64,000 bases of DNA from Ascidia mentula. Lineage: Eukaryota; Chordata; Ascidiacea; Phlebobranchia; Ascidiidae. Location of the stretch: positions 18,481,001-18,545,000 of the forward strand of contig OX387204.1 of NCBI GenBank assembly GCA_947561715.1, read 5' to 3'. Made by a program: the position numbers and the translations under genes. The notes below the pieces were generated by a model that saw only the letters and a program-made list of their open reading frames with translations, had not been told where the DNA came from and made no database searches. Positions 1 through 64,000 of this stretch are shown piece after piece (the first letter of the stretch is position 1; the number at the start of each line of letters is the position of its first letter).

Positions 1-3000
1 GCCTGTTGTTATAATTTGTTGAAAATACATTACAATTACAATGATTCAAAAAAGTTAAACAATGTCACTCATAGTGACTTACAGGTTGAACTATAACTTT
101 GACTTTGGCAGTATCTGACTGTTGGGCTTCATCGGTCACTGTCAGTTGAAAGGTGTATTCTCCAACTTCAAGGTTAGATAATTCCAAACACTTGCTTCTG
201 ACCCCCTGAAACAGACAAAACACGATAAATGATGTTGGAGGCTGTTGATAATGCTTAGAATAAAAACACAAGCAGAGTTGACTGTGATTGTAATGTTTTT
301 GTACAATTACGATTAGAATTCCAAAAAACACTGAAGAGATATTAGGAAATAACGGTTCCCATTAAAATGTTGGTTGCAAACAAAAAGATTTCATTAAATG
401 AGCAAATATAATTTACAAAATCAAATAATAATAATTTTATATGCTATACAAACACAATGATAAATTACTTTAAAGTACAATAGAATGTACATTAAATTAT
501 GGCAAATTATTAGTAGGACTGTATGTGTGTGCTTATTATGAGCCTAATAAGTGCTGACTACAATGCACAATGTACTTTGGCCCAAGCACAATTATTATCT
601 TGGTCAAAGTCCAATTACTGGTCATGAAGATATGAACTGTGTAATTTAAGCATTACTGGGTCTCCACTCAGTTGGGAAATTGGTCTTTCTTGTTTAACGT
701 CCACATATTCAAATAAAAACAACGTTTTACTAAATACTGAACACCCAAGTGTTCAACAGAAACATTTCTTGGTGTTGGTTGTGTTCTGTACTAGTACCAT
801 TATCCTGAGGAAGCCTTGTTGGATAACAGGCGAAACGTCGGTTAATAAAGTTACATTTTATTTAATTTAAACTATTTAATTAAAAATATTTACTGTTTTC
901 ATGTATTTTTTACAATGTAACAGATAAAAATACTGAATAATGAAAAGGTTGTAATTAAAGCAATGGCAGTGGAACTTTGGGGAAAGTTCTTTTAAAACTA
1001 AGATGTAAACAAATGGTAGAAGGTGGAAAACACAATATGTGGGCTTACAAGCGAAAGTGGTTGAAAACAAATAATTTTACCAGTCAAAAAATTTATTCAG
1101 ACCACACCACCCTGTCTATTCACGCTTCAGTGAGTATGGAGGTGTTTTTTATGCCTGAGCAAATTTTTAAGATCAATTATTTTTGCAGAAGCTTTGCAAA
1201 ATATAAAAGTTAACATTTGTCATATTGTTGTTATCAAGACTTTTTTTGACCTATATATGAAGTAATGCACATTTAAAACTAGATAAAATTGACAAAATTT
1301 GCCCTTATATTAATTCCATAAACTTTGTACATTTCAAGGGCATTACCTTTGCCTTTCCAATCTACACACACACACACGCTCGCAGACCTTTCCACTTTAA
1401 AGGTGACAGAACCAAAGCTGCATGTAAAGAAATTCTGCACAAACCTGTTGATCCACCACTTGGTTTTCACTTTCTTGAGCCACAGACCACTCATATGCTA
1501 CGATTCCCCAGTCATCGGTGCTGTCGTTTCCACATAAAGTAATGTGATTTTGAGGGAATTCGATTTTTTGGTTTGGGCCAGCATTTGCTATGGGAGGGTT
1601 GTCAATTTCTGAAAATATTTTTGTATATTTACAGTTTGTCTGAACTTGGGTTCTTGAAATAAGGAATTGCTTTTTCATCGTCCATACAAACAACTGAATG
1701 CATTATAAGAAAAGCAATAGCTCTTGCATAGTTTTTATTTACATTGTTAAGTTTTTTTATCTACATTGTGCAATTAAATTTAATGAAGCAAAAGGGCCAT
1801 AATGTTCATTCAACTACAGACAGGTGTGCACACACTGTGTTGACCTATAAAGTCTCGAACTTGATTCGTCTCCGTCGTTCAATTATGTGTACTCAACGAT
1901 CATTCCATTACAGAGTGGTAACATCTGTTTCAGGTTAGCCTAGTTTAGTGCAACTTTCACCAGCTAGACTAAAGGGACTTTGTACAGCAGAACAGTGTGT
2001 ACACTACTGTCAACAGCTCAATAAAACTTGCTCTTTCAGCACAAACAGATAAACAAATTGAAAATAAGAAAAGAAAATATTTTAAATCCAATTTAATTTT
2101 ATTCCAATTTTGATGTGAATGCAAAAAAATAATTTTTCGTAAACATGAGTTTCATAAATAATTGGCAGAAAACTTACTTTTGTTGACAATTATAGTTGCT
2201 TGTGTGGAGTTTGTGGCACCATCTGTATCGGTTACAGTGAGTTCAATTGTATAATTTCCAACCTGTAGATTTTTCAGTTGGAGAACCTGCAAGCATAAAT
2301 ATTAGTCACAAAAACTGAATGATTCAATTCGCAAACACATTTGTAAAAGTAAGTCAATTCATGAACAGAAAGCTATGACCAGTAATCAAAGATTGTATGT
2401 AGGACATTTTTTTTGGGAGTATGTTATATGCAACATAAGCCAAAGTATGTTTTCTATGATTTCAACCCTCTCTGCTGAAAAATTAAGAAGTTTTATCAAT
2501 GATACCTTTTCACTTCCTAGAGGTTCTCCAGTAGAAAGAACACTTTGTAAAGGAGCTTGCACCGGTTCCCAGTGATAGGAAACTATCTTCACATCGTCTG
2601 TAGATTCTGAAAGAAAATTTAGAAGCTTAATATTGTTGCGGATATTGCAGACAATCATGAACAACGGCATGTAAACACTGACAACAAGATATGTATATTA
2701 TAATATGTATTGTGTGAAGGCCGAATATCATTCACAAAACTACAAACAATTAGAAAACATATCTTTCAGCCAGTCTGACAAATGTTGGCACAAAAACATT
2801 TTTTGAACAAAAAAGCACTTCATTTGCATTTCGCAAAATTTCTAACTGTAAAAATGTACAAGCCAGACTTATGCAAACCTAGACAAATGGCCAAAATATG
2901 CACATCACTAGCTTACTTTGTCCATCCAGTAAAGCAGAATTAGTAGGAAGTGTAATTTCTTGATGTTTTGGTGATATTATTGCAACAGGGTGAGAGTTGA

Positions 3001-6000
3001 TTCTTGTCGGTTCCAAGACTGTCACATTCACGGTTGCCTCTCCCAGTGCATTTGTGTCAGTCACTGTCACCTGCAAAAACAACCACGATGAACATAGTTA
3101 ATAAGTTTTTCGATTTTGAAGTTTACTTTACATGTGTGCTTTAGTGAATATTTTAAACAAAAAATGCGTCGATGTCATCACTCTTTCGAGCATGTTGAAA
3201 TAGAAAAGGTTTATGGAAAGGGTTATTAGTATTTGAAGTTGGCATTACACTTCACAAGGTCATTTCGGAGCAAAGTCCAGTACATTGCATATAAGCAAGG
3301 CGAGGCAGTTAAAATTAACCTGACTGTACATAAGGTATTAAACAACTTAGAAAATTATGATTAACTGATTTTTTGTTGAATGGTTTTGCTTCCAACAAGA
3401 AATAGAACTTCAAAGTTGTTCTACATTCATTACAAGCCATATAGTATATCGCAAAATACAAGCTACAATTATACATCAACTAGATTAAACTTTTATGCAA
3501 TCCACATTCCTTACTTTAAATGTGTACTGCCCAGATGCAAGGCCACTGACTGTGTAAGTATTTTCCGTTATTCCTAAAACAGTTCCAGAAAAGTCATTTG
3601 GCAAATCTATTGGCCTCCATTCAAAGTTGTATCCACTTGCTGCAAATATAAAGATTGTCATAAAATACAGCGACATCCTTTATTGCATCACAATACAATG
3701 GGTTTTATTCTGAATGGTTTTAGGTCTGTTACAGATATAATTTCCTCCAATGGTCTTTGATAAAGCCCAATCAATCAATTTTAATAAACAACCACACTCC
3801 AGATCTTTTTGACATTAAAACAAGATCTCTAATGAATTCCACAACATTCAGCTTTATTTTAATTCTTGTTTACCCTGCTGTGGTTTTCCGTCAACTTCAG
3901 CTTTAAGCACGATGGTATTAGAAGGTAATTGTATCTTCTTATTCCCAACCACTGTAACAGTAATCTTTCTTATGGCCTGTGTGGTCGTGGTTGTTGTAGA
4001 AGTAGTTGGTTTTATGGTTGTCGTTGTTTGTTGAATTGATGAAGAAGGTGTTAATGTTGTAGTAGAAACAGTAGAAGCTTGAGATGATGATGGTGGTGTG
4101 TTTGTTGACGATGATGGGAGTTCAGTAGGTGGTCCAACAGTAGCAGCATCTAAACCATAAAAAGCTGAAACTAACAAAGGTGGGAAAAACAGCTGGAATA
4201 AACCAATATTTACTATGACATTTAAATATACCACAAACACAGTTGTTTTGTTTATTTTTTGCAAAACTAATTATCTTCATTATATAAGCAAAGTGCAACC
4301 AGTAATCATTTGCAACTAAAAAGATAGATTTACTGCTTATAAACATGTTGGCCAAAGTTAAGGCAAATTGTCACTTGTTCAGTGCCTTAATTAATATGAA
4401 CCAAAACAGTATATATTTCAATAATTCCCAGTTTGCTGTGCAGCATCATGTAACATGCTTTTTCAAATTTATGTATTTGCATCAATAGAAGAGTAGTTTC
4501 TCCATCAATCTACGGTACAAGTGTAGCAAACAGTTTCGATGGAAATTAAACACTTAAGTGAAGGCTGTATATTGGCTTACAGCACACTTGAGCTCAAGTA
4601 ACAAGAACTGGAAGGACTGTCATATTGATTATCTGTCCCATGCTGACAGTCAAAATGGTTCATTAAAAATGACCCCAGCTTAGAGCAACTTTACCAACCT
4701 ATTCATGTTCAACCAAAGTCAAACATTTCAACACAAAATAATCACAAGACAAAATAAAAAAAAAATGATAGGTCCTTCGCCATTCAAGTAAAACAATTGA
4801 AACACACAAAATCTATTTTGTTAGTAATTTACTCCACACAAATCAAATGGGCAACAGTTGAACAAAAATATTTTTAGGCATGCATACATACCAACCTATA
4901 TTTGTACTGTTTGTTGAATTATCCACAGTTGATTGGGCTTGAATAACTGTTGGAGTTACTGCAGGAGATATAACAGCTGTGGTGTTTTTCACATCAACAG
5001 ATTGGTTTCGCAACAAATTATGCAAATCAGTTTGATTTGATACAATAACGACCTCTTCAGTTGTTTGGTCAATTTGTTCAGCTGCTATGGCAACTGGCTG
5101 CATGGTTACGGAAACATTGTTTGGTGCCATATTTCCAATGGAATTGTTGGTCAATTGCTGAGCTGTAGCAACAGTAACTGCTTGAGTTTTTAAATCAAAA
5201 GAATTCAAAACTGAATTGCTCAAAAAATTTTGGTTTTCATCAGCTGGTTTCAAATCGTAAGTTGGATTTTTCTTAGGTTTGTCTGAAAGTTCTGAGTCTG
5301 TTTCTGGAACAGTTTCATCAGAAATCAGTTCAATGCCACCATTGTCAAGTTCAAATAATTGGGTTAATTGCTTCAAATTAAAAGATGACTCTGAAAGGAA
5401 ATAATATCATCGCATGCATTATTAAAAAATAAAATCTCTGACAGGATGCAACACACAAAATTAATTAATACACAAACGGAAAAAAAATATGCAAAAACTG
5501 ACAACTTTTCAGTAAAATCAGAATGTTTAAGCAAGAAAAGAAAACTAGCAAAATCAAAACAATGGATAATGGGGCAAAAATCAGTTTAAAACTGTAAATT
5601 TTTGTTTAATTCGAAAACACTTGTTAAAATCTTTTAAATCATGTTTTGAGTTGATTTACAGTTTGTTTAAAGCATCCAAAAGTGATGTTGTTACCTTGTT
5701 GATTTCTTTTTATAATATACATAAGGGTTGACTTTTTATCTCTCACGAAAGGTATTACTTCATCTGGATCCTGGGGGAAATATGGCTTGCATGGTCCATT
5801 ATCTAAATCAGCTGAAGGGCATTGGACCATCAAACAATTCTGTGACTAGAAATGAAATTTAAATATAAGGCATATATAAATTTGGTGTGTTTTTGTTTTG
5901 ATTTACAAATAAGCCCAGTTGGTGGTGCTTAGCTTTTTTTCAGTAAGAATTGTCCAGAACCCGAAAAAAAATAATGACTTAAACAGCCCCGGGCTCTATG

Positions 6001-6579
6001 CTAAGAAAAACGAAGGACTATGTTCTTAATTAAACCTAAAAATTGTTTAAAATATTCAAATAAGCTTGGATTCCTAATGAGTGCTGAATATGCAACAAAT
6101 ACAGTAAAGTTTTCTTGCATAACTATGCCAATCCTTACCATATCCTCTGTGTAAATAGATACGTCACATGAGTTGTTTGCATTATTTGTTTGGCAACAAA
6201 GTTCAGCACATACATCTGCTGTATCAGCAGTGACCAACATCACATCATCTTCTGAGAATGGGCCGACAACTTCCAATTGGAATCCGGACTGAGATAATAT
6301 GGAACACTGACCTAAACACAAATTTCGGAATGTTTTCTACTTTGATCTTACTAATATTTCAGAAAGAAGTGTTTTTATATACATGACCATTAACACATAC
6401 ACACACAGCATATTAAGTCATTTGGGGAGACAGTGTTGAGTGTAATTTATGACATAAGGACATGAGTGGCATACACCTACTGATTTTATAGTTGATTGGC
6501 AAAACTTACCGACATCTTTCAACTGTCCATTCGCTGACGTAATTACAATTAAACTAAGAAACAGACTTCGTGTATCCAT
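1..6579 (-). CDS. KIAA0319L: KIAA0319/KIAA0319L-like membrane glycoprotein, N-terminal part (3' end beyond window)
   Basis: Eleven exons read in one phase-consistent frame of 647 codons: 6579-6510, 6311-6139, 5845-5695, 5390-4896, 4149-3874, 3639-3515, 3070-2917, 2606-2506, 2286-2178, 1608-1445 and 205-83. A signal peptide starts at the ATG at 6579 (MDTRSLFLSLIVITSANG). Exons 2-3 form a cysteine-rich MANSC domain (CAELCC...NSCDVS...NCLMVQCP). Exon 4 encodes a cysteine-free linker of 165 residues, exon 5 a Ser/Thr-rich stretch, then PKD domains follow with the family signatures STDDVKIVSYHW, PPIANAGPNQ and GEYTFQLTVTD. In vertebrates the family is a type I membrane protein with MANSC, five PKD domains and one transmembrane helix; KIAA0319L is the AAV receptor and KIAA0319 is linked to dyslexia. 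Only about three PKD domains are visible; the rest and the membrane anchor lie to the left. Orthology to one vertebrate paralogue is not settled. Confidence 0.93.
805..840 (+). repeat. Hammerhead-like motif at the tail of a dispersed repeat (intron)
   Basis: CTGAGGA at 805-811 is followed by GCC...GGC arms and GAAAC-GTC at 832-839. This resembles the CUGANGA / GAAA / NUH core of type I hammerheads, with one extra A after the first core block and an unlooped palindromic stem III (ACGT). An AATAAA-containing AT-rich tail follows (842-875). It sits in the large intron 206-1444 of the KIAA0319L-like gene, in which I see nothing else beyond AT-rich sequence and a short CA repeat near 1363. Probably the decayed 3' end of a retroelement. 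Confidence 0.35.
1811..1860 (-). repeat. Decayed copy of the 72-bp hammerhead repeat family (minus strand)
   Basis: Read on the minus strand, this contains GAGACTTTATAGGTC, then ACAGTGTGTGCACACCTGTCTG. It aligns with the stem II, stem III and cleavage-site part of the ribozyme at 42727-42775. The CTGATGA core is lost. It lies in the KIAA0319L-like intron 1609-2177, facing the copy at 1957-2030. Confidence 0.55.
1957..2030 (+). repeat. Decayed copy of the 72-bp hammerhead repeat family (plus strand)
   Basis: CACCAGCT at about 1959, then GACTTTGTACAGCAGAACAG and TGTGTACAC...CTGTC, align in order with CACCAGCT...GACTTTACAG...GAAACAG...TGTGTACAC.CTGTC of the intact motif at 42727-42775. The catalytic core is mutated. 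Together with 1811-1860 it forms an inverted pair within one intron. Confidence 0.55.
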
Positions 6580-7296
6580 CTTTTGCGAAAAGGAAGCGAC
6601 TCGGCGACTCAAACATAAGCTGTCACCAACTTCTTGAAAACTGTGTTTTTTGTGTTTCTTAGTCGCAAGAAAATTCAAAACAGTAAACTTTTAAATCTAC
6701 GCACATTTTACAACAACAAAGTTGACATTCAATCAGCTGATGACATCACGAGCGAAACTCTACATCGACATCGTATGTCCACACGATTTCTATGAATGCA
6801 GAGATTAACCTAACTAATGTCACGAAAGATTCTGTTTGAATAAGTGATGCCCGACGATGCCGAATTGTAGGCAGAATATATATATCAGAAACAACAGAAA
6901 GACAAATGACTATGAGAAAATGAGGTTTTCTCTTAAATAACTTGTTAAAAAAATCAGATACCAAGTCTTTGTTGCTCATAAGATTGTCGAGAAATCCCTA
7001 TCAACAAGAGTTTTAATGTCACGAAACGAACAAACAAATTTATTAACCAGTTAATTTGGAGAACTTGCTTGATTGAGCAGACTTCACTAAATTTGCTTGA
7101 CATGAAATTTCCAACAATCGTGGAGTTGCAATCGCGTATTTTTGCCCTTTTCGTAAATTGCCTGAAGGTGTTTTTGCATCATGGTAAAAAGCGATTAAAA
7201 AAAAGAAAATTTAATAAAAAAAATCTGTAATTGGTCTTCGTGTTGGAGTCAGTTTAACCGGTTTGGTGTGAAAGGAAAGTTAGCAAGGTCGTAAAG
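6580..7296. promoter_or_regulatory. Divergent intergenic region between the KIAA0319L-like and esterase genes
   Basis: 717 bp separate two start codons pointing away from each other, so both promoters must lie here. A CTGATGA...GAAAC string near 6735 was examined and dismissed as a ribozyme because the helix between the two blocks does not pair. No clear TATA box or other site was recognised. Confidence 0.4.
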
Positions 7297-9696
7297 ATGG
7301 TTGAAAGCATATCAGTTTTTGTGCTTTTATTTCCATCTCTGCTCGTTGACGTGCAAGCAGCAGATACGACAAACTTTCCGAAACCACAATGCAGTAATTT
7401 GTTGGCAAATTTAACTATGGGATCGTGGGTTGCCCTGCCACTTACCTTACAGAACAATAGGCAAACCCATAACCAAATGATGGAAGAACGCTCCACGAAG
7501 CTGGACAGTGAAATGCGAAGGTTTTGGAAGATGAAAGGATTTCCTTCAAATAACTTCGGGAGCAAAAAAACTTGCGGATTTCAAAGGTGCCCCTGTTCAA
7601 TTATGAAAGGCCATCAACATCTATCCAACAGAAGCAATTTTATGTCTTTATGACTGTTACAGCAGCGGGTTCCCAAAGCGGGTTCCCCAACGCTAAACGG
7701 TTCCATAAAATAACCCGAAGGGTTCCATAAGCTACTGGATAGTTTTACACTAAAACTTTTCAAGTGAAATACTGGCGTTCTGGGGGTTGTTTGTTAAATT
7801 TAATAAAGCTACGGTGTTTAGCGGGCAAAAGAGTTTGGGAAACACTAGTTGAAAGTTTTGACGATAAAAAAATAACCAACATATACACAAAGACTGCAAG
7901 AGTAATCCAATCTTGTAACATTTTAGGTCGCGCAGTGCAACGCCGACTGGACGCAAAGTTGGTCAGTGGTGTAATTCTACCTCCTCTACACCATGTTGTA
8001 GCAACAAACAGTGGGGCATGTGTGTAAATGGAACGTCATCATATTGCCGATGCCCGAAGTAAGTTTTAGATTAACAAAATAATCTTTCGCAATATTTAAC
8101 ATATTTCTGATTTGGTCTATAATGTCTTTTATGACTTATAATCCCAAGTGGGCGGTCTGTGATAATTCGTGAAATATATGTATTGAGTTACTCCCGAACA
8201 AAACAAAAAAAACGGGGGCATTTTGAAAACCAAATTAATAGTTTCACTGGCACCACGAATTCAGTTGCAAACACACTTTGTACATCTTATTTTGCTGTTT
8301 AGTTATTTTAATGTTTGATTATTTATTGCAATAAAGCAAACCTAGCAATTAAATCAATCCACAATATTCAGCTGTGTAGATTCAAGAACCTTTCACCATG
8401 CCTCGCTTCGTCAGTGGCAAACCGACGACGTCAGATGCCTATGGCATAACTACACACGTGACCAAGCATGTGACGTCATCAGCGCGTCACCTTATGACGA
8501 TATATACTACGTAGGGGACTCTTACGCGCGAAGTATGTACCTCGCAATGTTGATGATTCTAACGGATCGTGAAATCACTGGAGCCTGGCGAAACATTATG
8601 ACGCAAGAAGCGCTGGAATATTGTTCGGATTCGGCTTTTACCACGTGGAAACTGTGCAGGTATTGTAAATGTTGGTTGTAGAAACATTCGAGTCGATAAC
8701 TAAGTTCGTCAAATATTCGAGACTGTAAGCTTAGAAGATTCGGAATTGTGGCGGATGCGCCTGCTTATATTTGTGTGATTGTCTCATCCATTGTTGCGTA
8801 GACAATTGTCGGAGAAGTTCGAAGATATGAAGTACAAAAACGAGCTATGCGGTGGACGCAACGTCACCTTTCGAGCCCAACTTAAACGATACTACAACAA
8901 ACGATACGCCGAAGAATTCCTGGAACTTGTGCGGAGTAATATTGGAAAGGAGGGAGTTCTTTTACTTGTTAGTGTTGGATTTCATGAGCGATATCATGCT
9001 GCCAACGTTATTTGGAAGTATTTGGATCGCGCTGTAAGACTTATACGGCTTCATTACGCCGATCAGCCGCCACAGGTTTGTATACGAAACAACGAACCGC
9101 GCGTTTAGTGGTTTTCAAGCAGAATTTTAAGACGAAAAGCCGCTTTTACCAAGAAAATCAATAAACTAACACCGCAGTCTACTAAACGTTACAATAGCCG
9201 GGCAACCAAATTAGCCAACTTAAAGCACAACTCTGTCGCTTTGCTCGAACTTATGGGTTAACTTAATTTCCCCATACCGCTTTAGGGTCGCTCTATTACA
9301 ATATAAACCTTATTACGTCATACACAGCGTTATTATTCCATTGATGGCGATCACGACCACTTGGTTTTTAGGTTGCAAAATCGTATTCTGAAAGACGAGA
9401 CGAAAAGTTTTTATTTTATGAAGGTGAAACGCTGGCCGGATATAAAGTACATGATGCCGATGCGACTTGGCCTCCTTCAGCCCGTAAACTTGCTTCGATC
9501 TCATCCGATTTCAAGGTTGCGAAGTTTTGAAACACACATGACGAAATATTGTGCATGGACCGACATTGACGTCATGGATTTCCAGGGGTTTGGGCAGAAG
9601 GTGATCAGCTATGATGGCGTGCATTACGACTTGTCAGTGAACAAAATGAAAAATCAAGTCTTGTTGAACTACATGGCCTCGCTGCAGAGATTTTAA
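7297..9696 (+). CDS. Secreted NXPE/PC-esterase-like SGNH hydrolase
   Basis: Five phase-consistent exons, 7297-7586, 7927-8058, 8372-8659, 8802-9075 and 9328-9696, give 450 residues. The protein starts with a signal peptide (MVESISVFVLLFPSLLVDVQA). Exon 2 holds a short Cys-rich motif (WCNSTSSTPCCSN...MCVNG...YCRC). Exon 3 carries the SGNH block I motif VGDSYAR (Gly189-Asp190-Ser191), and the last exon ends in YDGVHYDLSVNKMKNQVLLNYM, the D-x-x-H block with Asp424 and His427. This combination is typical of the PC-esterase/NXPE-type acyl-esterases that modify secreted glycans; the exact substrate is unknown. Exon 2 could also begin at 7936 without changing the frame. The gene is tail-to-tail with the trefoil/TSR gene, and its 3' part was caught in the tandem duplication. 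Confidence 0.85.
7662..7850. mobile_element. Possible hAT-type MITE in esterase intron 1
   Basis: The left end reads CAGCGGGTTCCCAAA. The right end, reverse-complemented, reads CTAGTGTTTCCCAAA. These resemble the CAG-GGTTCCCAAA ends common in hAT elements, and the interior has no coding capacity. No clean 8-bp target duplication was found, so the call is tentative. Confidence 0.35.
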
Positions 9697-10413
9697 CTCT
9701 ACTTTGTGAAAAGCAGTTAAATCAGCAGACCTTGATTTTTAACTGTTTCTTTTCGTTGTGTTTCTGTCCAAAAATGGGGTCATATAGCAGCGATTTAATA
9801 TTGCACCATAAAATCCATAAAGTAAAAAATATTTGTAATTTATTTGTATTAGTGTTTTGCCAATACGATGTCAAGCAAATAATGGTGGTCGTTTTAGTTT
9901 GCATGCTACACAAATGCTATGAATTGCCAAAATTGTGTTCTTACATCTTACTTGAGGAAGCTGGTTGTACAGAAATAATATCAGGGTACTTTAGTATAGG
10001 CGGAGGCGAAATTGTGATGAATATAAACAGTTCGATGCAGTAATCACAAGATCTACATGAGCAAAATGCTTAAAGTCATTCCTGAGGGCACATTTTATTT
10101 ATTTAGTAAATTTGACTCATCCGATAATGGTGTAAGATTTTTTTTTGGCAAATATTTCCAAATCAATTAAGCTCGTTAATTAAAACTGGTTCCTTTGACG
10201 GGAACGTGACTAATTTTTGTTCAGGCATTTCTTAGGGTAGCTGCTGCATACTTTTATCATTGCCTAATCAAACCTAAACCACTGTCCTCCACATTACAAA
10301 CGCTATTTAATTCTCCTGAACATTCGAACTTGATACAAGCAACATACAGGAAACGAAAATAATAAAACCGGGCGAACAGCGATAACGCGCAATAAAAACT
10401 TAAAGTCATCAAT
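9697..10413. other. Convergent intergenic region, no gene seen
   Basis: About 700 bp lie between the esterase stop and the stop of the minus-strand trefoil/TSR/vWA gene and must contain both 3' UTRs. Part of it (about 9593-10127) is missing from unit 2. No coding sequence or RNA gene was recognised. Confidence 0.5.
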
Positions 10414-13400
10414 TTAAATGAAAGCGTAATAACTCAAGGCATGTCTGATTCTCTGTGCGGGGGAATCCCCCGAATTGTCCCATATTGAGCCCAAGTAGAG
10501 CGGACATTCGGATGCGTAACGACACGAGAGGGTACGGAGCATCTTACTGTGTTTCGACCGCCCGAGGGCAGACATGCGTTCTGGGGGCGTGGCGGAGGCG
10601 GTAACCACCGGGACTCCCTTGTTGGCGAGTTCTTGTGAAATGACAGAAAGCAGAAAATCTGAAATGCAGGCGTAAATGTCATCAAATATTCTGCATTTGT
10701 GTAAACCACAGTAAATTCGTGCTAATAGCCCAAATATCTCAAAGGGCGAGTATGCTCGGTCTGTAGGTAGTTCACTGAGTTTAAATATTGCTATGTTTAT
10801 ATTTGAAATAACTGAGCACTTACTGCTCGGCCTTGATAAAGGGGGAACATAACTCAGTAGCGCCACCACGACGGTGGGTATATTTCGTCGGTTTCCGGTA
10901 GATGGCAGCAGAACGTTTTGTGTCGTACATCTCAGGGCCCAGTCAAGCCAGAATCGTCCGCAGAGGTAAGGAAGGTTGTCAATCTGTTCAGCAAATAAAA
11001 AGTATTCGGATTTATAGTTTGGAATGTAACAAGATAAAAAACAAATGAATTTGAGCCCAAGAAATTCTGTTTTTTGTGCCCAAAGGTAGTTTACATGCAC
11101 AAACATGTGAAATACTAACCAAGGTGGTGAAAGTAAGCATTCCAAAAACGATTTAAAAGAAAAATAAGTATGTAAAATCGTATGTAAAAGCAACGAAATT
11201 ACCAAAAAAGCAACAAATATATTTAAACGAAGTAAAATCAAGAATTTCTGTAAAGACAAACATTAAACTTGCCTCGCTTGAAAACTTCTCATCCAAATCA
11301 GTGAAGTTTCGCATCAGATTAAGATTGCGTCCCGTTCTACTTTTGCAAACTCCGCTAATCATTTGAACCCCCACTCTTATCTTCATGCTTCCTTTAGTTT
11401 TCCAACCATCCGAGAAACTAACAAAAAAATGTTGATAAACTCAACGTGACGTAGTCACAATGTTTCAGCCACAAATGCAACTTTGAAACTCTTGAAATGT
11501 ACTTGGGTAACACTAAAGAAATGTGACGGAGCTTATAGGATAGAAGCAATCAACGAACGAGTATAAATAACCATGAAACAACCTTCAACCGAACACCAAT
11601 ACTTAAGGCATCTTTCACAAGAACTTAAAAACATCAAACTTATCCAACCTCTTGATGAACTCTCGCATCTTCCAATTAACGGGAGTCGTGACGTTGTTGA
11701 TAAATTCTGACGTCACCGGTACTTTTAAACCGTTTTTTTTTAAACTTTTGCAGTCGTCCACGTGGTCGGTGGAGTCGACGAGAAACAAAAAATCCATGAC
11801 GTCATCGCTTTTGCAAGCCGCGTCATCACTGCACGATTCGGAGCGTTCGTGGCACGCTTGAGTACCCACAGTGCCGTTGTCAAGACAACGTCGTTTGGAC
11901 ACGATTCGTCCGCCGCAGGGGGCGCTACAAGGCGCATCCGACCATTCTGACCAATTCTGGAGATTGAGAATTTATTATAATAGAGGATTTTTGGACAAGA
12001 TTAGCGAAATACATCGGATAACCACCTTGCATGTGCCCACATTGCACGATTCCTGCTCCTCGCTATCACCTTGACATTCTGACGTCACAGAGCATTTTCG
12101 CGATTTCGTTCTGTTACCCGGAGCACACTCTTCCGAACAGTGTGACCACTGCCCCCAATCTGACCATTGTGACGTCATTAGTCCGAAAAATGACGTCACT
12201 TTTCCTTCAATTGTGGAAGCTGCAGCCGAAGTTAGGATTTGTCTGCCATTTAAAGTAGTTGTTGTGGGTGCTGTTGTTGTTGTGAGTGCTGTTGTTGTTG
12301 TGGGTGCTGTTGTTGTTGTGGGTGTTGTTGTTGTTATGGGTGCTGTTATTGTTGTTGTTGTGGGTGCTGTTGTGGGTGCTGTTGTTGTTGTGGGTGCTGT
12401 TGTTGTTGTTGTGGGTGCTGTTGTTGTTGTGGGTGCTGTTGTTGTTGTGTGTGCTGTTGTTGTTGTGGGTGCTGTGGTTGTTGTGGGTGCTGTTGTTGTT
12501 GTGGCTGTTGTTGTTGTTGTTGTGGGTGCTGTTGCTGTTGTGGCTGTTGTTTTTGTGGCTGCTGTTGTTGTTGTGGCTGTTGTTGTTGTGGGTGCTGCTG
12601 TTGTTGTGGCTGTTGTTGTTGTGGGTGCTGTTGTTGTTGTTGTGGGTGCTGTGGTTGTGGTGGGTGCTGTTGTTGTTGTTGTGGGTGCTGTTGTTGTTGT
12701 GGGTGCTGTTGTTGTTGTGGGTGCTGTTGTTGTGGGTGCTGTTGTTGTTGTGGCTTTTGTTGTTGTGGGTGCTGTTGTTGTTGTGGCTGTTGTTGTTGTG
12801 GGTGCTGTTGTTGTTGTGGCTGTTGTTGTTGTGGCTGATGTTGTTGTGGCTGTTGTTGTTGTGGGTGCTGTTGTTGTTGGTTCTTCTGTGGGTGCAAAAG
12901 TTTCTGTAACCGCGGACGTTGCTGTTGTGGTTCTTGCCAATGTTGTTGTAGTTGCAGGTGTTGTTGTTCTCCTGGTTATAGTCGTCATTGTACTGGTTGT
13001 TATAGGAACCAGTGTGGTCTGCGTCACAAACGGAACAAATTTCTGTGTGGTTGGTTGTGTTGGTACCTTGCAAGTGACGCGAGGACATTTTTGTGTGACG
13101 GACGAACACATCGCAAACTCCCTTCTCTCCTTCTTAGTTCTCGCTCCTCCACCCAGCAAACAGTGTCTGGTTGACACTTGCACAGCCGTGACGTCACTGC
13201 AGTGATTAGGGCAAGGTCGTGGAATGGAGAAGGGACTCCATAACATGCACATGTGATGGTTACAAGGTCTGGTTTGCCAGCTGCGGGCGAAACTCGATGA
13301 AACTCCACGTCTTGAGCAGGCGTTTCCGTTCACAGGTGCTCCGCTTAACAAACATGGCCTGGTTCTGCAATTTCAAAACTCCTTGCCTTTTTTTCACTGA

Positions 13401-16400
13401 TTGTTTCTATAGTTACCATATCGCAAACTTTGAAATGCAAAACGTATCTAATATGATTCTGGTTTAGATGCAAAGAATTGGTGATAGGGATGAAGCAAGC
13501 GAGATTTTCATTAAAATTTTACAAGTTGCCGTGGCTTTCGATTTCAAATGATTGGAAGTTATCAAAAAACATTTCAATGTTCATAAGATTGCCCTTAAAA
13601 TATGCCTTGATAAAGAAACACCAATGGATTGATACAAAAGGTTATACAACATATTGAAATTTGGCAAGACACAGTGTTTGGTTTTGCTTCGCGTTTCCCT
13701 TCCAGGAGTTTAAACACTGATTTTAATCTTTCCGGCACAAACCTGTGAGTTACACCGCGATCACATCTGGATGAACATCCTCCCCATGAACTCCAACTAC
13801 CCCAGTTAGCAGTCGGTATAACAGGACACGCAGGTCTGGTACATTTCCTTATTCCGGTCGAACACAAATTGTTTCCCATGTTTCCGGAAGTTAAACAACG
13901 CCTGCGGGATATTAAAGTGCTATTGGTAGTACAAAGTAACTTGTGAGGGAAGAAGCAAGCAAGCCTTATAAGGAAGGCACAGGGTGTTCTCGTAAGTTAT
14001 AAACATTGCATGTTTCAAACTCTGGTCATCAACAGTTTTTCTAAACTGTAGTCTGTACACACGACATGTGCGAATATTTCTCAAGCAGAATGACGTTAAA
14101 TCAGCTCCTGAATATATTCAAAGTGATAATGATGTGCAAGTGCTGTATTATGCTGTCTAATGCTATACAAGTATACAAAGTATATTAAAATGTGTTGCAC
14201 ATGTTTTGGAAAATATTTAGATGAATGTCGTGCACTCATAATTGAAAACAACGTCGCAAAACGTAAATATGATGCAGCGGAGAAAAATTTACTCCTTCCC
14301 GTACATGTGCGCGGGAAAGCAGGGGATACCTGGTTGCGTAAATTCTCCCTTCGCCACCGCACGTCATAGAACAAGCTCCGAATTCTGCCCACAAACCCCA
14401 CACTTGGCAGAGATGAGAGTTACATGAACCTGATTCGGTGTCGACGTTTTGGCCGCAGAATTGTGAAAGAATTGGACGCTCTGCAAAAATAAGACGCGTC
14501 CTCATGGAGTTTTATGATTTTTTTGTCTCGTTTGTGAGTTTCACGGTTCTTTAACAGAGATAGATTTTTTTTCATCCTCATGAATGTAAGGAAGTTTTGT
14601 TTTCAAGTCTTACAAATAGACACTAATAATTATTTGTAATCAGTTTCGTGAGGGCGTTCACAAGCATAGAAAAGAACAAAATATCGTCAAATCGTGTCAA
14701 CACACCTGTTCTCAAACATTGTCGCTTTCTTGTGCGAGATCCCGGCGAACAAGATTGCGAGCAAGCTCCCCAGGGCCCCCAAGCGGACCACCTTACAAAA
14801 TCATTAGTACCGCTGTTTGGCGCTGCAGTGCTGACAAGTTCGGATTGTTCGTTTGCCGGCCGGTAGAATCGGGCTACAAAGTTTGCTTTTTCTTATAAAT
14901 TTATATTCAAGCACGGATAATCAAACAAGACAGATATAAAGCGTTTTTTGTAAATTTCAACATAGTTTTTGGGCAAATCCAAAACAGTCCAACAACATGT
15001 TGACACAAAACCAACTTTCCTATATCTTGATGCGTACCGCAAGAAATATTGTTGATCTACCATAAATATATTTGTCTAATTATCACGATCAACATATTAT
15101 TGTTAAATCTTCTACAAGGCGAATAATAAGCTAACTGTAACCAACAAGGTCACTTTGATGTTATAACCATGACAACACAATAAAATTTTAACCTGTGGCT
15201 CTGTAGCAATGAGGCGTATTCCTGTAGTCATGGCAACAGCCAGCACGATGACAAGCATACTTGTATAAATAGCCGCAGTTTTGGCGTTGCAGAAGTGGAA
15301 TCTCGCATTTCTTTGCCGCGCAATCACCTGAAAAAATTATTGAAGTTAATTCCTTCCAAATTAACAGGGTTCATAATCATTAGTGACCTGTGCAAGTCGT
15401 TTAGACAAAACTGTTACAATCTTGTGTGCCATGGAAGCTGGTGTTATTATTGCTCTATTATGCAACGATCAAAACTTATTAGTGAAACAATTTGGAAAAC
15501 TCATGCATCTCAAATGCAAAAAACTCTTCTATATTGCGCTTAAGGCCTAAAACGCCTTAATTCAACAGTTAACTTATGTACCAAAGAAAGTCTTGCTTGA
15601 GCTAAAATCAGAAAAGATAAAAATAAAAATTTATTCCAAATTATGTGTAATATTTTGACACCTGTTGCCTGGAAACATCTGGGCGCAATGGAGAAAAAGA
15701 ATACGCGGCGTATTGTTGCGTCATAACAACAACCACGTGCTTTGCACGCTTCAGCGGTCACGTCGGAAGGTACAAGAGAACATCGCGAACGTTTGTACAC
15801 AGACATCTTACATCGGCAAGATTGAACTCCTGAAAAGGAAAGGAAGTTTTCAATTCTGAGACATTGCACATTCTCACTCCTGTAAGACAGAATTTTGCCT
15901 CAATTAAATACCGGCCTTTACACGGAAGTTTTCGCTTGAAACAATTTTCATTTTTTGCCCAAACGTGCTTAGAGACCTTGACAACGTGTACGTGTTCTAC
16001 TGTGGTATTGTTAAAAAGCCAGCCCTTACCATGCGCTTTCCAGACAAGATATAAATCATTTCCTTGTGTTTCGAGCAACATGGTGTGATGCGAGGGCAAA
16101 TCCACAAATTGGCATTTTGAAGTGAAACCTGACATTTTCCCGGTAATCAGAACGCGCAACCAAATAAGGTTTGGTTTTCTGAAAAGTCGTGGATTTGCCC
16201 TCGTATCACATCACGTTGCTCGCAACACAACAAAATGATTCACATGATGTCTGGAAAGCGCATGATTTTTTCGGTTCCAAGTAAACAGAAGCAGGAGCGT
16301 AATGGATCAAAAAGATTATTGTCTAAAATATCGCCGAAACGTATTTGTTCAATGTAGTCAACCATCCGCCCACATCATTTACTACAACATGCATTGCAAA

Positions 16401-18113
16401 CGACGAGTTTCACGGTTGTTGAGAGTGGTTCCAGAACTTTTTCATTGAACGGACCTGGCAACATTAAGTTTAAAACATAACGTTCTTTCTGTCAAAATTC
16501 ATCACAGCTTGATGAAAGTTAATGTAGATTCATAGTTTTGGAACCGATAAACCATTTGTTTTCGCGGAACACCTGAGATTTGTGTGGCATTTTTGCACCT
16601 GTACTATGGGAGATTTAATTTTATACAAATAGCTCTATCTGTTCACTCTGAGGATACACTTTAAACAATTAGATTCTATGAAGCTTATTCGAATGAACTG
16701 TGCGCTTTCCAACTGACCCATATAACCGTTAGGTAAGGTAACATGATTCGCGGCACACCACCAAACAGAACTTTGCGGACCTAACCTATTCGTTCTGGTT
16801 TTCGCAGCTGCCAAAATCCGAAACGTCAGCGAAAATTTAGTACAAATTGCGGTGGACAATTTGTTTGTAGACGGTGACGAGGGACCGGTGGAACCATTCT
16901 TGGTTATAGGACCGGCCCTATGCAAGGTACAAGCGTTGCAAAAGGAAAAACACAAATCGGCAATTAGAAAGGAAACTTTGCATTTTTTTTACAAATAAAG
17001 AAAATGTGTTTCGTATCTTACATCAATGAGCTTTTGGGTTAACAGAAGGCATTAAACGGTGTGAATACATTTGTCGGGATTTCCTTGGACTTTAGGCACG
17101 TGCTGACGGCAAGTTTACGATAATTGTTTGATTAATTGATGGGGGGTGTTTACCTCTCCCACGTGTTGTTGTGTAAATTCAAGTGAATCGAGAGGAAATG
17201 AGTGCAGTGCTTTGTGGAATCCGGCCAAACTGAACTATTTGATGTTTTCTGGAATGTTGTTCCAAATTTCTACGCCTTTGTAATTTAAGTTTTTTTGCCC
17301 AATTCCGATGATGCACGTGGGAGAAAATATTTGTGGCTTGTTTAACTTCTGGTTGTGTGGGCATGAACTTTAGCAAATAGTGTAAAATAATTGTTGAAAG
17401 CTGGTGGCAAATGCTGATTTTTGTATTTGTGTACGAACTTTCCAAGTTGTAGTTCATGCATTAAATGAATGGGCAGAATTTTGGTTTTCACGTGTAGTTG
17501 CCAGGTATGGGTGCAAAAAGAGCTATTGGTGACTAAGCGCAGTGCCCGATTCTGCATAACCACTAGAGGATGTAGTAGTGACGGACTAGAAAAACCACAT
17601 GCTAGAAGACCGTATCTTAAGCGAGAGTGTACGAGCGCATGATTCACAGATCGTCGTGTGCCTTGAGGCAGACTGATTCCTTTTTTTAAAAATTTTAACG
17701 CGAGATTTTGCAAATTGCGAAGACATTAGAATAGAACGGTCAAGCAAATTAAAACTGATACGGCTTACTGCTGTATCATAGATTTCTGGATTGTTTTATG
17801 CATTGAACAGGTTTATGGGAAATTATATTGCTTCTTCTTTCAAACAGTAAATTGCCACAAATATATTGAGTCTATTCGGATAAAAAGCGTGACGAATTTG
17901 TTTGCTATTTCACTTGGCATTGGTCTTAATTTGTCGTGAATTTCAATCCATGGCCAGACATGTAGACATAAATGACGCAAATAACGTAAACTACATCAAA
18001 GCGTGGATTTATTCGTCCCACTCACCTGTACTAAAACGTATTCCTTGGGATGAAACCACATCAAAAACAAGCAAAAGCAGCACAAGGGATGAAATCATCA
18101 CTTTGTGTTTCAT
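10414..18113 (-). CDS. Secreted trefoil-TSR-mucin-vWA protein, copy 1
   Basis: Eleven exons give exactly 1,022 codons with the stop: 18113-18026, 15829-15662, 15327-15193, 14873-14706, 14480-14330, 13901-13743, 13364-12026, 11956-11649, 11417-11273, 10983-10824 and 10658-10414. Order of parts: signal peptide ([22 protein letters not shown]); two P-type trefoil domains, each one phase-1 exon ([22 protein letters not shown]); about four TSRs ([39 protein letters not shown] and a divergent fourth); a Thr/Pro/Ala mucin array; two more TSRs ([19 protein letters not shown]); and a C-terminal vWA-like fold (FLFLVDSTD..., [21 protein letters not shown]). The MIDAS motif is DSTDH instead of DxSxS, so metal binding is doubtful. 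Intron 9 starts with GC (11272). Probably a secreted matrix or mucus protein; no named orthologue recognised. Confidence 0.85.
12249..12893 (-). repeat. Thr-rich mucin minisatellite, copy 1
   Basis: About 640 bp of a degenerate 18-bp unit encodes TTTTAP-type repeats on the minus strand inside the large exon of the trefoil/TSR/vWA gene. Such ACA/GCA/CCC runs are dense O-glycosylation targets. All six frames are open across most of it, so the long valine-, leucine-, cysteine-, glutamine- and asparagine-rich frames here are by-products. The array is nearly three times longer than in copy 2. Confidence 0.9.
17165..17715 (-). mobile_element. Non-LTR retrotransposon (LINE) 3' fragment
   Basis: On the minus strand, residues such as HSRLRYGLLACG, LVVMQNRALRLV and ELQLGKFVHKYKNQHLPPAF, followed by a YKG.EIWNNIP-like tail in another frame, are typical of the C-terminal end of a LINE reverse-transcriptase protein of the CR1/Jockey/L2 kind. 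The frame is interrupted and only the 3' end is present. It lies in the first intron of copy 1 and most of it is missing at the matching place in copy 2 (near 26390), so it arrived after the duplication or was lost from unit 2. Confidence 0.7.
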
Positions 18114-18611
18114 ATTTTCTTTGAAACTTGGATGATTATCTTCTCGTGGCAATTCTATTGATACTAAACCCCAACACGAGATGATATCGGCATAAACCTT
18201 ATCTCCTACACTATTACTACAACTACATGTCAATACAAACAAGTTTTCGATATTTTGCGATTTGTCTAACATCGCGCAACCTCTACTGGAAGTTCATTTG
18301 TCCTCGAGTGAAGACAAAACTACGACCCACAGCGCATGGTTCCAACACCTGCTGATTATTTTTCGCGACTGCATTTTCACATCTGCTGTTTCACAACTGC
18401 CTACACCGCATTGTTTTTTAACAGCTGCTGATCACCGACTGCCTGCTTCCATGAAATTCTGATAACTTTAAATCGACTCATCAAGCGCAGGTGATATCTC
18501 AGACAAGCTGGTCACATCGTCGCAAATCACAGAAAGCGGCATATCGCACTTTCAGATTTCCAAGTCGCCGGCGCGCGACTTGCTTGTGACGTAACAACGT
18601 TTACGATTGTG
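18114..18611. promoter_or_regulatory. Upstream region of trefoil/TSR/vWA copy 1
   Basis: The 500 bp above the copy 1 start codon are shared with the region above copy 2 (26799-27488), which has about 190 bp more. No TATA box or clear motif was picked out. The segment ends at the duplication junction. Confidence 0.35.
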
Positions 18612-19075
18612 CCAACTTTATTTGGAAGCAAGAGAAAAGCCGCTTTTACCAAGAGAAACAAACAATAAACTAACACTGCAGTCTACTAAACGTTACAATA
18701 GCCGTGCAACCAAATTAGCCAACTTTCAAATTCAAGGGTGGACTAATTTCAATATTTGGGGTAGCTTTATCACAATGTAAACCTTGTTACGTCATACACG
18801 GCGCAATGTTTCATTGATGGCGATCACGACCACTTGGTTTCTAGGTTGTAAAATCGTATTTTGAAGGGCGGCATGTAAAGTTTTTATTTTATGAAGGTGA
18901 AACGACGGCCGGATATAAAGTACATGATGCCGATGCGAATCAACCACCTTCAGCCCGTAAACTTGCTTCCATCTCATCCGATTTCAAGGCTGCGAAGCGA
19001 AGTTTTGAAACACACATGAGGAAATATTGCGCATGGACCGACATTAACGACATTAATTTCCAGGGGTTAATGGTG
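18612..19075 (+). pseudogene. Truncated copy of esterase exons 4-5
   Basis: A few bases of esterase exon 4 (CCAACTTTATTTGGAAG) are joined, after an internal deletion of about 115 bp, to the intron and then to a copy of the last exon (about 18800-19070). The exon copy has stop codons (for example at the LQN to L-stop-N position) and ends before the catalytic Asp-x-x-His block because about 535 bp are deleted. It has no promoter or 5' exons and is plainly a by-product of the tandem duplication. Confidence 0.85.
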
Positions 19076-19341
19076 TAAGTTTGGCAAATATTTCCAAATC
19101 AATTGAGGTCATTGATTAAAACTTTTGGGCGGGAACGTGACTAATTTTTATTCAGGCATGTCTTAGTGTAGCTGCTGCATACTTTTATCGTTGCACAATA
19201 AAACCTAAACCACTGTCCTACATTACAAACGCTATTTAATTCTCCTGAACATTCGAACTTGATACAGCAACAAACGGAAAACGAAAATAATAAAACCAGA
19301 CGAACAGCGATAACGCGCAATAAAAACTCAAACTCATAAAT

Positions 19342-22300
19342 TTAAATGAAAGCGTAATAACTCAAGGCATGTCTGATTCTCTGCGCGGGGGAATCCCCCG
19401 AATTGTCCCATATTGAACCCAAGTAGAGCGGACATTCGGATGCGTAACGACACGAGAGGGTACGGAGCATCTCACTGTGTTTCGACCGCCCGAGGGCAGA
19501 CATGCGCTCTGGGGGCGTGGCGGAGGCGGTAATCACCGGGACTCCCTTGTTGGCGAGTTCTTGTGAAATGGCAGAAAGCAGAAAATCTGAAATGTAAGCG
19601 TGAACGTCATCAAAAATTCTGGAAGGTTGGGGCATGCGTAGACTAACTGACAACGATAGGGTCCTGACCGAACAAAGCAAACTTACTCATTGGAAAATAC
19701 CAGATATATAAGTTAATAATTTATGCAAAAAACAAATCTTAGAATTTATTGTGAGTTCTTGAAACTGCTCTGGAGTGTATTTTGAATAATTTAAAGCAAC
19801 CAATCATAGAGGTCAAATTGAGGTAGCCAAGATTGAGAAACGAAACCGTAGTTAATATTGTTGTATTGCTCTTGATGGTTTAAGGTACCAAGCAGGCCAA
19901 CATTTGTGCAAACCACAGTAAATTCGTGCTAATAGTCCAAATATCTCAAAGGGCGAGATATGCTCGGTCTGTAGGTAGTTTTCTGAGTTTAAATATTGTT
20001 ATGTTTATATTTGAAATAACTGAGCACTTACTGCTCGGCCTTGAAAAAGGGGGAACATAACTCAATAGCGCCACCACGACGGTGGGTACATTTGGTCGGC
20101 CTCCGGTAGATGGCAGCAGAACGTTTCGTGTCGTACATCTCAGGGCCCAGTCAAGCCAGAATCGTCCGCAGAGGTAAGGAAGGTTGTCAATCTGTTCAAC
20201 AAATGGAAAAGTATTCGGAATTTACAGTTTGGAATGTAACAAGATAAAAAACAAATGAATTTGTGCCCAAGAAATTCAGTTCAAAGGAAGTTTACATGGA
20301 CAAAAAAGTGATATAGTAACTAAGGTGGTGAAAGTTAGCATTCCAAAACAATTTAAAAGAAAATAAGTATGTAAAATCGTATGTAAAAGCAACGAAATTA
20401 CCAAAAAAGCAACAAATACATTTAAACGAAGTAAAATCAAGAATTTCTGTAAAGATAAAAATTAAACTTGCCTCGCTTGAAAACTGCTCATCCAAATCAG
20501 TGAAATTTCTCATAAGATTAAGATTGCGTCCCGTTCTACTTTTGCAAACTCCGCTAATCATTTGAACCGCCACTCTCGTCTTCATGCTTCCTTTAGTTTT
20601 CCAACCTTCCGAGAAACTAACAAAAAAATGTTGATAAACTCAACGTACTCACAAATGTTTCAGCCACAAATGCAACTTTGAAACCTTTGAAATGTACTTG
20701 GGTAACACTAAAGGAATGTGACGGAGCTTATAGGATAGAAGCAATGCAATCAACGAACGATTATAAATAACCATGGAACAACTTTCAACCGAACACCAAT
20801 GTTTAAGGCATCTTTCACAGGAAGTGAAAACAACAAACCTCTTAATGAACTCCCGCATCTTCCAATTAACAGGAGTCGTGACGTTGTTGATAAATTCTGA
20901 CGTCACCGGTACTTTTGAACCTTTCTTTTGCAAACTTTTGCAGTCGTCCACGTGATCGGTGGAGTCGACCAGAAACAGAAAATCCATGACGTCATCGCCT
21001 TTGCAAGCCGCGTCATCACTGCACGATTCGGAGCGTTCGTGGCACGCTTGAGTACCCATAGTGCCGTTGTCAAGACAACGTCGTTTGGACACGATTTGTC
21101 CGCCGCAGGGGGCGCTACAGGGCGCATCTGACCATTCTGACCAATTCTAGAGGTTGAGAAATTTATCATAATAGAGGGTTTTTAGACAAGATTAGCGAAA
21201 TACATCGAATAAACCACCTTGCATGTGCCCACATTGCACGATTCCTGCTCCTCGCTATCACCTTGACATTCTGACGTCACAGAGCATTTTCTCGATCTCG
21301 TTCTGTTGCCTGGAGCACACTCATCCGAACATTGTGACCACTGCCCCCAATCTGACCATTGTGACGTCACAGCGGGGGTGGGACAATATGAGGAACACCG
21401 TAGCGACTTCTTGTGACATTTTTCGTCTCCTGAAAAAGTGTGAAAATGACACACGCTGTACTATATATACCGCAAATATAATATAGCAAAAGTGAAAATT
21501 ACAGAGATACTTTTGACGCATAATTCACAACAAATCACCGTAAAAAATAACAACTGATTTTAACAATCACGTTTCCTAACCATGCCCACGTACCTTTATC
21601 GTTCACTTCAATTTTGCAATCACGAGTCAGGTTTCGGGTCGCTGTCTTCAAACGGTTGTCGATAATCTCACAATCTTCCAGACAGAATGTCGGACCCCAA
21701 CTCGCCCACATCGGACACAGGTGGCTGTTGCAACGTCTCTCGTCTCTCACTTTGTCCATTGCGCAATCACTGACGTTGTGACTGACGTCATTGCCGTAAC
21801 TGGGAAAAGTTTACAGAGCAATTACAAAGTTATACCTAAACCTAATTTTTTTCCACATAATTTTGTTCATAAACAAATTATTATAGCAGACCATGACAAA
21901 CACAATGGATCTTAAAGGAGTAAATCTTCACCGAAATCAAATACACACTTTCCAGTACATTAATTCACTCACCCATCGTAACAGCTTTTAAATCTAGTCT
22001 GGATTCCCGGCCCGCAAGAACGAGAACAAGGTGACCAATTACTCCAGGAATACGTCATTTTGGGTGATGCCACTGGCATCGAAGCTGATTGGGTCCTCGT
22101 AGTAGTTGACGGAGTAGAAGCTGACGTCAATAGTCCGAAAAATGACGTCACTTTTCCTTCAATTGAGGAAGCTGCGGCCGAAGTTAGGATCTGTCTGCTA
22201 TTTAAAGTAGTTGTTGTATGTACTGTGGTTGTTGTGGGTGCTGTTGTTGTTGTATGTACTGTGGTTGTTGTCGGTGCTGTTGTTGTTGTTGTGGGTGCTG

Positions 22301-25300
22301 TTGTTGTTGTTGTGGCTGTTGTTGTTGTGGGTGCTGTTGTTGTTGTTGTGGCTGTTGTTGTTGTGGGTGCTGTTGTTGTTGTTGTGGCTGTTGTTGTTGC
22401 AAGTTTTGTTGTTGTGGGTGCAGTTGTTGTTGGTTTTTCTGTGGGTGCAAAAGTTTCTGTAACCGCGGACGTTGCTGTTGTTGTTCTTGCCAATGTTGTT
22501 GTAGTTACAGGTGTTGTTGTTCTTGCCAATGTTGTTGTAGTTACAGGTGTTGTTGTTCTCCTGGTTGTGGTCGCCATTGTACTGGTTATTATGGGAACCA
22601 GTGTGGTCTGCGTCACAAACGGAACAAATCTCTGTGTGGTTGGTTGTGTTGGTACCTTGCAAGTGACGCGAGGACAGTTTTGTGTGACGGACGAACACAT
22701 CGCAAACTCCCTCCTCTCCTTCTCAGTTCTCGCTCCTCCACCCAGCAAACAGTGTCTGGTTGACACTCGCACAGCCGCGACGTCACTGCAGTGATTGGGG
22801 CAAGGTCGTGGAATGGAGAAGGGACTCCATAACATGCACATGTGATGGTTACAAGGTCTGGTTTGCCAGCTGCGGGCGAAACTCAATGAAACTCCACGTC
22901 TTGAGCAAGCGTTTCCGTTCACAGGTGCTCCGCTTAACAAACATGGCCTGGTTCTGTAATTAGAAAACTCCTTGCCTTTTTTTCACTAATTGATTCTATA
23001 GTTACTATATCGCAAACGTTGAAATGCAAAACTTATTTAAGATGACTCTGTTTTAGATGTGAAGAATTGTGATAGGGATGAAGCAAGCGAGATTTTCATT
23101 AAAATTTTAGTTACCGTGGGTTTCGATTTCAAATGATTCGAAATCAACAAAAATCATTTCAATGTTCATGAGTTTGCCCAGAAAACATGCTTTGATAAAG
23201 ATACAACAATGGATTGATACAAAAGGTTGTACAACATATTGAAATTTGGCAAGACAGAGTTGTTGGTTTTGCTTCGCGTTTCCCTCCCGGGAGTTTAAAC
23301 ACTGATTTTAATCTTTCCAGCACAAACCTGTGAGTTACACCGCGATCACATCTGGATGAACATCCTCCCCATGAACTCCAACTACCCCAGTTAGCAGTCG
23401 ATATAACAGGACACGCAGGTGTGGTACATTTCCTTATTACGGTCGAACACAAATTGTTTCCAATGTTTCCGGAAGTTAAACAACGCCTGTGGGATATTGA
23501 AGTGTTATTGGAAGTACAAAGTAACTTGTGAGGGGAGAAGCAAGCAAGCCTTATAAGGAAGGCACAGGGTGTTCGCTTAAGTTATAAACATTGCATGTTT
23601 CAAACTCTGGTCATTAACAGTTCTTATAAACATTATTCTGTCTAAAATACAATTTGTGCGATAAATTCTCAAACAGTCAGTTACTTAATATGTTCAAAGT
23701 GACGATGTAGAAGTGTATTATGCTGCCTAATGCTATATGTACATATATAACCAAGTAGGCGAAGTATATTAAAATAGGTTGCGCATATTTTACAAAATAT
23801 TTGGATGAATGTCGTGCACTCAAATTATTGTTGAAAACAACGTTGCGAAATACAGTGTAAAATATTTAGGGGAGTTAAATTTACTCCTTCCCGCAGATGT
23901 TACCTGGTTGCGTAAATTCTCCCTTCGCCACCGCACGTCTTAAAACAAGCTCCGAATTCCGCCCACAAACCCCACGCTTGGCAGAGATGAGAGTTACATG
24001 AATTTGTTTCGGTGTCGAGGCTTTGGCCACAAAATTGTGAAAGAATTGGACGCTCTGCAAAAATAAGACGCGTCCTCATGAAGTTTTTGTGATTTTCTGT
24101 CTCGTTTGTGAGTTTCACGGTTCTTTAACATGGATTTTTTTTCATCCTCAAGAATGTAAGGAAGTTTTGTTTTCAAGTCTTACAAATAGACACAAATAAT
24201 TATTTGTAATCAGTATCTTGAGGGCGTTCACAACCATAGAAAACAACAAAATATCGTCCAGTAATTTATCATGACTTCACCTCTTCTCAAACATTGTCGC
24301 CTTCTTGTGCGAGATCCCGGCGAACAAGTTTGTGAGCAAGCTCCCCAGGGCCCCCATGCGGACCACCTTACAAAATCACGATCTCCGCTGTTTGACGCTG
24401 CAGTGCTGACAAGTTCAGATTGTTCGTTTGCCGGCCGGAAGAATCGGGCTACAAAGTTTTACTTTTTCTTTTGTATTTATATTCAAGCACGGATAAACAA
24501 ACACGAAAGATTTTTGATAAATTTCAACATAGTTTTTGGCCAAATCCAAAACAGTCCAACAACATGTTGACACAAAACCAACTTTCCTATATCTTGATGC
24601 GTACCGCAAGAAACATTGTTGATCTAACATAAATACATTTATGTAACTATCACGATCAACATATTATTGTTAAATCTTCTACAAGGCGAGTAATAAGCTA
24701 ACTGTAACCAACAACGTCACTTTGATGTTATAACCATAACAAACACAATAAAATCTTAACCTGTGGCTCTGTAGCAACGAGGCGTACTCCTGTAGTCATA
24801 GCAACATCCAGCACGATGACAAGCGTATTTGTGTAAAAACCCGCAGTTTTGGCGTTGCAGAAGCGGAATCTCACATTTCTTTTCCGCGCAATCACCTGAA
24901 AAAATTATCGACGTTAATCCTTCCAAACTAGCAGGGTTCGTTCGATGACCCGCGCAAGTCGTTTAGACAAAACTGCTACAATCTTATATGCAGTAAAAGC
25001 TAATTTGTGGGAACTATTTCAAACTGGTGTTGGTGTTGCTCTAAAATGCGATGATCAAAACTTATTATTGAAAAATTTTGGAGAACTTACATTAACTCCG
25101 AATTCACACAAACTTTTCTCAATGAATGTTAAAAAAGGCCTAAAACGCCTTAATTCAACAGTTAACTTATGTATCAAAGAAAGTCTTGCTTGAGCTAAAA
25201 TCCGAAAAGATGAAAATATAAAATTTACTCGAAATTATGAGTAATATTTTTACACCTGTTGCCTGGAAACATCTGGGCGCAATAGAGAAAAAGAATACGC

Positions 25301-26798
25301 GGCGTATTGTTGCGTCATAACAACAACCACGTGCTTCGCACGCTTCAGCGGTCACGTCGGAAGGTGCAAGAGAACATCGCGAACGTTTGTACACAGACAT
25401 CTTACATCGGCAAGATTGAACTCCTGAAAAGGAAAAGAAGTTTTTAATTCTGAGACATTGCACATTCTTACTGCTATAAGACAGAAAACCAAATAAAGTA
25501 TTTTGCGTCAATTAAATACTGGCCTTTACACGAGAGTTCCCGCTTGAAACAATTTTCATTTTGTGACCAAACGTGCCATGTGTTCACTGTGGTATTATTA
25601 AAAGGCCAGCCTTCATATCATGCGCTTTCCGAACATGATATAAATAATTTGTGTGTTTCGAGCAACATGGTGTGATACGCGGACTATCCACGAATTGGGA
25701 TTTTGAAAAGTTGAGTGAAACCTGATATTTTCCTGGTAATCAGAACGCGCAACCAAATAAGGTGAAAGGTAGGTTTCCAAGCAAGACAGAAGCTGGAGCG
25801 TAATAGATCAAAAAGATTATTGTCTAAAATATCGCTGAAACGTATTTGTTCAATGTAGTCATCCATCCGCCCACATCATTTACTACAACATGCATCACAA
25901 ACGGCGAGTTTCAATGTTGCTGTTTGCTGTCACAGCTTGATGTAGATCTATGTTTTGGAACCGGTAAACCATTTTTTTCGCGGGCAAAGTTGAGATTACT
26001 AATTAGATTCTGTAATGCTTATACAAATGAACTGTGCGCTTTGCAGCTGATCCATATAACCGTTAGGTAAAGTAACATGACTAGCGGCACACCACAAAAA
26101 AGAACATTGCGGACCTGACCTATTCGTTCTGGTTTTCGCAGCTGCCAAAGCCCGAAATACACTGTTTAATTTTCCACCGAAATCTGTGTCAAAGGTTCAA
26201 ATTATTGTTGCCGGCGGATACCCACTCCCTCTATGTCCTCCCATTACAACAGGGCACGCCCTTCCCTTGGAGTCAATAATTTTTCTTTCTTGTTGGTACA
26301 GATTACAACATTTACGTAGTTGAAAGTTAAATTTCGGTTTGTGACATTCCCATTTCCTGAAAGGACATTATGCGACAGACCGATTTCTTTTCAAAAAATT
26401 GTCAACACGAGATTTTGCAAATTGCGAAGACATTAGAATAGAACGGTCAGGTAAATTAAGACTGATACGGCTCACTGAATTATAATTTTATGGAATGTTC
26501 CATGCATTAAACAGGTTTATGGGATATTAAATTGCTTCTTTCCAAACAGTAAATTGCCACAAATATATTGAGTCTATTCGGATAAAAAGCGTGACAAATT
26601 TGTTTGCTATATTTTACTTGGCATTGGTCTTAAATCGTCGTGAATTTCAATCCATGGCCATATAACATAAATTATACATCAAAAAGCGTGGATTTATCCG
26701 TCCCACTCACCTGTACTAAAACGTATTCCTTGGGATGAAACCACATCAAAAACAAGCAAAAGCAGCACAAGGGATGAAATCATCACTTTGTGTTTCAT
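19342..26798 (-). CDS. Secreted trefoil-TSR-mucin-vWA protein, copy 2
   Basis: Thirteen phase-consistent exons give exactly 1,042 codons: 26798-26711, 25423-25256, 24895-24761, 24448-24281, 24054-23904, 23486-23328, 22953-21973, 21799-21594, 21429-21218, 21146-20839, 20616-20472, 20191-20032 and 19586-19342. The architecture is that of copy 1: same signal peptide, two trefoil domains ([21 protein letters not shown]), four N-terminal TSRs, mucin array, then TSRs and the vWA-like domain. The mucin exon here runs on into an extra TSR ([14 protein letters not shown]) and exon 21799-21594 holds most of another ([14 protein letters not shown]), so this copy has about eight TSRs against six in copy 1. 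The GC-AG intron (GC at 20471) is conserved. Both copies look functional; this one probably keeps the ancestral exon set. Confidence 0.85.
22206..22440 (-). repeat. Thr-rich mucin minisatellite, copy 2
   Basis: The same TTTTAP-encoding array as at 12249-12893 but only about 235 bp, with valine/histidine-containing variants ([10 protein letters not shown]). A 36-bp unit encoding [12 protein letters not shown] is repeated just beside it (about 22485-22555) and is single in copy 1. Confidence 0.88.
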
Positions 26799-27488
26799 AT
26801 TTTCTTTGAAACTTGGATGATTATCTTCTCGTGACAATTTTATTGATACTAAACCCCAACACGAGATGATATCGGCATAAACCTTATCTCCTACACTATT
26901 ACTATAACTACATTTCAATACAAACAAGTTTTATCAATAATATCCTCATCTGGAAGTTCATTTGTCCTCGAGTGAAGACTAAAACTACAGCCTACAGCGC
27001 ATGCTTCCAACACCTGCTGATTATTTTTCGCGACTCATTTTCACATCTGCGGTAAATGGTCATTTTCACGTGCCGTCAGTGCCCTGATGACCACTGCACG
27101 GTGGCAATTAGACGCGCTTTCCGAATGAATGCTGAGAAACTTCCTTGCTAGCGTATCTTTAATGCTTCGACTTGAACTGTTATTCGTGGGTATGCAAGTG
27201 CCTATAAAAGCAACGACCTTCTATTATTCCGCACGAACGTCTACGCTTGCGTGCGTTCTTACTCAGGCTGCCGACCCCTAACCTTTGCGTGAATGCAAAG
27301 CAGGTTAAATGCCATAAAGCGACTGACTGCCTGCTTCCATAAAATGCTGATAGCTTTAGACTCATCAACCACAGGTGGTGATATCCCAGACTCGCTCGTC
27401 ACATCGTCGCAAATCACAGAAAGCGGCATGTCGCACTTTCAGATTCGGCGCGCGACTCGCTTGTGACGTATCAACGTTTACGATTGTG

Positions 27489-28437
27489 GGCAGTGGCTTG
27501 CGCCTTCTAACAAAGAGAGGCGCGTGCCACGCCCGAAGTGCGGTTCGCGGTGGAATGACGGGGATCGCTGCATGTTTATCGAGAAGCGCTGGTGTGTTTC
27601 TCTTACATGCAATTGTTAACAAGCAACCTTTTAACTGTGGCACTTAATCTTTCAAGCGAGCTGCAAAGAAATCTCCATAAGGAGTAAACAAACGTGCGTG
27701 CCTCTCTCGCTCCCGACTTTTGAGCACGTGGCCAAATGACGTGCATTTCTGCTAATTCGTTTTGCGTGGAAACATTTTAAGAAGGCTAGAAATAAAGCAT
27801 GCGCCTTACGTATTCATGGAATTGTTGAATCTCCACCGAAGACACCCAAACATGCTGCGAAGGTTAGCAAGTATCTTAGCGACAATCTCTTACAGTGGAG
27901 ATGGCATGGTTGACAAAATTATAATTGAGGTTTATTTTGACAAAAGTTGTCACTGTTTATGCTTCGCAAATGACCTGAGCTGAGTGGTCCAAAAGTTTTT
28001 GGAACATTCTTATTCGCCGTGTTTTTCGACTGCCGTTCTCATATAATTTGCAAGGCACGTAAAACTGTCCACTTAGCAGATTTACACAGTTCACACAATT
28101 TCGTATAAACGGTCAAAGATTACCGGCATGCATGGCAGAACACACCCAACAGTTTGATGACATCTTCGTAAATAGGATGACCAAAGGTCTGTAGAACTGT
28201 GACGAAATAATATCATGATTGTGACATGAATAGCCGGAAGGGGAGGCGGTTGCGGTGATAAACGTTTATTTGATCGTCCCCGCTATGAACGGATAAATTG
28301 GGTCCGAAGGGATTTTTGTTTGTTAATCTCATTATTACAAGTTGTCAAGCATGTCGTCACCGTCCTATTGCAAGTGTTTATTTGATGTTGGGATTTTGCG
28401 GATTTGAACAACAATAACAAAAACAACAAACGTATAT
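27489..28437. other. Intergenic region without recognised gene
   Basis: About 950 bp between the end of duplication unit 2 and the small minus-strand gene. Short open frames (for example 27762-27983 plus) show no domain, no signal peptide and no useful splice context. This is presumably the original flank into which the unit was duplicated. Confidence 0.4.
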
Positions 28438-28443
28438 TTTATT
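28438..28443 (-). terminator. Polyadenylation signal AATAAA
   Basis: AATAAA on the minus strand about 37 bp past the stop codon of the small gene 28480-28773. This is the expected place for cleavage and polyadenylation and supports that gene being real. Confidence 0.5.
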
Positions 28444-28479
28444 TGAACATCTTACACATCAGACACACCGAAAATTATC

Positions 28480-28773
28480 CTATATAATACCGGGCAAGTT
28501 GTCAGAATGCCGTGGTACACAAAAAACATGTATTGAATAAATAAACCCCATAATTTCGAAACAACAGACAGCTAATATTTGTTTCGGAACTAATAGGTGT
28601 TTTTTTGTCCCAATTGACCCGCGGAAATTTGTCTGTAAACCATGATCTGCTGAAAAAAATAAAACGTAAATTCGAATGAGCGCAATATGTTTTACCGTTT
28701 TGTCAAAAAACTCACGTGTTACGTTGTTGGTAAACAATTGACGCAGCAGCGTTGTAGAAGCATTTAAGCTCAT
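28480..28773 (-). CDS. Small two-exon protein of unknown function, 75 aa
   Basis: Exons 28773-28716 and 28649-28480 join in phase (donor CAC|GTGAG, acceptor after a polypyrimidine tract) to give 75 residues. The N-terminus is Ser/Thr/Leu/Arg-rich (MSLNASTTLLRQLFTNN), like a mitochondrial presequence. One hydrophobic segment follows (ILAVCCFEIMGFIYSIHVFC) and a short polar tail ends in DNLPGII. The acceptor is a tandem CAGCAG, so two isoforms differing by one residue are possible. I do not recognise the family; a small mitochondrial inner-membrane subunit would fit the shape. It is divergent from GTPBP3 with only 85 bp between start codons. An uninterrupted reading without the intron is also open (97 codons), so splicing is inferred. 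Confidence 0.45.
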   Translation of the reverse strand: MSLNASTTLLRQLFTNNVTREFFDKTVKHIALIRIYVLFFSADHGLQTNFRGSIGTKKHLLVPKQILAVCCFEIMGFIYSIHVFCVPRHSDNLPGII

Positions 28774-28858
28774 CTTTCGACGCTAAATGTAAAGTTTGTA
28801 CTGCTTATCAAGTTTATGAACATTAATATAATGCAACATATATAAGTGACCGGATGAA
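28774..28858. promoter_or_regulatory. Short bidirectional promoter region
   Basis: Only 85 bp separate the start codons of the small minus-strand gene and GTPBP3, so both promoters must overlap or extend into the genes. CATATATAAG near 28838 is TATA-like and close to the GTPBP3 start. Confidence 0.4.
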
Positions 28859-30370
28859 ATGAATAGGAGAGTACGGTGTTTGACTGGAATTTTTTTACTA
28901 TCTAAATCCCACGCTTATTCCGCAATTACGCATTTAAAATGGATAGACAAGATTAAGTGTGTAAGGTACTATACTGCGACACATTTGGGCACAATATACG
29001 CCCATTCGTCTGGGTTTGGAAAGTGTGGTGTTGCTGTCATAAGAATTTCGGGCAGCGAAACAATTTCAGCCTTGTCAAAGATCACGAAAAGGAACAAACT
29101 TCCTGCCCCAAAGCAGGTGTTTGTATCACGACTGTGGCACCCCAAGACTGAAGTCATGTTGGACAGAGCTGTTGTGTTTTGGTTTTCTGCCCCAAGTAGC
29201 TTTACCGGTGAAGACATGTGTGAATTCCAAGTGCATGGTGGGCCTGCTGTAATCACATCAGTGCTTGATGCATTGTCAACAATTAAAGGCTTGAGGCCAG
29301 CTGAGGCTGGTGATTTTACCAAGCGGGCATTTCTTAACGACAAACTTGATTTAACTGAGGTTGAAGGGTTGGGTGATCTGATTCATGCAGAGACGGAAGG
29401 ACAAAGGAGACAGGCTGTTCACCAAATGGAAGGCTCTCTAAGCTCCCTCTACAAAAACTGGACTAATAAAGTTGTGAAAAACATGGCACATTGTGAGGCA
29501 TTCATAGACTTTGGCGAAGACCAACATTTGGGTGATCAAGTACTTAGCAATGTTGTAACAGAAATAAAAAGTGTCAAAGCTAAAATCGATGACCATCTGC
29601 ATGACTCTCATCGTGGAGAAAGGTTGCGAAATGGTGTAAGGATTTGCATAGCTGGGCAGCCAAACGTTGGAAAAAGTACTTTGTTAAACTTAATCACTCA
29701 GAGACAAGCGGCAATTGTGTCACCAATTGCTGGAACAACACGAGATGTAATTGAAACTGCCCTGGATATTGATGGTTTCCCAGTCTTGATGAGTGATACA
29801 GCTGGTCTTCGACACAGTGAGGATGTGATTGAAAAGGAAGGGGTTGCAAGAGCTTTGCAGAAGATTCAGGATGCGGACTTGGTTATTTTTCTCCTATCAT
29901 CTGAGCAGTTAATCACACATAAAAACAATATTGCTGGATTAATTGAAAAGCAAACTCAAAATCTGGGTATCGATAATGATTTAAAAGGAAAACAAGTCCT
30001 GACAGTCGTAAACAAGACTGACTTAAATAAGATCGAAAAACAGTGTGCCAGTGAAAATGTTCTGTATATATCGTGTAAAAGTATGAGTGGAATCAGTGAG
30101 TTTCTTAAAATTCTGTCATCCCATATCAAAAACTTGTGTGGTGGCGCTTCTGTTGGAAGCATTCCAAGCATCACCCAACAAAGACACCGCATGCATTTGC
30201 AGGAGTGCAGCCAACATCTGCAACAAGCCATAGAATCCTTCGATCTGGATGTTGTAATTGCTGCTGAATATATGAGAATGTCTTTAAGTGAACTTGGAAA
30301 AATATCGGGAAAAGTTGATGCAGAGGAAATTCTTGATGTAATATTTCAAGACTTTTGCATTGGTAAATAA
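28859..30370 (+). CDS. GTPBP3: tRNA modification GTPase GTPBP3 (MnmE family), mitochondrial
   Basis: Single-exon frame of 503 residues, about the family's usual length. With MTO1, GTPBP3/MnmE makes the taurinomethyl or carboxymethylaminomethyl modification of U34 in mitochondrial tRNAs. A basic, hydroxyl-rich N-terminus suits mitochondrial import. The TrmE N-terminal domain begins near residue 44 (TIYAHSSGFGKCGVAVIRISG, with PSSFTGEDMCEFQVHGG). The G domain has GQPNVGKST (about 265-273), the switch around TTRDV, DTAGL (about 313) and NKTD (about 384). The C-terminus is FCIGK, the conserved MnmE C[ILV]GK end that carries the catalytic cysteine. All key residues are present. GPN3 follows 178 bp downstream on the same strand. 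Confidence 0.97.
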   Translation: MNRRVRCLTGIFLLSKSHAYSAITHLKWIDKIKCVRYYTATHLGTIYAHSSGFGKCGVAVIRISGSETISALSKITKRNKLPAPKQVFVSRLWHPKTEVMLDRAVVFWFSAPSSFTGEDMCEFQVHGGPAVITSVLDALSTIKGLRPAEAGDFTKRAFLNDKLDLTEVEGLGDLIHAETEGQRRQAVHQMEGSLSSLYKNWTNKVVKNMAHCEAFIDFGEDQHLGDQVLSNVVTEIKSVKAKIDDHLHDSHRGERLRNGVRICIAGQPNVGKSTLLNLITQRQAAIVSPIAGTTRDVIETALDIDGFPVLMSDTAGLRHSEDVIEKEGVARALQKIQDADLVIFLLSSEQLITHKNNIAGLIEKQTQNLGIDNDLKGKQVLTVVNKTDLNKIEKQCASENVLYISCKSMSGISEFLKILSSHIKNLCGGASVGSIPSITQQRHRMHLQECSQHLQQAIESFDLDVVIAAEYMRMSLSELGKISGKVDAEEILDVIFQDFCIGK

Positions 30371-30464
30371 CAGCAACTGCTGAAGATCTTTACTAATGCC
30401 GATATCATGTGAAAATATAACTATGAACCAGTTATTATGTAACATTGCATGACATGAACTACAC

Positions 30465-30484
30465 AATTATGGTTGTTTTTTCAG
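30465..30484 (+). promoter_or_regulatory. Possible spliced-leader acceptor ahead of GPN3
   Basis: A pyrimidine-rich tract ending GTTGTTTTTTCAG lies between the GTPBP3 stop and the GPN3 start, 64 bp before the GPN3 ATG. There is no obvious matching donor close upstream. In tunicates this is the arrangement expected for trans-splicing of a downstream operon gene; an ordinary 5' UTR intron is the alternative. Confidence 0.4.
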
Positions 30485-30547
30485 GTTAATAAGAAAACTT
30501 TTCATAAAAGATATTAGGTTTATGAAATACAAATAGGTCTCGCTGCA

Positions 30548-31357
30548 ATGCCCAAATATGCCCAAATCATTATGGGGCCAGCTGGTTCTGGTAAAAGCAC
30601 ATACTGTGCTACTATGGCAGAGCATTTTAAAGCCCTAAAAAGACGGTGCTTCATTGTAAACCTTGATCCTGCTGCTGAGGACTTTAAATACGCAGTAGCA
30701 GCTGATGTAAGGGATCTTATCCAGTTGGATGATGTCATGGAGGATAAGGAACTGCATTTTGGGCCTAACGGTGGTCTCGTTTTTTGTATGGAGTACATTA
30801 TAAAGAATCTTTCTTGGTTGGAGGATAGTCTTGAGGCTGGAGAGGATGATTATTTTATTTTTGATTGTCCCGGACAGATAGAACTTTACAACCACCTCCC
30901 TGTTATGAGACAGCTCACAGAAGCTTTGCAGTCATGGGATTTTCGTTTGTGTGGAGTTTTCTTGGTAGATTCACAGTTTCTCGGGGAGTCGAGCAAGTTT
31001 GTTTCTGGGGTGTTGTCCTCACTTTCCTGTATGATTAACATGGAAATACCCCACATTAGCATTATGACCAAAGTTGACTTGTTGCCTAAAAAGTCGAAGA
31101 AAAAACTTAGGGAATACCTTGATCCAAATATGTTGTCATTAGCAGAAACTACTCAACATCACAGTGAAAAGTATGTCAAGTTGACTGAAATGATTTGTCA
31201 GTTAATAGATGATTATTCTATGGTTAGGTTTCTGGCCTTTGACCAAAGTGATGAAGATTCAATAAACATTGCATTACAAAATATTGATATGGCTTTGCAG
31301 TATGGTGAAGATTTGGAAGTCCAAGTCAGAGACTTTGGAAATGATGAAAATGATTGA
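30548..31357 (+). CDS. GPN3: GPN-loop GTPase 3
   Basis: Single-exon frame of 269 residues, close to the vertebrate length, though it lacks most of the acidic vertebrate tail. GPN3 pairs with GPN1 in assembly and nuclear import of RNA polymerases II and III. The P-loop is [10 protein letters not shown] (residues 9-18), the diagnostic GPN loop is at residues 72-74 in [14 protein letters not shown], the G3 motif is DCPGQIE (from residue 106), and the G4 motif TKVD is at 174-177. DDYSMVRFL and QYGEDLEV near the end match the family. It lies between GTPBP3 and METTL16, 121 bp from the latter. Confidence 0.97.
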
Positions 31358-31458
31358 AATATTTTATTTGAAGATTGTCTCAAATCAAATTTCACTATTG
31401 AAATGTTTTTCATGGTTTTGTTGTCATATTATTAAACTAAACAAAAACGGTAATTAAA

Positions 31459-31478
31459 TTGTATGTTTTCTGTTTTAG
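31459..31478 (+). promoter_or_regulatory. Possible spliced-leader acceptor directly at the METTL16 start
   Basis: The tract TATGTTTTCTGTTTTAG ends exactly at the METTL16 ATG (31479), leaving no native 5' UTR. An ATTAAA about 45 bp earlier could be the GPN3 poly(A) signal. Poly(A) signal, short gap, then acceptor touching the ATG is what a trans-spliced operon junction looks like. Confidence 0.5.
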
Positions 31479-32804
31479 ATGGCTCTTAATAAGTTCATGC
31501 ACCCTAAAAACAGATACAAAGAAAATCCCCCAGACTTTGATGGTTTGGCTGAAGAATTTCCAAATTTTAAAAAGCATGCACAACATTCAAGAAATGGAAA
31601 GGCTTTTGTTAATTTCAGAAATGCAAATGTTGTTCGAGAATTGGCGATATGTTTGTTGAAAAAAGATTTTCAACTGGATGTGTTGTTACCAAATGATAGA
31701 CTTGCTCCAACTATTCCATCAAGACTCAACTATATTTTGTGGGTCCAGGATTTAGTTTGTTGTCTTCCAAGTCAGGATTCTTATAGTATTTTGGATATTG
31801 GATGTGGTAGTTCGTGTGTGTATCCACTATTGGGGGTGCGGCTAAACAAAAGTTGGAACTTTCTAGCAAGCGAAATAGACGAAAAAAACTTTCTTTGTGC
31901 GCAAGACAACGTGCGCAGAAACAACTTGTCCGAAAAGATTTTGCTGCACCAAGTGGCTGAAAATGACAAAATATTTTCACCGTTAGGTGACGCAGTCTAC
32001 ATAGACGCTTGCATGTGTAATCCGCCGTTTTTCACCTCCAAACAAGATGTTGTCACTGGATTGCAGCGACCAAGTGCAAACTCATCTTGTTCTGGTCACG
32101 AAAAGGAAATGATTCGAGATGAAGGCGGTGATCTGGGTTTCGCAGAAAAACTTTTCACTGAAAGCTTGGAGGTTCGTAAACGCGTGAAGTGGTTTACGAC
32201 CATGTTTGGAAAAAAGTCAAGCTTTGTATGTTTTCAAAAGAAATTAGAAAGTCGCGATGTACCAGTAAAGACATATACGGAATTTTGCCAAGGTAAAACA
32301 ATGCGATGGGCTGTGGCATGGTCGCATTTCAGTAATATTGACGTCCAAACTTTGCCTCTGTCACAATTCCAGCAAGAAAAACTGCAAAAAAGTAGCAAAA
32401 AGATTCATTTTAAATCCAAATTTGTTGAAGTTACCGAAGTAAAAAACGCACTTTCTCTAGTTTTAAACAAATTAAGTTTAAGTTTTACGCTTGAAGGCGA
32501 CGAGGATCTCCAGTTTGAATTTTTGACAAGGAAATCTGATTGGACAAACAGCAGAAGAAAACGACGAATGAAAATGTTTGGTGATAAAAATGAAAAAACT
32601 TTGTGCAACGCCGAGAGAAAGTTGATTTCTAAGTCTGTGCACGACAGTTTTGATAACGACGGTCAAATAGGAAGCGATTTACAATTTCAATGCCGCCTAA
32701 CTATTTCGTCTACAACAAGTGGAATAGAAGTAACTGTATCCTCTTGTCCTTTCTTAAAAGATGAAATCAACACAATCGCAGTTTATTTAAAAGGAAAAAT
32801 TTGA
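31479..32804 (+). CDS. METTL16: METTL16-type RNA N6-adenosine methyltransferase
   Basis: Single-exon frame of 441 residues (human about 560). METTL16 methylates adenosines in U6 snRNA and MAT2A hairpins. The start MALNKFMHPKNRYKENPPDF is nearly that of vertebrates and carries the basic N-terminal RNA-binding segment. A Rossmann methyltransferase follows, with ILDIGCGSSCVYPLLG as the SAM-binding loop and the catalytic CNPPFF (Asn181-Phe184). TYTEFCQGKTMRWAVAWS is another family hallmark. The C-terminal part (from about residue 300) is divergent but includes the basic stretch SRRKRRMKMF and likely covers the vertebrate-conserved region. The acceptor at 31478 suggests it is expressed with GPN3. 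Confidence 0.96.
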   Translation: MALNKFMHPKNRYKENPPDFDGLAEEFPNFKKHAQHSRNGKAFVNFRNANVVRELAICLLKKDFQLDVLLPNDRLAPTIPSRLNYILWVQDLVCCLPSQDSYSILDIGCGSSCVYPLLGVRLNKSWNFLASEIDEKNFLCAQDNVRRNNLSEKILLHQVAENDKIFSPLGDAVYIDACMCNPPFFTSKQDVVTGLQRPSANSSCSGHEKEMIRDEGGDLGFAEKLFTESLEVRKRVKWFTTMFGKKSSFVCFQKKLESRDVPVKTYTEFCQGKTMRWAVAWSHFSNIDVQTLPLSQFQQEKLQKSSKKIHFKSKFVEVTEVKNALSLVLNKLSLSFTLEGDEDLQFEFLTRKSDWTNSRRKRRMKMFGDKNEKTLCNAERKLISKSVHDSFDNDGQIGSDLQFQCRLTISSTTSGIEVTVSSCPFLKDEINTIAVYLKGKI

Positions 32805-33588
32805 AATTAATTTCAAAAAAGATTGTTGTCGTGTCCAAAAAATGTCATGATGGAAATCAACTCGCATTCACAGTGCAAATTTGTCCTTTTTTGTTCATAT
32901 TTTCGTATTTATTCTATTTTATTATTTCGGTGAATATTGTTTCAATGTCAGAACAAAAAGTAATTTCGACCGTTTTAATTGTTAATAAACAATATATTCA
33001 AGTAAAAATTGTTACGCTTGAAAATATTTTGCTCCCTCTCCAATAGAAAATACTTCCGCTGAAGTATTTGGTCATGTGATTGTGTTCCATGACGTCATAA
33101 TGACATTCACAGACGCGCAAGTCAGCTGACTTTGTTTTGATGTAAAAGAGGAAGCGTTCTGTTTACAATGGACCAGCTCAGTTTGATTCTTGATGAGACT
33201 AACAACGGTAGTGCGATCGTACGATTGTAAAAAATACATTAGAAATCTGATGTTTCATGCAGCCTTGTGCACTTAGAAGTTGAAGATAATTCAGTCTTAC
33301 TTTTATAAATTTTTAAATTGGGTGTGTCTGTTATGCACAATGATTAGCAAAGTTGCATCATGAATGCTGTTTGCTTTAAAAGTAGTGGTAAGTTACTCTA
33401 CGTTCAAGGCACTCCTTTTACTCTTTGGATAGACGTTATCAAAAAAAAGCTGTTGTCTATGTTCATTTGCATTTGTAACATGTTTACGTAATTTGTGCAA
33501 AACATTTCAATAGTTGATTCCAAGCCTGTTTCTCTGTTGCAGATTTACATGTTATTGTGTCTTTGTTGTGTAAAGTAAAAGTCCAACA
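32805..33588. other. Intergenic region between METTL16 and the ATG8 gene
   Basis: Holds the METTL16 3' end (AATAAA near 32984), a TGACGTCA palindrome at 33089, and a 20-codon open frame at 33169-33231 (MDQLSLILDETNNGSAIVRL). The latter could be an upstream open frame or a 5' exon of the downstream gene (possible donor AACG|GTAGTG). A pyrimidine-rich CTGTTGCAG at about 33541 lies 48 bp before the ATG8 start and could be a cis- or trans-splice acceptor. Nothing else was recognised. Confidence 0.35.
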
Positions 33589-33948
33589 ATGAAATACCAG
33601 TTTAAAGTAGATCACACTTTCGAACACCGCTGCAATGAATCTTCAAAGATTATCACAAAATACCCCAATCGAATCCCTGTGATTGTTGAAAAAGCTGAAG
33701 GTTCTACCATCCAAGATATCGACAAGAGAAAATATTTGGTGCCTTCAGACATTTCAGTGGCCCAGTTTATGTGGATCATCAGGAAGAGAATTGACCTGGC
33801 ATCGGAGAAGGCAATTTTCTTGTTTGTCGACAAAATGGTGCCGAATTCCTGTTCCACAATGGGTGCAATCTATTCTGATCATAAAGATGAAGACGGATTT
33901 TTGTACATCGCCTACAGTGGAGAGAACACTTTTGGATTGAACGCTTGA
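33589..33948 (+). CDS. GABARAPL2: ATG8-family ubiquitin-like protein, GATE-16/GABARAPL2 type
   Basis: Single-exon frame of 119 residues. ATG8 proteins are coupled to phosphatidylethanolamine on autophagosome membranes; GATE-16 also acts in Golgi traffic. The start [15 protein letters not shown] and the blocks [28 protein letters not shown] and [11 protein letters not shown] are closest to GATE-16/GABARAPL2 rather than LC3. The conserved glycine is Gly116 in NTFG, followed by three residues (LNA) that ATG4 must remove before lipidation. This protein is therefore made as a pro-form. No intron interrupts the coding region. Confidence 0.96.
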
Positions 33949-34409
33949 TTGCCTTTTTCGACTATACTAACTACACGATTTTAGCTTCATAAATGGAAAT
34001 AACTGATTGTTTGATGATAAGTCAATTTTACTTCTAAAAATGTGGTTTCCATTTCTCTTTCTTCTTTTATCGCAATTGTTTTGATGTGCACTTGTTTTTT
34101 TGCCTGCATTGTTGACTCATTTGTTTATGATTGTGTCTGCTATTAGTGCTGTCAGCTGGTGTTTTGTTATACTGATATCTTGACTGGATTCTACTTTCCC
34201 AAAGCAAAAACATGTGTGTTATTTAAGTAACTATCACTGTATATCAGTGTTTGTGTAAGTGTGTGTGTGTGTTGTTTCTGTTAAAGATGGTCCCACAACA
34301 AAAATACCCAAATATAATCTTTGTAATGGCAAGGTAGCTTATGTAGACTTTCAATACTATTTGTGACAGCTTATATCTGCCTATTTTGCATAGTTAGGAT
34401 GATTAAGAA
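33949..34409. other. Intergenic region before BLTP1
   Basis: Contains the ATG8 3' UTR, a short GT microsatellite (about 34250-34275) and, just before the BLTP1 start, TTTTGCATAG ending at 34393, a possible splice acceptor 16 bp upstream of the ATG. No other gene was seen. Confidence 0.4.
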
Positions 34410-37400
34410 ATGTTGTGGCAGTTTGGAATAACACTCTTGCTCATTGCTGCTGAAAAGGCAAATGGAGCCCCAACGAATAGCAGCGACAATGTGACTGCTG
34501 TTGCAAGTGTGAACTGTACAACAGAAGAGAGGTTGAATTTCAACTGCATTAATAATGATTTAATAAAAGTACAATCCTCACTGCTGCAGTTATTTCTGGT
34601 CACTGCTGTATCAGGAATTTGGGTTATTTATTTGACCTTTTTTCATTCACGACTAATTGGCTTGATTGTTTCCAAAATAGTCAACCAATTCCAGAAAGGT
34701 AAATTTACTTTTATGATTGTATTAATCTATATATGGCTTATGTTTTGCACAAAAGCACTAACAATACATTCAATCACTAGATTACTGCCACAAAATTTCA
34801 ATGGGCTTAACTATTTTTGTCCTTGTTGTAAATGGCAGAACTCTAAAATAACTGATTTTTGAAGAACCCACATACTTTTCATTAAAGATATGCAAAACTT
34901 GATGTGTGTTATCATTGACTGCAGCAGGTTGCAGACATTGGCAAAAAGTGTGTATCGTAACTCATTCTCAAGTTTGTGCCAGTTTGCAAGACAACATTGC
35001 AGAACAAGAAGTAAAATACCTCTGTACCAAGGCATGTTTGCCTTGAAAACATATAATTCATAAGTTCGTAGAATTTATTATCATATAACTATGCATCGTA
35101 TTGTGCATGGTATAGATAAATCGTTTTATGCGTTGTAAAGTTATGATCAACTGATTTCAGTAAAAAAAAAAGCGCATGCCTGCCTCTAATCGTGCAACAG
35201 AATAATTAACAAAACATTATTTGTTATAAATTGATGCATTACAGATGCTTACTTCCATATTGGATCTCTGTCATTCTCCCTACTTTCTGGCAAACTGATG
35301 TTTCGCGATATCTTATATGTAACTGTTGACAACTCTACACGACTACAGGATGGCTATATCATATTTAAGTGGTGGAGACCCTACAATTTTACTACATGGA
35401 TTAAACAAAAAGGTAAATACTGTACCAATGTTCAGTGTGCTAGTGGTAGGCATTCACTATTATATGTGCTTTTTGTAATATATACGTACATTGTTTGACC
35501 CAGATTTAAACCAAGGACATACAAGGTTAATTGTGTACATATCATACATTGAATTTCACCAATACAACCACACATCTGAATATGAACGAATTAATGAAAT
35601 AAGGAAAGGAAACTGCAAGACACCAGGTACAAAGTTTGTTTTTAGTCTGCTGCCCTGATGTGATTCCTCGGGTCATTTAGGTTCGCTTGTTTAGTCTGAG
35701 AGAAAGTATTGAACTCATCTGACCTGACCTTAATCACTGGATTGCCTCTAACATGTCTGCATTGTTACTGTATCAACCCAAGCATCAAAAATACAGTTAA
35801 ATTTGATATATTTTGTGCCCCAGTTTTTTGTGTTGTATCAACAGAGTAATTCCATTTATGATATATTGTGTGTGGTTGCATGCATCATTCTCTAACAAAA
35901 TTATGAATAGCTCACAACTGAGAAATATATTTAAATTTATGAGCATAACGCATCACGTGCCAAGTCAAAATAATAATAAAAAAATTGCAAAGATGCATTT
36001 CATTTGAATGGTGTCATGGCAGCATATTTCAAATACGGTCCAATAACGTTTGATGAAATTTGTCTTTTCAGTAAAAGTAAAACCCAAGGTAACAAAACCA
36101 GCATCATGGAGATCTTTGTTTCCGATAATAAAGTTTACAATTTCATCGGGAAAATTTATGTTTGGAAATCGGTTGATGCCTTATACAATGGGTGAGTCAC
36201 CTACTTAAAACTACATCAAAAACCTGTAATAGTGTGAACATAATGGCAGTCCATGACCCTACAAAGGTCTACACTTTATGATACTTACATCGGATTTTGC
36301 TTCCTGTTTAGTTAGTAAAAAGGTTTTTGGTTTATTTCTGTTAAAATACAATGTTCATGCAATGCAGTTGTATCATTTGATGATGGTGACATCCAGTATA
36401 AGACAACGGAAGCCAGCAATCCATTGGATATATTCATGCATGCTGTGGACGGCAACTTTGGTGACTTCAGAGTGAAATTGAATCCGAGCACAGACTTTGA
36501 TAGTGCGGTGACACCTGCAATGTTGAGGATAACAAAATTCCACAATCAACCTCCACCAAGGAAGATGGGAAGTGGTTTTGTTGTTGCCCAAGGAAGCAAC
36601 ATGAATATGAAATATAACTGGGATGAACCAGGTTTGCTTAAATTTGTTTTAAATCTGAATTGGAAAAACTTTGTTATCTTAAACCATAGTTTCTCAAATG
36701 GTGCATAACTAGTGCTTAGTTTTGATGTTGCAAGCTTACTTGAAGATTCTTTAAATTTCCATATGATACTGAATGATCTTCCGCAAAGGTCAAGGGTAAA
36801 ACATGTAACCCTAACACCACTATAACAGGTTTTTGGGTGTGTCAAAGACAAAATTAGAGCTTAATTTGTCAGTATTTTTTGCAATGAAAATTTGTTCAGA
36901 AGTATAAAGCATTTATTCAAAATGTGCTTTGCATGCATGGGTTCAAATCCCAACCTCGTCGCCAAAAAACTGTTGTATTCTTGCTGAGTCACAAATATTT
37001 AAAGTGTATTGGTACAAAACAGAGTGCAGGTTTTTTAGCCAAAGCAAACACGCAAATACCACCATGAACGCAATTATTACATACTGAGGTGTGCAGTAAT
37101 TCCACAGGCGCAAGTCACATTGCAAGGCATGTTGATTACACCACTGTCCAAAACGCCCTTTTCTTAGGTCAACTGTAGGACACAAAACAATATAATTCCA
37201 CAGCAATCTTCAACAACATTTACACCACCACAACATTTCTTTTTTGTCAGGACTTGTACCAGAGTTTAAAGATAAAGAACTGTCAACACAAGACTTCCCA
37301 ATCTGGGAGATGCACATCAGATGTGGGAAGAGGATTTCCCTGAATTATGGACCGTGGGCCGACAGGTAAGGAACTGTTTGAGGTTTTTGGGTCCAGTTCT

Positions 37401-40400
37401 TATAGAATGAAGTGCCCACCTTGCAAATATGAATGCAAATGCACATTATCACTTGCAATTAAACAGATTAAATCATGTTTTGCTTTTAGTATGGCATAAT
37501 ATTCATAATCACTGGATTAATATTAAGTGGTTTATCATTTTTATACATAATTGTGATTTGTTTTATGTAAATAAATTAATTCCCTTCAATTCAAATTTGC
37601 AAATGTTTATGCATATCATGCATATTGTATACACAATTGAATTATTTTGGAATTTGAATATAAACATTTTTTTTTCAGGCAGCGGGAATTGTTGTGGAAA
37701 TTCTTTTTTCCATCTGACTACCAGAAACTTAAAGTGCACGAAGCCATGGAACCTGGGGAATTGCGCGTCGTTGAAAAATTCTTTTTTTCAGCAAGCTTTC
37801 TCAACAATGCTGATGTCAATGTTTATTTTGCAGAACAGAAAAATGTTTCAGCTCTACAAATTAACACGGGCAAGGTAACCGTTAATTTTGTAATTTTTCA
37901 TGTGTCACTTTTACTGTGATCGGGTAAATTCCTGAAAAAATCGGGTAAATTCCTGCAGCATCCAACATTAAGTGTAAAGCTTGGACAAGTTGTGCTGTTT
38001 TATCCATTTTCCGTAAATTTAAGCTAGGCATTGGCCTATTTTCGATCCAGATTTCAGCTGTTTAAATGTGATTTTATTCACAATTTTTTCTTAAATGCAT
38101 TTATCAAATTGTGCTGAAAATAAAAAACGCTTGGGCATGATTGCAACACATCCTTATTTTCTGGCATTAAATTTATTCAATCCTGTCTCAGGGATCATGC
38201 ATAGAAATGGACATTCCTATGCTGGTAGAACCAGATGGTTATTCTACAAAAATAAATGGTGGGTAATAAGACCAACATTACTGTCGTATTGCCATGTGAA
38301 TATTATTACTTTAATTTTAACTACATTTACTATCACTATATATTTACTACATATTTACTGTTATTTTTTCTAGCACTAAAATTTTTGCTTGCATAAATAA
38401 AAGACTAAAATCACTATCACAATATTGCTTGCCATATCTTTCTAAAATGCTTCATTTCTGCAATAAATTTTTTGTGGCAGGACAACTTTTATTCATGCAA
38501 GTGACAACAACCCAGTCCTACCAACACTTCTTTAAAGCTGAAACTTTAAGTTTTAATGTGAAAGCCAATTACCCCCTGCATTGGAACAACGTACAAGCAT
38601 GGTCTTGTGATATTGCCTCAACCAAGGTACAAATTTTTAAATTAATATATGTGTTGTTTAGGCTTAATTAGGTCAAATCGTTTCTACCTAAATAAACAAT
38701 AACTGTAGTCAGAAGAGCTCCCCCTTTACATAAATGTTTTTCCCAGTAGTATTTTGTTGTTACAATATCAAATGTGGTACTGTGGTAATTAAGATTTAAT
38801 TGGGTCAAAGCTACTGATAGTAAAGATACTCCAGGCGATGTTTGTTCTGCCAAGTTGGTTATTACCAAATATGACGCGTGCATTTTAATTGCCAAACGGT
38901 CTGCTAGTAATCTCATTACATCAACAATACATTGTTGAGTGTTTATGTTTATCCTGCAAGGGCAGCCGCTCGTATCGGCTCAAACAGATTAGGTTTCACC
39001 CTGCTTAGCCAAAGGTCCCATTAACGCCGTTCCATAACACTGAAGGTGAAATTGAAGCTACAAGGTCATTTAAGCGTATGTTGTTGTAAAGTCCATGTTC
39101 TTGATTTACTTAAAAGTGTTTTAAAAGATAAAGAATAACAACCTTTATTCCAGGCGACCTGCACGTTATTGTTCGCTCACAAAGACTTCCTGGCGAACAT
39201 CATGGACGATTGGTCTCAAAAAGTTCCACCAGACTTGATGTCGTTCGTTCCCTACACGTTCGCGTTCAGCATCAAACTACAGGAGTTTGAACTCGTTTTG
39301 CCGACGAACGAACACAACTGGGTCGATTGCTCAACCAGATCAAGCGAAAATGGTAAGTTGTGGAATTAGTTGGCAAAAGGGGGCCAGTCCACAGCATGTT
39401 GCAACGCCAATGACGTCACACAGCCAGTCATTGTCCCCCATTGATAATGAACAATCCAGTGTTCCGAAACGTTTGGCCATTGTTTATGTGTGTCGACATA
39501 GTCGATTGGGCCTTTGTCGTTCGAATCATTTAAACCCAGTTCCACTTAAAAAGTTTTTTTTAAGCATCGAAGAGGATGTAGTTAGTTCTTCCTCTCCAAC
39601 TCACTGAAACTACCATAAACAAAACAATAGCAAGCGCTTATTTCAAACCTGAATTAGTTTCACTGGAAAGCCCATTAAAAAAATTAACTAACGACCGCAT
39701 ATGCGCTCTCCCCCTGTATGTAAAAAAGTCTACATGTCAATAATTTTGTCTCGATCAATAAATCGATTTTCGGTTGAGAGCTGTTGTAAACTTTAATGAC
39801 TCATCAAAATCTGCATTCAACTTCATGCTATTGAAATATCTCCACAGACAAACTTGTAAGCTTTCCATGTTTATATCACAGCGTTCGTGGGTCTTTACGG
39901 GAAACAACTCGACGTTGATTTCACTCTACCCTTTAACGATTTCCTTCCTCTAACCTGCTCGATTCCGTTCAAGTTGGATTTGCAGAAAGGGGAATTAGCG
40001 ATATTTGTCCCCGAATCGAACCCGACGCGAAACGTTCTCTTCAATTTGTCGTCAAATCTACAGAAATGGAACGGTATGTGACATTTTCCTCGAAACCGAT
40101 GTGTTTTTATCAGATATAGGCAAACCACTGACCTCAGGCCGAATCTGACCCTTTCGGTCTTTAAATTTTGACCCGCCAGTTGTTGCATGGTGTCACTTGA
40201 GAACACTGTCCATACCACAGTTAAGCGTTCTTATGCTAAAAGATTTTGTCTATCTGTTACTGCTAATAAACGTTACTTTTTGTGAATTCATTTTATAGTT
40301 TAGTGTAAACACTGTTTGTTCACTTCATGCTCTCGTGGGTCATAATAATATTTCGCCCACATGTCGTATTGTGTCACTCGTTGATGTTAATGCGTGGAAC

Positions 40401-43400
40401 CTTATCAGACGTGCCAAGCTAATCCACCGAATGACGTGAGATGTGCTTGAATGAATAAATGCGGTGACGATTAATATAAGCTTGCTGACTCACCTAACCA
40501 TCATGTGTTCATCATGGTAACCGGAACTTATTCTTTTCCGCCCTGTCTTGACCGTTGAACAACAACCACAATACTTCCTGATAACATTTCCTATCCCTAT
40601 TATGGTTCGCCTTTCTTGACAGGCTCAACTCAACCAGACAAACCCTCGAAAGAGTTTTCTGGCCAGAAGTCGCCAGCAGAGTTGGAAACCGTGCTGAGCA
40701 AAAAGGAGGAATGGGGTTGGATGAAAAGTGAGGATTGGGTCAAGTGTTGGGACGTTGCTGCTTTACAAGTCGTCATCACTTACACGTGGCATCCCGTGTA
40801 CATGAAAACACCAACGATTTCTCACAAAGAATCGAACCTAAAAAGGTTCGTGTCCCAAATATGTGGTTGGTTTAAAACCCTAGGGTGATTTTTATAGCTG
40901 GCATGAGTCAGGTATTTCTAACAGTATATCTTGCTGTTTATCTGGTGGTATTGCTTTTGTACCACAAGTCCATCGTATCGCCTGAATAACGCAAACCTTA
41001 CTCCTATTTTTCTTGCCCATATGATGTAAGTATCATCTTTAAGATCCCCCTAGTGCAGTGATGTCCACACAGGTTTCCTTTGTAACTTGCATGGGTGTCG
41101 CGAGCTTTTTTCCGTTCATTCACAATGGAAATTTATGTTGTATTTCTGGTAATATTACGATGCGGGCGTTTGTTGATTACCCGAATGGTTGCCTTTTGTG
41201 TTTTGGTGGGTGCCGTTAGCCATGAAGGGTTGTTGGTTCGAATCTCACCACAAGTGACATACTAGGCTATTTTATGTTTATTTGTTATATTCTTTTGCAG
41301 GATGCACTCTGTGGCATCGGGAACAGAATCTGTGGAAAATATCACCAAGAAACCTTTGACCTCAAGGACTCGCACCAAAACCGGAGTGACCTTTGACCCG
41401 ACCACGTTGGAAGCGGATGAGATCAGAGTAGATCTCCTGATGGCGCCCGGTTCCACATTGTATCTCTATGGATCGCTGCTTGACCTTCTTATCATGATCA
41501 AGGTGACGATAACACGATACTTATCGACACTCTGTTGTGTCATGACTTCGTAAACTTGTACTTGTTTGACCGCATTCGATCCACGTGATCGGTTTTTCTT
41601 GTTTTATGGCAACAGAGATCCAGGAATAATTGAGTTTTTCACAGGAAAACTACTTCGGGTATGATGACGTGTACACCGACTTTTCGAACGGAGTCAACAA
41701 ACCCGCGGATTCCGATTCCAAAGAGGTTTCCATGGAAACAGAGAACCTCCTCAACTTCCGGTGAATGTTTCGCTTTAAAAATCCCCATCATGTCACGTGA
41801 CAATAAAAGAAGGGCTGAAATTTATTCGAAAACATTTTGCTTGGTGTGGAAACGACTCTGGTGATATTGTTTCCACGCGGGGTTGCTTTGCCGCTACCTT
41901 TTTTTTCAATTGGAAATTTCCCTGACATTAAATAATACCCGCTTTGCGATTAAATATTACGCGCGATGTGCATGTCCACCTCCCCTAACATTAATTATTT
42001 AAAACCTTGTGTCATAAATATTCGATAACCTGATAATTGGCCGGTAGGTGGGGCTAGCACGATGGTTCGTTAAAATCTTACCAATCCAAACAGACGAAAT
42101 CTAAACAAATAATAAAACAACATGACCAAGTTTAATGCAGTGGACGCTAAAATGAAGCTCCCGGTGAGGTTTGAACTCACAACCTCAGGCTAACCTCTCC
42201 CTGCACAGCGGTTTCACGGGGCATATTGTGGTTAACATGCAATCAGACAACGCAGTAATGTTTCAGAGGTAAAATCTCACCGGGAGCTTGAATTTTCAGA
42301 TCTCGCTCCGACTTGCCAGGAAAAAGTGGCTGATCCAGCTTGACTGCAATGCCTGTAAACCTAATGATATCGATACGATAGCTTCTTATTGTTATTTCTG
42401 ATAACAAACTAAATATCATCTCATATTTCATGCTTGCCGCTTTGCGTGTTGCTTCCAGGCCTCTCCAGGTTACTCTGGACATCAATCTATCCGATATCAA
42501 CGGTGTTCTTCCCATTCACCCCACACCGGTGTTACACTCACCACCAAAAGTGAAACTTCAAAAACTTACCTTCGAAATGGACAAGAATTACCACCAGACC
42601 AGACTCCAGGTAAAGTACAGTTTTCGAGGTTTTAAGACGTAATATATTGTGTTAGGTATACACAGTCGCGGTATCTAGTTTGCAATAACAAAACTACTTG
42701 AGCTAGCATGTGCCACGGTCACCAGCTGCACTGATGAGACTTTACAGGTCGAAACAGTGTGTACACCTGTCTGCAAAACTACTTGAATTTATTAAAAAAG
42801 AGCCAGAAAAACAGATAAAAAGGCGTATAAATGTGTACTGCTGTTCGCGTGAGGCGTAGTTTAATTTTCAAACCTGACCTTCTGCTACACAAATTACCGT
42901 AGATTGTTTTCAACTGACGTCTGTCATTAGCGAGACTTCCATCAGAGTTTATGATGTAACATTTCAAACATGTTCACAACACACAGAAAAACGTAAAAAA
43001 GGGACAACGCCGGTACCGCTTGCAGCGCTACAAAAAATGCTGCCGGCATTTTTTTTTGTGCCAAAAATGAAGTTGTTTTAGGAATTCACCGTGATTAAAA
43101 AGCTCATGCTCCACTCTGAAATATCGTGCGTTAAAACATTTCATTTATTTTTTACCCCCTGTTGGTCATCCAACACATATTCCACTCCACACTCTGACCA
43201 TCACCGTTATTGCTCCAGCTCCTACTCTCCAAACTCGACATCCGCACTTCCGACTGCCTCGTGCGCTCAAACGAAGGGGAAGTCCCCATCGCTGAAGGTC
43301 ACATCGTGTTGCATGACCTTCAACTCCGGGGTCACGCCATGTTCAGTGGCAACGGATTGCCAATTGGGGCCACGCTCATCGAGTACGCCTGGCTTACTGA

Positions 43401-46400
43401 GGTCCTTGTTGGCCCGGTGGAGGGCAGATTCTCAATTCCACAAGTAAGTTTAACAGCAGATGCTGCAGAAGCAGGGGTGGATTCCAGAGGGGGGAATAGG
43501 GTGCCCCCCAGAATATGTCACAGCACTAAAAACGCTGTCGTGTCAGGCAAAAGGGGTTACCTCAATTTTCATTTTTGTTCATTATATTAACATGTTTTTG
43601 TCTGGCGCAAAGCTTTTTTGTCCAGCGCCTAAAATTTCTAACAGTGCGTTACGATTTACTTTAAATATTGTTTCCCAATACTCTTTTTTTATAATATTGT
43701 ATTAAAATTTTTCAAAAAAGAGCAGATTGTCAGTTTGCAAATTTTACCTGTTTGAAAAACTTCTCGGAAATTGACCGTTTTTTTCAGATACAAGCAATGG
43801 TGAACTGGGCTCAGACTTTTATCTATCTTCTTAAAAATACCGAACATAAATTGAACGCTGCGTTTCCGGGGAGAACGTTGCCAACCGGGATTACATGGGA
43901 ATACAAGAAGAAGGTAGCACTTTCAACTTTTCATGTGAACACCTGTTTTTGACACATTAAGCAATTCTCACAACGATTCAAGGTTTTTTCGGGACTTTAA
44001 GCAATCTGTGCAAAAAAAAAGAAAATTTTTGAGCAAAAATTAAAAAAAAAAATGACTCTTGTTTTCTTAATGTTGAATTTTAGCAAAACCCATTTTTTAT
44101 TTTCAATGAAAACTTGTTTCGCTTAAAAGAAGCAACGTCGATTCTAAAGTTAATTGTTTCACGAAAATATTGTTGTTGCGTCACAATAGGACGGGAGCAT
44201 CATCGACGAAACTGATGTCAAGTATCTGATGTCACGAATACGCGTCGATGACGTCCACCTGCAAGTGACCGAAGGCAGCACGTTGCTTGACGTCACGGTC
44301 GCCCCGGTGATGGTTGCTAATGGCAACGTGCAGGAGAGGGGCGTGTTGGAGGCGGTTTCAGCGGTGATCGAAGATGTCCAAGTCAGGCAGAGAGTTCGAA
44401 TAAACGGTTTGTGCGGAAACTGTTGTAGGAGTTTCGTGCAAAACTGAATTCGATTGAGTAAACTTGAATTAGGAAGCCATAGCTAGAATGGTGAACATAC
44501 TGAGCAGACGTTGCAAACACGACCTGTGTGTTCATCATCAGTGCTTACTAAATGACTGGTTGGTTCGACTGTGTTCACACCAGCAGTCGTCAGATTGTTT
44601 GTTGGAGTTGCTTTTAAAGGTCTTTACTGAAGTCACATATCACAGTGGCATTAAAGGTTTGGCTTGATCAAAACCCTTTGTTATCTGAAATCAAATTTCA
44701 CAAGATAAAAATTTTTACTTAATCGACTCTGACGTGCCAGGAATGCCGAGGGTCATGAGTTCAAACCTCACTGGAAGTGTGCGTTTTACGTGTTCCAAAA
44801 TGTCCCAAGTTATAATCCTACTAAATTGCAAATACTTTCACCTCAGTGATGAGTTCCTGCTCCACAGATAAAGTGGATGAGTGGTTGGACGCCGGCGAAA
44901 TCGGTTTCGGTCCGCTGATCGCGCAAGTTACCATGGCAACCGACGAACACAAGTTGAACGACCTCCAGGAAGATTTCCTCAAGTTTCACGACCGGAAAAC
45001 TCGACGTCTCGACTTTCTGTGGGAGGTTGGCGGAGTTTTTAGCGTGGATTAAAATCCCGTGACTTAAAATATTAAAACCTTTGTAATTCATCTTTATGTA
45101 AGTTAAAAATTAAAGGCAGGGGAATCCCCGGGTTGCTTTGTGGCCGACTTTGTATCGGATAATTTTTAACTTGCTTCATGCAAAAAGTTCTGCCAGTGAC
45201 TGGGGCCGTTTCCACTGATATTTATATTTCGTTTACTTACAGGCAAAGGTGTTTTGACCTGCTTCGTATTTTCAGCGATATTGATGCTGCATAAAAGTAG
45301 TTAAAATATAAATATCCGTATAATCGAAGATGTTATGTGAGCTGCGTAACCACGTGTTTGACAAAATAATCAGTGATAAATATTCGTGAGGCGAAAAACA
45401 TCTTTCCCATAAAGCCTACATATCCTCATTGTACAACGTATCTATAGGCATAAAAACTCTGTAATTAAAAACATAAACAACTTTCGGTGTACTTCCGCCA
45501 GAGCGCGGATGAATCTCTAACGCGGAGGACAAGTTCCGGTGTGACGTCATTGATCGATGGCGTTCGAAGCATGAAGTCATGGGGTTGTTCGTTCTTTACC
45601 CCCCTCACAACCAAACATCCAACATTTTTCTACAACCAGCAACAACAGAAGGCTAACAAACCCATCTCTCAATACGTCAGCGCAGTTGATGACGTCACCG
45701 ATATGGTGGGGGGTACTTTTGATGACGAAGACGTTTTCGATGCGGGAATGGATTTTGGTATGTCTTGTGATAATACCTTGTCCATATAAAGTATCGTTGA
45801 GAATGTATAGGATCCAATATTTGCATGGACTTTGCTACTTTAAAGTGTTTCTGCATTAGGCGAATACACAGTGTGTGTTCATTGTACAGGACTCACAAAT
45901 TGTAATTAAACCGAAATAAAAAATGTCATTTTGTGTTGAGTACCCATGGCCGAATACAAAGCATTTGGCCCCGGGTTTACTTGAAACCAGTGTAAAGAAA
46001 CATGCAGTAATATTTGTATTTCAGGGATGAGTTTGCTTGTTCACGGTCGAAAGTTGTTGGCGAGAAGTTTGATCCAAACTAGCGACAAAGTGGACAGAGG
46101 AATTAACCCAGAACAACCCGACTCAAAACCTAGACCTGTTTCATTAAACTTTGAGAGGGTTAAAATCCCTGCTGGAGTCGCACTGATGAGTGGAATGGAT
46201 GAGAGGCGAACTTCTCTGCGCGGCGGGAAGTTGATGAAGATGAAAAAATCGTCCTCCGTTGATACATACAAGAGATCCACAGAATCGAATCTTTATTGTT
46301 CCGCGGAGTCAGACTTCAAGAGCACCTCCACCCTCAGTTCCGGAGCTTATTTCTCTGCTGAGTCGGATGTAGAGGAAGATACTTCATCCCCATCCTCCAA

Positions 46401-49400
46401 CAAAAGCGGATCCTCATCCCGGAAGGAGGAAGTTATGGATGTTGACGGCGGTGTTGCTACGAGACCGGATGTCCTGGATATAGCCCCGACCACTCAACTA
46501 GCAGCAGACGACGTTTTATTGAAAACTCCCCTCGGCCGCAAGTTTTCTGTCAAGAAACAAGCTCTTTCCAGTTCCGAAGCGCTCATGCGATGTTACGAAC
46601 GGATTCTACCCAGCTCCAAAGCTTTACCGACCGGAAGTGACGTAGATTCGCCCGTAGTACGCTTCAGTGAGCTCACGCAGGGCGTTCACGCATCGGTAAT
46701 CGTCAAGAAGAAAGGAAGTGACGGAAATCGACGATATTCTGTGGATGTTTTGAATCAAACTGACGATGAGAAGTTTAACTCGACCAACATAAACATCCAC
46801 GTGAAGGTAAAAGTTGAAAATATTTGGGTTAATTTCATTCCACGTGTTAATGTAATTCGCAGTATTGATAATAGAGGTGTTGTTTTCCTGTCGACATCCC
46901 CAACCAACAATAGAGGTGTTGTTTTTTTTTACTGCTATTTTAGATTATTTTAATAGAAATCCGTTTGAATATAATTTATCGAGTAAAGTATTTATTATAT
47001 TTCCAACACACAACATTTCGAATTCATATTTTTTTTATTTGTTCCACATTTCAACAATTTGTTTCATTTCAAGGATATTTATTTCGATTTCCCACACTTT
47101 TCATGATCCCAACTTTTAATTTCATCCAGGATTCTGTGAACATCCAAATATCCCCATTCTTACTGGACTCTTTACACCAGTTCGTGGATGCAGCTCAATC
47201 CATGGTTGCTTGGCAACATCCACTCGCCGTCCTCGCCGATCTCCAGGACAAATGCGTCTCCGATTCGGTGACGTCACACAAAGTTATGACGTCAATACAG
47301 TTGGAAGGTGACGTACTGGGATGAAGCAAATCTTAATTGTTTCAGTCAAGATATGTAAAATATCGAGCTCTTTTTATAGAATGACAATGTGACGCGTGAA
47401 TTTCGTTTTGAAAAGTCGTAAAAATGTTAAAACACAAACTGTTTAACATTTGTGGCTTGTCAAAAGATGTCGCTCTAGTTAGTGGATATTTTGAAATGAA
47501 TAAGTTTAAGTTTTAAGTTTTGTTGGTTGTTTATTAAAAACGTCCAAAAACATATAAAAAACAGTTACAACTGAGGCTACTCGTGATAGCACAACTTTAT
47601 ATTTTCTCCAAATGAATGGTTTTAATGCCAGTCGTCTTACCCCAACCTCTTCACATTACGTCACAGAATCCCAAACGAATGAAGAATCCGTGAAACCCGG
47701 TTTCCAGATCCAAGTCTACGTGGATTCACTATGTGTGAATGTGGTGCAAGCTACCTTGGGTGAAGATCCCGTCTTCAACCTCCACATCAACAAACTTCTT
47801 CCTGTCCCAGCCATGTCCATTCTATCTACAAGGTAGGGTCCATTGGCAACTTTTTCCCGACAAGTCGGAGCGAGATCTGAAAAATTAAGCTCTCGGTGAG
47901 GTTTGAACTCACACAGGGCCAGCGCTCTACCGACCAAGCTACGAGAGCTTAGAAGTTGGAGTTGTATCGTGAAAAGATACACTGGAACTCACATTCGACA
48001 ACTATATTCAGACTACCCATATAATATCTGATGTTTTTCAGTTAAAATTTCAGTTAAAACCTATCAAGATTAGGCCAGATTGCACAAATTTCAAAACATT
48101 TGTACAAAATCCATGTTTAGACTTGATCAAATCGACATCCACTTCGAGCTGAACAGCAAACACAACAAACTCGTATCGAAAATTCTCACCAAGCAGAGAA
48201 AAATATCGTCAGCCTCGAGCAAAAGCAGTGAATCAAAATCAAAAACAGGCGGAAGGGTAAAAATGTTAAAGATCGTGTGACAGAGAAAATTATTTGGTGA
48301 AGATTTGGAATTTTGAAAAGGAAAGCCAAAGCTAGGATGCTGTTAATCATATTCTCAGTAAATGTTTCGTACGCATGCTGGGTTCATCATCAGTACTACA
48401 ATGAACTGCTTGCAAAAAATCATCCTAGCTTTGGCTTTCCTTTTCAAAGTTATCAACTCCACTTATTTTGCACCCATTTGGAATTTTAATAAACGTTTCC
48501 CGATGTATTCCTTCCTGCATTGTGTTCCGAAAATGAACTTGAGCTCTGCATAAAATTCTGCACTTAAGATAAAACTTGTGGCACATTAGATTGTTTGGTG
48601 CAAGTTCAATTGCATGATTTGTTACTGCAATGCATTTTTCGTCACCCTGCATCATATACACCTCCTGCTTCCAGCCATCAGAAACGAATGACGACAGTGG
48701 TGACGTCACTGTCTTCGACTTCATCGGTCACGTGGCCATGGATTCTCTCGCACTCCAACTAAGAGTTCTCAGCGAAGACGGGAAACTCCCTGAGAAAACG
48801 AGTATGATTTCTATCCCGGACAACAGCTGCCGAGCTTCGTTCCATTTCGATGATGACGTCATACTGCCTGACGCCAGAGCTTCCGTCAAGGAATTCGAAT
48901 GTAAGCAGTTAGTATGTGGGATTGTAATAAACACTGCGGCAAACTTTTAATAGTAATTTGAACTGGAGGAACTTTGGTTTATTGCACCATTTTGGTGTGA
49001 AATGAACGAAATGCAAAGTTGTCTATAATTCTGTTAATATTTTGCGTTTCATTTTGCAACTGATACATCAATATATTTCAATATGGCACCAAAAACTATG
49101 TTTTAAAGCCGGGTTATTGTCGAATCGCCCGTTTACCTCACGTTACGTTCCATCCAGCTTTGCCACTTCAAACTAAAAAACGTCAGCCTCCTCCAAAACC
49201 CTGGGGTTGGGTGACGATGGAAGCTGGGTGTAGGACGGTAGTTGCCAACATTGTGAAGCAGGTTGGGGACGGGAAGATGGAATGGAAAGAGTCTCCTGCT
49301 AAAGGTGAGGGGGGAGTTAAAAAAAATCATTTCTTTTATTACTGGATCAATATCAACCAAACTTCATGAAATACAGTGTTTAGTTGATGATATGTTTAGT

Positions 49401-52400
49401 TATTGTTTATATTCTTTCCACTGCTTCCATGTGGGAACATGTTTTATCTTTTTGTAGCTCCAGTTCCAAGCAACACCAATGAAACCGCCCGTGTCCACTT
49501 TGAAAAGTCTTTTCTGTCACCAAGTGAGAAGAAGAACATTTGATTTCTATTTAAAACTCTATGTTGTGTTTGTGTATGATTTCTATATTAGTTTTAGAGT
49601 TTATTGGAAGTAGTTGTGCAATTTCATTTTGAATAGTTGACAAAAAATCCTATAGTGGAATACATCTTAATGTTGATTACATTGGGCTACTTTTTCGTAG
49701 CCGACGAAGCGAAGGGCGTGCCAGACGATCACGTGACCAACGGTGTGCTCAATGTCGACCTCGTGTGGCTGAATGTTGTTTCTCCGCTCTCTCCATCCCA
49801 AGCCCTCAAGTGGAGGTAATGTTTAAATTCCCCCATTTTCTGCGTAGTACAAATCTGTGTAATTTAAACAAATTTGTGCTGTTTTTTTTTATCTTTGAAC
49901 TACTTTTACCAGTACTGTGGCGGATCATTAACCCATTGTTGTTGTGACGCTCGATAATGTCAATTTAAATTTTAGGTTTCCTTTCCTGTAATCACTTAAA
50001 AAAATTAACAGCAACGGATTTTTTCAAGTTCACTGTGCTGTCCAACTTATCGCAGGGGTTTGTAAAGTAACGTAATTTTACATAGGTCCTAGTTTGCAAG
50101 GATTATTATCAGTAAAATACAGTTTTTTTTAGTATTGTATACTATGCACTTCCACCAGTAATATCTCCATGTCACAATGCGTCTGTTTATTGTTTCAAGT
50201 CGTTCGTGTCGGACGTGGAACCTTCTCACTTCCACTGCTCCCAGCATTTCGGCGTGGCTCGACCCGCTTGACTGCCTCCTTGGCTCGCTTGATCGTTACG
50301 AGAAACAGCGCCAAATGCGGAAGTTGGCGACACTAAACGCCGGCCTCGTGATGGCGCTCGAGAAGGCGATTAACGACAACGAGGCCGGTCGACAACTTTG
50401 GGATGCGAAAAAGCACAAGTTCAACGTCCTGTCGGACATGTCAAAGTAATCATAAAATATTGATTCGTTGGTCAGGAAATTTGTTTGGTAACTGTGGCGT
50501 TCATTGTGTCAAGTTAACTTTTTACGTGGGAAATGTATGTGTATGTGTATAAGTTCAGCCCACCCTGCTATGAAGTAGTGATAATACAGGTTATGTACAT
50601 ACTTATGAGCGTATTGTTGCCAGAAGTTAAATATTATTTACAATTTGTCAACAAAATTAAGTTTTACAGATTCTTCTGCCATAATGCATGAGGATTAAAA
50701 TGTTTTCAATTTTTCAAACATAGACTTTAATTTTTACACTTTTCTCCAGTTCGATTAGACAAGATGCAAGTTTCAAGCTCTGTGATGCCCTCCAGCGGTT
50801 TCTGCGCGATCCCGAAGAGCTTACGTTACTTGATGCCTCGTTAGAAAACCCTCTAGCACTTGCCACAATGGAGAAGGGCTTGCAGTCGGTGATGGCGCAA
50901 TGGCACGAGCTTACCGGGACGATACTGGTTGAAAATGTGAGGAAATCAAGAAAGAAGACAAGCAGTGTGCTGGAATTTCAAAACAAGTTAGTTCCTACAC
51001 ATAACAGCTTGACATTGCTTCTGTATCGAATTCCAAAACCACTGGCTTAAATTGCTGCCTTAGTTTGTGGTATAGTAGGATGCTGCCTGAACTGTTCATT
51101 CCTGTAGATTGGAAACCTTTGTTTTGTTATTAATATATTATTGCATAATGAAATAAATGTAGAGAAACGGCATAGGTAACGAAACATTAATTATCAAATG
51201 AAGCTCCCATTATTACTACGTATTTGGTTGTACGACGTCATTTAGCGTTTAAATCCCTTCAACAGCAGAAGCAGCAATCGACCGGTTATCAAGTATGGCG
51301 GGAATCTAGAACTTTCTATGGTAATTGAACCCCCTCCGAATCAACCAACCAGAATCATCAACGACTCCGGAAAACAACCCCTGCTTACTCCAGGTTTGAT
51401 CTCACGACCCAATGATTCTCAACCGTTCACAATTCGTGACTTCCTAATCAGCAAAACTTGAGCCCTGCGACCCTTTGCTCATCCGTTGATAGGAAGAAGT
51501 TTAATATAACGCAATCAGTGCGGACACCTTTTTGGCCCATTTCAAAATGCCCTGTGGCTTCCAGGAATCCATAGACCGCCGTGACCTTTTGGGAACGTTT
51601 AGTTTGACGATTACTCGGCTTCGTCTTTTTCCGCGGTAGAAATAAGTTTTACGCACACGCCTAAGCACACTGTGTCACGTGTTTAACTTTTCCTTGTTTT
51701 GGAATTTGATTTAAACCTTTCAATGAAGGTGTTTAATGGAAACACTGACATACTTAGCGCACTATCTCAACACCCTATAATTCTAATCTAAAGGAAGGAT
51801 GGTCGAAGTTTCCCATGGAAAGATGCATGATATCCAGTTCCATCACACGGCTACACTTTTTTGATCTTTGTGTTTTCCTCTTGCACCCATTAACGTTTTC
51901 ACAAATTAAAATATTCCTATTATATTCAGAACTCAACAGGAGAGGTGAAAGTTCGGAGCAGCGCCACCAAGCGGGCAGACCAGAGATCGCCGAACAAGTT
52001 GTTTATAAGCAACAGCAAAGCATGTACAGGTAGGGCTGTGAATATATGGAAAGGATGTTGTTTTTTTCGCTATTCATTTACTGATGTTACTCGATGTAAG
52101 AAATAATTTTTTTGTAAACTGTGTCGGACCAGGGGTAAAATTAACACAAACGTTCCAGTTTCTGTGATAATTATTGAAGGTGCCACCAAGGTTTGAGCGA
52201 GTCTTATTTTCAGGCAATCTATTCATTGTTTGTTTTTTTATTTTGTTTTAAGCTGGATGCAGAATCCTGACGTTGAAGCCCCTCGCGAAAGGTTGGTGAT
52301 GCTATTTTGGAATGTTAATGATCCTTTCCATTGTCTGTATGGTTGGCACAGGAAAATCGTGACTTAGGTTGCCTTTTGAAATAAAAAACAAGTTATATTT

Positions 52401-55400
52401 GGTTTAAAAAAATCACAAGCAAGAAACCACGGTGTTTGCAACTAAGATGTTGAACTAAGTTTGTTTCTCAACTGAATGTACATGTGTGTCTTGGTTTATT
52501 TTTGCTTTAGTTTTGTTGAAGCTCGTGAAGCGGAAGGATCGGGAAATAATTCAACATTATTTAACTTCAAAGCAGTTGACCTCACTGCCGACAGCATCCC
52601 GGCCTCCCAGGTTCGATTAAAACAACTAAATATCGCAACCTCGTGCATAAATGGCGATTGCTAATTTCACGAAATTTTGGAACGGTACAAACACTTGTCC
52701 ACTTTGACAGATGTAGTAATTGAACTAGGATACAACTATTAGTGCATCTGTTCGTCGAAGTATTAGCTATATCCACTATTTTTACTTTGCCATAGATTTA
52801 TATTAAATGCAAGTTTACTGCTTTATATTTATATTGCGACTGGTCTTAGTGATGTTATTTGCTGCTTTTTTAATAGCAATTTTACTACCGTGTCATAGGA
52901 CGGCCTTTTGTGCCAACAATTATAACACACATGCCTAAACCTTTAGTTTGATTTCTTCCTCAAACAGAAGAAGTTTGAACACCTTTTGAAACATGCTGGT
53001 GTTCAAGGTCAAATAGAAACTGACGATTCATCCAACGCTATACGATCTTTGTGTTCTGGAAGTCTTATGATCAAATCAAACCTCAAGTCACTCAGGTAAA
53101 GCTGTGATTGGATAAATTTTGTATAAAATTTACGTCATCAGATCTGTTAGGTTTGTTTGTGACAAAGACTGGGTATCTTATTTTTTACAGCATTTATTTT
53201 TTAAATCTGAAGTCGTTTTTCTTACAAGTTTATTTGATACATACATATTCCCTCTACTTGCAGATTTTATTTTAGTATATTTAATGTACAAAAGACTGTC
53301 AAAATTTCTGTTATGTGTTTCACTTGTTTGCGAGGAGAATTCTGGCATTCTTTTGCGAAGATTTTTAACCGACGATTTCGAAGTTTGTTTAATTTATCAA
53401 GTTATCTATTCCCCTCTATCATTCTCACTTAAATAATGCAGTTTATTTCAATCTTTGTTCAATTTAACGTAGAATCGACAAACAGAACCCGGACAAGATG
53501 TACACGCGCGAAACCGCTTTCCACAAAACGAGGCGAGACAGATCGTAAGTTATCATGTTTGTTGTAGTGTTTGTGGGTTTGCTCATATCTTTATTGATGT
53601 AAATATTAAATATTGGTTAAACATATAAATATTGAAGCCCAAAACTTCGTTGACTTGTAACAAGTAGGAGTAACTTTGTGTGCTGGTACGAGTTGCAAAC
53701 TTGCAAACGAGCTTGATTATTCGTACACAAAAAACTACACGAATGGTATTTACGTTATGTGGTAGCGGCTGTGTTCCTTCAAACTGTAATGTGCGATAAG
53801 TCCCATTTGCTAATGGAGAAACCACAGTTATTCAGCTGTAAAGATTCACAACAAGATTTCAATAAAATTTTATTTGACCTTGCAGGAGCCGTCGAAGGTC
53901 ATACGCAAAGTCGGACCTTCCCATTCTTTTATTCCAGGGTTTTACGTTTAATGCTTCTGTAATTGACACAATCATCAGTGACGTCAGTGAAAACGAAGAG
54001 TAAGTTCTTACTCGACAGAATTGTTTCGCTTTTTTGATGACTTGGACATCTTATGCTGTTATACTTATACATATACAGCGAATTCAAGTTTTACATAATG
54101 TCTTAACTATCGGCGAAAATTTGCTTCTCGGTGATTTACAAGATAAACTATTGACAAGCAAACGTTTATTCAGATTAAAACGGTTGGGTTACAATGAATA
54201 TATACTTGAATTTGCAGTTTTTAAACTTTTTCTTTTTTTAAAAACAACGAAAATAAATTAAATATTTGGTGTATGTCGGAGCAGTTACTGATATGAACGT
54301 TTTTCCAGCAGGAAAGTTACAGGGTCGTATCATTTTAATGACAATAAAACCTGGTGTTTACAGAACCCAACAACAAGTTGTTGACGGATCAAAGAGAAAA
54401 GGTGGAAACACAAACAACAGTAACAACTCCAACTCCCAACCTCAACCTACCGGGAGGAATGGTCAGAAGCAAAGGTGTGGAATGTGTGCACATATTGGCT
54501 TATTGTCCCTTAGTCCAACGTGTGGCTATAGCAACCCTCACATACGCTACCACTAAAGCCAGTTATGATGAGTAATAATTACTTGGAAAATAAGGTCAAT
54601 TAGAACAAATTTTGGTTGATGTTATTGGGTAAAGTTTTATGTGTTGTCAAACCCAAGTTTTTTAATAATTATCCAGAGATTTTTGTAGCTGTCAGAGAAC
54701 GTAAATTTAGAAATAACTTTCATTGCAAGGTATTGTATTAACAATCCTGAAATTCTCGATGCCATTTCTTTTTGTCACTTGTGCATACAAGTTAGCAACC
54801 ACCCTGGTTGTTTAAATGAAACAAATTCTCAGTAAAAATTTCGTAAAAAAGTTTTGTCAAAATTCCTGTCAAGTTGGAGCACAAGCGATAAATTATTGTA
54901 GAAAATCGAACAATGCAAACAAAATAATTTGTTTGTGAAGATCGACATTAAAAGTTCACGTCGATTCATCGCTGAAACAAGCGACACAGAAAGTTGATAT
55001 CGACCTTGTGCGACTTCTCCACCAGTTTGTTCAATGCTCGGACGCAATCCAACAAGCTAAGACTGATATACAGGTTTGTGGCCCCTTACCTTTAAAATCT
55101 CTACTGGTTTTAACTGGAGAGATTGTCGCTGCTTCAAAGGGTGAAATATTGTTTGTGTCAAGTTTACTGGCGTGAGTTCAACCCAGCTGATAGCTTTATG
55201 GCTAACAAAGACTTAGTAACGGATATAACAACTCTTGAGAGAAATTCCAAGTCGAATATTTATGAATTGAAACCTTGTGAAGCAAACGACTTGGAATTCA
55301 TTCCAGAACCAAGTCTTTGTTAGTTATGAAGCTATCAGAAGATTGTATTCGGACAAAATCTCATTCGGTGACATCAGATGATTATTTTGCTTTAGGTTAA

Positions 55401-58400
55401 TAAATATACCGAGGGTTCAACTTCACCCGACCCCATGTCTATCCATAGAAGAACTCCATCTAACATCACCAATGCAAGTGGATTTAGCGCGCCCTTGGAG
55501 AGGTATGGGTAGTTCTCATACCGATTGAGCCACGAGTCATGTTTACGTTCAAAACATTTTGTTCTATAAATATCTTTAAAAAGGTAAAAAAAGATTAAAC
55601 GAAAATCTTGGAGGGTGATTTCTATTGGTAATATTTACTCTTTTCTATGTATGCTTTATTATTTCTATGTAAAGTAAATAATGGTTATGTATTCATAGAC
55701 CAACACTCCACAGAAGACATTTTTCTCAAACTTCGGGCATGGCTCGATTCCACTCAGTAATTTCTGACACAAGTTCAATTTCTTCTTCAACCGACAGTGA
55801 AACCTTAACACGAGCTTGGCAGGTTGGAATTTATTGCTTTTAGCAAATTGTGCAAAATAGAAAATATGTGAATGAAAGGAAAGCAACAAGATCACGGGTT
55901 TCTCCACTCGTTTTGGGTCCATCGACGTCCTGGCCTAGTTTTTAACTCCACGGTCCCCATTGTCGATAAGTTTTGGTGTCGACTCAATACAAAATGAACT
56001 TTTAAATGGTTTATTGTTGGGGAAAGTCCCTGGGGGAACCCTTGTTAGGTGGACCCCCAGTTAAGAAACCCTGGATGATCATAAGAAATACTTTTTTATC
56101 TTTGTTTTTAAATATTGTCGTTAAAAACGTTTCTTTTTGTTATTTTATTCCCGGGAGATTTTATTACGTGAGCGTAACATTGAAATAAACTTTATGTCAT
56201 GCAAAAGTAAAATTTTACCAATTTTTGTGAAACGAAACACCTTGGTTCGTTTTTAGAGGATACTTAAATGATTTTTTTCTTGAATTTAGATTTTCTACAG
56301 ACTGATAGACCTTCAAAACGGTGTGACAGGATCTTCTTGGTTGCGGGTCAGAGGTAAGAGCTTTAAAACAAAAACTTGGCTTCAATCTTTTTGTGGTTTA
56401 TTTTGGTGGAGAAACCTAAAAGGGTAAAAGTCAGTAATAAGAAAAAATAACTCACATAGAGTGTGACAACTGATCGTCCATCACTCTTTGTGAATATTAT
56501 GGATACCAGACAAGACAGGGCAGATCAGTCGGTACCACCTGGCAAACAGGCGGATTCCTGTTCTCTGAATGACATTCTCTCTTAAGTCACTGATGTGGAC
56601 GAACAACTTATATGTCAATGAATACTGATCAACAAACTTTTACATTATGTTACCACATGATGGTGATCCCGGTGATGCAATTTTGAATTTGAGACTCCAG
56701 TAATATATCTTGCCCGTGATATCAGAAACATACTTGTTTTTTTTTGCAACAAATGAACAAAGTTAAGACAAATCTTTGTAGTCTTTCAATGGCTTTGTTG
56801 TTGTTTTTTTGCTGAGAACCCGTTCCACTAACTTTGTGTTTGTTTCAAATGCAGACGAGTTGGAAATTGAAAGTGACAGACCACGTGGTTTGAGTTACTT
56901 GGCACCACAAGAAAAGATGATGTACCCGAACCCAATCCTAACCGTGGTCGCTTCAGTGACATTTCAGATAAGAAAGGTATATCACAGTTCTTATTAGTAA
57001 GATTATACACCGGTAAAAACACTCTAACTAAAGTTATTAGAGCTGTGATCGCCAAATATAAAAGGCCTGCGCAGTGGGGCGATCCTGCCTTGATGCTATG
57101 CGAAAGCATGGTATTACTTCTGCGTTGTCTAACTGAAGTTAATTATCTTTGATAGTGATAAATAAGTTATACGAAACAATTACCACAAATTTTGTAATGT
57201 CCTTAATATGTTTGTTTGAGCTTTTTCTTCAATATGTTTGATTTTTTTACCGTTGACGTAAGACTTGCTTTGGGTGGCATTTTAAATAAGAAAGGTCAGA
57301 GTTCTTATCAACAAGATTTTCTACCGTTCAAACTCTTATCCATCTACTTTTGTGGAGACTATAAATTACATGTGATGTATCCGCTGAAATGTTACGATAT
57401 CCTTAATAGTTTAATTTGTTTCAATACCGTTTGCGTAGAACTTGCTCCGAGCGTAGGAAAATACGATGGAACCGTTTTTATCATTTCAGTTGATAAGTTT
57501 AGCGGCGTAAATTTCAACCATTCACGTACTTTCCATTCCTCGACAGGTGAGCTTGACGGCTGAATTCGGCGACCTCAAGTTATCGATATTGTTAAGCGAC
57601 TTGTCGGTCTCTGTATCCCACACACAAACTTCCCTCAGTCCGTTTGTCAAACAAGCCAAGTCGATTCTTCAGGGAAAACTGGCGAAAATCCAGGGAGATA
57701 TAACTGAACATATACCTGGAATGAAAAAGGTTGGATTTTAGATATTGATAAATATTGGATGGTTTTAAACAATTCCCGGGCTTGTTTTAAACGTATTTTG
57801 AGATTATCATTTAGGATGTGATTCCTTTCTTTGTATTTCCCTGAATTAGTTTTGGAAATTTGTGAATGTTTTGTATATATCAAAATTAAACAGGATAACA
57901 TACAAACAGTCAGCACAACTAATAAGTAGGCGTTAAAAAATGTCTCCAATCGTTATGATTTTACCTTTATCGAATATTTCCTGAAAAATATTTTGTTCAT
58001 TTTAGACTGTGATCACGTGCGAAGTGGCCGCGAGTAACCTCGACGCAGCGACCAATCACAAGCGTGACAGTTGCGATGGCAACACGTGCTCCCTTCGGAT
58101 TGGTCGAATCCTCATCGATCTTCCTCAGCATCCCGCCTCACTGCATGACGTAGTGTCACGTGGTACTCACAATTTCTCGACTCATCTTCTGGAATTTTCC
58201 AGAACGCCAACCTACAAGATGTAAGTTGAATATTGTGGAAATTATTTGTATTTAACTTTTTTTTGTTTTGATTTAAAATTACATTCAAAGCTATTTCAGT
58301 CACCGTAAATTTTGTTGAACTAAACGCAAACTTAATGCGTTGTTAAAATAGTTAGGATTGGATATCGATAAAACTTTGTAAGTTATCGTGTCAGAAAACC

Positions 58401-61400
58401 AAGTAAAAGTTATTTTGGGAATTTCGTCGGCCACAGGAAATCCAGCACAAGTTTGGTTTAAATCAGGGCTCCACGGACCGGTTTATTGCAAATCTTTTTT
58501 GCCCTAAAAGTGTGACAAAGCCTTATTTCACATCACCATACCGCTCTATAGGAGACTTGGACATACCATGCAAAAATTATTTCGGCTTGGATTAGGTTTG
58601 CAACATGTTTGCGTGCATGAAGCGCCAAATTCATCCCCTAAATGCGGTAAAAAATTGTTACTCCCGTGCAATCCGGTTATAACTGCCCCATGGACCCGGT
58701 GCCGAAACACGAAGCTCCGGTTTAAGCAATCAAAAACTACAGACTTTACTGCAAACCAAGCTATCTGGCTGAGATAAACTTACGCACATATTTCACTTCT
58801 TGCAGGTCGTTTGACGTGGTGGATGGGTTGCCCGTGGAAACCCCCTCAGCAGCCACTCTGCCCCCATTGACCCCTATGACCCCAAATACGATCACAGCCA
58901 TCATTGACCTTTCACAGGATTCCTCTGAAGTTAACGACGTCCCAGTCGTTATCATGTAAGTTGGGTTTAGAAATAGACAGACCAAAAAATTTGACCCAAA
59001 TACTTGTTTTTAGGAAATATTTGCCAGCATTTGTATCATTAAAAAATATGTTTTCTGGGTTAAAATCTATTGACTTTCGTGTAATAAAGCATCAATGTTG
59101 TCAAAAGCAAAGGGTGGAAATCGTTGCAACTATGGGTCGGGAATAGGAAGTGATTCCTGGAATCGGTTATCAGGAATCCAGCATGTGTTTGTGTATCAAC
59201 ATTTGCATCGCGAACCAAGTTTAAAAACGCACGTGGCACCTTTATAGCTTGATTGAGAGTGAATTGAATTGTAATGATAACAGAAGTACGGTATATACAG
59301 CTCCACTGACATACACGTAAATTCCATCACGGCAAGATCCGCAATGAACTAAATTACATGATTCATTTTTAACAATAAAAATTTTAGCGGAGAAGCAACA
59401 CTGGAGGGCGTACGTGCGACCGTGAACCTCCTCCCATCACTGAGGGTTTCTTACGTCACAGAGACCATTGTTGGAAAGGGTCAAACTGGTCCGGACGCCA
59501 ACTTCTCGCTCATCCTATCTACACACGATTTTATTTTTATGTCCGAGGTAAAATATGAACCGAAAGCACAGAAAAGTTTGTTTTTCAAATGGTTTTGTGT
59601 GGGTTTGCTTGGAATTTGTAAATGTTGTTGGTCTCTTTGTGACAGTGAGATATAAATATACATGTGTGTGTGTGCGTAAGTCCTATAATTTCGTGATATA
59701 TTCAAACATTATCAATTATAATTTTAAGAGTTTATTGATAGCACTTGCACATTAAAGAACAATATAGAAATAAACTAAAGAAAAAACGAGCAAGATTTGT
59801 TCCAACGAATCGTTAAATATGGAAAACTGTGCAGGGGAAATTGCAACCAATAAATCCTGTATTTATGGAGTAGTTTTAATAGCGTGTCATTTTTCCCCAG
59901 ATAGCGGATGATCCAGAAACGTACCCAATCCCAACCAAGATCCAACTCCCTGCAATAAATACCAGTGGAGAGTTAATGAACCACAAAAAGTCACAAAACA
60001 ACCTTGAAAGTGAGGGGAACCACCGTATGTGGGCTGTTATAAATCCTCATAATTCTGTGCTTGATTTCCAAATTCTTTGAAACGTTGTGGCGATTTTTCA
60101 GAATACGATATGGAAGCAAATTTTACGTTTTCACCACGAAAAATTCAATTCCTCGTTTGATTGAAGTAAAACAACTTGGTTGTAATTTTTTACGTAAACG
60201 ATTCTTTGTTTATATTCCAGAATCTGAAGGAGAGCTTCGGGAAGGGAATTATTTAAGGATAAAAGTTCGGATCGGGGGATTCGATCACTCACTAACGACC
60301 GATCTCTTCAATCAACTCGTTTTCTTTCACGAGGTTTTCATGCAAGAGGTAGCGGAAAAAATTATTCGGTTGACTGACATCGCATCCACACTGGGAAAAT
60401 TCTTCTGTTTAAAAAAACATAGTTAATCATAAATTTTTGGTAATTAAACAAGTTCAAATCGTCTTAACTATTGCCGCCACCTGTTATCTTGACACCGCTC
60501 TTTATTTTACGTCACTTTACAGGTCAATGACGTCATCACGAAAGTGTCACGTGGCAACAAGCCAGTGTCGGTTCGTTCCGAAACAAGTGTTCACTCACCC
60601 GAAACGAACCACGGTCAAAGTTTTTTGTACGAGCTCGAAGTGGATTTGGAGGTGAGACGTCAGAAACATTTCAAAATTAAGTTTCTCAACAAAATTGACA
60701 TAAAATCGTGGTACAAAATGTTTAATATATTCGTATGCAATTGACATAATTAAAGCAATATGTTTTGGAAAACCAAAAGAAGATTAAAAAATTAAAGAAC
60801 AGATGGCCATATTTTGTTACTGTTCCGAAACTGGAGGTCGAAGTTTGTTGAATTTCAGAATACACGCTTTCAAAAATTCACCATTTGCTTTAGGGGACGT
60901 TTTCATTGAACCTTCCAAACTATGAGAAGGTTCAATGTTATATCATAAATTAATAATTCCTCATTGTATTTCCACAGGGTTTACGACTGACCGCCACAAC
61001 TCCATCTGGAAACGCTGTTCGATTGAAAACCGGAAAGATCGAATTTCAACTTTCAAACAGAGTTTTGCGATCTTCTGGTGGCAAAAAACTAAGTATGTTA
61101 TTCTTCGTCTTAATTAAGTTGGAAAAAAATGTAGAGAAAATATCTTATGGACTGTATGAACGTATCTCCCTGGCAAAAGCTGCATTTTTTTGCTGCATTA
61201 GAACGTCTATCAGAAAAGCAGGGTTTTGTAAAAAAAAATCATTTTGTTTTTGTTCAAAAACGAATCGAGTTGAGTTCTGGCAACAACTCCATTTATCCCC
61301 AACCTTGTTTGCAGAAAATTTATCGAAATATCTGAGTATGTTCGGCAAAGCACACGTCGACCTCGCCCTGTCCCTCGGGACTCTTCATTTCAACAACGTC

Positions 61401-64000
61401 TATCCAGAAGCCGAGCCCGAATTCCACCAGATGGCGTACTTTACAACGCGACTCGGTTTACAAAATACGTCACAACATAGCGTGCCTCCCGCGAGTAAGT
61501 TATGAAGTCCGTGTGAGGTTTTATTAGAAAATGAATATAAGTGAAAGCTGCCTTATTTGGTAGCGACCTCTTCAACGTAAGAAACGGTCAAATATAATGT
61601 TGTACAAAATATTTCACTTTGAAATTAAGTTATTCTGCCTGGTCCTTTGAAGCCACTAGACGGCGGCACAGTGTTAGAGGTAAAACTGCTGATTAACTTT
61701 GACGCCTGACGGAAGTTTGACAAAATCTGCAGAAGCGCCCGAACTATATACATGTAAAAACCTGATTGGGATTCGTGGCCAGGATATCACGGGTTCGAAT
61801 CCCGGTGTGGTCAAAACAAACTTCACGCCAGATTGCGCTCTTAAGTTGAAGGCATGATTTTCTGCTTTAACTTGTCAACATTTCCACTTACTTCTGTAGA
61901 GTTAAATCTAGGTTCGAAGCCGGAATCACTGCAGGACAACAGCGTTGTTTTAATCAGTCTTGAACGACCAATCTTCTTTGTTCAGCCAACAGCCTTCGAC
62001 AAAGGTAAAACCATACGTAAAGAAAAAACGAACTGGAGTAAAACCAAATGTTTATTTCTTGCGTCTCTTCCGTTTTAAATCAGTTTGCCGCCACGTGAAA
62101 CAACAGTCTTTGTATGGGGTTAATATTAACCTACTATTGCTGCCAGGCAAAATTAACGACTGTATTCGTTTGACGTTTCGTCTGCCATGCAGCCAGACGT
62201 TATTTTATGTCAAAAGATCAGTCTATTTTAAAATTTTAATATTACCCGTCAGGAATTTAACTATTTCTGTTACCATCGCAACGTGTCATTTCAACAGAAG
62301 TGCTTTACCGTAAACTAAAGACGACGGAGTGTTACCACTAATTATCACCAATTCCTTCATTTCCTTCCAGCCATCCTTATTTTCCTCGCTTACAAACACG
62401 CATATGAGGAATGGACGGAAAAGAGGATGGGAAACGAGGGAGTTCGTCAAGCCACAAGAAATGTAGGGAAATATTATGTGTTTGTGTGTGTTTAACCAAT
62501 AAAATAATACACTGGACCTTATTACAAATACTATTTTGTCGCATATTTTGAATTTTAAACTATTTTATTCAGAATAAAAAAATCGTTAAATTGTGAGAAA
62601 TATATATTGACATGTTTAAAAACACGCTGATTTGCGTAAATTTAATTGTAAATAATTACCACATTCTCTTGCGAGTTTCCAGGTTTATTTATGTTTAAAA
62701 GTAATTTTGACGTCAGCACTTGGTATTTTGTTGTGAAGGTTGTAAACGCGATACAACGCAAGAAACCGTCGACTGTGGTCGGGAACTTGTTCCTCCAACT
62801 TTCCGTTAGAAATCTTGGAATTTGTTTGCCAACTGTTTGTGACGTCGGAAAATATGAGGCGAGTGTTTGTGACGTAACAATGCCGTAAAAATGGTTTGCT
62901 CTCTCTTGACACTTGGAAATTAGATTAATGTTGGGGAGAAGGCAACTGCTGCTTGCACAATAATTTCATGTATAGTAAAAATATAACAAACACTTGTATC
63001 GCAGGTAATACGCACTGCTAAAGTGCTACAGTCTCGTAATAATCAAACTTACGACTGTTGGCGTTCATGTCGTATTAGCGGAGTTGAAATATGAAATGAA
63101 AAAATAATAATTTTATCCTAACAGCTGACGACGCAGGGCGAACTTTCCTCTGCACTCGTCCTTACTGTCGAGAATACACTGATATCTGCTTGCTACGATC
63201 GATCGTTGGTTACCAGAGGTCAGTTTAAAGGTTTCTGCGTGAGATTCGCTGACGATTTCCAAACGTCTTGGGACGATTGGAGCCCGGAACCGGTCGAAGT
63301 GAGTCAGGGACCCGGATCCAAAGGTTACGTCATAATGAATTCGTTCGTCGTGCCTGATGGAACTTACGAGGTTAGTTTAACTGGAATTTATTGGCATTGT
63401 TCGAGGCCAGTGACTTCCATAACGTATTTGACCCGTGCCATCAGGGTCGGCCCTGCCAAATCTCTGTGGTGTTTGGTGTCTGTGGTACTACAGCACCTTT
63501 TTCATCAAGCAATTTTTTAGAACGAAGAAATTACATGGGGATACTTTAAACTTGCTGAAAAGTTTTTATTAAAACAAGACAATTATTTCACAATCTGTTC
63601 AAATAACGCAGTGGTTCACTACTGGTTGGGAACAACTCAATTACATGTGTTCCCTAACGTAGGAAAAGGGTAATCTAACCAACCATTGGTTGACACTGTT
63701 CGTGTTTTGTTTAAAGTGGATTTGATTGAGGTTTCCTGGGTTATAGGGTGAAATGCACGCACGAGAAAATCTGTTTCTAAAAGTTTTGTATCGGATAGCT
63801 TGGTTTCCGAAACTTCTAGACTCGGATTAAAAGTGCATCAGTGTACAGTGTACATGTTACGAAGTACTTCCAAGCATCTACCGGCTGGTAGTAACAACGG
63901 TTGCTGTGTTTCAGATATGCACAGACACCACCAGTCGTCAGGGCAACGCAAGCGTATCGGCACGCACTAGCGCCAACGTGCGGTGGCAGATGAAGGGAAT
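34410..64000 (+). CDS. BLTP1: BLTP1 bridge-like lipid transfer protein (KIAA1109/tweek), N-terminal three fifths
   Basis: Fifty-seven exons, each with fitting splice sites and codon phase, keep one frame open for about 3,113 residues up to the window edge, where the gene continues. BLTP1 is a very long hydrophobic-groove tube of repeating beta-groove (chorein/RBG) units that moves phospholipids between membranes at contact sites; loss causes Alkuraya-Kucinskas syndrome in humans. An N-terminal membrane anchor is visible (LFLVTAVSGIWVIYLTFF). Blocks that match the vertebrate protein in order include GSFSFSLLSGKLMFRD, DGYIIFKWWRPYN, NYGPWADRQRELLWKFFFP, GHIVLHDLQLRGHAMF, KPWGWVTMEAG, NYLRIKVRIGGFDHSLTTDL and MNSFVVPDGTYE. 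No internal stop was met. Details are split over the three exon-block entries. Confidence 0.97.
36930..36966 (+). repeat. tRNA-derived SINE fragment (B box)
   Basis: GGGTTCAAATCCC is a perfect RNA polymerase III B box with pairing T-arm, followed by ACCTCGTCGCC and an A-rich end. No intact tRNA cloverleaf surrounds it. Lies in the BLTP1 intron 36632-37250. Confidence 0.45.
41190..41262 (+). repeat. tRNA-derived SINE fragment
   Basis: GGTGGGTGCCGTTAGCCATG is A-box-like and GTTGGTTCGAATCTCACCAC is a near-consensus B box about 30 bp on. The anticodon arm is degenerate. Lies in the BLTP1 intron 40846-41300. Confidence 0.45.
42155..42315. repeat. Foldback pair of tRNA-like repeats
   Basis: A perfect 14-bp inverted repeat, AAGCTCCCGGTGAG at 42155-42168 and its complement at 42276-42289, encloses about 107 bp. 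The left arm continues into GTTTGAACTCAC, which is a B box on the minus strand. The right arm continues into CAGATCTCGCTCCGACTTG, which recurs inverted at 47862-47880. This looks like two head-to-head copies of the same tRNA-like repeat. Lies in the BLTP1 intron 41761-42458. Confidence 0.55.
42689..42786 (+). mobile_element. 72-bp hammerhead-bearing insert with 13-bp direct repeats
   Basis: The 13-mer CAAAACTACTTGA occurs at 42689-42701 and exactly again at 42774-42786. The 72 bp between (42702-42773) hold the hammerhead ribozyme. Exact flanking repeats of this length are what target-primed retrotransposition by a LINE machinery leaves. An alternative is a remnant of a longer tandem array, since the last bases of the ribozyme helix overlap the second repeat. 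It is inside the BLTP1 intron 42610-43218, on the sense strand. Confidence 0.65.
42727..42775 (+). ncRNA. Hammerhead ribozyme, type I, apparently complete
   Basis: All invariant core positions are present in order: CTGATGA (42731-42737), GAAA (4251 to 42754 span, i.e. 42751-42754) and the cleavage triplet GTC (42769-42771). Stem I is TGCA (42727-42730) with TGCA (42772-42775). Stem II is GAC (42738-42740) with GTC (42748-42750) around a 7-nt loop. Stem III is ACAG (42754-42757) with CTGT (42767-42770) around a 9-nt loop that can fold further. The open end is at stem I, which makes it type I, the kind known from Penelope-like elements and animal retrozymes. Cleavage would be predicted after C42771. 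Stem I is short, so activity may need a dimer or longer flank. Confidence 0.75.
44459..44570. repeat. Degenerate relative of the 48312 MITE
   Basis: GGAAGCCATAGCTAGAATGG, then GAACATACTGAGCA and GTTCATCATCAGT, match in order the left terminal repeat and interior of the element at 48312-48448. The right terminal repeat is not recognisable. Lies in the BLTP1 intron 44407-44867. Confidence 0.55.
44740..44790 (+). repeat. tRNA-derived SINE fragment (B box)
   Basis: CATGAGTTCAAACCTCACTGG carries the same AGTTCAAACCT B box as the repeats at 42155 and 47862. Only the 3' half of the tRNA-like part is visible. Confidence 0.45.
47862..47952 (-). repeat. tRNA-like SINE with A and B boxes
   Basis: On the minus strand the sequence reads acceptor-like AAGCTCTCG, A box TAGCTTGGTCGGTAGAGCGC, then B box GAGTTCAAACCTCACC and the complementary CGAGAGCTT. 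Only about 15 bases separate the two boxes, so the anticodon arm is lost and this is not a working tRNA. The adjoining CAAGTCGGAGCGAGATCTGA is shared with 42296-42315, which defines a family. Lies in the BLTP1 intron 47833-48120. Confidence 0.6.
48312..48448. mobile_element. 137-bp MITE-like element with perfect 28-bp terminal inverted repeats
   Basis: Positions 48312-48339 and 48421-48448 are exact reverse complements over 28 bp (starting TTTGAAAAGGAAAGCC). The 81-bp interior is non-coding and on the minus strand holds CTGATGA (48387-48393) and GAAAC (48364-48368), a hammerhead-like spacing without a pairing stem II. No clear target duplication was found. Lies in the BLTP1 intron 48257-48674. 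Confidence 0.7.
55505..55540 (-). repeat. Possible tRNA A-box fragment
   Basis: The minus strand reads CGTGGCTCAATCGGTATGAG, an A-box-like string of the kind found at the start of tRNA-derived SINEs. No B box was found nearby, so this is weak. Confidence 0.25.
57547..64000 (+). other. BLTP1: BLTP1 exons 44-57 (continues past the right edge)
   Basis: Exons: 57547-57729, 58006-58220, 58806-58955, 59388-59547, 59901-60024, 60221-60348, 60523-60651, 60978-61092, 61315-61494, 61900-62004, 62371-62462, 62739-62873, 63125-63370 and 63915-64000. Anchors in order: IGRILIDLPQHPASLHDVVS, NLLPSLRVSYVTETIVGKGQ, HSLTTDLFNQLVFFHEVFMQ, LRLTATTPSGNAVRLKTGKI, FGKAHVDLALSLGTLHFNNV, LISLERPIFFVQPTAFDKG, NLFLQLSVRNLGICLP and FCVRFADDFQTSWDDWSPEP. 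The last exon is cut by the window end. The exon at 62739 may instead end at a GC donor (62859) in the same phase. Introns 58221-58805, 58956-59387, 59548-59900, 62005-62370 and 63371-63914 show nothing recognisable. Confidence 0.93.
61760..61815 (+). repeat. tRNA-derived SINE fragment (perfect B box)
   Basis: CACGGGTTCGAATCCCGGTG is a perfect T-arm and B box, preceded by GATTCGTGGCCAGGATA where an anticodon arm and A box should be but are degraded. Lies in the BLTP1 intron 61495-61899. Confidence 0.5.

Follow-up and report, generated by a model that had tools for sequence, protein, structure and literature searches.

A 5'-truncated hammerhead insert in a BLTP1 intron of Ascidia mentula points to a retrozyme family with Penelope-like insertion marks

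RESULTS

A hammerhead-bearing insert lies in an intron of BLTP1

We analyzed 64,000 nucleotides of the forward strand of A. mentula contig OX387204.1 (hereafter, the window). A GTPBP3-like protein encoded in the window shares 74% identity with its Phallusia mammillata counterpart, and Ciona and Clavelina rank fifth and sixth among the 120 hits listed, which places the genome with an ascidian close to Phallusia. Two plus-strand segments, at 42460..42609 and 43219..43443, matched stretches 810-859 (20.1 bits, E = 1.4e-4) and 860-934 (52.4 bits, E = 2.4e-14) of the BLTP1_N profile, both scoring below the whole-protein cut-off of this model, as expected for single exons. Since the two stretches adjoin in the profile, the 609 nt between the segments (42610..43218, plus strand) were taken as an intron of BLTP1, with the splice signals GT at 42610 and AG at 43217-43218. 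This consecutive match of the flanking exons confirmed the sense orientation proposed in the initial annotation for a 72-bp insert (42702..42773, plus strand; family match, 42701-42775) located in the intron. The insert is flanked by an exact 13-bp target-site duplication, the unstranded sequence repeat CAAAACTACTTGA at 42689..42701 (left) and 42774..42786 (right), again as described earlier.

The insert carries a type I hammerhead (42727..42775, plus strand) recognized by its core and helices, a subthreshold Rfam match, and a strict scan. Every core position is intact, both in CUGAUGA (CTGATGA in the DNA, 42731..42737) and in GAAA (42751..42754), and cleavage is predicted after C42771. Helix I is formed by TGCA at 42727..42730 pairing with TGCA at 42772-42775 (4 bp), helix II by GACU-UUACA-GGUC (42738..42750), and helix III by ACAG/CTGT with the inner palindrome GTGTACAC (42754..42770), all on the plus strand. 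The three helices noted before thus do pair, except that helix II comprises 4 bp including one G-U, not 3 bp as then counted; the G-U pair results from a U at 42741, a position occupied by C in most aligned copies. A stringent search for type I hammerheads, in which the CUGAUGA/GAAA core, 4 bp in each of helices I and III, and a helix II of at least 3 bp were required, found a single site on the plus strand of the window, none on its minus strand, and none in 200 mononucleotide shuffles of the window (plus strand only).

Covariance models gave a less clear picture. At the Rfam gathering threshold there was no match across the window, an outcome that the initial annotation had regarded as speaking against a hammerhead. 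Below the threshold, Hammerhead_3 matched 42713-42760 (23.2 bits, E = 0.0054), which is a type III reading of the same core in another register with several non-pairs, and RAGATH-1-hammerhead matched the type I register at 42727-42775 (19.4 bits, E = 0.35). The covariance model R1, run on the window, L105, and L115 only (L numbers denote individual loci), also matched the window hammerhead, its training set including the window copy. Rfam alone being insufficient, it is the copies elsewhere in the genome that establish the identity of the hammerhead, and this family evidence outweighs the negative Rfam result.

The insert belongs to a dispersed family with a unit of about 293 nt

We searched the genome assembly (196 Mb in 79 contigs) for relatives of the insert. 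The 75-bp stretch 42701-42775 recurred in at least 44 matches (40 scored of 961 candidates) and, in a second search, in at least 43 (40 scored of 974 candidates); in other genome copies the sequence continues past both ends of the 75-bp match. The 41-nt hammerhead of the window subfamily was found at 187 genome places with at most 3 mismatches, 28 of them exact, and the reversed control of this pattern at none. The 30 nt that directly follow the ribozyme on its 3' side occur at 373 genome places and point to a second subfamily, the 51-nt hammerhead of which was found at 706 places, also in tandem (reversed control of the 51-nt pattern, 0 places). Since all 100 places listed of the 706 are exact, the second subfamily is apparently younger than that of the window.

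The spacing of the hammerheads was 292 to 295 bp in L106, L107, L108, and L110, and 293 to 295 or 588 bp among the listed places. TRF gave a period of 295 in L106, where the tails are 298 and 295 bp apart, L030 contains two direct hammerhead copies at a distance of 291 bp, and several contiguous copies are longer than one unit. The L108 unit is 293 nt long with 47.4% GC and, folded as a circle, has 67% of its bases paired; it contains no long reading frame, the longest stop-free run in the tandem trimer examined being 70 amino acids. Judged by its sequence, the window insert is a copy, truncated on its 5' side, from a family of non-coding, non-LTR retrozymes with a unit of 291 to 298 nt and a type I hammerhead. 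The genome search suggested earlier thus yielded hundreds of copies, tandems, and target duplications, and the connection drawn then to retrozymes and Penelope was right, whereas the idea of a compact unit of 72 bp does not hold, the window copy being truncated at its 5' end and short at its 3' end. The window contains a second family copy, a decayed head-to-head pair with a left arm at 1792..1881 (minus strand, 32.3 bits) and a right arm at 1947..2035 (plus strand, 28.3 bits).

The window hammerhead has a shortened helix I

In the full copies, helix I consists of 7 bp (AGCUGCA/UGCAGCU), followed by an internal loop and an outer stem of 4 bp. In the window copy, target DNA follows directly after TGCA, leaving 4 of the 7 helix I pairs, so the earlier description of the ribozyme as complete looking is correct for the core and too strong for the whole. 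The predicted share of the hammerhead fold, determined with 30-nt flanks, was 0.19 for L108, 0.29 for L008, and 5.7e-6 for the window copy; such shares ignore tertiary contacts and the help of proteins and serve to rank the copies, not to quantify activity. In L108 and L008, the whole hammerhead is part of the minimum-energy fold; in the L030 copy, where the core is altered, it is not. Because helix I is shortened and the predicted fold share collapses, folding predictions make efficient cleavage of the window hammerhead within BLTP1 RNA unlikely. The sense orientation in the intron and the intact core would suit a hammerhead retained to regulate BLTP1 RNA, but its being a copy of a dispersed repeat, with a short helix I and the very low predicted share just given, renders this highly improbable.

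We then asked how far the aligned copies support the pairing. Over 30 aligned copies, 94.0% of the cells at paired positions were paired. The covariation score was 0.075, compared with 0.055 in shuffled alignments (reached by 2 of 500 shuffles) and at most 0.034 when the alignment was slid, and 3 pairs were changed on both sides versus 1.4 expected (reached by 34 of 500 shuffles). This covariation rests mostly on one pair, unpaired in 8 of the 30 rows, and on subfamily structure, and as judged from the alignment its support for the hammerhead pairing is modest. The outer closing pair was G-C in 12, G-U in 4, and U-A in 1 (L060) of the 25 window-type rows, window included, with 8 unpaired; of the 5 rows of the second subfamily, 4 had A-U at this position, and one unit of L106 had G-U. 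Substitutions in 24 aligned copies of the window subfamily amounted to 11/312 in the core, 52/911 in the stems, 32/646 at other positions, and 10/312 in the 3' stretch, with no clear difference between the core and the rest. Since the rates were not clearly different, and since the copies compared had been found through their hammerhead core, we make no claim of selection.

Copies are flanked by target duplications and end at two preferred sites

For the analysis of insertions, 104 loci were merged into 87 stretches, comprising 91 clusters of family arms and 149 arms; copies were found through their hammerhead, and arms devoid of one are undercounted. Target duplications of at least 8 bp were present in 27 of the 91 clusters versus 0.8 expected from re-paired flanks, and those of at least 11 bp in 20 versus 0.2, L003 to L005 being included three times in these counts though representing one event. 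In the remaining 64 clusters, duplications were shorter than 8 bp or absent. Clear duplications ranged from 7 to 15 bp. A set of 29 (25 distinct ones of at least 8 bp plus 4 young ones recognized by eye) had a median length of 12 bp, a value raised by the selection for at least 8 bp, and a GC content of 27.8%, compared with 38.8% for the window. L003 to L005 contain an 88-bp insertion that ends near TGCA, like the window copy, with a duplication of 11 to 13 bp; as their flanks are alike, they represent a single event in three duplicated stretches.

The outer 3' ends (n = 128, not de-duplicated) fell preferentially into two classes, with 39 at +11 to +14 and 35 at +39 to +42 past the cleavage site, BLAST-defined ends being fuzzy by a few nucleotides. 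We named these sites A (mostly +11 to +14) and B (mostly +39 to +42); they are about 28 to 29 nt apart. Of the other ends, 20 lay at 0 to +9, 3 at +15, 11 at +18 to +36, 5 at +43 to +47, and 1 at -3; the remaining 14 were upstream of -3, for the most part in damaged or duplicated copies. The 5' ends of the arms were spread over the whole unit. The window copy has its first base 69 nt before the cleavage site, an end at +2 to +4, and no inverted partner. It represents a solo insertion with 5' truncation, ending close to the lower limit of the site A range, and taken alone it is ordinary.

These ends bear on the initial suggestion that the 72-bp segment is in itself a full mobile element, unusually compact and equipped with a ribozyme. 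Its intact core and 13-bp duplication agree with such a unit, as does the 88-bp insertion of L003 to L005, which likewise ends near TGCA and has a duplication of 11 to 13 bp. However, relatives extend past both ends into one repeat of 291 to 298 nt, the 5' ends of arms are scattered, the insertion boundary cuts helix I, and only one of the 149 arms, that of the window itself, has both borders within 4 nt of 273-347. A compact unit has next to no chance of being the correct reading.

Paired arms combine one A and one B end

A head-to-head arrangement, with a 3' end at both outer borders, was found in 37 of the 91 clusters. Among 35 de-duplicated pairs, 32 were A+B, 2 were A+A, and 1 was B+B, compared with 17.7 mixed pairs expected (permutation P = 5e-6), the A/B bins and the exclusion of out-of-bin pairs having been set after the data were seen and the de-duplication done by hand. 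The 35 pairs are the 30 left after exclusions plus L109 and L111 to L114 of the second subfamily. Excluded were L098, L023, and L089, in which one end fell outside the bins; L107 and L110, in which the second end lay beyond the stretch examined; and, as duplicates of one insertion, L037 and L038 as well as L078, L080, and L045 to L047 (right end at -64), while the C69 copies L048 and L077 were counted once. For L109, inspection by eye moved the end from +51 to +57, within the same bin. L111 to L114, picked by position only as 4 of 10 minus/plus neighbors among exact hammerheads, were all A+B; their duplications, determined by eye, measured 9, 7, about 11, and 12 bp. L106 and L108 had no inverted pair. 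Among the 100 listed of the 706 second-subfamily places, neighboring hammerheads at most 1 kb apart were head to head in 10 cases and on the same strand in 3 + 1; none were tail to tail. Matches to MIR169_8, MIR161, mir-458, and mir-50 in L109 and L110 were rejected as miRNAs, being below the gathering scores and lying on inverted arms.

Head-to-head fragments also arise in break repair, and the 64 clusters with no duplication of at least 8 bp would fit copies that are filler DNA captured at breaks with no dedicated machinery. We find this very unlikely in view of the preferred 3' ends, the A+B rule, and a number of exact duplications far above the expectation from re-paired flanks. Mobilization of the retrozyme by a LINE deserves more weight, since 5' inversions are known in LINEs and both the 5' truncation and the duplications of about 12 bp are compatible with target-primed reverse transcription; the inverted pairs would then stem from twin priming of the L1 type. 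Twin priming, however, places the end of the inverted arm at scattered internal sites and gives arms that do not overlap on the RNA. Here, both outer ends were mostly at fixed sites, and 33 of 44 adjacent arm pairs shared at least 10 nt of element positions, an overlap that a circular or multimeric template would also give. We consider the LINE explanation unlikely.

As many as 125 of the 149 arms ran across the cleavage site, a proportion favored by the finding of copies through their hammerhead. Only 2 of the 149 started at this site (L019 and L085, both B arms, only 41 and 33 nt long). Since arms cross the cleavage site and copies exceed the unit, we infer that the templates, at least for these, were uncleaved multimers or ligated circles. 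Linear monomers cleaved by the hammerhead are, given the same counts, not favored as the main template, with the qualification that A-primed run-off arms from such monomers, about 12 nt long, would be too short to see.

Insertions resemble those of Penelope-like elements

The genome contains at least 121 matches to the GIY-YIG domain, 19 of them in open frames of at least 732 amino acids. Neighbors among the 121 places, at a distance of at most 6 kb, were head to head in 17 cases, on the same strand in 5 + 1, and tail to tail in none, so retrozymes and GIY-YIG domains share an orientation rule, head to head with no tail to tail among the places listed. L105 is a Penelope-like repeat with a reverse transcriptase domain, taken from an array with a 2870-bp period. 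A stretch of it, CTGACGA...GCGAAAG, is predicted to fold like a minimal hammerhead. As to sequence shared with the retrozyme, R1 matched nothing convincingly in L105, the one element searched, its best match there (minus strand) having an E of 0.31.

Reverse transcription of a Penelope-like element of the anole starts from two adjacent internal sites, which has been linked to an optional tail of 30 to 40 bp; cutting and extension occur on both DNA strands, with a preference for AT-rich DNA, and hammerhead cleavage is dispensable in vitro (PMC11167929). For a rotifer Penelope-like element, part of PMC3846280 describes inverted pLTRs, one of which carries a 31-bp tail, together with duplications of 8 to 10 bp, and names head to head as the commonest of the inverted arrangements. 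The ascidian retrozyme is like such Penelope/Poseidon-type elements in its optional tail (about 30 nt, on one of the two inverted ends), its head-to-head arms, a similar length of duplication, and an AT-rich target (PMC11167929 and the same part of PMC3846280); the tail trait of the Penelope type takes the form of the one A and one B end seen in 32 of the 35 pairs. The anole element also has a hammerhead, at the start of its ORF and upstream of the reverse transcription start sites (PMC11167929). Unlike Penelope-like elements, the retrozyme unit has no long frame (longest run, 70 amino acids) and does not encode a reverse transcriptase with GIY-YIG. Its full copies have a helix III of at least 4 bp and a helix I of 7 bp, whereas a portion of the review PMC7761336 characterizes Penelope-like hammerheads as minimal variants. 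In its sequence features, the retrozyme resembles a Penelope-like element at insertion and is not one itself.

DISCUSSION

The observed family, its unit, tandem copies, end classes, target duplications, and pair rule are, in our opinion, probably best explained by a retrozyme family mobilized by a Penelope-like protein, with priming at A or B. In such a cycle, for which we infer the enzyme, the RNA form, and the ribozyme activity, multimeric or circular retrozyme RNA would serve as the template for a Penelope-like protein (reverse transcriptase plus GIY-YIG endonuclease), which would make cuts staggered by about 12 nt in AT-rich DNA. Reverse transcription would start inside the retrozyme RNA at site A or site B. 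Both DNA ends would be extended, usually one from A and the other from B, and the cDNAs would meet head to head; extension of one end only would give a solo 5'-truncated copy, of which the window copy may be an example.

Several observations stand against this explanation, among them the 64 of 91 clusters with no duplication of at least 8 bp, the ends at 0 to +9 (20 of 128) and upstream of -3 (14 of 128), and the modest covariation. The pair rule implies an asymmetry of the strands, whereas in vitro the reverse transcription start of the anole element was the same for both (PMC11167929). For the head-to-head arms of the rotifer element, self-priming on an antisense template was favored, according to part of PMC3846280. 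Finally, no Penelope-like partner sharing sequence with the retrozyme was found, the search covering one element, L105. A more tentative proposal, which we hold to be possible and somewhat doubtful, is that Penelope-like proteins move animal retrozymes by acting as an asymmetric pair. Both DNA ends of a staggered cut would prime on RNA of one kind, A being used by one end and B by the other, with hammerhead-derived circles as the templates. If so, the one-sided tail of inverted Penelope insertions would reflect two reverse transcriptases that were positioned differently.

Penelope-like elements have been proposed as strong candidates for moving metazoan retrozymes on the grounds that both have type I hammerheads, both occur in tandem, and the two co-exist (Cervera & de la Pena 2020, PMC7229834, in part). 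No conserved motif revealing the mobilizing retrotransposon is reported for metazoan retrozyme repeats in the relevant portion of a 2020 review (PMC7761336). The insertion footprint described here suggests, as candidate evidence from sequence, that the ascidian copies are mobilized by Penelope-like proteins. Hundreds of copies in an ascidian genome allow the ends, duplications, and arm orientations to be read directly; the copies read resemble Penelope-like insertions, and the question of the mobilizer is now testable with one protein and one 293-nt RNA. The A+B rule is a statement about priming that is absent from PMC11167929 and from the parts considered of PMC7229834, PMC7761336, and PMC3846280.

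Compared with the metazoan non-LTR retrozymes as part of PMC7229834 presents them, the ascidian family is alike in its type I hammerhead, tandem repeats in the 150- to 450-bp range, and many copies, as well as in being non-coding, with GC below 50%, duplications longer than 4 bp, and co-existing Penelope-like elements. The 150- to 450-bp range applies at the family level, the window copy itself being a 72-bp fragment. Unlike the tandem repeats in that account, the ascidian copies examined are mainly 5'-truncated solo or head-to-head insertions with two preferred 3' ends. None of the words tunicate, ascidia, and ciona appears in the main text of PMC7229834, and the titles and abstract openings listed from the open-licence literature, in some cases a small fraction of the matching papers, report neither end signatures of retrozyme insertions nor tunicate retrozymes. 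On the sequence features compared, the family is a new addition to the metazoan retrozymes and bears apparent Penelope-like insertion marks.

L115, from a viral contig, contains a 25-nt match; it fits Hammerhead_1 and RAGATH-1-hammerhead below threshold and was rejected as a relative. The ascidian hammerhead shares its core with Rfam families RF00008, RF00163, and RF03152; RF00008 and RF03152 match the window and L106 to L110, all below the gathering scores, the RF00008 match in the window being in another register. In another tunicate, Didemnum vexillum, 9 hammerhead loci have been annotated and, in the part of PMC8704543 concerned, counted without element context; they are of type I, like those of the ascidian family.

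Retrozyme insertions and their termini

The target duplications of the BLTP1-intron insertion (left copy, 42689-42701) and of the 88-bp insertion found in three duplicated stretches (L003-L005) are alike, reading AAAAnTACTTG, a likeness that may reflect either a target preference or chance. Two further loci, L019 and L085, carry short B arms of 41 and 33 nt, respectively, that begin where the ribozyme cuts; run-off of the reverse transcriptase at the 5' terminus of an already cleaved template RNA would produce such arms. Besides the intron insert, the window holds a second insertion of the family, a decayed head-to-head pair whose left arm lies at 1792-1881 on the minus strand and whose right arm lies at 1947-2035 on the plus strand (32.3 and 28.3 bits, respectively, with R1, the covariance model of the family hammerhead).

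Hammerhead-like sequences in other contexts

R1 also gave four hammerhead-like matches, all on the minus strand and spaced 0.5 to 1.4 kb apart, at 7216-9991 of a viral contig (L115; IMG/VR IMGVR_UViG_3300023210_000042). One of the four has 25 identical bases in common with the retrozyme hammerhead and also matches Hammerhead_1 and RAGATH-1-hammerhead, both below threshold. The Penelope-like repeat L105 (C67:6144000-6146700) is part of an array (C67:6134028-6146916) with a period of 2870 bp, which contains long open frames and in which two GIY-YIG copies on one strand face three on the opposite strand. Near positions 226-265 of L105, a CTGACGA...GAAAGC stretch has a predicted fold resembling a minimal hammerhead.

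Other features

Three closely spaced open frames occupy 28850-32804 of the window on the plus strand, namely, GTPBP3 followed by two that we take to resemble GPN3 and METTL16; since the spacing is so tight, they could form an ascidian operon. Two near-duplicate frames on the minus strand (11975-13372 and 21969-22982) contain long threonine-rich repeats, adjoined by stretches that are presumably thrombospondin-like. Contig C79, which bears a COX1 match (G000:C79:4437-5774) with five in-frame TGA codons, is probably mitochondrial.
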